Shown here: one piece after another, positions 1-64,000 of the stretch
How the letters are laid out: every line of letters begins with the position of its first letter
Position numbering within the stretch: position 1 is the stretch's first letter
Assembly (NCBI GenBank): GCA_004764695.1
Contig: SMSO01000032.1
Location: 1,386,501 to 1,450,500 of the forward strand
Length of the DNA stretch: 64,000 bases
Origin: Schizochytrium sp. TIO01
Taxonomy: Eukaryota; Sar; Bigyra; Thraustochytrida; Thraustochytriidae
Direction of reading: 5' to 3'
Notes under the pieces: model-generated
What the model saw: the letters and a program-made list of their open reading frames with translations, nothing else
Told to the model about the DNA's origin: nothing
Database searches by the model: none
Translations under genes and position numbers: made by a program

Positions 1-56
1 GTTGGCAGAACGCTCATTCATGAGTCGAAACCTCTTCCTCGTGCTTCTTGCTTTTT

Positions 57-1300
57 CACTCGAGATCAAGCTGTTTGAGCTTATCTAAATTTCGCAAATC
101 TCTCACTTGACAAGTATCAGCTTTCAGAAGGCATAGCAATCTTGCTGCATTTTAGAATGAGTTCCGAGATGAACTGTTCTCGTACATCGCTGAATGACGG
201 AAGTCAATAAAATTTGCCTTCTTGGATCTTCATTTGACTGCAGGATGCTCGAAACTCTCAGGTGACCATGCAAAATACCACGCGCGCAAATCTGATCTGA
301 AGCCCCATTGACACGTGTCTTAAACTCATCCGATAGAGAATCAAGAGATTCATAAGTGAGCGACCCACGTAAATAAAAAGTAGCAAAACTGTACTGAGAT
401 CCACCTACATCAGTAATTGAACTGTGGCCCAGGTATCTGGGAATACGAACGCCTTGCAGGTCATACAGGTTCTCATAGACTATGCTTCAAATTTGACCTG
501 CTCGAGACGCTCATCAGCATCTTCATGCTCACTGAGTTCGTTGTACTCGACCACCGCTCACTGGCCTCGAATCTCACACTCAACTGCATTACCCGTGTTG
601 CAATTAAAAAAAGTGCTTGCAGTCATAGAGATCATACCTAGTGATGAGAATGGCATGTTCTTTGTAAGAGAAGTTCCTTCCCCTTTGACACGTAGTAGCA
701 CTTCTAGATGCATTGACAGTAGGTTTTAGATCGCAGTCCCCAACCCATTTGCAATGGTCAAGAAAAATAGTATGCGCTTCTCCCTTTCGTCCTGTACGGT
801 CCGTCCCTTTTTCTATCGCGCTTTAACAATATGGTCTTTCTCTGGCATTCCAAAACTGTTGTACTTCCTTCTCCATGGGAATCATGGTATCCTGAGGCGG
901 GAACTGCGGGACTCTTAAGAAAAGAGTTGCGTGAGACCATCGGGTTGTAACAGACATGCTTCTTCAATCACAGGAACATGCTGCAGTACGGTCATAGTGA
1001 GGGTAGACAACAGCAAGCTTGCCAGAACTGACCATGTAGTTATACAACTGTCTAATTGAAGACGCAGTCCAGTGTCTCTCAGGATGGCACGGGTTTCAGT
1101 CGACGTCAAAATCACACCAACGACGTACAAACCTGTTAGGTTCTGGGTTAAGACTCTTCATTTCACCTACAAGTAAGGAATCAATCTCACCTCAGATCCT
1201 GTCTTTGATGGTTCCGACAATAGGGCCAAAGGAGGATTGCGCTGGCCTCCAGAACCTTCTTTTTCGAAGTCAAGTTTATCAGTTTTCTCTTGGAATTTGC
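57..1300 (-). pseudogene. Decayed protein-kinase-like gene (Crinkler/fungal-type kinase fold)
   Basis: Broken reading frames on the minus strand spell a kinase-like domain. An open stretch of 81 codons at 480-238 carries YENLYDLQGVRIPRYLG, then a FYLRGSLTYESLDSLS hinge-like stretch, then ARGILHGHLRVSSIL, which resembles the catalytic loop HGDLRxxNIL with the key Asp replaced by His. A shift of frame then gives NFIDFRHSAM near 211-185, matching the DFG-type segment, and the frame runs to a stop at 57. Upstream, a frameshift near 481 separates it from VKFEA, and further pieces continue to about 1130 (GLYVVGVILTS) and about 1170 (VGEMKSL, reminiscent of a nuclease-like E-x-K motif). The LQGxxIP and HGDLR pattern is known from kinase-like domains of fungi and of Crinkler-type proteins. 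Several stops and at least two frameshifts make it non-functional. The 5' limit is uncertain. Confidence 0.55.
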
Positions 1301-2250
1301 AAAAAGTAGCCAAAGGTATCCTTTAAACCCCAAGAGTGGAACTCATTGAAAGCCTACACACCAGATTCGACGCCTTCTCGGGCGCAGAGCCATCCTTACT
1401 TTTACTCCTTGATGGTGCACGTAATGACAGAATCCCAGCACAACAATTTTCCCTTTGTAATGACGAAGGGTGAATCATTCTAGATCTAGCCTGACCAACA
1501 AAACCCAGTTAGAACAGCACTGGACACTAGTTTTGCTTAAGCGTACCTTCCCGCTCTCAGCTTTTATCAGAACCCCCAAGCGATCTATCATCTGCGCAGC
1601 TTCAAAATTCTGTACTGAAAATAAAAGAATACAAAACCAGATTAGACCTCTTTTACTTTTAAAGAAAGAAAGAAATGACCCAAATGTCTTGTTTTTATCT
1701 AAGAGGTGACATCGAGTATGTCTCATGAAAAATGTCTATTACCTACACAACCAGTAGTAGTTTCTTTACTTTTGAAACGGACATTCGTCCTCCTCTCCCG
1801 AATTCAACCAACAGACCACCTCATAGTTTCCTCAGCTCGTAATCCTTCTCCAGCCTAAGAACTATCGGTCAGTCTAAAACACTTCTGGCGCAAGCAAGCG
1901 CCGAAGAAGTTTCTATTCTTAATCTTCATACTGGGTTACCTTACTAGTTGATAGTAAGTAGCCTTTAATTAGCATTTCTGGGCCTTCTTTTCTTTCTCTG
2001 TCGGGGATAGCAGCAATCTCCGAAGTCGCTTCGGATCGTCTCGCGTCTTTTGCTCGCGAGCGCTCTGGACCTTGAACCTTGGTGCAAATACAACGTCTTG
2101 TAATCATTGGCAGCTAGCAAAAAGACTGCCATTACTTGCTCCGCGCACTGTGGCTGTTTGGGACCTGACTTGTGTCAATTTGGCTAGAAGATTTTGCTTC
2201 AACTGACAACCGACGAAAGGTTTCACTGCTTATTGTGAAGATTCAAGACC
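1301..2250. other. Intergenic region upstream of legumain
   Basis: No convincing gene seen. Short open frames around 1470-1726 on both strands have no recognisable motif. The last few hundred bases before 2251 should contain the legumain promoter, but I see no clear TATA box or other element. Confidence 0.5.
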
Positions 2251-3630
2251 ATGGTGAAGAGCTCTGGAGTTGCTTTGATCACCGCAGTTTTGGCTGCTTT
2301 CACTCCTCAAGCTATAGCAGAACGTTGGGCTGTGCTTGTGTGTGGCTCTCGCGGATACTTTAACTACCGCCACCATGCCGATGTTTGCCATGCGTATCAT
2401 AGTCTGCGTGCTCGCGGAATTCCTGACGATCGAATCATTACAATGATGTATGATGATGTTGCAAGTAGTAGGCTTAACCCGTTTCCGGGTCAGCTGTTCA
2501 ATCGTCCTAACACTGACGACGGCGTTGGCTCAATTGATGTATATAAGGACTGCAAGAAAGATTACACGCGGGGACACGTTACACCTAACAACTTTCTTCA
2601 TGTGATTGAGGGCAACTCTGAATTTACCTTTGGTCGCCCGGTTCTCAATTCTACTGAAGATGATGATGTATTTATCAACTTTGTTGATCATGGCGCCCCA
2701 AACCTAGTGGCCTTTCCCACTGGTGAACTGTACGCACGTCAGCTGATGAGCACAATCGAGCGCATGCGTGAAAAGCGTATGTTCCGCAATTTGGTGTTCT
2801 ATATGGAAGCCTGTGAGTCAGGTAGTATGTTTGCAGATCTTCCTTCGGACATGAACGTCTGGGCTGTCTCGGCTGCGAACGCACATGAATCCTCGTTTGC
2901 AACCTACTGTCCTCCCAAGGGCGACCTTGTAAACGGTGTACATTTAAACACTTGCCTTGGCGACCAATTCAGTGTCAACTGGATGGAAGACACCGACGCA
3001 GAGCTTGACGGCCAGAAGGAAACTCTGATTCAACAATACACCCGTGTTCAGAACAAGACTACTAAGAGTCATGTATTAGACTTTGGAGATCTTGTTGCCA
3101 TGTCTAAAGACGAAATCGATGAGTTCCTTGGAGCACCTGCGCCTGGTGGACGTCTTCGAGTGTTGCCGCGTCTCCCGAAGGAGATGACGGACTCACAAGT
3201 GGATTCCCGCGATGTTTCGCTTGTCTCAAAGTTTTACATGTACACTCGTAACCCTACTGAAGAAAATGCGGCTCAACTTCAGGCTGAAATGCACCATCGT
3301 CGCAATGTCGACAATATCTTTAGTCAGATTGCTGTGGAGCTCCTTGATGATCCACGTGAGGTTCAACAAATGCTTGGCGCCAGTGGTGTTGAATATGCTC
3401 AAGAACATGATTGCCACCGTGCTGCTAACAACGCGTTCAAGAACGCTTGCATTGAAGATCGCTCCTGGACAGACTATTCAATCAAATACTCTGCTACTCT
3501 CCAGTCTCTCTGTGAGCGCTATTCTGGCAAGGGTACTTACAAGGTGATTGAGGCCATTCATCGTGTATGTGGTGCGGTGGCGTCTAAAAGTGAAGCTGGT
3601 ATCGCCGTGGCTACGCTTGCATTGGAGTAG
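2251..3630 (+). CDS. Legumain-like asparaginyl endopeptidase (peptidase C13)
   Basis: A 459-residue protein, close to the usual length of legumain. Legumains cleave after Asn (and Asp) in lysosomes or vacuoles and mature other proteins. The N-terminus (residues 1-23) is a signal peptide ending near AIA. The catalytic domain starts ERWAVLVCGSRGYFNYRHHADVCHAY, the hallmark of the family. The catalytic His is His147 in NFVDHGAPN and the nucleophile Cys188 in MEACESGSMF. The C-terminal part (about 330-459) corresponds to the legumain stabilisation/pro-domain, with paired Cys around 406-443. Two NxS/T sites are visible (Asn133, Asn268). The start is the first ATG after the signal-peptide frame opens and sits in a favourable context (gaccATGg). 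The missing C-terminal membrane anchor and the legumain-type pro-domain argue against the related GPI8 transamidase. It converges on the WASP gene with a 237-bp gap. Confidence 0.95.
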   Translation: MVKSSGVALITAVLAAFTPQAIAERWAVLVCGSRGYFNYRHHADVCHAYHSLRARGIPDDRIITMMYDDVASSRLNPFPGQLFNRPNTDDGVGSIDVYKDCKKDYTRGHVTPNNFLHVIEGNSEFTFGRPVLNSTEDDDVFINFVDHGAPNLVAFPTGELYARQLMSTIERMREKRMFRNLVFYMEACESGSMFADLPSDMNVWAVSAANAHESSFATYCPPKGDLVNGVHLNTCLGDQFSVNWMEDTDAELDGQKETLIQQYTRVQNKTTKSHVLDFGDLVAMSKDEIDEFLGAPAPGGRLRVLPRLPKEMTDSQVDSRDVSLVSKFYMYTRNPTEENAAQLQAEMHHRRNVDNIFSQIAVELLDDPREVQQMLGASGVEYAQEHDCHRAANNAFKNACIEDRSWTDYSIKYSATLQSLCERYSGKGTYKVIEAIHRVCGAVASKSEAGIAVATLALE

Positions 3631-3867
3631 ATTTGACCGCACAAATGATTTTCTTGAGGCCTTGATTTCTTCTTCAACAATCCCCGCCATGATACATTTC
3701 AAAAGAATCAAAATTCAAATTTAAATGACATAAATCAGATTATGTAAGTCAAATGAAAGTTTGGAGAGCTATAATTGATCAATCTACTTCATTATAATTG
3801 CAGATTTGAGTAGAAATAGTTTGCTTGTTAATCACATTGCATCACGGCTTACTCTTAAACAAAGTTT

Positions 3868-5970
3868 TTAATGCCAATCATCGTCAGAAGCGTCATCAAC
3901 TCCAGCGTGCTGCTCCTCTTGAGTAATTTGCTTACGCCGTTCAAGTACACAAGACTTAAGCATGTCTAATAGCGAGTCCTGCGCATTTTGATTTTTACCA
4001 TCAAGATCAGGTAAAGACTCAACTTCGCTGTTATGACGTAAACGAACGATCCCGGCTTCAATTTCACTAAGAAACGCTGGACGAAACTTAGCTGTTTGTG
4101 TTTTCGGAGGTGGGGGTTTAGATTTTCGAAGCTTGACTTGCCCCAGTGCAATGTCCTGCAGGAAAGCAGGTTGAGGTTTGTCATCAATTGACCTGGAAGA
4201 AACTCCGCCCCTTTCAGAAAAGGAAGGCTTAATACTGATATCTTGACCTGCTTCTTTCTGCTCAGTCTCATTATTAAACTTCCTCATAATTGTATTTTGA
4301 CGTAGTGGCGGCGGTGGTTTGACAGTGGATATGGGCGTTGGCTTTGGGTGGGGTACAGGTGGTTTGGGGTAGCCTGTTTTAACCGGTTGCTGAGTTGTGG
4401 ATACCTTGCCTTCCGTGTTATTCTGAAAGCTTTCATTTGTTTTCTTTAGCAATGGTCTTGGGGGGCGAAGCGGTGGATTACTTTGTGAGTCTATTTCTCT
4501 CCCTTGAAAAGCTTGCTCAGCTACATGCGGAGGTGGTGGGGGTGGTTGTTCTAGAGGTGTTGAGGGCAATTCATCCGGTGGGGGTGGAGGAGGCGGAATT
4601 GATCCTAATTCGTCTTGCCACTGTTTCGGTCCTGAAAATGGCGATACATCTTTCATTTCATGACTTGATTTCCCCTCAGTTATATCTGAGGAGTGGTTAC
4701 TCCTATTCTTAGTTGGGCGTCTCCTTGAATCTGAGTGGGTAGTTCTATTGCTATTTGGTGATTGAGAACGTATGGGCAGTTTTGTATCTGTCTTCTTTCT
4801 ATTTACCACCATTGGGTTCATATGCAACTCAATAGGCTCGAGGTCGTTCTCTGATTCTTTACTTAAAGATTTAATGCTCGCATCACAAACATCTGACCGA
4901 GGGTTCATAAAGAAAATTTGTTCTCTTTGTTGTTGCAGACGAATCTGTTCAGCAACGAACTCTTGCGACGTCGTGGGGCCACGAGAGGGATACTTTGCAT
5001 TCTCATGTAACACTTTCGAGTAAGTCTGCGACACGGTACGTTTCCTAGTCTCTAATCCAGCACATTTGACTGCTTCTCGAATACGGGCTTTCATTTTGGG
5101 ATCAGCTAGATCCTGACTTGTAAGTCCAGCTTGCTGAAAGAGAGTTCTCCACTCTGGCGAAATGTTGGTAAAGTCTAAGGATCCATCTTGGTTAACTCCA
5201 ACATGAATATTACGCACAATACTCGTCACATGACTAATCTGTCGAGGTTCCTCGTGATTACTGGCTGGGGCGGCTCTAATGGGAACAGTGGATGCCTTGA
5301 ACGACGGTTGGCTTTTCGTTGGCTTCTGTGGTGTTTGCTGCTCCATGTTTTTAGATTTGTGCGATTTATTAGAAGATCTTTTGGTGAAGAATGAAGATAG
5401 AGTCCGGGACGAGCCTTTACGTTCACTCGGCTCACGAGTCTTCCTGGTTCGCATAGATCTTGAGGTTTGTTTTGGTGCAGGGGCCATTCCAGGTGATGGT
5501 TTGAGGCATTCACTCTTTACCTTTGCTCCATGTTTTGAGCGAGGTAAGAGACCTATCACTTTATAGTAAAACCGTTTAGCTTCCTCTCCGTTGGCAAAAT
5601 TGATTCCAGCAACACAATCATCCAGTTCGAAAGCGTGAAAAGTTGGCTCCAGTTCAAGATACTCGAGATTTAAGTAAGTTTCGAATTGGAATCGCAACAC
5701 GTGTCCGACAACATCATATATTTGAATCAAACACGTATCCATATCACGATCAACTACAAACACGACTGCACCAGCTACTCTAGTGTACACCCAGCCATCT
5801 TTGCACTGCAGGATATCTGGAAACTGGTTAACGATTGGGGAATGTTTACCAGCGAGAATATCCTTCGAAGGACTCGAAAGGAAGAGCTGTCCAATTGCCC
5901 CGCCCACGATGGTGCGGTGCGGGCCCACATTGCGACCAAGTTCTGCAAGTTCTTGCTTGGAGAGCGACAT
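3868..5970 (-). CDS. WASP/N-WASP-like Arp2/3 activator
   Basis: A 700-residue protein with the complete WASP order. Residues about 40-145 form a WH1/EVH1 domain (FPDILQCKDGWVY, IQIYDVVGH, FHAFELDD, GINFANGEEAKRFY). Residues about 246-302 form a CRIB/GTPase-binding region (ISHVTSIVRNIHVG, DFTNISPEWRTLFQQAGL), the site where Cdc42/Rac would relieve autoinhibition. A proline-rich segment at 459-565 has runs of six or seven Pro, suited to profilin and SH3 binding. Two WH2 actin-binding motifs follow (PAFLQDIALGQVKLRK near 601-616; PAFLSEIEAGIVRLR near 631-645). Next come a central helix (DSLLDMLKSCVLERRK, 665-680) and an acidic tail with the penultimate Trp699 (DDASDDDWH) that contacts Arp2/3. 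The ATG at 5970 is used; a GTG one codon upstream is in frame but unlikely. The gene is uninterrupted and diverges from the methyltransferase gene. Confidence 0.94.
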   Translation of the reverse strand: MSLSKQELAELGRNVGPHRTIVGGAIGQLFLSSPSKDILAGKHSPIVNQFPDILQCKDGWVYTRVAGAVVFVVDRDMDTCLIQIYDVVGHVLRFQFETYLNLEYLELEPTFHAFELDDCVAGINFANGEEAKRFYYKVIGLLPRSKHGAKVKSECLKPSPGMAPAPKQTSRSMRTRKTREPSERKGSSRTLSSFFTKRSSNKSHKSKNMEQQTPQKPTKSQPSFKASTVPIRAAPASNHEEPRQISHVTSIVRNIHVGVNQDGSLDFTNISPEWRTLFQQAGLTSQDLADPKMKARIREAVKCAGLETRKRTVSQTYSKVLHENAKYPSRGPTTSQEFVAEQIRLQQQREQIFFMNPRSDVCDASIKSLSKESENDLEPIELHMNPMVVNRKKTDTKLPIRSQSPNSNRTTHSDSRRRPTKNRSNHSSDITEGKSSHEMKDVSPFSGPKQWQDELGSIPPPPPPPDELPSTPLEQPPPPPPHVAEQAFQGREIDSQSNPPLRPPRPLLKKTNESFQNNTEGKVSTTQQPVKTGYPKPPVPHPKPTPISTVKPPPPLRQNTIMRKFNNETEQKEAGQDISIKPSFSERGGVSSRSIDDKPQPAFLQDIALGQVKLRKSKPPPPKTQTAKFRPAFLSEIEAGIVRLRHNSEVESLPDLDGKNQNAQDSLLDMLKSCVLERRKQITQEEQHAGVDDASDDDWH

Positions 5971-6588
5971 CACACATTGACGCTGTGCAGGGAGTAGAGC
6001 GGAGTAGCCAGCAACCTACTCAACTCCTTCGTCGCTTTTGCAAATTCTATATGAATTTACATATATAGCCGGGCAGGAAAGGCTCTTCTACGGGAACACC
6101 ACTGATCTTCACGCTTAATCGCCTGAGGCCTTCCACTGAGAGCCTAAAATTTTTAATCCTTAGCAAGATTATCAAGAGCGTGCAATTGCAAGCGTCCAAG
6201 ATGCACTTGTTGTAGTATGCCAGAAGTTCCGTTGAGAACGCTTACTCGTATCGCCCTGGTTAGCTCAATGTCTATCAATAGTCCTACTCCCTTAGCCAAG
6301 CAAAAGATCTCGGTCGTAGCGCGACGTATATTTAATTTAATTTAATTTATTTTATTCCTTTTCTTCAAAACTTTATTTTGACTCTTCTTGCTTTTCCATT
6401 TGCATCAATTATCCTTGATCACTGGTTTCCCATCGTTTTATGTTTCATCCCTGAAACGCCTTGCGGAGCCCTGTTCTTGTTCGTGCACATACACGAGTTA
6501 GCACTCCCCGCGCTGGTGTGAGGGATCTCGAGACAAACCCGTTTGTGGTCTATCATACGCCACTGAGACAGGAGCAGTGTAGAAGAGA
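5971..6588. promoter_or_regulatory. Divergent promoter region between WASP and methyltransferase genes
   Basis: These 618 bp separate two genes read in opposite directions, so they must hold both 5' flanks. A TATATA-containing stretch lies near 6058-6068, about 90 bp upstream of the WASP start. A short (TTTAA)n run lies at about 6331-6353. No open frame here is convincing. Exact transcription starts cannot be read from the sequence. Confidence 0.4.
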
Positions 6589-7467
6589 ATGAGCGATCAA
6601 CAAGCAACAACTAGTGCTACTGAGGCAGAAAAATGGCAAGATAAATCCCAGGGCATGGAGGAAGGTGCCACTGTTGTGAATGCAGCAGAGGAAGATGTCG
6701 AGGACGAGGAGGATGATTACATGGCTGGGGGTCTAGAGTTTGTATTCCAAGATTGGCTTGACCCGCAGACATTCACGTGTCACTCGGCAGACACATTCTC
6801 TCTACTTGATGTGGAAGTACAGCAGGGCACGTTTTGCCACACCAAGGAGAACGATCAAACAGGGGCTGTCGTATGGGACGATGCTGTGATGCTAGCCCGT
6901 CATATGGTGAACAAATTCGGAAAGGAGCTGCAAGGCCAGCGGGTGGTCGATCTGGGTGCGGGAACCGGATTTCTTGGCCTTACAGTAGCCCGGGGCTGCG
7001 GAGCGAATGTGGCTATCACAGATCGTGACGTTATGAAAGATCTTATTGAACGCAATATTGATTTAAACAAAGACGGTATTACACAACAGGGCGGAAATGC
7101 CAGCTTTTTTGACCATTCATGGGGCGAAGATCTTGATCCAGAGATGGCTAAAATGTTACCTTTTCACGTCGTGTTGTGCAGTGGATGCATTTACCACGAG
7201 GAAGCAAATCCAGCTCTTTTGAAATCCTTAAGGGTATTGTCAGGCTGTACTGGTGACATTTATGTTGCGATTGACTTTCGATTTGATGTGACTATTCAAG
7301 CTGAAGACGAACAATATGCTGCACCTGTGGTTGCCTCATTCCTAGAACAAGCTCAAGAAGCTGGCCTTGACCTCCAGGAGTTGAGTGCAGAAGGTGGTGA
7401 GCTTGTGCTGGAGCCTTCCCAGGTGAAAAAATCGGTAAAGATTTTTAAAGGTCACTTTATTAACTGA
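6589..7467 (+). CDS. METTL21-family (class I, SAM-dependent) lysine methyltransferase-like protein
   Basis: A 292-residue protein of the Methyltransf_16 group, which in characterised members methylates lysines of chaperones, VCP or elongation factors in the cytosol. The SAM-binding motif I is VVDLGAGTGFLGL (residues 119-131), followed by the second strand NVAITDRD (140-147) whose acidic residue would bind the ribose. The typical upstream signature is GAVVWDDAVMLARHM (92-106), with the conserved Trp96. The post-I strand is HVVLCSGCIYHEEANPALLKSL (193-214), at the place where family members have a D/S-x-x-Y motif. Residues 1-47 form a low-complexity acidic extension outside the domain. The substrate cannot be told from sequence. 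The first in-frame ATG is used. Its 3' end converges on the secreted glycoprotein gene. Confidence 0.9.
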   Translation: MSDQQATTSATEAEKWQDKSQGMEEGATVVNAAEEDVEDEEDDYMAGGLEFVFQDWLDPQTFTCHSADTFSLLDVEVQQGTFCHTKENDQTGAVVWDDAVMLARHMVNKFGKELQGQRVVDLGAGTGFLGLTVARGCGANVAITDRDVMKDLIERNIDLNKDGITQQGGNASFFDHSWGEDLDPEMAKMLPFHVVLCSGCIYHEEANPALLKSLRVLSGCTGDIYVAIDFRFDVTIQAEDEQYAAPVVASFLEQAQEAGLDLQELSAEGGELVLEPSQVKKSVKIFKGHFIN

Positions 7468-7938
7468 GTAATTTTCTTGGAAATATAGATAGAGTGCCAT
7501 GTCGACATCTACTCATTACGTTCTTTGAATTTGTACAACTGCAATAAGAGGTACTATCACGGTACAGAGATTAGCCAAGCTGTAATTCATTAGCCACATC
7601 TGTTTGCAAAGAGAATTGAAATGTTATAATTATATGAATGCTGTATGATCTATGAGGATAAGTGGGTGCTGAGTCGATCTATTCTTGCGAGGACGGCGGG
7701 GGATGGGGGGGGGGTTGCAGACTCTCCTACGACATAACAGAGCAGAACATTGAACAGGAGGAAATGTGACAATTGAAAAATAATGATTACTGAGATGTAT
7801 CTACCAAACAGTGCATGGTCAGGCCTGTGAAGGTCGGTGTCCAAGATACTAAAGGACGCAAATGTTTTCAGACGCTATGTCTCGGGTATTTCCCCTCTTT
7901 TATTCTTTTTTTTTTAAAACAATCAGGCTTTTCGATGT
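7468..7938. other. Convergent intergenic spacer with a G-rich run
   Basis: These 471 bp lie between two 3' ends. A strongly G-rich stretch at about 7695-7714 (G5, then G10) could form a quadruplex on the plus strand. A poly-T run at about 7906-7915 lies just beyond the stop of the minus-strand gene. No gene is visible. Confidence 0.5.
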
Positions 7939-9739
7939 TTATTCGTCACTGCACGACACAGCATCAGCGCGACACTGCGTCTTACACGCCTTGTATTCAG
8001 TACGGCTGAGAAGGCTGGAGCAGCTTTCTTCAATGCAGGTGTCCACCTCAATTTTGCATGTAAGAGCAGCTTCAAGCTTGTCAGCGCACGTTCCGAGGCT
8101 ATCAGCATTCTCGCTCAGACAAGATATACATTCCTCAGCAGTAGTGCTGTTGAAGCTCCTACGCATGTCACAGACACTGCAGGTTTCTACAATCTCCGTA
8201 GCACAAGTAGAGTTCACACCAGGGATCTTTACCTTGTTATGCTTTCCAAGATGACGCCCTTTGCCATGACCGCTGCCGGTAGAGTTGTGGCTGCCTGTGA
8301 AATTATGGTGTCCCCCCAAATTGGAGGAATCATCGTCATCAACAGTTTGATTACCATGTCCTCCAAACTTGCCAAGGTTACGGCCCTTGCCATGGCCAGG
8401 GCTAGTGGTAGAGTTGTGGCCTTCAGTAGCGTTATGGTAGTGATCAGGCAGATCGGTGGCGTTGTGAGTCATGTTGAAACCATGATGAGCATCGCCATTG
8501 TTACGAAGGTGGCGCCCCTTGCCATGTCCATGGCCAGTTGAGTTGTGGCTTCCGGTATAGTTGTGGCTTCCGGTGTAGTTGTGGTCAGGCAGGACGGTGG
8601 CGTTGGGGTAGTGGTCAGGCAGATCGGTAGCGTTATGGGTCATGTTGAAACCATGGTGAGCACCGCCATTGTTACGAAGGTGGCGCCCCTTGCCATGTCC
8701 ATGGCCAGTTGAGTTGTGGCTGCCAGTAAAGTTGTGGCTGCCAGTGAAGTTGTGGCCCTCAGTAGCGTTGTGGTAATGATCAGGCAGATCGGTAGCGTTG
8801 TGAGTCATGTTGAAACCATGGTGAGCACCGCCATTGTTACGAAGGTGGCGTCCCTTGCCATGTCCATGGCCAGTTGAGTTGTGGCTGCCAGTAAAGTTGT
8901 GGCTGCCAGTGAAGTTGTGGCTGCCAGTGAAGTTGTGGCTGCCAGTGAAGTTGTGGCTGCCAGTGAAGTTGTGGCTGCCAGTGAAGTTGTGGTAATGATC
9001 AGGCAGATCAGTGGCATTATGAGTCATATTGAAACCGTGGTGAGCACCGCCATTTTTACGAAGGTGACGACCATAGTTAGAATCGGAGCCATGACCATTG
9101 GAGCTTCCTCCATGGCCTCCATCTTGGCTACCATTGTCCAACGACGTACAAGAAGTAGCATTTGCACGACACTCACTTTTGCACATGGCAAGCTGCACAC
9201 CGTCAAAGCCCAGACACAAAGTGTCAACACAGTCTGCAAGCTCAGTCGCACACGAAAGCTTGTCAACAAGGGCGTCAGTGCAGCCAGCAAGGCTGTCTGC
9301 ATTCTCCAAGAGGCATTCAAGGCAGGTTGCTGCATTAGTTGAGTTCATATCCTTGACCTCGCAAGTTTCACATGTATCAATTATCTCTTGGGCGCAAGTA
9401 GTGTTAACTCCAGATGGAACATGGCCTCCAATTGTTTTGTTAGGGCACGATGTTGCATTCTGGTAGCACTCTTGAGCACACGAGAGGACTCGACCGTTGC
9501 CGGGGAGACTCTTGCAGCTCTCTTCCATACATGTTTCGACCTCTACGAAACACTCGACCTCGGCAAGCTGATCTTCAACACAGTCGCCGAGGTCATCAAT
9601 ATTATTTTCGAGACAGTCTACGCAATCCTCCCAGTTAGTCAGATTTGCGTAATGGTGGAAGGTGCAGACATCACCACAAACCTCTTCGACAAGCTCAATG
9701 CAGGTGTTATTTCCAGTTGAAGGCATACCAGAGCCGTGG

Positions 9740-9770
<31 letters not shown>

Positions 9771-9990
9771 CGTGGCCAGAGCTTGGGCCTCCAAAGTTGT
9801 TGCCTCCATTATTACCTCCTGTATTTCCATTCGAAGGAGTGGAACCTCCAAAGTTGTTGCCTCCGTGCTGCTGATTACCACCATCATTGGTAGGGCCGGA
9901 GGATTGGAATCCACCGCTTGACCGAGCTTCTGCTGAGCTCGCAGCACTTGCTGCAAGGACCGCCAAGGCCCACAAGGTCTTGATTTGCAT
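7939..9990 (-). CDS. Large secreted cysteine-rich, Asn/His-rich repeat glycoprotein with three 12-Cys modules
   Basis: A 683-residue protein of unrecognised family. Residues 1-23 are a clear signal peptide (MQIKTLWALAVLAASAASSA). Residues 24-92 are Gly/Asn/Ser-rich, ending in a GS repeat. Two cysteine modules follow (Cys97-Cys182 and Cys199-Cys281) and a third closes the protein (Cys596-Cys680); each has 12 Cys with nearly fixed spacing and begins right after an NxT sequon. Between them, residues 308-582 are tandem repeats of about 55-73 residues starting RHLR(K/N)NGGAHHGFNMTHNATD, with nested HNFTGS units. The repeat region is packed with NxS/T sites, implying dense N-glycosylation, and is rich in His. 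There is no membrane segment or GPI signal, so a secreted, wall or extracellular-matrix role is inferred. The ATG at 9990 is chosen because the signal peptide begins there; an upstream in-frame TTG is not needed. Confidence 0.87.
8245..9069 (-). repeat. Coding tandem repeats (four RHLR-led units) in the glycoprotein gene
   Basis: Units begin at residues 308, 381, 436 and 493 with RHLR followed by K/N and NG, then AHHGFNMTHNATDLPDHY, and end in STGHGHGKG or a variant. The unit copies are very similar at the DNA level, suggesting recent expansion or gene conversion. A degenerate fifth stretch runs to RHLGKH at residue 579. Confidence 0.9.
8878..8988 (-). repeat. 18-bp coding minisatellite (HNFTGS)n
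   Basis: Six head-to-tail copies of an 18-bp unit encode HNFTGS (residues 335-370), each with an NFT glycosylation sequon, followed by a diverged HNSTG copy. Shorter versions of the same array recur inside the other large repeats. Confidence 0.92.
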
Positions 9991-11928
9991 GGTTGGTCTT
10001 TTAAGCTCTGACAATCTCAGGTAATTAGGTTTTGCTTATACAGGTTCTTGAATTTTTCTACCTTGAACTCCGTATCAAATTCTGCCCAAGTTTTATCAAG
10101 GGACTATGCAAGCAAGCAAGCAAGCAAAGCCCGCCAGCCAGCCAGAAAGCCAACTAATTAAATTTCTTCGTTTCGACTTGGCCGAGTTTGGTGTTTGTTG
10201 GAGTTCGGGTTTTGTTTGTTTCCTCGCGCTCTGTTCCTCCATTTTTTTTTTTTAAATAATCATTTTTTATTTTTTTAAAGTTCCTCCTTAAGAGCCGCAT
10301 CTCTTTCTTCCGTCGCTTTTGCGCCCTCTCTTGCTATCTCCTGCAGCGCGTGAATCCTCTAAAAACCCGGAATTGCGTTAGGTTCTTCCTCCCTCTACTA
10401 CGAAATCATACTCTAGAGGTATATTATATGTTATATAACACTTGTTTCTACCTTTTTCGTTTTTTTTATTAAAATTTTAAAGATGATTAAAAACTTTTAA
10501 GAGCCTTGAAGAATTCCAGCATCGGCACTCTTGTGTAAACCAGCCAGCACTCCCTTTGCCCGACCCTAGCTTCTTTCCCTCGCGCAGCCTCATACCTCGC
10601 CCGTCCCTGCATCAATTACAGAGGTGGTCGGATAAGCCGCAGTCCGATTTGATTCTTGCGCTGCCAGCAGGCCTTCATTCGGAGCCACTTTCTCTCAACT
10701 CGCCAAGGACGGAGCCTTCTCCTTCTTTCTCTCTTCCTTCGCAAATAACTCGTCTCTTCAACAACTCCCTTATCTAACCGTAGATAAATGTTACAGTCGT
10801 TTTGTTTTATTTCATCTTATTCTATTTCAAATGTTATTCCAAAGTATCAAAACTTAAAAAAACAAAATGTTTTAAAAACAAACAAATACTTTATTCAAAC
10901 TCCAAAGAGCCTGCGTGACACCCACGGTAGGTCTCCACTGAAAATATCGCTCCCGGCTTCAGGGGGGGGGGGGCAGCAGCCGCCTTGCGATCATGAGGGG
11001 ACTCATGGCATGCGTCTTGAGGTGTTCCGAAGGTGCTGTAACTTAGGAAGAGAGGAAGTAAACGAGGAGGAAGCAGGTGCTATCTATGGCGCTAGCCAAC
11101 TGCTAGGCCGTTCCAGCTTGTTGGCAAATGCTGTTTCTTCTCTGCGTTTTGGCGAATCGGTTTCGTGGTTCATGATTTGGCGGTGGAGTTGGAAACGAGG
11201 AATTGGAAACGTGGATTTGCGCGACGTCTAAAGAGTCGCGCAAATTGATCATCTTCCGCCCGCGAGGGTCTACCCGCAGCCACAGCAGACAATCGATTTT
11301 CAATGAATCAATCATTCACTGCATGTCATCCGAAGAGATCGATCGAGCTTCGAGCTTCTTTGTCCTTCTGCACCGTAGCTTGGTCCCAGAACTGATGGTC
11401 AATCAATCGACCACTCTCGTTCCCAATCTCTTCCTCAAAGTTTGTGCCGCTGACACACATTCGTGTTCACATACACATAAAAATACACATACACAGACAG
11501 ACATCGGGCGCGTCTAGAGCATGGATTGGCCAGCCAAGAGTCCTGGGCGGCGAATACCTCAAATCCGCGAGAGGAGGCTTGAGATGGTGGCGAGAGAGTC
11601 GTTCGAGATCTCAAGTACCTGCAGGCAGCCATGTAAGTAAGTAAGGTAAGTAAGTAAGTCGCCTCGCTTGAGCTGCGAGCGTCCAACTTTAACGTCACAT
11701 CTCCGCTGCCAACGCGGGAAAGCCAACAACCCAAACGCGGCGCAGCTCAGCGGCAGATCAACTGTCTATCCTATCTCTCAATCTCTCTCTATCTCTATGT
11801 ACAACCATTGCTCCGCACTGCATTCTGAATTCTGCCTCCGGAACTCTTTTTCCAAGAAAAACACAGCTTCTTGGAAGAAAAAAAAAAAAACAAAAAACCT
11901 TTTTCGTAAAGATAGATAGATAGATAGA

Positions 11929-11963
<35 letters not shown>

Positions 11964-14900
11964 ATACGCATAGATCACCTCTATCTAACCAATCAGAAGT
12001 CCGGGAGGCAAATAAACAGAAGAATGGCAAAGCATCACTCATAACGCACGTTGACCGAAGTCATCTGAAGTATCGTATCCCGTTCTTCTCAGTTTAGAAT
12101 CCTATCCATCTGGTTCAGCTTACCGGAGGCTCTTCACAACCGAGACGAGTCTTTACACTCGTGCCCTCGTCATCAGCGGTGATTATCACTCACTGCCGTC
12201 GTGGTCCGAGCTCTCTGAGCCTTCTTCGCGCTCTTCTTCTCTGCTATGCTTGGCCTTCGTTCTTGCTCGCACCGGCTTAACAAGGCACGCAGCCGTGAGG
12301 AGGCCACCGCGGCCTCTATCTCTGGTTTTCATTTATTCATGGCGCGCGAGCGGAGGTTTCCGGTGGAGTGCAACAATAATCCGAAGTTCTTCTTGTAAGA
12401 GCGAATCCTCAGTTAGTTAGTTAGTTAGTTCGTCCATTTGTCTATGAATTCGTTCTTATCGATGGGTTCATGAACGAATGAGGAGAGAGTGAACTGCGAT
12501 GGGTGCTCCTCTGCTGTGTCCATCGCCACCACTTTGGCATCGACTTGAGACTTTTAGCTCGAACAGTATCCTGCCGCCAGGCATCTTTGCCTCGAGATTT
12601 CTCCTAATTCAAGTCGGTCAAGGCAGTCGGCACTCCTCTATCTGTTTGTTCTTCATCTCCGCACTCATGCAGCAACAGCTTTCGCTATCTGTTGTTGTTG
12701 TTGTTGCTGTTGTTGCCGTGGTTGTTGCCGTGGTTGTCGGCTAAGGACAAGGAAGGGTGGATTTCTGGCCAACTGGAAACAGACATTTATTCATAAAGGA
12801 AGCATTTCTGTACCCAAAGCCCCAAATCTTATTGAGAAATCCCTCCTGCGACTCATTGATTGATTGATTGATTCATTGATTGATTCATTGGCTCCATGCA
12901 AATCCGTGTTCCAATATGTTCATTCCTCATCCCGTACCATTCCATGCTCTTACTACCTACACATGCATCCGCTCCGCTGCCTTCTATCCTCTCGGCTACT
13001 CTTCTCCTACGAGTCCTTCCCCTGGAACACCTGGATCGCCAGTTCATGCACAGAGCCCGCCGAACTCAGTTGCTCCTGACAGACACGCCACTCCCACCCT
13101 CGGCCTGTTCTTCCCCTTGGGGTGACGGCGCGCTAAGAGGTCCTAGGCAGCTCGCTTTCCAGGTTCTCGCAAACTAACCCCTCTTCGGGTTCCCCTCCGC
13201 TGCTTTCGGAGCTTTGGTCTCTTTTTATTTAGTTTTACAAACAAATGACTTTTTATTTCCAATTAATTAATTAATTACTTACTTATAAATAGATAAATAA
13301 ATAAATAAATATAAATACCAATTTTAAAAAATGAAGTAAAGATAGAGATGAAGGAAGATAAGAGGAGATAGATAGATTGATTGACTGGAGAAAAGAAAAG
13401 GAAAGAATCTCTCTCGGTTCGCTTCATGAGTTTGTTTCTGACCTTCTTCGGGTTTCGAGCTTCGTTGCAAAGTGAGTTCGAGCGAACGATGTGAAGGCGT
13501 GCAAGGGGGAGAGGGAGGGCTTTCTATCGAGCTCAGCTGCAGCTGTTCTGAATATGGGCCTGGAAATGCATAAATAAATAAATCCAAAGCTCAAGAACTC
13601 AACTTCTTTCCCTTTCCCGCACATCCTCGGAGTCGTTTGAGACTCTCTCTCTCTCTCTCTCTCTCTCTGTGAGTGAGTATGTGTGTGTGCGTTTTTGTCT
13701 CATGCATCATCGTCTTTTCAAGAGCGCCGAATTCTCGCCAGCAAAGCTTTGCATTTGCGGGCGGTGGAGCAAAGCCTGCGTCAACGGGAACCCTGCGCAG
13801 GCGGCGTCTCGGTCTCTGGGTGGGTCGTCTCTGCCGACGTCGCGCCGATGAGATGACAGTTCCTGCTCCTTGCCGGGCTGGCGGAGCTGCAAGGGCGGAG
13901 CCGCCGTCAGCTCAGAAGAACGAACTGCAAGATGCGCTGGAGAAAGGCCACTAAGTCCACCCGCGAGATATTCTCTGCGCTGCCGATGCTTCAAGAACGA
14001 ACGATGGAGAGAGAGAGAGAGAAAGAGAACCTCTGCGCGCTCCTTGCCTGAGTGCATCCGTAAGCGGGCGGTGGACCTGAGAAGGAGGGCTTAGCAAGTG
14101 CAATCTGCTCTTCTTTCGTCGTCGCTCAGGGCCTTTGGCTGCAGGCATACCTGCGAACTTGCCTTGGAAACTGTGCTGCTTTGATAACGATGAGAGATGG
14201 GATAGATATTCCATCGAGCTGTTACGAACTGATTCATGAGCGAGTTTGTGCCCAGAAAGCCTGAGGGAGATCTATCTCGCTCCGCATATGCAGTGCGGCC
14301 TCGAGAAGACCAGTGCGAAGGTGGTTCTATCGAATTTGCGGCGTGCACTCGTGTGAACGTCTTCAGTTCAAAGTCGCCTTGCTATCAACCGATCCAAACT
14401 ATATGCATACGTGAGACGAAGCGAATTATGTCTTGTCAACCCTCGTGAACAAGGGCGCCACAGCCAGGGCAGTTCAGGACTCTCTTTGTGCTTGCTCTCA
14501 AGCCGAGCTGTCTCCTGTTTCCGTGGCTCTGGAACTCGTGGAACCTTTGGGTTCAGGCATAGAATATCCCGCGCCTAATGAACAGCAAGTTCCAAACCTG
14601 TCCAACTATCGAATCAACGCTATGATGAAAACGACCGCAAGGCTTGATTCCCCAAACACGAGCGTCAGCCAGCATTAATAGTTATCGAGCCGGTCAGTCG
14701 TGGCCGACGAGAACACTGAAGCGAATGGATTATAAGAAGTTTGTCTCAACTAATCAACCGAAGAATAGTTATAATTATAAGCAATTCTTGACTTACAGCG
14801 ACCCCAACTACTTTGTACAACCCAAACATTATGTCTGTATCACACTACTCTTCCGCTCGCCTCCATTCCTCAACTGATTACTGCAGACCATTTGGAGGCC
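9991..14900. other. Gene-free microsatellite-rich intergenic region
   Basis: No convincing coding region. A TATA-like TATAAGC (minus strand) at about 10034-10041 lies some 50 bp upstream of the glycoprotein start. Simple repeats include CAAG (10108-10128), a 12-base G run (10962-10973), GTAA (11633-11659), GTTA (12411-12430), GTT/GCT (12690-12740), TTGA/TTCA (12855-12890), AATT/AATA (13261-13312) and CT (13643-13668). Open frames here are low-complexity and overlap on both strands. Confidence 0.6.
11911..11966. repeat. GATA/AATA tetranucleotide array
   Basis: About 4 GATA units pass directly into about 10 AATA units, a compound microsatellite with a single-base unit change. Confidence 0.95.
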
Positions 14901-15050
14901 TCATGGAGAAAGTGTCAACATTGTTCAACTCCAAAACATCCCGCCCCTTTACTTTCCTCGCATCTGCGTAAACAAACATCATTATCGCGCCTGCACCATC
15001 TCTCTCTTTTACCCGCGGCTTTGCATCCGATCGTCCATCTCTAGCGCGTA

Positions 15051-15094
15051 TTTATTCATTCATTTATTCATTCATTCATTCATTCATTCATTCT
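15051..15094. repeat. ATTC tetranucleotide array
   Basis: Roughly ten ATTC units. The same motif, or its complement GAAT, recurs at 48750-48771, 54367-54401, 54456-54478 and 54900-54952. Confidence 0.93.
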
Positions 15095-15290
15095 CTGAAA
15101 ATTGCTCCGCGTGGTTTTGTGAAAGACCTTTTGCATGCGCAGGTGGGGACAGGCTTAACCTGTCCAGGTCGGAGAAGTGATTGCCAGAGAAAAAAAGAAG
15201 AATCTGTCAAGGCAGTACTAAAGTATTGGTTAAATGCGGCTAGTATGGCCAAGTGACTCAATCCTGGGTCCTGTAGATGGAATAGATGGA

Positions 15291-15339
15291 ATGCCAATTG
15301 CTGTAGAAAAGCATTGGCGTGGCCTACAGCAATTGGCAT
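15291..15339. repeat. Perfect 16-bp inverted repeat (hairpin)
   Basis: The arm 15291-15306 (ATGCCAATTGCTGTAG) pairs perfectly with 15324-15339 across a 17-base loop. It lies about 700 bp upstream of the hAT remnant. It could be a piece of a small transposon or a structured transcript; nothing decides between these. Confidence 0.8.
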
Positions 15340-16007
15340 GGCCTACTATGAGGCCTCTATTCGATGGGAAGACAGAAGTTTTGGAAGAACCACGGTGGAC
15401 ATTACATAATTTTGAGCGAGCAATATTTCAAGTATCGCGAGGCAACGCAGATTGTTGGAGGCTGGCTATAAGCCACAAAAACTCTTTCCACAAGTGAAAG
15501 AAGTGCCATGATGGGCTTTGGACACTACCGAGTACTATCTTTAAAATCAAAATCAGGCTTGCATTGAGTCTAGTAGAAAGTTAACTCACCATAAGGTATA
15601 CCTTCTCATACATACTATGTCCTGAAACTCGTTGAACCGTTACCACCTGAGTCGGAAAATGCTCCCGGACTTTCTTAAAGTTGAGAAATATGCACAAACA
15701 TCTGAAACCACCACCGAAATACAAGCTGCACATTATTCAGGTACCGAGAGGCTCGAGCAAAACTTACTCCATGAGCTGGCAACTTGCTCTCTGAAGGTCT
15801 GCGGTAAAGAGGAAAGTGATGACGCTTTAGGTTTGTTAGAACGCACATCTATGCCTTTTGGTATGTGTGCCTGTTGCTCAATAGCGAGCGCGTGTATGCT
15901 ATGCTCCCTTTCCAGAAGAGAAACGGACAATCTGGTAGGTTGGCGACTAAGTGTGCCATATGTGCAAATGAAATGATACATCATTCCCGAAAGTTTTTCA
16001 AGCAAGT

Positions 16008-16225
16008 ATGCCCAAAAGTGACTACTCCATATACAAAGACTCGAAGAGCCATGCCTCTATATGGAGTTGCCTAATGTTAAGCCTTCTTGCACTGTTTGCG
16101 TGCACATATTTGCAAACGCAGTTTCCCCCTTCAAGTAAACGAGTATTCTCTGCAGGTGCTCCTTCTTCCCCGCCAAGATCACTAGGAATTTACCAGATAC
16201 TAATAATCTGTTTCTTTAGAAAGAT
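16008..16225 (+). pseudogene. Decayed hAT transposase C-terminus (dimerisation region)
   Basis: The frame starting at 16008 reads SIWSCLMLSLLALFACTYLQ and then FPPSSKRVFSAG (ending at 16155). This matches the hAT C-terminal signature, in which a short W...P.L..LA...L segment is followed by PxSSxxSERVFSxAG. After SAG the match continues in another frame with AKITRNLPDTNNLFL (16172-16216), equivalent to the usual RxxLxPDxxxxLxFLK segment, then meets a stop. One frameshift and a stop therefore show it is dead. Upstream sequence back to about 14900 may hold more of the element in unreadable form; a CxxC stretch near 15948 could be part of a BED finger but this is weak. No terminal inverted repeats were identified. 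Confidence 0.55.
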
Positions 16226-16299
16226 TCAGGGAAATCAAGGCGTGGGACAATTTATATATGCCGGCACAACAAACAAAGCTCTCGTTGCTGTCTGAAATG

Positions 16300-18408
16300 C
16301 ATTATGAACGCCAATGCTAATGATCAGGCAAATTGCCTTGCATTTAGCTTCTACATACCTACAAAGCATGACCTTATACTCATGCAAGCCAGGGATAATC
16401 TCTGCTCTTTGATCATGTGCTGTTGTGTAATGTTTCAAGAGTTCTAAACTAATGGAGAAAACGTTTCCCCGCTCTTTTCAATATGAATTGGTCGGGTGTT
16501 CATATGTATTCACATTTATGGGTTGAACTCAGTTTGAGACAAATACCGTGGCTTTGTTCAAAGTGCAAGATAACAGGAGCATTTCACCATACAACATATT
16601 TGGTTTTATCGCAATTAATTGCGCTACAATGATGTCTGAAATATGGAAAAGGTGCCAGCTACTGCTAATTCCATGTTGGCAACCTATTTATTCTGAAAGC
16701 CGAAGTTGATGTTTTCGGATGTGCTTGTGTAGATATTTTGTAGGAATCTGATACATCGTCCTCTGGCTCTATAATAAAATTCAACCATTAATGCTTGAAA
16801 ACGCATAAGAAAAGAACCTTTGTTCATACGCTTAGGTATGTGACTGTTATATGTGATGTTATTTATCTCGCCAGACTTTAGAACTGAGCTTATCAGTGAT
16901 TTTCAACAGGAACATCGTCCAAATATTCGTAAAACAGAACCAACCTTTGGACTACAGATGTACCTTCGAATTGCAACTTATCGTCTCGTGATGTACATCT
17001 GGGTAGGTAGTCACTCACTCCTGATTCGCGAGACAGATCACCACTCATGAACGTTGAGCATGCTTCAAGCGAAGAAGCTTGGAAAACGAAGCATTTGACA
17101 AGGCACATTGCCGCGTCAATTTAGTCTTTGGCTCATCTTGTAAGATTTTCCGAATAGGTACAGGGGACTATCTGAGGATGGATGGATGGAAGGAAGAGCT
17201 CTAAATGTACACCATCTAAAGGTTGTGCTCAGTATGGCGCAGCCTTTTCCGAACAATTACACTTCCCGCTCTTCCGGCGAATCCGTTTCAAATCCGTGCA
17301 TAGCCGATGCTCTGCAAAAGTGTAGACTTTCTGAACAAAATGGAGAATGGCACATCAAATTGATGCAGTTCTCAAACGAACCTTAAGCATAACTTGCACG
17401 TGGTCAGTCAAGATCCCCCACTACAGGAGCTCTTATAAAAAGGTCTTGACAAAGAAACTTGCGATCTTCCCTTACTCAAGCACGTGTTATACACAGCTAT
17501 ATACAAGAGCCTGCCAGTCTCCGAACCACTTTGAAAGAGGCAGCGTTTCTCTACGGACTATGCCTTCATTTGGAAATGAGTTTTCGAATGAAGCCTCTGA
17601 AACACCCCAGTGCGAACAGCACTTCCAGGCACTATGGTAGTGCAGGCGCAAAATATTGGTTACGATTACCAGGCTGGTTTCGCCGCTCGCACTCCACATC
17701 ATTCTCCACTTCCCTCGTGTAAGTAGGAAATAGGTATTCCCAGGAGAATGCCAATGCTTCGTGAATACCTTACCAACAGACGCTCGCTCATGCCTAGAAT
17801 TCAAAGGCGTTACAAGTGACCTTGCACCGGAGTAGGAAATGCCGACATGGTTACAAGACCTGCGTTCTTTTATTGGAGCGCTGCGCTAGAGCTCACGAGA
17901 CTGCGGAAGCTCATACACGATCTCGAGGCTGGTTTCACAGTGAGGTGTCCACGGAAAGGGAGTGTTGGTCACAAGAGACGACAACGGGAGGGTTCGCTTT
18001 TTAGATTGGCCACATATGCACGATGCAGGCTGACCACATCACAAGTCGCATCGCCAAGTCAGGTTCCACGATTGAAATGACTGAAACAGATTGCGAGATC
18101 TTCCCAGGGCAAATTTTTGATGGGGCACAAGTGAAATCATACCTCATATGGCAGGATACAAGGGAATAGTGAAACGAAGGCACTGACTGATTGAGCAAGA
18201 TGGTCACGTGTACAAGGTTATGTATGATAAAACAAACGTGAAGAAGAAGCCAATGAATGACCAAAAGATTGTGAGTCGACTTATGTTCTGTTATATAGAT
18301 GGGCGCGATCAAATTACAGGTTGCATTGGATGGGGGATAAATCATGGTTGTGCGTGCTTAAGAGGCCCGTCTGAAGGGTGTGGATGGGGTTGGGGTGCTA
18401 GTTTACCA
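16300..18408. other. Intergenic region without recognisable genes
   Basis: Few microsatellites. Short open frames at 16853-17722 on both strands have no family motif and no shared frame. It probably contains more mobile-element debris continuous with the hAT remnant. Confidence 0.4.
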
Positions 18409-19302
18409 TTAGTTTCCGCGAAGACGGCGCTCAGAGCCAGTAGAGTAACTGTCAGTGGTGGAGTAGCCATCGCCGTCACAGTAGAGAGACTCACAGGCGT
18501 ATCCACAGGTAGAGTCCCAAGAGGTGGAGTTCATGCAGGTGGTGAGAAGGCACTCAACAAGGTCGTCCTCACTGCAGTCGCTGGAGCCGAAGCAGACGTC
18601 GAAAGAGTCATCCTGCTCGTCGAGGCAGTCACCACAGGCATCCATGTCATCAACAGTGGTGGCGTTGAGGCAGGATCCACAGGAGGTAGCAACAACCTCC
18701 TCAACGCAGGTGAGGTTGACACTGGAGGATCCGAGAGCGTCAGTGCGGTTGGAGGCAAGGGAGCTGTTGGTGTAGTTGGAGATGATCTCCTCAGCCTTGG
18801 TGCTCTCGTAGAGGTCCTCGTCCATGTCGCCGTCATCAAAGATCATGGCCGGGCAAGAGGATGTGTTGGCAATGCAAATGTTCACGCAGGTGTCAGCCTC
18901 GTCCCACTCGGTGGTGTTGCAGTTAGCAAGCACGCAGTCGGAGGCACCGTTGAAGCAGGCTTCGTCAATGGTGGTGGTGTTGATGCAGCTGAAGAAGGTG
19001 TCACGGTTGTTGTCGAGGCAGCTAAGACAGTCTCCGAGAAGAGCATCCTCCTGGAGGCAGGCATCAGAGCAGTTGTTGAGGAGAGCTGACTCGATACAGC
19101 TGGTGTTCCAGAACTCACTGGTGTCGTAAAGCTCCTCGTCAGAGGCCTCGAGCAAGCGAGTGTAGTTGGTGTAGTTGGAGTAGACTCCACCACAGTCGGT
19201 GGCGTTAGTGGAGTTCATGGCGCAGTCCAAATAGTAAGCCTGGACGCTGTGCACCATCTGGGTGAGGGCCACGACGGCGGCGAGTGCGAAGAACTTGGTC
19301 AT
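18409..19302 (-). CDS. Secreted cysteine-rich glycoprotein with two 12-Cys modules
   Basis: A 297-residue protein of unrecognised family. A signal peptide occupies residues 1-22 (MTKFFALAAVVALTQMVHSV then QA). Two cysteine modules run Cys69-Cys150 and Cys199-Cys275, each starting directly after an NxS/T sequon, with the same 12-Cys spacing as the three modules of the larger glycoprotein 8.4 kb away on the same strand. The linker (151-195) is acidic and Ser/Asn-rich with more sequons. The C-terminus ends in a Ser/Thr-rich tail and a basic ERRLRGN. There is no membrane segment. Codons are strongly biased to C and G in third position, unlike the channel gene, which suggests high expression. A long open frame on the opposite strand (18208-19089) is an artefact of this bias. 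The two genes look like relatives from an old duplication with different repeat gain. Confidence 0.87.
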   Translation of the reverse strand: MTKFFALAAVVALTQMVHSVQAYYLDCAMNSTNATDCGGVYSNYTNYTRLLEASDEELYDTSEFWNTSCIESALLNNCSDACLQEDALLGDCLSCLDNNRDTFFSCINTTTIDEACFNGASDCVLANCNTTEWDEADTCVNICIANTSSCPAMIFDDGDMDEDLYESTKAEEIISNYTNSSLASNRTDALGSSSVNLTCVEEVVATSCGSCLNATTVDDMDACGDCLDEQDDSFDVCFGSSDCSEDDLVECLLTTCMNSTSWDSTCGYACESLYCDGDGYSTTDSYSTGSERRLRGN

Positions 19303-20405
19303 TTTGACTGAGTTGAAATGTGTACTACCACTATAAACTAAAGTTTACTCTCGCCAAGGCTATCTGCGTTGGTCGGGAGATCGGTTGATGGGATACCGGT
19401 TGCGGGTTTGCTGTTGGTTTGTTTGAGTTGGTTTCCACGTTTCGGATTTGTTGCCATCTCCTGGCCTGCCTCGCCGTGACCTGACAACTTTCTCATTACA
19501 TTCTTTTCAGACGAGAAAACATACGACATAATTTATTAACAAAAAGAAAAAAGAACAAGCCAAGAAACTCTTTTTGAAAAGAAAAAAAAGGAAGAAATTA
19601 CTTTATGATTGTAAAGGCATTTACAGAAGAGAGCGAGCTCTCCAAGCGTTTTTCTTTCTATCAACCCATAAATCCCCAACATCAATTTAGCACAGACAAA
19701 GAGATTTGAAGCAATAAAGCACAAGAACACCCGCTCATTCGGTCAGCGCTTAGGATTCCTCATAGAAGTCAATTAGCAGCCCGACACAGCTGCGCTGGCA
19801 AATTAATAATCGAGTTTTCATTCTGAAAACATTTTTCTTCTCCTGAAAACAGCCGAAGAAAATATCTGGAAAAACCTTAAGTTATTTTTTTAATTTTTTT
19901 TTTTAAAAAAGTATATATTAATAAATCGATTATATTATAAACCCAAAAGAAGGAACTATTGAAAGTAAAGCTTATCACTCCTGTGCCTTCCTCTTATTCG
20001 CTGCTTCAGCGCTCCCTCATTCTTTTCGGCGTGCCTTCGTTACTTGCGTCTGTCTAACTATCTATTCTTTTACTCTTTTTAAGTTGATCTCATACGTATT
20101 TGAATTATTCATTCATCCGGATGAACGAACAAGGGCTTTCCTCGCACTGGCCTCTTAATGTTTCATGAAAGTAATTATTTGTTTGTTTGTTTATTTGTTT
20201 GCAGCGTTTCTTCTCTTTCCTGCTTTCTTTCTGCCAAAAGCTTTGGAAGGAGAGAGAAAGTGGCGCTCCAGAAAAGAACGCTGGAAGAAGGAAGCACTCG
20301 CTCTGCGTAGGTCTGGCTAGCGCCGACTAGGAGTGCGCCTCACTGCCTGATGATGCGATTGATGATGATGATGCTGCGGGTGTTTCCCAGTTTTCAAATT
20401 TTCAC

Positions 20406-20456
20406 AAATTCAAATACTTTGATTCAAATTCAAATACTTTGATTCAAATTCAAATC
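20406..20456. repeat. 20-bp minisatellite
   Basis: Two full copies and one partial copy of AAATTCAAATACTTTGATTC. The core AAATTCAAAT is shared with the minisatellite at 25711-25830. Confidence 0.9.
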
Positions 20457-20723
20457 CGAACTCTTTCTTCGCCTCCTTAGTTACACGCCATTACAAGTAG
20501 CTAAGTTACCTGGGTAGACCTGTAACTCCCGGCGCAAGCTCCTCAGAACCGATCAGCAGGAGTACCTGCCTGCTGCAAAGAAAGCGTGGCGTGGGCAGGG
20601 GTTGCTTGTGCGAAGGGGAGAGCTGGCTAGCTAGGTAGGTAGCCAAGGTTCTCAGAACTCAGGCTCGGGCTTTACACAAGCAGGCAACTGGCAGGAAGAA
20701 TCGGGATGTTCATTCGAGAGCAT

Positions 20724-20744
20724 GCTAGCTAGCTAGCTAGCTAG
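20724..20744. repeat. GCTA tetranucleotide array
   Basis: About five units of a self-complementary repeat; the most regular of several GCTAGC clusters in the region. Confidence 0.9.
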
Positions 20745-22100
20745 AGAACGCTCGCTCGTACGTGGCGCTAGCTAGTTGGCCAGTTCTCTGAGATTCTCTG
20801 CACGTTGCCCTCTATTTGTCGGGCTACAGAGCTCTTCGACCGGTGGCAACCGACGAGGCGGCGAGATGAACCTCTTCCGCACTGAGCTCGCGGTCGTCCG
20901 TGCGAACGAAGAACATCTCCATCGCTGGGAAGACTGCCAATGCAAAAAAAAGGCTGGCGCAAAGACTTGCAGCTGCAGAGGCCGCTACCGTTCTCTAGAT
21001 CACTCGAAAGCAAAGGCCTTGAGCCAATAGAGTGCAAGCTAGCTAGCTAGCTTGCATTTTACGACGGAGATCGTTTGGAAACAACTGAAGAACTAGCTTA
21101 TCATGCGGCGATGATGCTGATGGACAGATGAATCAATCAGATTTTAAGATATGTAGATAACCTGTTGTCGTAAGTTACGAAGGATGCGAAACAGGCACTC
21201 CTTCCAACGACAGAACCACCCATCATGATCATCCCCTCCTCAAGCCCTGAGTGCACTAGCTGCCTTGGCGTCTGAGATGATGGCCGGGCATGAGCATCAT
21301 CATCATGTCATCGTAATTATCGCCGCTATCGTCTGATGAACGAACATCTTGGCTCTCTCCTCTGCTTCGGCCCATACTGAATGTCTGCTCGACTACTCTC
21401 TTGGCCATTAAAAATAAATTGGCCGCTCAGGTTTCTCCTCTATGTCTCAATCAAATTTTAACGCCCCGATCAAGTCGAATAATTTTGCCAGTGTATATAT
21501 TGTAGCTACCGTCTGATCTCAGCTGATCATGCTCTTATCGTGCTGCTGTTATTATCACGAGTTGAGTAGGTAGAAAGGTATCGTATTATCTGGGATGTGC
21601 TATCTGTTTTATTCGAGTTCCCCTCCGTCTCTATCCTCGAGAAAGCGAGTTGTTATTTCCTTCACCAAGAAAAAGAAACTTAAAAAAAAAGAAACAAACA
21701 AAACTTGTTTAAAAATAAAAAAACGCTTTGAACGATATTGTTCTTTTTCGAATTAATTATAAAACGAAAAGCGGAAGAGTAAGTAGCAATTTTCAAAATA
21801 ATGTTCATACTTAGAACAGAAGACGTGGGAAGGGCCCGGCTCGGGAGCGAGTGCGCGAGCGTGCGCAGGTGTCGCCGCAGGAGGCCATATTTCCAGCGGT
21901 TAAAGCAGTCAGGCTCCACCGAGGGACCATTGGTGGGGGAAAGGCTACCAGCCAGACTACAAAGTTGAACTGCCAAGCACCGGGTTTTCTTGGTTGAATT
22001 GCGCGAAAAGGGCAGATTCGCTCATGCCCGCAAACTCTGTCATAGCCAAAAATTGGTTGAAAATACACTTCTTCATGCAATTTTTATAATAAGTAATAAG

Positions 22101-22129
22101 TAATAATAATAATAATAATAATAATAATA
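22101..22129. repeat. AAT trinucleotide array
   Basis: About nine uninterrupted units, preceded by a few diverged copies. Confidence 0.92.
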
Positions 22130-22675
22130 CATAAAAGGGCAGAAGTTTCATCATCAGAAAGCAAAATTGGGAGTCAAAAGCAAGAAAACAGCGGGAACTC
22201 CGTTTGACTCCCTCGCGAACAGTGAACACTGAGAATAAAAGCCTATCTCACTTCGCATCATTTCTCTCTCTTTTCATGTTCCTCTCTCGTTTCCACGCAT
22301 TCCAGGCTTGGTTTTATTTATTAGTACCTTCGAGTCCAGTTCTTCTGCTATTCGCTGTTCTCGCTCGCAGACCCCCTCCCTAGGTCGGCATTACCTCAAA
22401 CGCTAGACATGGAAGGAAGCTCCGAATAGGATTCCCCGATTCCCCGGACTTGGTGCATCCGGTGTTCGCATACAAGTCCAATAGGGGATTCCCCTCCCTT
22501 TCCAGAGAACGCGAAGCTCGTCGCCGAACTCTCATAAATCTGTAGAACGGCTTGAGGGCACAGAGATGTCGCTCCATCTTTGGTCGACCTTTGAGCTTTG
22601 CTTGGGAAGACAAACAATCAGAGAAGCTGCTCGCTCCTTCAGCGAGAACCAAAGCTTCTTGAAGGAGACCTCACG

Positions 22676-22713
<38 letters not shown>
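22676..22713. repeat. ATCA tetranucleotide array
   Basis: About nine uninterrupted units. Confidence 0.92.
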
Positions 22714-24229
22714 TGCATTCTTTCTGACCTATTGACAGTCAAGTCTGAACCATGGCAGAAAGTAAGTAAACCCATCCGAAAGCAAAGCAGAGACTGCCGC
22801 GACAGCCTGACAACTTGAAGAGGAGTGCGGCTCTGGCCTTCGAGATTTTCGAGAGGAGAATTGCTCGACTGTTTCGATCTGGAGGAGGAGCGTTTCTACG
22901 CGCCGCCGTGCTCAAGATCTGTCATGAAAAGGCCAGCAAATCGGCCCTTCCTTAGACAGCAGCAGCAGCAGCAGCAGTGCGAGTGCACTCGATCTCAAGA
23001 GAACGCCAGGAACCCTTGCGTGTCTTCGTGTGTCGTGCCGCGGAATCTGGAGAACCGGGCTCGAGCTGTGTACACGGCCAGAGGCGAACCAAACTAGATT
23101 CTTGCGGCCTCGGTTTGCCTCAGCTCTGTCAGCTCAGCGCTGTCTGCACTCTCGAGGTGCCGCGCTTTCCGTTCCCTATGAACGAATGAACGCGCGCACA
23201 TTCAAACCCCTTCAAACGCCGGGAACAACGCCCTTTCGAGCTGTCCCCAGCACGCCTCGCTTGCGCGTGAGCTAGAGTAAACCGTAGGGCCCTCTGCTGG
23301 TGGTGCGAAACGATGTGTGAGTGTGTGCATCAGCAAGTGAACAAGCAAGCAAAGCCCGTTTCTGCTCGGTTTCCTTGGAATGGGAAGGCTTTGACGTTGT
23401 AGATGCTGACTGACTGGCTGACTGACTGACGTGGTCCGGACTGGACTCCTGACTGGTGGCGCTGCCGGGAATGGCACCGGAGCGGCACTCTCTTTCACTT
23501 TTCCAGGTGAGCTGCCTCGTTCAAGATCTCTGCATCTCGTGTCTCAAAGGCTCTTCGGTCAATCGTTCGATCGTTTGTGGACAGCTTCATGGAATCTGTT
23601 GGGAAGGAGGACTAGCTAGCGAGCTGTTCTCTGCAGAAACTGTTCTCTTTGCATGAAACCTTTTATCGATTATCTTCTTTTTGTTTTTGTTTTTTCTTTT
23701 TCTAGTTCTTTCCTTGCTCCTGTTCGTTGTGGTGAGTTAGCTGCCTCTTACCAGCCAGCCCTATTTGTTGTTTTTCAAAATGTTTCTCTGCGGTAGCCTT
23801 TAATTAAAAAAAAAAAACACTTTAAATAAATAAATAATAGGTAAAAATAATCTGCATCATGATATTTCGATATAGCATGGAGGTGCGAAAGTCTCTGCGA
23901 AGAAGAGAGAAGCAGCAAAAACAGAGACTCACCAGACGAGTCGAAGAGGCCGGTCACTGTTGGACACTTCTCTGCCGCATGTCATCTATTCGCTAGCTTG
24001 TTCCTGTCTACCTGCCAGCAGGTTAGTCAGCGCAAGTACTCACCGCCTTCTCACAATCTCCAGCTAGCCGGAAGTAGCTAGCTCGTCCTCTTTTAAAACC
24101 TGAAACTGCTCCTTTCGATGTTTTGCCAACTCGAGGTTTTCCTCTCTGCTCAAAGCTTCGATGAGCAGCGCCATAGTTCTGGTACCTACCTACCTACCTA
24201 CCTGCTGCTTGTTAGTTTGTTTCTTTATT

Positions 24230-24239
24230 TGCTTGCTTA

Positions 24240-24270
<31 letters not shown>

Positions 24271-24271
24271 T
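24230..24271. repeat. TTGC tetranucleotide array
   Basis: About ten units with one variant (TTAC) copy; reads as a leucine/alanine/cysteine-rich open frame by chance. Confidence 0.9.
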
Positions 24272-25710
24272 TCTTTGTCGTGTTGGTTGGGGGTTTCCTC
24301 ACTCGCTCTCGGCTCAGGGAAAGAGCTTGACGGCCGTCGTCGTGATTTGTGTCTCTCGCGAAGGAAGGCCGAGCTTCATTTCTCGATTTTCGTTGAGCCA
24401 GTCAGCGCGAACTCACTCGCATCGTCTGGTTCGAATTTAGCATCCAAGGTCTATTGTATTTAAATATATTATATATATTTATAATTAGTTCACAAATTAG
24501 TGCTTAATTGTCGAACAGTTAAAGAACTGCTCAGGTTATACATTTATTTTTTCATTCATTTATTTATTTATTTGTTTATCTATTTATACAGATAAAAGAA
24601 AAGAAAAGAAAGAGTAAAATAATTAAAAGTGGGAGGGAGAAAGAGAGGAAACCTTTTTTTCCTTTCCTTTCTTTAAAGAAAAGGAAAAGATTGACATCTA
24701 AAAGTGAGGACCCTTAGCTAACGAAAGCCAAAAAGAGCATTTTTTCTCGAATCTCGTACCACACCATATACACAATCTACGCGACGAGAGCCCAGTTCCC
24801 TCTATCGGCTCAAGCCTCAGTAAATGTGCAGTTCACTCTTGCAAACGCCACCTCCAAGCAGAGCCCTTCCTTCGACCCTCCTCCGTTGCAAGCAAGCTGA
24901 GCTCCTCAACAACCAGCCCTTTGAAAGATACTCGGTTCTCTTTTCCATCTTCAACGCAAAGAAACAGAACCCACAAACAAACAAACAAAGCACTTCAATG
25001 AATGGGCGGGCACCTGCGGACACCTTCCATGAGTCCCTTAGGGACCTCTGGGAAGATAGTACAGCTTGAGCTGTAGTTGTCTTGAGCTCAAAGACTGATC
25101 ATGTCTTTCTTGATTTCTGCAGGAACCTGAGCGAGAGCAGCTGCGAAGAGATCACCGCGTTGATGGGAACGCTGCAGATGCCAGCGCTTCGAAGGGAAAG
25201 CTTTGCAGAGGCCTGCCAATCAGGGGCCTTTGCTCCTTCTGCCACGGCTGCTGCGGCTTTCTTGAGGCTGGGCTCGACTTGAGAAGTAGCAGCAGGGCAC
25301 CGAGCTTCTGCTCGGCTTGAGGTCTCGTGGGTACGCGAACTGGAGCTCGGCTGCGCAGGATGGGCAAGCTCGCGAGGGTTCACGAGCGGTGCAGGTGCTC
25401 GACGTGGAGCGAGCTCGGTCGCTTGGTCGCTTGCGAGTTCGCGTACGTGCTCGGCTGCAGTGGTTTCAGGGCCGCTCCACTTGCTTGATCCTCTGTCCCG
25501 AGCCCGAGCTGCGGCGGCCATCTGCTCGGTCTCCGCGTCCACCTCGCTCTCGCCCAGCAAACGGCACAAGAGCTCTCAGATCGTGACGACCGCGTTTCCT
25601 CCGCCTCCAGCCCGCACGCCGGCCCATGTCTGCAAACTGAGCACGGTCCATCGCGAAGCCACTTTGATCGCAAAGATTTCGTCAAAACCCAACACAATCT
25701 GCGTGAGCTC

Positions 25711-25830
25711 GAAATTCAAAATTCAAATCTAAATTCTGCTCAGAAATTCAAATCTAAATTCTGCTCAGAAATTCAAATCTAAATTCTGCTCAGAAATTCA
25801 AATTCAATTTCTGCTCAGAAATTCAAACCT
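25711..25830. repeat. 25-bp minisatellite
   Basis: Units of CAGAAATTCAAATCTAAATT followed by CTGCT start at 25741, 25766 and 25791 (the last variant), with partial copies at each edge. Confidence 0.92.
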
Positions 25831-27410
25831 CCACGCATATCTATCTATCTATCCATCTATCCATCCATCTACTGGTTCTCAAGATAGTTCTTCTAAGACA
25901 GATGGAGAGATAGATAGATTGTAGCCAAGCATAGCTGCTGCCTACTTCCTGCTGCCTAGCTATGGCTAGCTATCTCTGGCCTAGCCGCCGGTAGGCTCCC
26001 ATGAAAGACACTCCTCAGGGCGGCTGGGAGGCGCCTCGAAGCCGCCAACTTGCCACTAGTGCACACGCACGCCCGTGCCCTCGCCTCCAAGTTCACGCAT
26101 ATCTTGCGCATACTTGGGCAACAGGCAGGCAGGCAGGCAGACAGTCCTAAGAAGAGCCTTTCGCTCTGCCTCTTCGCGTTGCAGGGAGACCTTGAGAGGC
26201 TTGCTTCGCTCGTCACGGTGTATCGTAGGCGGGTTTGGGATGATGGGGATAATCCGTGCACATGCTTCTTTTCTCTCTTCAAAGGTTCTCTGTTTATGTG
26301 TTAGTTCTCAATGTTTTGTTCACATAGGAGTGCACATATATACATAAATATATATATATTTTTATTATTTATTTTTTAAATTTAATATCAAAAATGATGT
26401 CCTAGAAGTATAAGAACAACATTGAGGGGCTAGAGTAATGCTTGAATGGAATGGCGGTGTTTAGAGGCATGGGCGCCGAGCAGTGACAGAACGACTTCGA
26501 GGACGGCAAAGCGGCTTCGCGGCAGAGAGGAAGTGGTGTGGCCGCTAAAATTGCAGATCACCCCGGCCTCTTGTACGTGTGCATTTTATGGTTTCTGTTC
26601 TGGCTTCCTCAATGCCAATTTATCAACCCGATTTCAATTTATGTGAGGGAGAGAGAGACCACGAGAGTTCGTTTTTTTAAATTTAAATTTAATATACCAA
26701 ACTTTGTTTTGAATTATTTATTTTAAACTATTAACTCATAATTATTTATTTTATAGTTATTTATTCATTTAAAATAATAACTTTTAAAAGTACTGTGAAG
26801 GCGTTATAGGCGAAGGTAAAACTACCAGAGAGATAATCAGAGCGGTTCACAGAAAGAGCACCTCGTCGTGACTGTATACCCAGAACCTTCAACTTATTCT
26901 GTACAGCCATGGCCTGAATGAATGCAACCTGTCGCGAGTCCAAGCTCCTTGGCCAACAGAAAAACCAAACAACCTAAACTGAATAATCCTGAACTTTTAA
27001 AACAAGGGAAAAAACAAAAAAGAACACGGAAAAAAGACGGAAAAAGAGGACAAAGCCTGAGTTTTCTTCCAAGTTCGGAAACTCTATTTTTAAAACCTCG
27101 ACCTCGCTGAACCGACCCTGGAAAAGAACGGGCTCCCTCCTAATATCCCATATCTACCCTACAGACTGGGTGTTCTTTTCGGCCGGCGGCGGCGAAGAGT
27201 TCAGCGCGAGTTTAGGTATAATGTGGCTCAGGCCTCACTTTTCTATTCAAGCTTTACCGCCGCTTTCTTCCACTCAGGTCGCCAGTGTCGGTAGAAGATT
27301 GCACAGCCAGCGAACGGCACGCCCTGCTACTGCGTAAGGGCCTTCTTCCTTCCTTGCGTAGGCGGGTTTCTCGCTGTCATGATGCGTGCTGGCGTGCCAT
27401 GTGAATCAAT

Positions 27411-27457
27411 CCATCCATCTCCATCTCCATCTCCATCTCCATCTCCATCTCCATCCA
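27411..27457. repeat. CATCTC hexanucleotide array
   Basis: About six units of CATCTC flanked by CATC copies, followed at 27478-27530 by CATA/GATA tetranucleotides. Confidence 0.92.
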
Positions 27458-30400
27458 GGCACCCGGGTTTTCCCCCACATACATACATGCATATATAGAT
27501 AGATAGATACATACATACATACATACATGAAGACATCGCATCGATGATCCATATCTATGCAGTAGGTACCTTGCAACGGACCTATCCTATCTACCCTTCA
27601 AAGCGTGCGTACAAAATGTGCGAGGAGGGGGGGCCTGTGAGCTTAACTGCTAGTACCTTACGTGCGGTTCGCAGGAGCGCTGGCCTGTCGTAGAGTAGGG
27701 CGTAGCGAGCCAGCTAGCCAGCGAGCGAGGGCACAGGCCCCTGCTTTCTTCCTCGTAGACCGCTTTCCTTCGCTGTTGTTTCCTTCTTGGCCGAGGCAGC
27801 TTTGGATGTGTAAATAGACATGCACATAGCTACAGAGATGGCCAATCAATTGGCTGAGACATACTGCGAGAGCGGTGCCGGGGGCTGCGTGAATCAATGG
27901 GAGCCCCACGGCGCTCCTCAAGTTGGCGGCGAGCGAGAAGACGTTATGTGCGACTGACTCGTGTCTGGTTGAAAGCAAATAACAAATGCGGCCAAGTTGA
28001 ACTTGGACTTGAAGATAACAACAAAAAATGGAGAACTGAAATGGAGATTTGAAGGCCCACCCTCCCGCCTCCGGTACGCTGTGAGTCCCCACGGCGATAA
28101 CGAGCGACCGCGGCCGAGCATTTGACCCACAGCTTCCAGGATCAAACTCGGCTGCGGCAATCGTTCAAAATTATAGATTGAGGAATCAGGCAGGCTCGCC
28201 ATCTTCTGCTTCTCCGTAAGCTATCAGCTAGCTAGAATGCAATTCACGGTCGCATTCACAGACTGATATTCTTGGAACGATGTGGGAACATGCATGGAAC
28301 CCTCGAGACGCTGCCCTCTTCTCTTCATCTTCATCGTGTTGTTTTTTCTTCAAGTTCGCGCACCCGTCGCCGGCGGCACCGGCAGCTCGAGAGAGTTGAA
28401 GTCCCCAACGAGGTCCTTCTCGGCAGACCCTCGCGATGGGCATGCTGTGCGAACGCTGGATGGAGTCCAAAGATGCGATGATCTAGATGGCGTGGCGGTT
28501 ATGAATGCAATGCCGAGTTTTAGAAAAGGGCACAGGCCTACCTACCTACAGTGAACTCAGTTGGCGGCCAGGAGAATAATAACATGTAACTGAGGGGTCG
28601 CGAATGCAAATGCACGTACAGACCTGCAGCAAAAGCAACGCCAGACACAGTCGCGGAGTCAACGGTTTCGTGCGCACTGATGAACGGATGGGCCTTCGAG
28701 CTCTGGCTGAAACTAACAAGGGCTTTAGGCCTTGAACTCAGAACATGTGCCTTCTTGAATTCAGATGGAACCTAAAACAAAGAAAGTATGAATATGAAAC
28801 TTCAAAACTTCGAGTTTCATTCGCTAGTTTTAAAATGTATTGTTATATTCTATTAATTCGATAAATAATTAAAAAGAAGAAGAAATACTGTAACAATCAT
28901 GCTGAACGAGTTGAATATGAATTACTTTTACTTTTAATTTTTAGTTTTAAAAACCTTTTTTAAATGACACAGTTCTGCACAGGAGCAATTCTTCTCAATC
29001 AAAACCTTTTGAAGCACTTCAACTTGAAAATGGCAAGAAGCAAAAGGGGAACAGTCCCTCTCTCCAAAGCGCACAGCGACTCATTCGCCTCACATCGCTC
29101 CGCTTTTCTAGGGAGTGCTGGCCTCAGCTGACTTGGCCACCGCCCTTCGCGCCCATCGTAACGAGACGCTATGAGCGGCGAGCACCCAGTTCCGTTCGCA
29201 TTGTACCAGTCAATCAAAGGAACAAACAAACAAAGGAACAAAGGAACAAACAAACAAACAAACAAACAAACTCGTGGCCTTTCGAAATCGGGACAACGCC
29301 TTGCTGTCCTTCTCGATTCAAAAAGTCGCTGATCCTTTCAAGTCTTTTCAAGAGGTCATCATCGTCAGGTTCCGGCAAAACCAAAGTAAAACGAGAAGAG
29401 AGAAGGGCTCGTGGCGGCCCAGGGCTTCGGGCTCACCACGCTTCCTCCGCTGCAGCCGGTTTGGAGAGCGACGAGGCGCCAGGCGCTGGCCCTCCTGACG
29501 CTGCGAGTTCGGAAGGCTCTTGACGAGGGTAGGGCAGGAGGCTCGGAGAAGAGCTGGCAGTAAGTACTGCTTCGAATGGATTTTTGAAATTTCGAAACTA
29601 ATTAGTTTCGAGGATGGAGCGAGTCAAAGGAGTTATAGCTGCTTCTTACCTACTCGAAAGGAACAAACTCGGCTGTGATTGATTGCTCCAAGGCTCGGAA
29701 ACTAGGAGGAAGGCGGCAGACGTCGAGCGCGAAACATGTGCCGAGCGCGGGCCGTACCTTCTGGGCTGGAGCAGATGCTCAGGGATCGGCCTCCTCTCGC
29801 TTTGCGCTGCAAGGAATGCGCAGAAAGTAGCGGAGCCTGACGAAGCAGTCAGTACACGGGCGGGAGATCGCAAGCGGCATCAAAATCAATTTGTAACATC
29901 AAGTTTCGAAATGCCGGCTTTGGAGTACTAATTAAACCAGATGAACCTCAGCGGACTTGGTTTGATTTGAAAGGGTCCTGCGTCCAACCTGAGGAAGCAA
30001 ATGTGAATGTAATCCAAAGACGCGCGCGAGAGAGAGAGAAGTAGATAAAAGGTAACGCGCGCATGGGACCAGCCCATTCCTTCAAAAAGGCATCGCTACG
30101 TATTTATTTATTGGAGAAATACAGAACGAGTTGCTGTTTGAAGGTTTATGTTAAATTCTGTTTTCAGTTGAGCTTTCCTGTTGATCCAAAATTACCTCAG
30201 AAAACTGAAAATTGCCTTCCTTCGCTGCTCTTGGCGAATTTAACACGAGGAAGGAGCTCTTCACGTCGCCTGACATGCTTCCTACTTTGTGCGTGCTGCT
30301 GTTCGCGTGGCCATCTATCCCTTTTTCCCATCCGTCAGGATCATGATTTTTGGAAAACTCTCGGAGAGAAAACTTGCAAGAGGAGCACATAATCCGAGCC

Positions 30401-32253
30401 AGACACTGATCATTAATGAGAGCACATCTGCTGTATCACCCATTCTTCCTTTATTTAATTATTCATAAATAAACCAGTGTTGCATTCCTTGGGACCAATC
30501 GTTCATTTGTTTAATTCGCAGCAATCACTTCAGAATCTTCTTCATTCGCTCTCCTCCTTTCGCTATTTGCGCTTTGGAGGTTGGAGTTGAAGATCACAAC
30601 CATACAGAGTGGAATTCACAATCATGACATCATAGATGATATCTTGTGCCCAGGTCTTCGATCATCCGCGTGGAGGAAACCCGATGGGTTATTATTTGCC
30701 GTTACGAGCGAACAGCTATAGGCGAGAACGCGCAGAAAGTTTGCCAAGGTCGTAGCGCCCGCAACGAAGCGGAGGTAGAAGAAAGACATTTTCATTGGCG
30801 CAGACAAGTAATACACGGACCCAAGAGTTCTTTGAATTCTTGCCAGCTCGTAGCATCTCCGCAGATCAAGGCTTGGCTTTCAGCCATATGTTTGGCAACA
30901 CCACGAAGACTGAAGGATCAATGTTAAGCCAAGCAGGACCAGCAGGTTTACTTCTGACGCTGATGCAAACTAGTGGTGACCATGACAGCTGACACGGCGC
31001 TGGAGATAGTTTTGGCAAAATGAAATTTTAATTAAAAATATTAGGAGGTAAAGTAATTATCTTTGTCAGTTGACGGAGGGTCGTTCGCTGATGCTACATA
31101 TCGTGGTTAGTTATATGCAGAAAACGCTCCAACGCCAATATCTACGCCGTAAACACCCGCACGAATCATTTCTTTTGAAGTTTGCTGTATCGCAATATAA
31201 AGACGTATTCAACTTACCGGACGGCGCCGTGACGCAAACTAGACGGGCGGCAGCGGTTCGGGTTTCTCAACTCTAAGAATAAGATTAAAATAAAAATGAA
31301 ATGAAATGAAATGAAAAGAAAAGAAAAGAAAAGAAAAGAATACAAAGAAATAAGTTATTTCCGAATGTTATGCCAAATTAATGCTTCTGCAAAAGAGATC
31401 TCACGAACCGATTGATGGTGGAGAAATCGATCTTCTGCGTCAATCTCCATTTTGCCACCTTTTAAAAAAGATGTACATCTTTCCTTCGCTGTCTTCATCT
31501 TGACGACCATCTTCACCGAAGCCCTCGCCTTTAATTTTCTTTAGCCAAGTTCTTCGAGTTGAAGAATAAAATAAAGCAGAAAGAAAGACAGAGAGAAAAG
31601 AAAGAAAGGATTCATTGAATCTTAAAGTAAAACCAGGAGGACTGAAACCTGCGGTCCCGTTCTTTTTCTGTGTTCTTTGCCGAAACTCTGTGGAGCTGAG
31701 AAGAGGACCTTTCGTCCCTTCAGCTTTCTTTTCACTCCTTTATTTTCAACATTTTCATTTTATAGTCTGCATCTTTACCACCGCTCGTCTCAACTCAGCC
31801 ATCGCCGCCATTAAATAAACAAAGAAGATCACTGATTTCCATCTGTTTCTGCCAGCTTACCTTTATCAAGAACAATTCAGGAGTTGCCAAACAAACAAAA
31901 CAAAACAAAACAAAACAAAACAAAACCAAATGCAAAATAAGAGCTTGACTTTTGCAAACCAAAATCAGAGTCATTAAAAACACGAGCCTGCCTGATGAGT
32001 TCCAACTTAGCCGAGAGAAATGCGATCTATCGACACCTATACCTCCCTCCCATCACATCAAACTAAAGCGCTAACCTTCGGAAAAACCACACAAACAAAC
32101 ATAAAAGGAACGTTCCACTTGGCCGCAGGAGGTAGCGACGCTCGGAACGCCTTTGGGAGACTTGCGGGAGGCACAAGTTGGACCTGGTTTGCGGCTGCCA
32201 AAGAAGTGCCACTTCCTTGTAGGCCAAGGAAGTCAGCGCAGCCACGACCAGTG

Positions 32254-32286
<33 letters not shown>

Positions 32287-32929
32287 GTTCGCTCCTCCTT
32301 CCTGTCCGCTTATTACATTTGTTACTCGGCGTCCAGGGTCATTTTCAAATTATGGCTGCTCAAGTCAAGTTAGTTCAAAAAGTTAGTTCAATTAATTCAA
32401 AATTGGGTGATCGAGCGATTGATTCAAAATCGATTCAGAGCCGAAGCCACGCAGCCTGGTCGCGACCATCAGTCAGGAGCTGCGACCTGGACGCCTGGAT
32501 GGATGATGGCATCTCGAGGCTTCGGGCAGAGGGCTGGGAAGGCAGGCGTCTTTTTTGGAGCGATGGCTGCGCTGGTTTCGCCGAAGTCGTGGAGCCCGAA
32601 GTGATTTCTAGCTAGCTAGCAGCTAGCTTGAGGAGTAATATGGGAGTTCCGCCATTGAGGCCCAGCTCGCTGGTGATCGCACTCTGTGGAGGATGGATGA
32701 TGAATGATGAGCGTAGGTAATGATCGTGATGGTATTATTTATGGAAACTGGGCTCGCCAGTTAGATAGCTAGCTAGTTAGGTACCTAGTTGCCATCCCAT
32801 GATCCAAACAATCTGTCTATATCTTCAGGGTCCAGGATTGAGCCAATCAATTTCTTTCATTCACTCATGTAAGGAGTGATGATCAACATGGGAAACAACT
32901 GACTGCGATGTTGTGCACTTGGGAAATAA

Positions 32930-32932
<3 letters not shown>

Positions 32933-32970
<38 letters not shown>
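32933..32970. repeat. AT dinucleotide array
   Basis: Nineteen uninterrupted AT units. Confidence 0.95.
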
Positions 32971-32973
<3 letters not shown>

Positions 32974-33100
32974 TCTGGCTTTGAAATCGGTGGTTCGCTT
33001 TCGTTGTGGCCACACTTCACGAGACGCCAGATTCGCGCCACGAAGGCACATAACTAGGTACGAGACAGAGAAGGCTTGCAACAGCCCCGCGGCAATGGCC

Positions 33101-36100
33101 CAATGTCAATGGTCGTGAGATGTTCGTTGTTTCGATGAGCCAACGCGACTACTGTTCATCCGCCTAGGGCTGATGCCGTGATGCCCATAAGAAGAACACG
33201 CTGTTCTCGTGCTCTCGAAACCATTTTTTGTTTAAACTGCTCATGCCTCACGCCAGCAGCAACAGCAACAGCAAATTCTGTTGAACAGGAAGAACAATCA
33301 TGATGAATGAGGCCAGAAGAATGATTTTGTGGCAGACGCAGAGTTGCAACACCCTATAGTTTGTCAGCTTGATTTAAAGTGCACGATACCTGCATGAACT
33401 TCCGTCCAAAGATCGAACTTTGAGCGCCGAACATCAATCTTTAAATTCGAACATTGCAGAGGCCGTCGTAGTAGATAGAGCATACCTAGGTCGCATCTAC
33501 TTCTGTGGCAGTAAACGATGCTGCTCTTAAAGATGCTGCTGCCATGAAGCACACCTGGAAATTGAAGGGGTCAGTCATTTTGTGACGTGGTCTTTGCTTG
33601 GCATGAGGAACAGCCAACAACGCATGTGGCTCAGTATTCTGTTGGTTCGCCTGCTTGGCTATACCTCTAGCTGATATCGAAACAACGTTTAGCTGACTGT
33701 CTGCGAAAGCATTCGCCTCGGCTGCTGGATTGAATTGCAATTGAGAGGAATTGATCACTAATCGAGGGAAACCCTTTGAGAATATTATTGCTTCCATGTT
33801 GCTCATAACAAAGTGCTTGATAAGAATATGTGGAGAGCTTATAGCACGCCTTGTTCTTTTACATTCATTTCGTACATATCTGAAGAAGATTCTTCTATCA
33901 CGCTGATTAAGTTCACGCTGGAGTTTTTATTTTCAAATACTAGTTTCATTCGAACATTATTTCCCTTACTACGAATTGAAATTTACTCAATCACTGATTC
34001 ACCACGGACAAACCTATGAATGAACGAATGAAAACACCATGTTTCAAATGCATATTTGACTAGCTCTGTCGCCCCTCTGAAGGTTATAGCGGAATTGAGT
34101 AACCATGACCTTCAAAGGCACTGGACACCATGAAATTCCCACAGATAAAATGGGGAAGCTATCGGTTCGGAGAACAATACGAGGCTTAGATGCTTTTAAA
34201 TGGAGAAAATCAACTTCAGTATGATGTAATTTCCAAGAGTTTTTATTTTGTTGAAATCTTTCCGAGTAAATTGTCGTAAAAGTCACTACGTAAACATCTA
34301 GCTATGACTAACATCTCCTCTAGAACGAAGTTCGAAAGGCTTACGTTCCTACGTAGTTATCGGCATAGAAATGATTATGTACGCTTATGGAAGGAAAGCG
34401 CGTCATCGTAATACTAACCCTTAAATTAAAATAAAATCACAGCAACTAAGCGTCTGACTAAAAAGCAACTGTAGTTCAATTTTTTTGCCACCGTCCATAA
34501 GCATGCAACCTTAAAATTAAGCTTGTAATCTCCGTGAGCAGCAATTTATTCTTTAAAGATAATAAATCTAGAAGGTTTGACTTCTTATCAAGTCAACTAG
34601 CTATTCAGTGAAGAGCGTTGGGTAAATTTCCTGGCGACAAGAGCATTGGAAGTTTGTAAAAGACGGTATTCCTCTCATTAAAATTAGCCTCTGCACAAGC
34701 TGGTGGTTCCCCCCTGTGTTAAGATTACAAATAAATAGCCTGTTCAATTTAAATCATCTATTCTTGCCACAGCTTCAATTCTGCCTCAAAGAGTTCAACC
34801 CCCATACATCCAAGTCATTTGAAAGAATTCACCATCAGTATCTTGATTTAGAGAATAAATATACTTCATGTGCTCGACAAGGTCTCGTCGGTTTTGAAGC
34901 TTGCGAGATTTAGGCTGGGTGTATCGAAAGAAGAAAGTGTCAGCTTGAAAGCAGCAGCTGGCCAACTTGAAGGTCAAAATAAGGTTGGCTGAAACTGAAG
35001 CGCACTATTGAGAAGGACATACGAGCGATTAACAAAGGTTTCACTGACCTTTGATATGGTTTTACTCACCATACTCACGAATCACCTAAGCTTCAGCCTG
35101 GTGGGCCCAGATGTGTAGCTTTGGCAACCGATGGTTTCTATTATTTTATTTTTTTTAAGAGAAAGAGGCAGCTTTACTGACAGAAGACAAAGATTGCAAG
35201 AACTATCTTAGCTTATCCAGTGTCTGAACTGCAAATGCAGAGATCACACAAATTTATAATGGAAAAGAGGTTGGCAGAAAGGACCGCTTAGCAGGAGACG
35301 AACACATTGAAGATACGAGGATAGTTAAAAGAAAACTTATTTGTTCATTCTACAGGGCTCTTTTTGTGAATGGTAAGCGCCTTCGTATCTTGATGCAGTC
35401 ATCCTATCTACCTATGCTCATCTGTCCGAGAGAGATATTGAAGAAGCATAATCCATAATATGAACAATACGTACTAGTAGCCATCACTCAGAAAGTACCT
35501 ACCGTGATATGATACTCCTTCTTCAAAAATGGTGCTAAACATAGAACGTTCATAACCCTAGAAGGAACGATTTGTTAAAGCTCGCTCGACATACGAGAGA
35601 ACCTTGTAGTAGTTGGAAGTTGTGGTATAATCGTTTAACGGATCAATTCTGATCGCGGAAACTTGTCTACGGAATGGCAGCTTACAAAGGTGCTAAAGAT
35701 ACCCTTCAGTCTGCTGCGGAGTTACGGATAAGAGACAGCTAAGATACTGAAGACATGATAAGATCACTGAATGGAGTACACACCCTGATGGCTTTTACAA
35801 TATAGATAATAAGTAGTTTAAAGTACAGAGGTACTGATTGAGAACATGCAACCTTCTTCACACGTGACATAACAAAATTATCAGTCGAAAGTATTAAGGC
35901 TGCAGCGAGTGGAACCAATACAAAGGCTTGTATACGGAAAGGATAGACTAAGGAAGAGGAGTTTGCTTCGTGTTGATACATGGCTTATAAGCGTTAACTC
36001 AAATATTCACACTCTTTTGATTTACTCGAACAACAGGGGTAGGCGCACCAAATAACAACGATTTCCTGAGTGATACACAGGCAAGGATCAAATTTACAGT

Positions 36101-36333
36101 GGTGCGCGCACGCAAGCAGGCGAGCTTGCGTGTGCGTGCTTCCGCGCGTGTTTGTAAGGGGTGCGGAATCATCTTCTACACTGTCCTGTCATTCTGTAGC
36201 TCAGTAGAACAGCCACGATCAAAAATCATATGCAGGAAAGGAGTGCGTTGTCCATCATTGGCTAGAATATACCAGACGTCTAAACTATTAGCTTGCCAGA
36301 AGGAGTTGCCGAGCTCTCAATCGGTCGGAGATC
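33101..36333. other. Unique-sequence intergenic region with possible coding debris
   Basis: Microsatellites are scarce here. On the minus strand an ATG-started frame of 106 codons (33806-33486) has ordinary amino-acid composition but no recognised motif. Its tail contains a CAG/GTGTGC junction that could be a splice donor, so it might also be an exon. A further minus-strand frame at about 34016-33839 reads FVRGESVIE and MKLVFENKNSSVNLISVIEE with an internal stop. Both look more like decayed coding sequence than random DNA, but neither can be named. Confidence 0.3.
36104..36137. repeat. GC-rich hairpin upstream of the channel gene
   Basis: The arm CACGCAAGC (36109-36117) pairs with GCTTGCGTG (36124-36132) over a 6-base loop. 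Pairing extends outward, with two G-T pairs, to 36104 and 36137. It lies about 200 bp before the channel start, inside an alternating purine-pyrimidine GC stretch that stands out from AT-rich flanks. It may belong to the promoter or 5' leader. Confidence 0.7.
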
Positions 36334-39270
36334 ATGCAGCGCGCAAGGCAGCAATTGAGCGAGTCTATGAAATCTAATCGCGACAAAAGAAAGACTTCAG
36401 ATATGAGCTGGAAATCACATAGCGCAAAACTCAAAAACTTCTCTATTCGAAGCGGCAAGGCAAGTGTTGCACCATGTCCTGAAGGTACTAGTTCTACCTC
36501 ATCTGCTTCTATGAAACTTCCAAACCTTACGGAGAGTAGAATCGCAAAACTACGTGTGCCAAATACTGAAGATGATCAAGGCTCAGAGCATTTATCGTGG
36601 ATTCATGATGTTCCACAGCGAATCGCAACACAGAAGAGAATTGAGATTCAAGATGAGATTGAGCGCACTAGAAAACGGGTAGATGAAATCTATCGAAATG
36701 TGGATTTTCGGGTGAATCCATCTACCAAAGTGATGCGTTCTTGGAACGCCCTTATCTTTCTCACATTAGTATTCACCGCAACTTGGACCCCTTTTGAGGT
36801 CTCATTCCTCAAAATTGGTATTGATGGACGGTTCGTGCTGAATCGTTTTATTGATACATTCCTAATTGTGGACTTCTTTTTGCAGTTTGTCACTTGCTAC
36901 CAGGACCCCGTTACAGGCGTTTGGATTCGAGACTCCAAGTCAATATTTATACACTACGCTTCGGGTCGACTTATTTTCGATGCTCTTGCTTCGTTCGGGT
37001 GTCTAATATTTGACATGACAGCTTTGTATGGTACATTTCACACCAGTGGAGCTGATGATGGAGGCATTCACACAAACGAACTTCTCGCCACTGGGCGATT
37101 ATTAAGACTATTAAGTTTAATACGTTTTCCCAAGCTCTCGAGCGATACGTTCGAGTACTTTCACTTTCTCCGAGGTGATCAGTGGACATATAATAGACTT
37201 AGCTTGCTCAAATTTCTCTTTATTATTCTCTCGCTGGTACACTGGATGGCTTGTGTCTGGCGTCTTATTACAAAGTTCGAGCAGCATACTGATAATAACT
37301 TTCAAGAAACGTGGATTGTCAGAGAGGATCTCCTTTCAGCAGATCCAGTAGACCAGTATGTTGTTTGCGTGTATTGGGCCAGCACAACAATTACGACAAT
37401 TGGTTACGGTGATATTGCAAATCCAGGTACCGAGCTAGAACGTTTTATTGCAGTCCTAACAATGTTAATGGGGGCGTTAGTATGGGCGCGCATTATTGGT
37501 GGCATTACTTCGATTGTTTCTGCATTCAATATTCAAGACTTGGAGTTCTCAGAACAAATGGATCGCTTGAATGCCTATATGGAGTCTAAGCACATGCCTA
37601 CTGATCTTCGGCATCGCCTTCGAAGATATTTCCGTGCGCGGAGACAAATGGAACAGGATAACTCCTATGCAAGCCTCCTGGAAAAAATGTCTCCTGCGCT
37701 TCGAGGCGAAGTTGCTCGCACTGTGAGTCGTGAATGGCTTGCTCGTGTGCCCTGGTTAAATGTAGGTTCACTAGGTTTTATTGCCTCGGTGGCTATTGCT
37801 CTCGAGCACGAGCTGTATGCTCCAAAAGAGCTTATTATGGGAAGCCAGCTACGTGTGCTCACACGTGGTGTAGTCGCTCGTAATTCCCGTATTTTCACTC
37901 GTGGAAGTGTCTGGGGTATTGATATGATTGTTGCATCTGATGCTTTACGCGACAAAAAACCATCCAGAGCATTAACTTATGCACAGGTCCTGTGTCTCCA
38001 GCAAGATGCTTTGGAGGAGCTTTTGGAGGTTTATCCACATGAACGTGCACGAATTCGTGCTACAGCTTTGTGGATTGCACTTCGTAAAAGTTTTACAAAA
38101 TATGCTGCCAAGTTGCGAATTGGACGGAAAGTGATGCACCAAATAGCTAGTGATGCAGATCGCCTCGGCGTTGACGTTGCAGAGGTCTTTAAGAAGCATG
38201 ATATGCGAGGCAGAGACGAGCTTAATGAAGATGAATTTCTCTCAGCGCTTCGAGTCCTAGGCTATTGTGGACCTGCGAGCCTTATTACTGTTATGATTAG
38301 CCGTTTCGACAAAAATGGAGATGGCTCTGTAGATTATCGTGAGTTCGTTTCCTATTTCATGCGGGATTTTGCCAACGAACGAATGTCAATGGTAAGTGAA
38401 GATGTAAGAAAACGCCACGAACACAAGGGGTTCGTTGATCGAGCGCAGATGTTAGCTCTTCGTGAGCAGCAAATATTCGCAAAGGGCGAGCCTTTGGGCC
38501 AAGGCTACGAAAATCTTCCAATATTAGAAAGCGAGATAGAGGAGGAGCAACAAGACATGGTTTCTAGAATGCCATCAGCACGTAGCGAACTGAGTCGAGA
38601 TGTGATGCACCGCTCCCAACGTGGGCAAGAGAGCTGGTTTAGTGATGACGATGATGATCATGCACATAATATTGTGGTTGTACAACGTAAAAAAACAGCT
38701 ACAGGTAAAATCAAAGGTGCTGCCCGTCCAGCTGAACCATCTCATGCAGGGAATGGAGGTGGCTACAGCCAGTCTGCGTACCGAGGTAACGTGGTTCGAA
38801 CACAGGCAATGAATCCCCAAAGCCACCAAGGTTCTCCTAATTCAATTGCTCCAGCAAAGGTTAATAGCCCAGTGGAATCCGAGCAGCAACGATCAATGTC
38901 AGCGAACGCAAATATGATCACTATGTCACTCTTTGAGAAAGACGCCAATTCTCGTCGATTCAGTCCTAGTTTTCGCGCAGACTCACTATTTATTGAAAAC
39001 CAATCTAGCACATTACAATCATTTCGAGGCCAATCATCTCCTGTACTGAGCATGACAGGTGAGGAGGTTGAAGCTCTTATGGAAAAGAAACTTGCAGGTT
39101 TTCAAAATGAAATTCTGGAAAATATGAAGCGTCTTCTTAGCGGACCACAGGTTCAGACTCAAACACCAAGGGCGAGCATGCTTCAGTCTTCAGTGAATGG
39201 AGATGGTGAGTATGTAAGCCTCACACAGGATGTAGCTATGGATCATTCTTTACCATCGGATTGTCCCTAA
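36334..39270 (+). CDS. CNBD-type voltage-gated potassium channel with C-terminal EF hands
   Basis: A 978-residue membrane protein. The transmembrane core begins with S1 at about 135-158 and S2 at 168-188, followed by S3 and an S4 (about 253-268, LLATGRLLRLLSLIRFPKL) with few positive charges. S5 lies at 290-310. The pore helix and filter are YWASTTITTIGYGD (347-360), a K+-selective signature, and S6 runs 368-398. A C-linker with the usual helices (406-470) and a cyclic-nucleotide-binding homology domain (about 475-568) follow. In that domain the Gly-Glu that binds the nucleotide appears as WGI (527-529), so binding is doubtful. Residues 613-676 carry two EF hands: the first is degenerate, the second (DKNGDGSVDYRE, 659-670) is canonical for Ca2+. 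The last 300 residues are disordered, ending in a short helix. The first ATG of the long frame is used. Confidence 0.95.
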   Translation: MQRARQQLSESMKSNRDKRKTSDMSWKSHSAKLKNFSIRSGKASVAPCPEGTSSTSSASMKLPNLTESRIAKLRVPNTEDDQGSEHLSWIHDVPQRIATQKRIEIQDEIERTRKRVDEIYRNVDFRVNPSTKVMRSWNALIFLTLVFTATWTPFEVSFLKIGIDGRFVLNRFIDTFLIVDFFLQFVTCYQDPVTGVWIRDSKSIFIHYASGRLIFDALASFGCLIFDMTALYGTFHTSGADDGGIHTNELLATGRLLRLLSLIRFPKLSSDTFEYFHFLRGDQWTYNRLSLLKFLFIILSLVHWMACVWRLITKFEQHTDNNFQETWIVREDLLSADPVDQYVVCVYWASTTITTIGYGDIANPGTELERFIAVLTMLMGALVWARIIGGITSIVSAFNIQDLEFSEQMDRLNAYMESKHMPTDLRHRLRRYFRARRQMEQDNSYASLLEKMSPALRGEVARTVSREWLARVPWLNVGSLGFIASVAIALEHELYAPKELIMGSQLRVLTRGVVARNSRIFTRGSVWGIDMIVASDALRDKKPSRALTYAQVLCLQQDALEELLEVYPHERARIRATALWIALRKSFTKYAAKLRIGRKVMHQIASDADRLGVDVAEVFKKHDMRGRDELNEDEFLSALRVLGYCGPASLITVMISRFDKNGDGSVDYREFVSYFMRDFANERMSMVSEDVRKRHEHKGFVDRAQMLALREQQIFAKGEPLGQGYENLPILESEIEEEQQDMVSRMPSARSELSRDVMHRSQRGQESWFSDDDDDHAHNIVVVQRKKTATGKIKGAARPAEPSHAGNGGGYSQSAYRGNVVRTQAMNPQSHQGSPNSIAPAKVNSPVESEQQRSMSANANMITMSLFEKDANSRRFSPSFRADSLFIENQSSTLQSFRGQSSPVLSMTGEEVEALMEKKLAGFQNEILENMKRLLSGPQVQTQTPRASMLQSSVNGDGEYVSLTQDVAMDHSLPSDCP

Positions 39271-41880
39271 AATGCGTAACTTTGATGCCTTCAAAATTTG
39301 TAATTTCCTTTTGGCAGTAGCATCTCTCACATCAAACAAAACAAGAATCTGCCCATCATGTGATAATCCATTTTCTTTTAAAGAATGCACATATATAGAT
39401 AAATAGTTAGATACATAGATAGAGAAGTTTAGAAGTAATTAATGTTCGAGATTTTGTTTTGTTTTCTTCTTCCTCTTGCCTATGGAATGCCTGTTTTAAC
39501 AAGGAGGAGCGATCTTGTTATTGAACAATCGCTTATGGCAGCTTATCAAACACAACTAATAATATGGATCGTAGAAAAATTCATTTTTATTATCAGCTTC
39601 TAGGTCAAGCTCCTCCATTATATTATATGAGTAAGTCAGACCTTCTCAGCAAACGAAATTTAGTTTCCTCCGGGTTTCCTCACTCTATATAACTATTAAA
39701 GCTCGTTTTTGGAGCGCAATTACGCTAAGATGTAGTTATTGTTTTGATCTAACTTTGATGCTATACAGGCATCTCCAATTGAAGAAGGAATTAGTGCACA
39801 ATATATTGCTAGAGTTCTCAGCATCCTATTATACGGCCTCATAGAACTAGGTCTTTCAACAAAATAGAACTATACAATCAGACTTGCATGGTTGAGAAGA
39901 ATTGTATGCATACACATTTCGAAGAGTTGATTATGGTGGAATTCGAAAGAGAAGAGTTAACCTGATTTTGTCATATGAATCTATTGTAGATAAAATATGT
40001 ATTAGTTTCCTAATTGCATCATGAATCTGTCAAATTCCAAGGACATCACATTCAGCCAGCCTCCATTCTGTTCTGTCTTCTTAAAGCCTTCATCACAATT
40101 CTTACATTCATCTTCATCGTCAACCTTTAGCTGACAAGATACATCTTTCAGCATGCTACTTTTGCCTTGTTATTCTGAAGCCCGAAGCTAGGCTCATAGT
40201 GTTGAATGCTAAATTATACCGCATCAAGATATTGTAGACAATATAATCTTTCCTTCTAAACTCAGTAAATATGTTTGCTGACAAATTATCGTGTAGGGTC
40301 TTACCTATATTTTGTACAATACCTTTAATATTATTCAGAGTGGGGTTTTGTGAGAAGAAATTAATAGAAGATCTTGTCTTTGTTAATAACAATCCTGATT
40401 TACCTTTCAGAAGTCTTGCCTTCTCCGTGTTTCGTTAGCCTTGACAATTTCTTCGACACAATTTACTTTTGGTTTTTCCTCCTGGCATAGCAGTCACCAA
40501 GTGGAAAGAAGGACAACGTAGAGTAAGTAGTCCAAGCATTTTTGGAGCCGTGATTTATGGCAGTAGTGCTAGGTACTAGGTATGTTTATGGTATCCCTAC
40601 CAGTACACACTTTGCACACTCATCCGATAATGGGGAGTTGGCCAGCGTGGCAGACAGAACCAATTATAGAATTCCGCAGATTAGATAACTTGGTAAAAAG
40701 ATGATCACCTATGACCATGAGCTGGGTTCAAGGAGGGGCGGTCCCACTGCGGTGGAATTATCGTTTTTCTAAAAGAGCTGTGGGTTTACCATGAAATCTT
40801 GGGACCAGGTATGACAGACGATGGTGGCTCATCATGTAAACTATCGACGCAAGTTAAGTATGACCTAGGGCTCAGTGAGAGGGCAATCAGGAGGTGAGCC
40901 AGCGTCAACGAACAATGCATACATCTCGCAGTCTAGTAAAAAACAAAAGTGTGTGACATTGCAATCTTGTTGGGGTGGAGATAAGGAAATCAAGAGCGGA
41001 GACTCGTTGTTATCTATTCGGAATTCATTTATTCATCTAAAGGCGCTATATAATATAGATCTAGGGTTGCGCCTATATAATTCGATACATAGTAAAATCT
41101 GATTTGGCCATTTTCGTTGGTGGGGCAGCAAAACCCGCGTGTAATTTCACAAGGCTCTGAGAACACAAGAAGAGCCAAGTGTGAGGTAGGTATCTTTGCT
41201 GAAGGCAAAAACTGAAAATGGCAGTATTCCTCCAAAAAGGAGCGAGGTTGGAGGAATGAAAAGAACAACTCGTGGTTTGCTGAAAATATTTCAGGCTGTT
41301 GGTGAGTTGCAGAGGTGATGCTTGCTTGCCTGTTTCGTGAAACATAGCGCAAGATCGCACTTAAAAAATGTGTGAGTGCCAACAAAAGCGTATTGTATGT
41401 TCATCACGGAGATCACAATGATGACCCGTGAGTCTATGTATTGTTTCTTCATCTAACTTGTTTTTCGTCTGCGTGATAGTTTTCTATCTGTTTGTCTGCG
41501 TGTAAAATCTGTCTAGGTTTCGTCATCGTCGTTTTAGAGTTTGTTGTTTTGCACATGCTACATTCATTGTGATGTAGACGCTGTCTACTTTTCCCTGACT
41601 TCTATGTGATTCTCGTGTGGGCCAGCTTCACGAACCAGTAGGATGTATGTCATGGTAAATTTTTGTGGAGGTTCGAGTTCTTAGTTCAAAGCACACAAAG
41701 GGATATTATTGATGCTACTGAAGAACCGAGCCGAAGGGCATGTCCATATTTCGATTAATCCAGGTTCAAGCAGGACACGAAAGATCTTGCAACGGTCGGA
41801 AAATGAGTAGTGGTAAGAGGGAATCAGGGCCACGAAGCGCTGACATGGATCCTTTAGGGCGTTGTGGGACAGTCCCTTCT
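39271..41880. other. Intergenic region with one decayed reading frame
   Basis: Few microsatellites. Apart from the minus-strand remnant listed separately at 40002-40488 no gene is visible. The stretch 40440-40900 is fairly GC-balanced but has no tRNA or other RNA signature that I can recognise. Confidence 0.4.
40002..40488 (-). pseudogene. Unidentified frameshifted coding remnant
   Basis: A minus-strand frame starts with an ATG at 40488 (MPGGKTKSKLCRRNCQG), meets one stop, and then stays open for about 90 codons (GLLLTKTRSSINFF, LHDNLSANIFTEFRRKDY, MRYNLAFNTMSLASGF) to a stop at 40158. In a neighbouring frame a 50-codon ATG-to-stop frame follows at once (MLKDVSCQLKVDDEDECKNC, LEFDRFMMQLGN) to 40002. 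The composition is protein-like, and the arrangement suggests one gene broken by a stop and a frameshift. I do not recognise the family. Confidence 0.3.
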
Positions 41881-42876
41881 TTAGTTGCTAGAAGATAAGC
41901 TGTGGCGAACCATGCGCTTCAGAGATGAGTTCCAGCGGTTCTTGATAGAGTTGTCAGTGCGTCCGGGCAGACGCTTCGCCATTTCCGCCCAGCGGTTGCC
42001 AAGTTGCTGGTGCGAATCAATGATGATTTTATCCTCCTCAGGGGTCCAGGGCTCCTTACGAATACCAGGGCAGAGATGATGGCACCAGCGTTCGCGACAC
42101 TGTTTCGCAATGCGTCCTGGGAGCTCAGCAGCAATTACTTTCCACTTCTTTGGGCCAAACTTCTCAACAAGATCGCAAAGTTGCTTGTCTTCCTCCGGAG
42201 TCCATGTTCCCTTGATAGTAGCACGCTTGTTGCGCTCAGGAGAAAGCACTGGTCGCTGCTGTGAGCTGTTGGATGTTGTAGTCGAGGCGGTAGGGCTGCT
42301 GGCGCCGTTGCGAGCGACTGCTTTGGGCTTACGTGCGCGCTTCTTCTTCTTCATATCCTTGAGAGAAGATGAAGACTCTGCATCACTGCCCGAGTCGATG
42401 CCACTAGAGACAACATTGACAGCTTCACAGAGGGCGGCAGTGGGGGAGCCGGGGTTGAAGTAGTTATCTTCCTCGAGCGAGCTGTCATAGCTGTCAAGTG
42501 CAGTAGGGCGCTGCTTTGCGTACCCAACAGCGAGCTTGGTGGAGTTCTTGCAAGCGCGCTTAAGCGCAGGTTCGTCTTCATCCGACGAGCTGGCTTCGCT
42601 GGCCGCCGAGCGTACAGACACGGTTGCAGAGTCAGAATCTGAGATTTGCGTGTTGGTACGCTTGACTTGATGCATCGAAGGTGAGATGGCAAAGGTTTTT
42701 TTGCCAGTGTATCCCACGGGGGTCACAGGTCTGTTGGGAAACTTGTGATCTTCGCTCATGAGCAGGCTCGTTGCGAGGAGCTGCAGTGACGCGAAGCGGC
42801 TGCTCGTGTTGGCGCTGTGATTACTTTGCGCTGTTGATGGGCGCACCTCATGCTTTGCCATCTCTGACATCATCAT
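41881..42876 (-). CDS. Two-repeat (R2R3) MYB transcription factor
   Basis: A 331-residue nuclear protein with two C-terminal MYB repeats that bind DNA. R2 (about 220-268) has Trp225, Trp245 and Trp264 in [33 protein letters not shown] and KQCRERW. R3 (about 272-318) has Trp277, Trp296 and Trp315 in [32 protein letters not shown] and [13 protein letters not shown]. All six structural tryptophans are present; the first R3 position is Trp as in animal c-Myb, where plant R2R3 proteins usually have Ile or Phe. The N-terminal two thirds is Ser-rich and disordered, with acidic patches that could activate transcription. A basic cluster [10 protein letters not shown] (176-185) is a likely nuclear localisation signal. 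Three ATG codons open the frame; the first is used, though any could be the start. Confidence 0.95.
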
Positions 42877-45800
42877 TATGTTTTGCTGAGTCGATCGTTA
42901 CCACGAAGCAGGGACTCTTGCTGTCCGTGCCTTGTCGTGCCAGCACTGTCGCTGCTGACTTGGGGGGTTCTCTCACCCGCTTCCACAGGTCACCTGCCAG
43001 TCGCAAGCAAGACCGGGAGAGATGACTTGGGCTGGGGCGAACCTCAGTTTGAAGAGTTCACAGGCAGCGGTTATTTTGACTTTTGCCTGTATGCTTTTGC
43101 AAAGCGAGCGGTCCCACAGATCGCCTTAATTGCAAATTACAGTTGCACAGAAACCAAGACGAGTTTCTCTTGTCTCCTAATAATATACTAGGCGCAGTGG
43201 TCGTTAGCTGGTCCTCTTATTAATACTATTATTATTCTTGTGTTGTTGCTGCTGCTGCAGGAAGCTTGCAACTCGTAGCGCCGTTACCACTTTCGCTTTT
43301 CCTGCTGCTCCGCGCAGTCAGCAAGCTCACCACAATCGCCGAGATGTTTCGTAAGCTGCCTTGCGCAAGCTGGAAGACCTTGGTGTCTACCTAGTTAATC
43401 TATAGCAGTCTCCCGCGCTAAAGCCCAGCCAAGCAGAGAGATTAAAAACAACACCAAAAAAGGAAGGAAGGGGAAGAAACCAGAAAGTGAGCAACGAGTG
43501 CTTCTTCGTCCTCGCTCCTCCTAAGTCCACGGCAGTCTCCAACGCCAACAACAACAACAACAACAACCTGCTTCGGCAAGAGTTACCGCGATTGGTCTTC
43601 GCTCGAAGCGGAGGTGGTGGCTGCCTCTCCAATCTACGTATGTACGTATGTACGTACGAGTGTATGCGATGCTGTTTTTCTTCTGTCCAGCTTTTGCCAG
43701 ATCCCGAATTGTTGTTGTTGTTAATTAATTGATTGATTCAATGCCCTTTTTCCCTTTCTTCCCTCTCTTTTCTATTCTTTTATTGTCTATCTGTGAACAA
43801 ATAAAAGAGGAAAGCAGAATAATCAATCTCTCAGAGAGAAATAAGAGACAACGAATGAAGCGAAGAAGAAAGAGCACAGAGCACGGGAACGGGCCGTTGC
43901 TCCTCTGCTCGCGGTCCTTGCTGCCGGCAGCGGGTCCGCTCAGGTCGCGCTTGCGCTTCTCGCCGCGTGCAGGCGACCGTCCGTGGCTCCTGTGCGGTGA
44001 GCGTGCGGTACCCTTTCGGCCCGCGAGCGAAGACCGAGGCGATGAGGGATGGGAACGAGCGATGAGGAATGCAGCAGCTCAAACAGTATATTGATTCCAA
44101 GAGGCGATGCTCGATGGCCACGGCTCTGCAGAACTGGGCGGCGACTTGGCTGCGCAGCGAGGCGCGAGACGGGGGGAAGGGGGAGGTCCGGGGTCGCTGC
44201 TGAGGAACTGGCGCCGAGGGCGGTTGCTCGTTCGCTCGCGCACTTGCTCGCGTGCCTGCTCGTCGCTCGCTGCTCGAGGGCGCGGCGTTGAGTTGAACGG
44301 GTTTTGAATGATGCATTCAAAAGGAGGAATGAGCTTTCTTATAAAACAAATAGAAGCAACATTTAATTCCTGATTTTTTTTATTTTCATTTTTAAAGTTT
44401 TAAATCAATCAAACATTTGAAACAATGTTTATTTTACAGTTCGTATTAAAATAAAAACCAAAGAGCAGCGAATACTTCGAAAACCAAGGACCAAGGAAAA
44501 GAAAGCAAAGAGAAAGAAAAGTGAGAGTGTGCTACCTGAGAACTACCCCAAACTCTAGCCCTTACAAATCTCCAAGAGGCGGGAATTTGAACGAAAAGAG
44601 TATAAAGTAGGTGCCTTAGCTGTTTGCCTATCTGGGCGGTAGGGACAGTATTAGTTTCATAGAATGCGCGAAAGCTTTACAAAGCATCAAAGAAAGAAAA
44701 GTGAGGAAGTGAGGAAGAAAGTAAGAGGAGAGAAGAAACAAAATAAGTGTTTGCGGGAAAGGGAAATAAATACTTTGTTATGAATTGGCGATAATTCTCA
44801 CTCACTCGTTCACTCACTCCCCAAATACGACCTCTCGCGGCCCTCTTTCTCTCTCTTTGGGGCTTCTTTGCCTTTGAAGTTTAGGGCGAGAAAAAGAAGA
44901 CCAAAGTCGAAGGTGAATCGATCCTTCGCGATAGAATCCTAAAAGACGAAGTAGGGTAGGGAAACGATTGTTTTATAGACTTAGACATTCAAAGTTCCTT
45001 TTTTCTTTCTCTCTCTCTCTCTCTCTCTCTCCATCTCTCTTTTTCTTTTTTAGTGAAGAAGAAATTAGCTATTAGTATTACTATTATTGAAAGCAAAACA
45101 TGTATTTTCCTATGTATGCACCTCTCTCGATACAGTTCCTTGCGAAAACTAATGAATAGCTCCACTGGGAGGTTGCGAAGGAAGGCGGCGGCCTTCACTT
45201 CATGCAATTTGCAGCATCGATCCGCAGAACCTGAAGGTCGATCGAAGGGCGAATTGAGGGAGGAAAAGAATGCACTATTTCATTTTAGAATAAATCAATA
45301 AATCTATCTCTCTATCTCTAGAGCAGTCTAATAATCTAACACGGAATCACAAAGCAGCCAAAATAGAAAGAAAGAGTAAAAGAAAGCGCCTCTGGGAGAG
45401 AGAGAGAGAGAGAGAGAGAGACTCCGACTTTTCCCTCACACCTATTCGCTTTTCAACTTTTTACGATCCCTCAGTCAGCCCCTCACCCTTTCACGGAACT
45501 ACAGAGAGAGAATTCGTCACACCACATACTTTAAAAGCTCTCCCCGTCTCCTCCCTCTGTCTCTGTGGTATGATTTTAAAAAAAAGAAAGAAACATGCTC
45601 AAAAATGGAATCTATGAAAGAATGCAAAGTACGCCACAACATGCTAGATAGGTAGACGCTAAGAGCCTACTAGAACCGCCCACTTTCTAAAACATTCCAT
45701 TTTTAGCTCAATTTTACCTTTCAGTTTCAAACTTAAAATAAAAAGAAGAAATTGCTTATTGCCGGCCTAGTCTGATTGAAGTTGCAATATGTCTTTTGGG

Positions 45801-47520
45801 CAGAGAGAGAGAGAGAGGAAAAGAGGAAAACACCATTGTTGTTAGTCAACTTTGCGAAAGTTGTTACTTTCTTATTTAGTTGGTTATTCTGACGGAATAG
45901 AAATAGAGAAAAGAAAATATGCAAATTGGCAAGCGATCGCAATTTCGGCCTACTAATTTGCAGGAAAAGGCAGAACTCGAAGAAAGGCAAAGCAGAGCAA
46001 AGCAAAGCAAAGCAAAGCAGCGCATCGCATCCATCGCCATGGCCTCATTTGCTCTCCCGTAGGAGCCGCAGCGCGTCCTCGGCCCCTATAAATCCAACTG
46101 CTCTGTCCCGTGCGTCCTCAATCATCAAATGCGCTTTCTTTCTTCTTCTTCTTCTTCTGCTTCTTGAGCTCCATTCTTTCTCTCTCTTTCAAATATACAG
46201 GTGCCTAAGCTGCCTTCTTTCAGAGTTCTCGCGATACGGCCAATATGGAGACCTCCAGTGGCAGTGGAGGCACCGGAGGTGTGAGGTGGGGGTCCCTACA
46301 AAACACCCCTTCCCTCACAGCGCTATGAGGGCAGTGGGTTACAGAGGGCGGAGCGTAGGAAAGAGAAAAGAAAAGTAAGCTGCGCCCCCTCATTCGTTCG
46401 TCCCTTCATTCACTCCTTACTGCTAACTTTTCAATTACTACTGCATACTGGGTGACTGACTGACTGAGTTTTGACTGAGTTTTCCTTTCCTTGTCAAACA
46501 CTTCGCTGTTCTGGGCGGCCTCTGCTGCGGCGCCCTTCTTCGAATGGCCGGCTTCTGCCTACTCCTCGCTCGCTCGAGCTCTTATGAGCTACGTGGCTGC
46601 CCGTTGCACCGTTCAATCGCATTCGCCTGCTCGCCTCGCTCATGCAGACTCGGCTCTGCAGACGGTTTTCAGACGGTTGGGCCTCTTCATTCTTCTGCCT
46701 TGAACGAGAGGCAATGAATCGTTTAGTTCAATTAACTAACTTAATTTTAATAAATAAATAAATGAATGAATGAATTCATTAATTAATTAATTAATTGATT
46801 CCCCGCTCGCCGCCTATCGATTCGCGGCACAGCTATTTATTTGTTCATTGGTTAGCACAAGAGCAAAGATTCATTCCTTCCTTTGATCCTTCACTCATTC
46901 GTGCAATCAATTCATTTGTGAAGACGGTTTAACTCCACGGATTGATTGCCTGATTCGTTCTTCATTCATTTGACTTTGACTTTAAATTGGTTGATTAACT
47001 GATGTGTTGGTTGCCTGACATGCATGCGCTCCCTCTGTTTTAGAGAAATAAAAATAAAGAAATAAAGAAATAAAGAAATAAAAGAAATAAAGAAACTAAG
47101 AGGACTCACTCACTCACTCACTCTTTTCTAGTCTGCTTCGGTCCCCCGGAACTGCAGCAGAGACCTCTCAAAAGCCTGCTGTCCCTGGCCTCGAAGAGCA
47201 GAAGAACGTCCCTCTTACGCCCTCCCAACCCTTCCCTCTGCGCTCTTTGCCCTCTCTCGCCCCTTCCTTGCCAGGCCTTTCCAGGCCTTTCGAGGCCTGC
47301 GCTGCTTTGGGACGAAAGAGGTTCTGCGCCGCTGTTTCCAACGTCGATGATCTCAGCTCAGCGCCTTCAACTAGGAACTCCTAACTGCTGCGCTAGCGGA
47401 ACAGACAGGCAGCAGCAGTAGTTAATTTCTTTCTTTTTCTTCTCTTTCCTTTCCTTTTTTATTAATTTGTTTTTATTAAATTTATTTTTTATTAATTTGT
47501 TTTTTGAATTTAACCCTCAG

Positions 47521-47553
<33 letters not shown>

Positions 47554-50500
47554 CAGCGGAGGAACTGTGCTTTGCCTTCTTTTCTTGGAGCGCCAAAAGG
47601 AAAGTTAGTGGTTGAGCAGGAATCGAAATCACCATCGATCATCCATCAACCATTGCTCTTCGAATGCAAATTCACAGAGACGCTGCAGACTTTGCGCGGG
47701 GCCCTCCGCCGGAGCCCCTCCCTTGCCAGGCCTCAGCCGCGGATCGAGCCGCCGCATCCAAAGCTTACTGCGGCTTTTCCGAAGTCTCAAAGACCAGGGC
47801 AAAAACAACGAACCAACGACGACGAGCGAATCAGTGAAGGAATCATCAGTGCGTGGAAATGAATGGGCATTTGAAGTTAAATACATTAACGGCGACCAAA
47901 CCAATCGAAGGGTTCCGCCCATTCAAAGCCACGATGTGCAGAACTCTGTCACAATTTTAATCAAATGAAAGGGTCATCTCATCCTCATGGTTATAATCGT
48001 TCGCCACACAGAGTCTGATTTATTTTATTACTTTAAAAAATAAAAATAACAAGGACAAAAGGAAAAAGGAGAAGAAAAAGCAAGCAATAGCAATGATAAC
48101 TAACTAACTAACTAACCAAATGATTTTCCCAAATAGAATACAATACAAAAGGGACAAAGAGCGAAGGGTCGCGAAGTGTCGAGACAGCTCGAGCGTTGCT
48201 TCAGTTCTGCTTTCCTTTCCTTTCTCTTTCTCTCTCAATGTTCGCAGCTGAAAAGGTGAGAGCTCTTCTGTCTTCTGTGCTGAAGGCATTTACTATTGAT
48301 TGATTCGTGTATTTACTTACTCATTTACTCACTCACTCACTCACTCACTCACTCACTCACTCACTCACTCACTCACTCACTCACTCACTCACACATTTAT
48401 TAATTGTTGGTTGCATTTTCTCTACAAACAAGCACAGCGATGAAAACCCGCGCACCACCCCTCCCTCCGCCACTTCAACCTCAGAAGCACCTGCGAACCA
48501 ACCAACCATCCAAAGAAACAAGCAAAACAAGCAAAGAAGCAAGCAAACAAACAGCCGTCGAGGATCATCAAAAGACAAGGAGGCAGGGACTCGAAGAGCC
48601 TTCGCTGTGCATTTCTTTCCTGCTCCACGCTGCTTTCCCTTCTCCTCCGCCTGAGTTCATTTTCCTGCTTATTAGTATTTACTCTCACCTTGAAAACATT
48701 TCATTAACAACAACATTAAACGAAATCGAAATCGAAATCGAAATCGAATGAATGAATGAATGAATGAATGAAGTACCATAGTATGCGTAACAACGAGTGG
48801 CTAGAAAGAGAGAGAGAAGGACCAGCCAGTTCTGCGCCACCTCTCGAGTTCTTCTTCTTCTTAATCCAAGTCGATCCCGGCGCTCGCTCGCTCCTCTCTG
48901 GCCTGCCTGGACGTGGCGGCTTCTGCAGGTCTAAAGCTGCCTGCTTCGGCCACAGCTTTGAACGAAGCAAATCGAGATGGCGAGGCATGAAGCCTTTCGC
49001 TTTCGAATTGGTTGAAACTAATGAAAGCAGAGAGAAATCCAACTCAGTTCTTAAGCGAGCTCGTACGAAGAAGCGAGAGAGAACCTTGCCTGCCTGCCTT
49101 TATTTGTTCACGATCTTAAAAGTTTCCTTGTACACCCCCGGTCTGGCGAGGCGTGCACCGAAGATGTGTGAAACGGCGCACAGAGAGCAACGGCGAAGGG
49201 AGCAGAGAGGGAGAGTAGCATCCCTGACATCAAAAGTTGACTCTTATACGGGGGGAAATTGAATATAATTTTTATTTCAGTTTTGAAGTGCTTATATACA
49301 TATTGTACTGTATTATATTATATATGTAATATATGCAAAGCAGTCGGGATCAGGAGGAATCAGAAACTCCTCCTTCTTTTCCTTTTCCTCTTCTTCTGTG
49401 CTTTTTCCGCCTCTTCAAATTTGAATTTGTACTTTTTCTTTAAAGAAAAGAAAACAAGGAGAGGCCTAGAAGCAATACGTAGTAACCAGTAGGTGCCTTT
49501 CTCCAAAGAGCAAATCGTCGACTATCCAGACATACATATATACGTACATACATATATACATTCATTCATGGATACGTACGCGCAATAATCAATAATATAA
49601 AACGAAAGAAAGGCAGGTTCCGCGCAGATAGTCTTAGATTCCTACCCAGATGCTTAGCGCGAGGGCGGTTAGCAGTAGCTAAGAGCCCTCTACGTCTGTA
49701 TTTTAGAGAAAAGAAAAGGAAAGTGCCTTTGGTTCTTCGTCTGCAACAACGGCGGCGAAATGGAGGAGAAGCCGCCGCAAACTTCTCGCTGAGGAGTTCG
49801 CGACACTGTGATCTGCATCGAAGAGAGGCAGAAGCCTGACTTCAACCGAGGCTTGCGATGGCGGCCGCGCCCATCCACCATTCCAGCTCCGGCATTTCAC
49901 CTCTTTCTCTTCACGGTTGACGATCGAATGAAATTCTCTTTACTCTGCGATTCCGGCGATGTCGCATCGTCCTCTTAAGCCACAATGATTTATCTCTTAC
50001 TTATTTAGGCGCGCGTAATGATGGTGACGGTGTTTCAAGCCGCTTGAATTGAAAGAAAAATTCAGAAAGTCAGGAAGATAGCATAATGAATGAATGCGTC
50101 TCAAAAGGTGAAGAAGAGTCACTCGCAGAGAAAGACCGGAAAATAGAGAGGGAGAACACTACTACTTTACAAGTAGGCTATAAAAGATGAGACTTCACGG
50201 TCTGAGAATTGAAGTCTGACTTGCGCTGAGGGTGAGGAAGTGAAAATAAAATAAAAAGAAAGAGAGCAAAGAGAAGGAAAGCACATCATAGCGAAAGAGA
50301 CCCTCCAAAGGCTGCGAAGGAAGAGACTGACTGACTGACTGACTTATTTATCTATGTATTTGTGTATTTGATAAATATATGTATGCATATTGGTTGATTT
50401 CCACGCTCCACTTCTCTGGTTCTCTCCCTCCTTTCCCCAAAGTTCCTTGTTTGCCTTCCTCTCCGGCGGTGATGAGATGTTTCTTTGTATTCTTCGTCAT

Positions 50501-52290
50501 CGAAACCAGCTTCAAACTGCCAATCTACTGCATCATTCTCCTCTGCTTTAAATTACTTATCAAATAAACATGAATGAATGAATTAACGCAGCGAATGAAT
50601 AGCAGCCATATAGCACTTTGCTATGACTTACTAGCACGTGAGTAGGAGGACCCGGGAGCAATGACAACAATAATGATAATAATAATAAAATAAACAACAT
50701 TTCTAATTTTCCTTTTTTAAATAGACAGGATAAGTTCTATGGTTTGAAGCACAGAATTCACTCCTGTCTGCGAAACTACACCTTCACGTGAACTTCTATT
50801 TCGCGGAGTTATTCGCACGATTGGAGAAGGCAGCGCATTACGAGGGTTTGCTGGGTTGATCCATACGTCAGAATAACTCATATACTTCGCTCACACAGAG
50901 GTTTTTCGGGTGGTTTTCTTACTATTCTGATTTCTTGTTTTCTTCGAAGTTTACGGAGTTGCGAAGAAAAGGAAGAATACCATAAAGGGATGGAAGACAG
51001 AGAGAGCGAGCCACAGAATTCACTTCTTCAGCATTGCCAGTGGAGACAAGGGTAGACTCCAGGTTCTTTATCCAAATCAATTCCCCGTTTCTCTTATTCA
51101 CACTGTCTCCAGATGTCTCAGTGCGATACACACACAAACAAAAAAATAAATCTTCAAAACTTTCCTCACAAGTTTGAATATATGCTCTCTTCTCACCTAA
51201 AAATTACAGACCGGTAGACTAGGAAATGTGCAGAGTTGTATAGAGGAGTATCCACTGAAGTCCGAACTGGTCTGGGCATGCAATCAGTTTCTCCAGTGTT
51301 GTTAGGTCTTGATGACTATTTGAGACTACTTAAAAAAGGGCGTTCTGAAGTCAGTGGGCGCTGGCTGCTCGCTCACTTTTTTATTTTCGGAAAATCATAC
51401 ACTAGGCGACAAACCCTGAGCTTTTGTCTATTCAACACTGATCTTTATGTCTCCCCCAAAGGTGTAAAGCATCTCCTCTCGGAGAAATTATCGAGATATG
51501 TGAAGGTAAGTTCACTCAGTCTGAACAACACTGAAGCAAACTTTAGCAGTGATCTTGAAGTGCCTCTCTCGGGGATATAGGATTGACACCCCATCACGGG
51601 AAGCGTGGCCATCATCATCAAAGGTTAGAGGTGAAAAAAACAATAACCTAAAGTGCAATTTCCCTGTTTAAAAATAAATTATTATATATTTATCTATTAT
51701 TATCATTTATCTTTAGTTTTATTTTAAGACGTAACCTTTTCAAACTAAAAATGTTTTTTTGTTTTGTTTTTAGTTTGATCTTGGCGACCTAATATGTAGC
51801 CACTGTGGGAGTTCTTTATTCCTTTTCCCCACGCAGAAGCGCACGGGTCCTCACAATGCTACTGTGATCGCTGCGGTCTCACGGTGACCCCTCCACTGCG
51901 GGGAGTGTTGAGAGGGCACGGGACAGCAACTCTGCATCGTGCTCCTCAGTGTCCACTGGGACCTGCGAATGCGCCGGAAAGACAGCGTGAGCACTGACTC
52001 AACATTGGAAACAGGAGGTACTACCAATCGATCCTCCGCTGACTACTCCTTCGATACCTGTTACGTCTTTCAAGCGCAAGAGAATAACTTCCTTCATCAT
52101 CATCAGAAGGGCATCATTTGCGCATTCCACGGTCGGTTCTGGTTTCTTTGAGCTCTTACTCTTTCTTTTCCTTCCTTCCTTCAAGAAAGAAAGAAAGAAA
52201 AAAACATATCGCACGTTGCATTCAAACAAACAAACAACTGGAAACAAATAAATGAATGAATAAATCAATCGATCAATCTATCAAAAGAAT
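42877..52290. other. Long gene-free microsatellite-rich region
   Basis: No supported gene in about 9.4 kb. The first few hundred bases must hold the MYB promoter; no clear element is seen. Repeats include CAA (43547-43566), CT (45007-45031), GA (45396-45421), AAGC (45998-46018), AATT/AATG (46755-46797), AAAG (47521-47552) and AAATCG passing into AATG (48720-48771). Open frames are purine- or pyrimidine-rich and overlap on both strands. Confidence 0.6.
48327..48392. repeat. ACTC tetranucleotide array
   Basis: About 16 uninterrupted units. Confidence 0.95.
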
Positions 52291-52291
52291 T

Positions 52292-52534
52292 AAACAAACA
52301 AACAAACAAACAAACAAACAAACAAACAAACAAACAAACAAACAAACAAACAAACAAACAAACAAACAAACAAACAAACAAACAAACAAACAAACAAACA
52401 AACAAACAAACAAACAAACAAACAAACAAACAAACAAACAAACAAACAAACAAACAAACAAACAAACAAACAAACAAACAAACAAACAAACAAACAAACA
52501 AACAAACAAACAAACAAACAAACAAACAAACAAA
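52292..52534. repeat. CAAA tetranucleotide array, about 61 units
   Basis: A perfect array of about 243 bp, the longest microsatellite in the window. It reads as Asn-Lys-Gln-Thr or Val-Cys-Leu-Phe repeats, but these frames are not credible genes. Confidence 0.97.
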
Positions 52535-53560
52535 TAAGTGAACTTTGGTTGTAGCTGTAGCTATAAGTCTCCGCATTCCGCGCAGAAGCGTAAAGCCTCG
52601 GCGGGCCGGCCAAAGGGCAGCGCTGTTGCTTTGCCTACTTCTCTCCACTTGAAGAAGACGCAGGCTTTGGACTTGCGAAACAAGCCTGAGATCGAAAGAA
52701 ACACTCTTTTGTGGTATTCAAACAATCTTAACGCCTTTTTTTCTCCTTCGTAATGTTTCTGACGGCTGTGTCTGAAAAGATTGTCACTTTTCGTTTCTTT
52801 TCTCAGTTCCTGCAATATTTAAGATCAACGCTTTTTGCACGAGGATATTGAAGGGGCCCACATTTTGAAGGTAAAATTTAAAATTTAAAATTAAATTTCA
52901 ATGAGAATAAATAATATAATGTTTGAAAATAGAGAGTAGGCAAATAAAAGATCAAACAAACAAACAAACAAACAAACAAACAAACAAACAAACAAACAAA
53001 CAAACAACAAACAAACAAACAAACAAACAAACAAACAAACAAACAAACAAACAAATAAGTGAACTTTGGTTGTAGCTGTAGCTATAAGTCTCCGCATTCC
53101 GCGCAGAAGCGTAAAGCCTCGGCGGGCCGGCCAAAGGGCAGCGCTGTTGCTTTGCCTACTTCTCTCCACTTGAAGAAGACGCAGGCTTTGGACTTGCGAA
53201 ACAAGCCTGAGATCGAAAGAAACACTCTTTTGTGGTATTCAAACAATCTTAACGCCTTTTTTTCTCCTTCGTAATGTTTCTGACGGCTGTGTCTGAAAAG
53301 ATTGTCACTTTTCGTTTCTTTTCTCAGTTCCTGCAATATTTAAGATCAACGCTTTTTGCACGAGGATATTGAAGGGGCCCACATTTTGAAGGTAAAATTT
53401 AAAATTTAAAATTAAATTTCAATGAGAATAAATAATATAATGTTTGAAAATAGAGAGTAGGCAAATAAAAGATCAAACAAACAAACAAACAAACAAACAA
53501 ACAAACAAACAAACAAACAAACAAACAAACAAACAAACAAACAAACAAACAAACAAACAA

Positions 53561-53576
<16 letters not shown>
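52535..53576. repeat. Exact 521-bp tandem duplication including CAAA arrays
   Basis: The unit comprises about 420 bp of unique sequence (52535-52954) plus a CAAA array. The unique part recurs at 53056-53475, offset by 521 bp, with no difference that I could find by reading. The CAAA array between the copies (about 52955-53055) has one broken unit (CAACAAAC). The array after the second copy runs to about 53566. The unique part has no recognisable gene. Confidence 0.95.
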
Positions 53577-53592
<16 letters not shown>

Positions 53593-53594
53593 AC
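53566..53594. repeat. CAGA tetranucleotide array
   Basis: About seven CAGA units directly continue the preceding CAAA array, a compound microsatellite with a single A-to-G change in the unit. Confidence 0.95.
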
Positions 53595-53823
53595 GGTTAT
53601 CGTAGCCGCTGACTGAGCTAGAATTGAGCAGCTTTAGCACTCTCGCCATGATACAGCTTCACAGGTTTTTAGTAAAAGCTATCGTATAATGCTTCCGCAC
53701 GCTCCGCAATGGCCCGCTCTGATGTTTTCACTACTCAGCTTGTATTATAACAGCGGCTTTGGTTCCTGAATAAAAGTTTTGCACGTATTACGTAAACGCC
53801 TCGAGACAGAAGGATTTAAGACA

Positions 53824-53854
<31 letters not shown>

Positions 53855-55944
53855 GTCATCGATTCCTTTTCTTTTGCTTGCCACTCTACTCGTCCCTCCT
53901 CCTTTCCTTTCCTTTCCTTTTCATTCCACAATTACCCTCTGACGTCTCACTGGCAGACTCTAGCGTCGTGGCGCAAGAGTTCCAAGGAGCCCCACTTCGC
54001 ACGGTCGCGCCCGGGGCAAGGCTTGGTAGGAGGGGGTTACATTGCGTGTTTGGAGCCTCAAGAACTTGAGATGCTTTCATGAATCAGCCCATTCTTCGAA
54101 AAAGAGAAGAAAGAAAGTAAGAAAGAAAGAAAGAATCCCCAGGATCTGAAAGAAGACGATTGATTGACAGTCAGACTGGGACTCGAACAGAGCTCGAAGG
54201 GTCGCAATGATGGATCCAAAGCGACCATGGCCGGCCGTGATACGGGTTCTTCGATGCCCTGTGCCCATCAGCGCCTCACCATATCTTGCGTCCGCGTGCA
54301 GCCATTTGTTTATTCCGTGGCTAGTCAGATACAGTGGCCAGAATAAAACAGTTGAAGTGAAGATATTCACCCATTCATTCATTCATTCATTCATTCATTC
54401 ATGGAGGATTGAATAGTTGCATTGAAAATGTTCGAATTGTTGAATTGAACATAATCATTCATTCATTCATTCATTCATTGAGGATTGAACAGTTGGATTG
54501 AATTGAAGATATTCGTTCATTTATTGCTAAAGCCGCGAGAACGCTGCTCAGAAAGAGAGGAAGTTCAACTCGAAGATCCTCTCCACGTACGCGAAGTCTG
54601 CGCATCGTCATCGCCGCAGGACTGTGGACCGAGGCCTTGCCCCTCCCAATGAAGGCGGCGGCGGCTTCTCGAGGAAGGAGAGAGCGCTTATGCAGAGCGC
54701 CGCAGCAGCGTCTTCTTCGTTCTTCGAAAGTCTCTGCGGCGGCAAGATTGCGTATTTTCAGTCCTACGCGCAGAGAGAGAGAGACAGAATGAGAGAGGAG
54801 GATCAGATCTCCAGGCCACTAGCCGCGAGTTAGCTGGCACTAGCAGCGGTCTTACTGCGCAACGCTTTTTCTCGTCGACGTGGTTCCCTGCGCCGTCACG
54901 AATGAATGAATGAATGAATGAATGAATATGAATGAATGAATGAATGAATGAACTCTTTTTGAAAGTGAGTGAAAGGACCTTTGCGATCGAAACGGAGTTC
55001 TTCGACGAATCGAGCGAAATCCGAAACAGGCTGCACTTATTAACCTGCTTGTTACTAGTATACAGTGTTCCTGTTGATTCTTTCTTCGATTGAAAGATCA
55101 ATCAACTCGATAGTTTTTATATCATATTTTAATTTTCAAAATATATATATATACTGAAAAGGACATAAAGAAAAACAGCAAATTATTTTCTCTCTGCTAG
55201 GATGGATTTCTTTCTTTCTTTTTTCTTTCTATTTCTTTTTCTTTTTCTTTTAAACATGTTTTTCATTTTATAAATGATTTTTTCAATTAACACAACATAA
55301 ACTCAGACATCCAGATCCGCAGCTCCTGATACCCTCGGATTCAAGAGAGAGGCAGCGCCCACTCTGAGCGATTGGTGCGCCCAAGGTTGCGGGATATTCT
55401 TTGAAATGAGGGCATCTCTCGCGTCGTAGAGCCTTCGATTGAGGCAGAGACGCCAGCGCCGTCGAGCTCTGCGATGCCTCAGAGATCTAAACCTCTCAGC
55501 AGGAACTGAGAGAGAGAGAGAGATTCTCCCTCTGACTCTTTCTTTCTTTCTTTTTTTCTTTTTTTCTTTCTTCCGTCCATCTCTGTACCCAGTTCCTCCA
55601 CAGTTCTAGGATATCATGAACCTTTGGGCATGTTATAATCTAGAGCATGCTAGGCAGTAAGTAGTAGATGCTATAGCTAGCCAGGCACCACACAAGTCAG
55701 CAAAACGATCATTCTGAGTGCGCTCGCTCGCAGAAAAGAGCACGAAATCTTGAGGATACCACGGGGAAGGAACGGGTGTTCGCATTGAGGCTCGACACGG
55801 CAGAGCCTTGCTGCAATTATTGCGGTCGTCTGCGAGGGAGGCCTCGAAGTCTCGCGGACCCTTCCGTTCTAAACCATGGATGTCTCATTGTCCCAGGCCA
55901 CCATAGTCTCTCTCTCTCAACTCGTCTCAGCGATACCTCGTTAT
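53595..55944. other. Gene-free microsatellite-rich region
   Basis: Holds CT (53824-53854), AAAG (54107-54133), ATTC (54367-54401 and 54456-54478), GAAT (54900-54952) and TTTC tracts. No supported coding region. Confidence 0.6.
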
Positions 55945-55972
55945 AGTTAGTTAGTTAGTTAGTTGGTTAGTT

Positions 55973-56005
<33 letters not shown>

Positions 56006-56059
56006 TTAGTTGGTTAGTTAGTTGGTTAGTTAGTTGTTAGTTAGTTAGTTTTAGTTAGT
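55945..56059. repeat. Imperfect TTAG array
   Basis: About 28 TTAG units interrupted by GTTGG and GTGG variants. It is not a TTAGGG telomere array. It directly precedes the reverse transcriptase remnant. Confidence 0.9.
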
Positions 56060-56089
56060 AAGTTTGTCAGCGAATTAGTTAGTGAATCT

Positions 56090-56245
56090 ATTAAAGCTCA
56101 ACCTTCCTTCAACCTGGTTCTGCTCGTTCGCACCACAATTGCGGACCTTGCCTTTGCCGATGATACAAACCAAGCGCTATTATCTGAGTTGTGCAGAAAC
56201 GTGCCTTGGTTCTCGCTTTCAAACTCAGGCACTCATAATAGCTGA
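56090..56245 (+). pseudogene. Probable reverse transcriptase fragment (non-LTR type)
   Basis: An open frame reads VLLVRTTIADLAFADDTNQALLSE with no ATG and a stop at 56243. The FADD box preceded by a hydrophobic strand is the catalytic core of non-LTR reverse transcriptases, where [AL]-[YF]-ADD is usual. A second open frame follows at 56300-56521 and could be the frameshifted continuation. No 5' part is visible because the TTAG array borders it, so it looks truncated. The assignment rests on one motif. Confidence 0.4.
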
Positions 56246-56933
56246 GTATCTCGTTCACCAATATCTCGTGAATCGCCTTCAATTTCTCCTACGCAAGGCA
56301 TGATCGCTGCTATGTTTAGCAATACTGCTGCGTTTATTAAGACAATCCTGGGTGCAAGTGTATTTTTAATAGGGTGCAAGTCTCCTTCTAAATCGCCATC
56401 GTGCTCTACTAAGGTTCTTGAACGGTACATTTTGCTGCATCGAAAAGCTGTCGATCGCAGTGAAATCCGTGCTGTCATGAGCGTCCCGTGGCAAATCTGT
56501 CTGAATGTGAAAGCAGATTAAAGGAGTGATCCACTATGCGAATAAACTAAAACCCGAAAAGGTTTTTGAGCTTGATCATCCACCGTGAAGGTAATGGCAT
56601 AATCAATGAGGTTGTGATTACGTCTTGTGTCAGTGTTTATGTATATCTAGTATAGCGGCTAAATTCCATCAATCATGTCGTTGGGACTAAGTGATAGAGG
56701 TATAGTTTGGATGTGGTTTGCCCGTAGCCCCTATTGTAGCTTTGGCAGTTTTATTATTGGGGTTTTTACGCAGAATATCATTGTAAGTTCAATATTGCAC
56801 AACAGCTTACAACAGAAGTTAAGCATCGTTCCACCCTATGACATGGGGAACATAGTATTCATGACGATCATATACAAATGTGGATGGCTGCCTGATCCAG
56901 ACAAAAACCCTGTGAAGTACTCTTTGTTGTAAT

Positions 56934-57490
56934 TTATGCCCGTACATCGAGTCTTGGATCTTGGACTGAGGTATGACCAGGGTTTGAATCCTCAATGGCC
57001 GTAATCAAAACTATTTTCATAAACTGGACCTCCAGGTCTTCAAGTGCGTCCCTACAACCAATAAGACTTCCTAAGATAAAGGCAGACGTCCTATTGGGAC
57101 TACTCACGGTATGTGCACGATCATAGTTAGCTTCACTCGCCTCGATGTAACTCGTCATACGTGTGATAATCAGCTCTGTCACACTACTTGTGTTCGATTC
57201 GCTAAATGACGCACCGCGCTGGATCTCTTGATCTGATGTCAAAATTATACCCAACGAGCTCCTCAATGCCTTTATCGAGGTTTCTTTGGGCTGCCCCAAG
57301 TATGCATTCAAAGATTCCACAGATTCGCTTTGCTAGACTACGAGGGGATGCACTTGCAGCCCAGGCAATGATTTCTGCGCTTCTCTAATGACTTAAATCG
57401 ATTCTTATTCGTGTTGTGTCGAAAGCCTTCAGATTTATAGCACTCTCTACAAAGTCCAATTCTGCCTTGGCATTAGCAATGTTATGTGTG
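56934..57490 (-). pseudogene. Frameshifted coding remnant, possibly ADP-ribosylglycohydrolase-like
   Basis: Minus-strand frames read NIANAKAELDFVESAINLKAF, one stop, then EIIAWAASASPRSLAKRICG and ILGAAQRNLDKGIEEL. In a neighbouring frame SSVTELIITRMTSYIEASEA and AFILGSLIGCRDALEDLEV follow, to a stop at 56934. The composition is protein-like and the last part vaguely recalls the AxxGxxxGAxxG region of ADP-ribosylglycohydrolases, but no catalytic Asp cluster is seen. The family call is a guess; that a dead gene is present is more likely. Confidence 0.3.
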
Positions 57491-57667
57491 GCGACGTATT
57501 GGAGACAAGTGTCTCAAATGCCAGTTCTCTCTTTATATCAGTATATGGTCTACGAGACGCCCTCGACATCGCAATCAGGGTCGTCCAGGGTCCAAACAAG
57601 GAGTGTTCTTGGCGGAGAATAAGGTATGTAGGTGTGCAGGTTCGAATGGGCCAAGTCAGCGCCTAAA

Positions 57668-58790
57668 ACAAAAACTCCAATTCTAAAATCACTACACTCG
57701 CTGATTCCTTGCCTCAAATGAACGATCGATTCTGCCCGCTTCGTCTTTTGTGGGTAACGGTGCCTCCTACCTTTTCTCTAACTAGGTCCTACTGCGCTGC
57801 AAGCTATCGCATTATATTGGCATGCGCTAGTTTGTTTGAGTAGGTAAGATAGTAAGTAAGTAAGTAAATAAGTAAGTAAAATAGTAAGAGAGAAGGCAGT
57901 CTGTGTTTCGTGGTGCACGTGCCGCCGTCCTCTCCTCCTGACGGTTTGCTCGCAAGAACAGCAGCGAAAGCTTCGAGCGAGAGACTGAGGCGAGGAAAAT
58001 TCGCCGAAAGACCAAGGCTGCGAGCGAGGAAGGAAGGCCTCCAGCAGTGCCATTCGCTTTCTCAAAAGGTATCTATCTATCTGCCCTCGTTCACATCAGT
58101 CGATGCAATGCACCCGGGAGATAGAAAAAGATCCTGGGCACTAAATCTTATTCTGATGCGAAATCCTTTATTAGGTGTGTAGTCCTTTTCTATTTTCTAC
58201 TTCTTTTGAAAAGACCTTTTCTGGTCGAAAAGGCATTTGGTTCTCGAGTTCATCCTTCATTTCTATTTTTATTTTATTGTTTATTTTATTTTTTTAAAAT
58301 CTATAATCACAATCACATAATTTTAAAATTAAAAAACAATTTTAAAAAAAGACAAAAAAAAAACTTGGAAAAGAATTTCCTACTTCTCCCTATTTTCGTA
58401 AACTTCACTAAAAGAGCTTTTCTTTCTTTCTTTCTTTCTTTCTTTCTCCTCTCAGGCTTTTCTTTCTACCTTGAATGCCGCGTACTGGCTATTAAACAAT
58501 ACTAGTATGAAACATCAGGCTCTTCCTTCATTCCGTATAGCAAAACAGAGGACTGCTGAAATCTCGACCTGTGTCGTCTCAGTCTCTGTTCATTTCTCGT
58601 CTCAGCTCAGTCTCAGTCTCAGTCTCAGTCAGACTCAGACTCAGACAGAGAATGAATGGCGCATTTTCTAGCGCCAAACGAGGAAAGAAACTAAATAAAG
58701 CGCCCAATCGACGATGCGAAGATCCCGCAGCAATAATGAATAAAAGAATGAAAGAATGAATGATGGCTCCGATACGACAGCGTATGTTGC

Positions 58791-58821
<31 letters not shown>

Positions 58822-61800
58822 GCAAGTCAGCAGTGCGTGCGTGAACCTTCGGGCCGATGAGTGAGCGGGCGCGGAGAAGGCCGCTTCGGCGGCACTCGGC
58901 TCGTTTGCAAAGGCGCGAGAGCCCGCCTGTCTCAGTTACCTCAGCTCTGCAGGGCTGATTCGTATGAGTGAGCAGAGGCTCGAAGTCAAACCTGCGACCT
59001 CCTTGTTGACCCTTGATTCCTTTTGTTCCTTTCTCTCACTTTGGTACTAGGGTAGCGCCTAATTGAAGGCTACTGAGAGCTCAAGCCACCAGTTGCTTTA
59101 CTATGAAAAAGAAGAACAGAACCACCCACTGCTAGGCAGATGCATAGGTGGGGAGGTAGGAAGCTAGCAATTTGAAACTGTGAACGGAATTTGTGTGCGA
59201 GAACCACAACAGCTATTACTAACTTTGTAAGATGTGAAAGTCTAGTGGGATTATTAGCATTGATAGAGACTGAACCAGCATAGACGATTGTAATACTTGT
59301 ATTATAATGTAAAGAGTAGCTTGGCAACGCGCGGACAACGTTCTGTGGTGAACTCAAGATCGCTAGCATCTCAAATATGATTTCATGCTGTCTTCCTTCT
59401 TATGCACAAGACCGAAGTGATGCAAATTATGCTGGGGCGAGCTTCTGCACTCGCTCACACATACCTTTGTCAATTCGTCAATTCATGAGTCTAATCCACG
59501 GCAATTCACCTTTCCTCGTTACCTAATCATATTGTTTTTTTGTTGCTTTTAATCGAGTTGGTTTGCGACATCCCACTGGTACTCTAGAGGTTAGTGTAAG
59601 AACAAGAGGTAGGTAGTAGGTAGCTAGGTAGGTACCTAGTGGACTCGAAGGCCTTAGTCATCATTTACTGCCATAGTTCAATCCACCAATTTGGAGCAGT
59701 GACGCGAGAGTCCTGCTTCAAGTTGAGCTCTTATTCAACTTACGAATTAACAACGATGAAGCCTCGCAGGACTGAGGTAATTTAAACATTGAAATGTTGA
59801 ACATATAATAACTGTTTGTCTATTCTTTCCTTTTCTTTTCTTATCTTTGACTAGGTGTGTAGGTTATGCTGTAATCCTTCAAGACAGAAAACTCACATCC
59901 TTGCATGAACAGAATGAAAATCATCGAATCGAATTTTTCTACTACTTCTGCACCTCATGAAATGTGAAAATAGAATCGGTGTTCATGGCATGATGTCCTA
60001 TTCGATGGAAACGTAAGAAAGGGACAACCTTTAGAACTAAAGATAAGATGCTGTGTAGATTAACTGTGACAAAGGACCAAGCAAGTGATACAATCTGCCA
60101 GGTTTTACTGTGTAAGTGCCTCTAGGTAGGAGGGAATGTGTTTGGCAAACTAATCTTTCTGTTTAATGCATTGCCTGAAATGTCGCGGCGAACGGGAAGG
60201 GCGGAGGTCGAACAAATCCATTCTAGTGATGGGTTTCAGTTTACATTTGCGCACACCTTCCAGTCTAATTGGAGGTGTAGGTCTCGACTTTCAACATCAG
60301 TTCTTCTCTCTTCAAGCTACCTGCAAAGGAACTCTCGCAAAAGAACTTCGCGTTCGCTACTCAGAAGACTCGGGAGAGTCTTCCATTACATTCCGTTCAA
60401 GACTAGGGAAACAAACCAAAACTGCGAGTCTTTCAGGCTATGTAGTAACATGCAATAGCGATTCAGAGCGTGTGATTTAAGAAGCGCGCGAAAGCCGAAC
60501 TTTTGTGTAATTAACTTTTACATACCCATAGGAAAGATACAATTTTGAGGAACCAAAAAAGATCGAAATGTGTGGTAAATGGCAGCCTGTCTACCACAGT
60601 GTCATATCAGGATGAGACTGTCACAGTTGTTAGACTCAGGCGGTTATAAAGGAAAATATTTACAAATACGGATTAGTGAAAATTTAAATTTTTAGTCCTG
60701 GACAAGGATATTTTACGTAGAAATTTCAAAGCGCTCCAGCATATCTGTATGACTGCAATTCAGATAAGCTGACTAATAGACAGCACACTGCACTACATAC
60801 ACCACCTACACATTTGAAAGCTGCATCCTGAAGCGTGCATTAGATTACTGGAATGTGATCCTCTACCATGGGTTTCTGCATCCTGAAGCGTGCATTAGAT
60901 TACTGGAATGTGATCCTCTACCATGGGTTTCTCTTGTCTTCTTCTCCACATCTTTCCAAGGTAGCATAACTTTTTCTGGAAGTTTGGTTATATCCACGAG
61001 CGACCTTACACTACACTAGATTTTTTAAAGTACACCGCACAAACTCATCCACTTGGGAAAGACGTTGTGTCCTGACTATACTCTATATTCGATCTCATTT
61101 CTGCATGTTATAAATTCTATCTATGGCAGCCTACGAAGAAATTCCTAACTCCCATCACTCGCAACGTTGTTAAGCACTCAGCGTTGCTATAAACGATGAT
61201 ATTTCTATAGTAAATGTCGATATGCAGAGAACGAACCTATAATTTTACTTTCACGAACTCTTCTATATAATTTATATCTTACCTTTGAGAATCTTTCTAT
61301 GTTTCAGGTGAACAGCGCTGGAGCGCGTTATTTGAGAACAAGAAATCATAAGGTTTATGCAAAGAACGGATCATGTAGGATTTTCAGGCTTACGAGGTAG
61401 ACCTCTATCTAGTAGAGAGCTGTATTCCTCACCGTCATAATGAATAAATAACATACGAAGGTTTTAACATTACAAGGTTTTTATTATTAGAACAGCAGAC
61501 ATTATCGTTCACGATAAAGTTCATCACGCTATACACTATATATAACAGAAAGCACCTGGCCCTATACACAAACAAAACTGTCACGAGGATCGAGTGCCAT
61601 CGAGAGATAAAGTTGGCACAATCTGCTTGGCCAGAATGATATGGCCTGAAGAAGACACTAGCCGAGTATAACTTAGTTCTTAGCTAAGTAATTTCTGCAA
61701 TCAAAGTACCAAGACTAGCGGACTAATCATCACGAAATTATGTTTTTACTTCACATCTTTCCCTTTAATCTTTTTGAAATATCTTTATGTTTTTGTAGAC

Positions 61801-62318
61801 TCTTTTCATTTCTTTTCTAGCTGCAGCAACCAAGAGAACGTATCAAATCTATTACTTTTAAGTGCACAATCAAAGTCATATTTAGCCTTTCATTAGTGTA
61901 CATAAATGAACTACCATTCGTATTGTATTTATATTTCCACATTACCTCTAAGTAATCATAACCACGTCTCACTAACCGGCAAGAATAATTCAACTTGCTT
62001 GGGAGATTTGAAGAATACTTTACGAGAATTTATGAGATTAATCTTTTAGAGTTAGTCATTTTTTGAACTAGAGAATTAATCGCAACGAATAGTGATTCAT
62101 AATGAACCTACAAGAACAAGAAAACGTATCCGCCTTATTGCGCAGAACTCAAGGGGATTGAAGGTTCTGTCTCCTCGAATGTCAGTTTAGCATTCTCCTT
62201 CTTTTTTTTCTTTTTTCTTTTTCTAGTAGACGTTGTCGAACCTAGAAGAATATGGCATTCTTAACTTCTCCATCACGTATCCAATTGTTTTACTTCTAAT
62301 CGTCTATTACTTCCTCAG
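57668..62318. other. Intergenic region, mixed
   Basis: At 57.8-59.1 kb it is microsatellite-rich: AAGT (57852-57880), TTTC (58417-58446), AGTCTC (58603-58640) and AAGC (58793-58822). From 59.6 kb repeats become rare. Two overlapping open frames at 60138-60480 (the second starting with ATG at 60166) have protein-like composition but no motif. No gene can be supported. Confidence 0.4.
60821..60930. repeat. Exact 55-bp tandem duplication
   Basis: The 55 bases from 60821 (CTGCATCCTGAAGCGTGCAT...) are repeated at once from 60876 without a visible mismatch. Confidence 0.95.
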
Positions 62319-62585
62319 GGCATACAGCGACAGGTGTTTGTTTACACCAAGCAATCTAGCATGTATTGTCAACACAATCCTTCAAATAGACTAAAGATCT
62401 TACTTGTGATTCTTAAGTTTTTCTTAACGATTTTAATTGAAGTGTGGAATATCATCCCACAACACTATCTAAGCATCGCTATCATTAATCTTGTGTGGGC
62501 AACACTAGCCAGAAGTTTTGGGCAGGCCTACGTCAAATCAACTCAAGCACTATCAAACCCGCATTTCTCATCAGACAATAGCTAA
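62319..62585 (+). pseudogene. Possible Tc1/mariner transposase C-terminus
   Basis: An open frame without a good start reads NPSNRLKILLVILKFFL, then LTILIEVWNIIPQHYLSIAI, then INLVWATLARSFGQAYV, to a stop at 62583. The LxExWNxIPQxxL pattern resembles the end of Tc1/mariner transposases, where LxEEWxxIPxxxI precedes a (M)PRR segment; here that segment is degenerate. No DDE residues are visible upstream. A CAG after a pyrimidine-rich stretch at 62297-62318 could instead be a splice acceptor. Alternatives are a chance hydrophobic frame or an exon of an unknown gene. Confidence 0.27.
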
Positions 62586-64000
62586 GAAACCCAGACAAAC
62601 GCCCAACCTCACTTCGAGTTGACAGACATGACACAGGCAGCAATATCCGAAATTGCACTGTATTCTTGAAATATTTATCTGTGGTATGGTAGATCAAACC
62701 TTATTATAGGTTAAACATACAACTGTGCTAGGATCAGACATACACATAAACCTGCAATAGTAAGATCGGAGATCGTAAACATGTATTTCAGTATTTTGTT
62801 TTGAAACTCTGAGCCTCCGCCCGATGCAAAGTAAAATCAAACAAGACATAGAATAATATGGTTTCCAACATTGAGCTTCTTTGATAGATATAGAAATCTC
62901 AGCTGGACCTAATACAAACTTACACCCTGCACTATAGACTCTGAGAAACAAAAGATAATATGCGCAGGTGGAAGGGTTTCAGAAATGTTCGTTTTGTCCT
63001 TGATTTAAGTGCTACAGATGCTCGTATTCCCATGCACTAAGTTCAATTTAAACTGGAATTTTGTCTATGCCAAAGTTACCGCATAAACACTGTATCAAAA
63101 ATTGTGCATCAGTGTAAAATATACTATAGTGCAAAATAAATTGGGGCCTTTGTACTTATTTTTATAGAAAGGGAAACTATATATTCACTTGGTATCTTAA
63201 AATTTGCATTCAAGAATCAATACATACAATGGCTGGGAGATGCAAGATTAAACCGGACTACAACACTACTCAGAATGATGATTCCACTAGCTGCAAGCAA
63301 GGATTCGTATACTCATTACATTATAGCAATACAATAGAGTATTCTCATCCGTTTCACATCAAATTATATCAAATACTCAGAAATTTCCGTACTCGCGTCT
63401 CGAATACTATTTATGTCCTCAATCTGTAGGAAAATACGATTCCTCTGCCTTGTCTCCAACATGCTTTTCCTATTCATGAACATCCGACCGCATCAAGAAG
63501 TAGGCATACGGTAGTGCTATAATAGGAACAAGTAAGAATTCATTCCTATAACCCCTTACTGCGGTACCTAGACTTAATTCTGGGTTCTATGGTTTCGTAA
63601 CGTTTTCAACTCCCTCATTTTTTACCATATATTTTCCCCAACTTGGACCCAGCGGTTTCGCTCCCGGCATGGGTGGTGGCGGTCCTCCGACCCGTTTCTC
63701 TCGATTCCCCGTTGTCATTCTCTCGCACAGCCGGCTTTGTGGTCCTTCTGACGATACATTCTCGAGGCGAGCCATCTAACCGGCCAAGTTCTCCCCACCT
63801 CGTCCACCGAGCCATCGGCCTCGAGGCAGCAGCACGCTTTCCGCTGGCCATCATACGCAGGAACCAGCACAGCCAGCCATATTAACCATATTATCCCTTA
63901 TTTAAAGCTACACACAGAATATGCATAGTAAGTTCATGTTATACGTAGTTTTCATGATGAGAACGAAAGAGTGAATGAGTGAAGAGTCGATAAGTAGAGA
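62586..64000. other. Right-hand end of window, no gene seen
   Basis: AT-rich with few repeats up to about 63600. The stretch 63640-63870 is clearly more GC-rich and open in several frames, but no frame has a recognisable motif. Confidence 0.4.

Follow-up and report, generated by a model that had tools for sequence, protein, structure and literature searches.

The two genes and their products

Within the window, by which we mean the whole stretch of 64,000 nucleotides of Schizochytrium sp. TIO01 DNA that was analysed, two genes encode proteins that share a module with twelve cysteines. The first-pass annotation had placed both genes on the same strand, and both open reading frames (ORFs) indeed lie on the minus strand. 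The features of the two genes are the following.

7939..9990, minus strand: gene of protein 1, 683 aa from the ATG
9925..9990, minus strand: signal-peptide-like start of protein 1, about 22 aa, its end set by eye
9445..9711, minus strand: 12-Cys module 1 of protein 1, 107.7 bits against a profile made from the copies themselves
9148..9405, minus strand: 12-Cys module 2 of protein 1, from pattern and profile
8215..9147, minus strand: stalk of protein 1, 311 aa with 29 sequons, 52 His and no Cys
7951..8214, minus strand: 12-Cys module 3 of protein 1, from pattern and profile
18409..19302, minus strand: gene of protein 2, 297 aa
19237..19302, minus strand: signal-peptide-like start of protein 2, about 22 aa, its end set by eye
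18853..19107, minus strand: 12-Cys module 1 of protein 2, from pattern and structure model
18478..18717, minus strand: 12-Cys module 2 of protein 2, the most divergent copy, with Cys7 shifted by four residues

The open frame of protein 1 comprises 691 residues, with its own ATG at residue 9. The signal peptide is followed by a linker rich in Gly, Ser and Asn, by modules 1 and 2, by a stalk rich in sequons and His, and by module 3, which forms the very C-terminus. Protein 2 consists of a signal peptide, a short N-terminal segment with two Cys and an RLL tripeptide, modules 1 and 2, and a C-terminal RRLRGN. The signal peptides predicted earlier are supported, in that both N-terminal hydrophobic stretches pass a crude signal-peptide rule (passed by 7 of 53 ORFs of at least 150 aa). 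No transmembrane-like stretch follows the N-terminus in either protein (highest mean hydropathy 1.13 and 1.0). Both proteins are probably secreted. The intergenic region has no ORF of at least 150 aa wholly inside it; an intron-bearing gene is possible there.

Elsewhere, the window encodes a legumain-type C13 peptidase with a prodomain (2251-3630, plus strand; Pfam E 7.8e-95), a proline-rich protein with WH1 and P21-Rho-binding domains (3868-5973, minus strand; Pfam), whose frame starts with GTG and may be missing a 5′ exon, and an ion channel whose C-terminal part carries an EF-hand pair (36334-39270, plus strand; Pfam). A long simple repeat at 52265-52648 (minus strand), which reads (LFVC)n in one frame, is low-complexity DNA and probably no gene. 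Neither tRNAs nor Rfam RNAs were found in the window.

The twelve-cysteine module and its relatives

A cysteine-spacing pattern proposed in the first-pass annotation finds exactly the five copies claimed, three in protein 1 (residues 102-190, 204-289 and 601-688 of the 691-residue frame) and two in protein 2 (residues 66-150 and 196-275). Each copy is 80-89 aa long and contains twelve Cys. Gaps of 2, 10, 4 and 3 residues, said to be fixed, are kept in all five copies, and an N-x-[ST] sequon directly precedes Cys1 in every one, again as described before. Every one of the 36 Cys in protein 1, and 24 of the 26 in protein 2, lies in a module, and the modules are acidic (pI 4.05-4.33). Among 200,000 shuffled versions of protein 2 none fit the pattern, which was itself derived from these sequences.

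We then looked at likeness beyond the cysteines by scoring a profile of one protein's modules against the modules of the other, with 2000 full shuffles and 2000 Cys-keeping shuffles for reference. The protein-1 profile gave module 1 of protein 2 a score of 18.9 bits, which was reached by 0 full and 10 Cys-keeping shuffles, and module 2 a score of 4.2 bits, reached by 26 and 37, respectively. The protein-2 profile gave modules 1, 2 and 3 of protein 1 scores of 23.2, 14.1 and 13.0 bits. None of these was reached by a full shuffle (0 of 2000 each), and Cys-keeping shuffles reached them 4, 64 and 96 times in 2000. Because of the Cys-keeping counts, we grade the likeness beyond the Cys positions as strong for module 1 of protein 2 and module 1 of protein 1, and as weak for the other three modules, each at about 2-5 percent of shuffles. 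In pairwise BLASTP the two modules of protein 2 did not match each other significantly (E 0.16); module 2 of protein 2 matched the three protein-1 modules with single-pair E values of 0.008, 0.002 and 1.5e-4.

An AlphaFold2 model of module 1 of protein 2 is confident and helical (pLDDT 87.0, pTM 0.71), and a weaker model of module 1 of protein 1 has broadly similar helices (pLDDT 76.2, pTM 0.49); the two models are not independent, because the same five sequences were used for both. Nine of the twelve Cys lie within helices in the better model. The twelve Cys probably form six disulfides, as the first-pass annotation proposed. The displacement of Cys7 in module 2 of protein 2 amounts to about one helical turn in the equivalent of the third helix and, judged from the spacing, is compatible with the same helix face.

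To find further copies we searched the organism's own genome, a 64.06-Mb assembly of 37 contigs. With protein 2, modules 1 and 2 of protein 1, module 3 of protein 1, and module 1 of protein 2 as queries, only these two genes were recovered, beside one chance row (E 0.79) in a frame elsewhere in the genome that presumably encodes an aldehyde dehydrogenase. Distant genomic copies could be missed, because protein 1 was not recovered at E<=1 with protein 2 as the query. Over the window and the preceding 200 kb, a profile built from the five copies revealed no additional copy (next best E 0.17). The first-pass annotation had also proposed that the module spread by duplication. Duplication fits the adjacency of the genes, their common strand and the homology of the modules; the spread itself is modest, because searches of the genome with single sequences, which have a short reach, yielded two genes only. 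As a separate observation on this assembly, two large PUFA-synthase subunits with a pfaD-family domain are characteristic of thraustochytrids, and two open frames here, 2044 and 1647 residues long, contain this domain (673.7 and 671.8 bits).

Searches of family collections were likewise negative. The two whole proteins matched 0 families in Pfam (E<=1) and 0 in NCBIfam (E<=10), wall-protein families included. The five modules gave only two chance rows in Pfam (E 0.34 and 1.1, one module each), the latter to Tsg_N, and two chance rows only in PHROGs. A GAL4 row obtained with the module profile (E 0.042) was also taken as chance, GAL4 being a zinc cluster and the row being driven by cysteines. 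PDB sequences, queried with protein 2 and the module profile, contained no credible match, viral contigs queried with one module, protein 2, a three-module alignment and protein 1 contained no relative, and none of 43 pattern matches to one module in prokaryotic genome contigs was a relative. The searches of Pfam, NCBIfam (whole proteins) and PDB sequences thus gave no match, in line with the first-pass annotation, which had not recognised the spacing from a named family, and no significant match to a described family emerged. Among the open-licence papers listed as matches, hardly any of which name thraustochytrids, none concerned such a module in these organisms.

It is conceivable, if unlikely, that the module belongs to a known family of helical Cys-rich domains and has diverged too far for the single-sequence and shallow-profile searches to detect it. 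The alpha-hairpinins are helical hairpins of the form CxxxC-x(n)-CxxxC with Cys pairing 1-4 and 2-3. With helices 3-4 of the less confident model (module 1 of protein 1), the hairpin of alpha-hairpinins and vicilin-buried peptides gives a weak superposition. Lineage-restricted Cys-rich domains are common in secreted protist proteins, and this one may be lineage-specific, as the first-pass annotation proposed. The module itself is real and so far unnamed, and it looks like a new type of building block, of a kind familiar from surfaces and matrices.

The stalk of protein 1 and the RxL tripeptides

The DNA of the stalk (pI 8.26) contains a 165-bp tandem array of 3.1 copies, with an inner 18-bp array that encodes NFTGSH (6.9 copies at 97%). 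The length of the array likely differs between strains. Its N-glycosylation sequons suggest that the stalk is probably glycosylated, and no second occurrence of the stalk was found in the genome. The stalk and protein 2 also contain the following RxL tripeptides, which are candidate cleavage sites.

9061..9069, minus strand: RHL near the start of the stalk, from the sequence
8842..8850, minus strand: RHL at a unit boundary, from the sequence
8677..8685, minus strand: RHL at a unit boundary, from the sequence
8506..8514, minus strand: RHL at a unit boundary, from the sequence
8374..8382, minus strand: RNL at a unit boundary, from the sequence
8248..8256, minus strand: RHL shortly before module 3, from the sequence
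19150..19158, minus strand: RLL before module 1 of protein 2, from the sequence
18421..18429, minus strand: RRL three residues from the C-terminus of protein 2, from the sequence

The six RHL or RNL sites of the stalk thus stand near its start, at every unit boundary and shortly before module 3, and the last two keep GHGKGR[HN]L despite the divergence of the surrounding units. Six RxL were reached by 0 of 20,000 shuffles of the stalk, a count that overstates the case because the sites are in part duplicates of a single unit. Outside the modules of protein 2, the observed two RxL were reached by 812 of 20,000 shuffles. In protein 1 the stretch from the signal peptide to module 1 lacks an RxL; the first one is at residue 167, inside module 1.

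In passages of three sources, several diatom wall precursors carry RXL after the signal peptide and at the ends of repeat units (PMC4557024, PMC5525289, PMC5647440), and the last of these describes the role of RXL in processing as a hypothesis still to be proven (PMC5647440). In oomycetes, according to the part of the source concerned, cleavage of the RXLR motif takes place behind its Leu and precedes secretion; the site is near the signal peptide and does not lie in a structured region (PMC11754927). We found no open-licence paper on an RXL propeptide in secreted proteins of thraustochytrids.

We surveyed protease N-termini in the organism's own genome. All six subtilase N-termini examined (L042-L047, from 16 subtilase matches) have, as judged by eye, an RxL no more than about 20 residues from the signal-like start, followed in four by a second site, SRRGL; four of the six are not independent, because they are located in one cluster on contig C13, where several subtilase matches lie at about 697-768 kb. 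Among 20 N-termini of other proteases (10 of 28 trypsin, 7 of 13 C1 and 3 of 4 Asp matches), three (L049, L051, L067) have an RxL soon after a signal-like start, no more than a background of 8 RxL per 1000 residues would give. In seven of the 20 (L057, L059, L060, L061, L064, L066, L067) the first ATG is not directly followed by a signal-like stretch, and L067 was scored positive from an internal ATG. Three situations were left out of the count: an RxL within the signal-like stretch itself (L056, L063 and one of the two in L051), an RxL a long way from that stretch (L048, L062), and an RxL in a sequence that lacks such a stretch (L061, L066). Secreted-like ORFs, with proteins 1 and 2 counted among them, are only slightly richer in RxL than others (10.1 vs 8.0 per 1000 residues). 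With three of 20 non-subtilase proteases, and four of six subtilases from one cluster, RxL after signal peptides was rejected as a genome-wide rule. The legumain-type peptidase of the window has no RxL in its first 60 residues. Cleavage of protein 1 at RxL is a plausible hypothesis.

Two further observations concern proteases. A secreted-like reprolysin-family metalloprotease with 35 Cys, encoded about 47-50 kb before the window (L033:88-2691, minus strand), has an RRLDED site at residue 47, and eleven trypsin-family matches lie on one strand within about 41 kb of contig C33 (about 1.01-1.05 Mb).

Possible roles and comparison with known systems

The effective codon number of protein 2 (34.4) is the lowest among 36 mechanically called ORFs of at least 250 aa in 264 kb, and comes close to the value for the aldehyde-dehydrogenase-like frame (33.4). 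For protein 1, computed with the stalk left out, the number is unremarkable (51.6). The strong codon bias suggests that protein 2 is abundant.

The explanation we put first, while giving it slightly less than an even chance, is that disulfide-held beads build two secreted structural or adhesive glycoproteins of the wall or matrix, encoded by adjacent duplicated genes and equipped with RxL candidate cleavage sites. The module would be a compact, acidic, all-helical and rigid bead of about 80-90 residues, held by the probable six disulfides. The duplication of the adjacent genes would be ancient. Protein 1 would join two beads to a third by a long glycosylated spacer, the stalk rich in sequons and His, and protein 2 would be a short, probably abundant, two-bead protein. 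Both are most likely structural or adhesive parts of the wall or extracellular matrix; the first-pass annotation had proposed a role in wall, matrix or defence. The RxL between stalk units and beside modules might be cleaved to release beads and stalk peptides.

The His-rich stalk, together with the acidic modules, could also serve to bind Cu, Zn, Fe or Ca on the surface of the cell, with the modules as carriers; we regard such metal handling as an improbable main function. Still less probable are secreted defence, toxin-like or food-capture proteins whose stable modules act on other microbes, given the many sequons, the acidic charge, the strong codon bias of protein 2 and the fact that single-sequence searches found no large family in the genome. 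A bolder form of the wall or matrix explanation, which we consider doubtful, is that protein 1 is a secretory polyprotein that an RxL-specific protease of an old stramenopile pathway cuts into 12-Cys beads and glyco-histidine peptides, and that the bead has a novel helical disulfide fold. Such a protease has been proposed for diatom wall proteins and its action observed on oomycete RXLR proteins, and in this reading it would operate in thraustochytrids as well.

Little is known of the surface and ectoplasmic-net proteins of thraustochytrids, and a defined, taggable 12-Cys module is a concrete new candidate. A proteome study of Aurantiochytrium limacinum lists surface and ectoplasmic-net candidates, most of them without functional annotation by standard methods; in the portion of the article concerned the 12-Cys module is not described, and the word 'cysteine' occurs in the methods only (PMC12221091).

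Several known systems resemble parts of the two proteins. Oomycete RXLR processing, in another stramenopile group, involves cleavage after the Leu of RXLR ahead of secretion, but the site described there is close after the signal peptide (PMC11754927), whereas RHLR lies deep in the stalk here. Membership among RXLR effectors was rejected for protein 1, whose first RHLR is at residue 308, and protein 2, with RLL at residue 49 and RRLR at the C-terminus only, does not qualify either. Diatom pleuralins have wall modules that are arranged in tandem, rich in Cys and about 90 aa long (PMC4557024, in the part concerned). Compared by description, their PSCD domains are proline-rich, whereas Pro occurs once in protein 2 and sixteen times in the 691 residues of protein 1.

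Diatom frustulins, as the relevant part of PMC4557024 describes them, are also stramenopile glycoproteins that are secreted, contain several acidic domains rich in Cys and have RXL at repeat ends, but their ACR domain has about 50 aa, in contrast to 80-89 aa with 12 Cys here. The ACR hexapeptides CQGDCD and VPGCSG given in part of PMC4712521 are absent from both proteins, and membership was rejected with 0 occurrences of CxGDCD and VPGC in either. A tryptophan-rich domain is likewise missing, with 2 and 3 Trp in the two whole proteins; some frustulins are themselves low in Trp, at 4% (PMC4712521, same part). What is shared with frustulins is the signal peptide, the acidic Cys-rich domains and the RXL sites, which are general features only. 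Precursors of the silaffin and silacidin type have RXL ending individual repeat units (PMC4557024, in the part concerned), as the stalk does; their repeats are silica-associated, whereas the units here are rich in sequons and His, with cleavage sites that are candidates only. Cleavage at the RxL sites, should it occur, would mean that a single secretory protease system connects thraustochytrids with diatoms and oomycetes.
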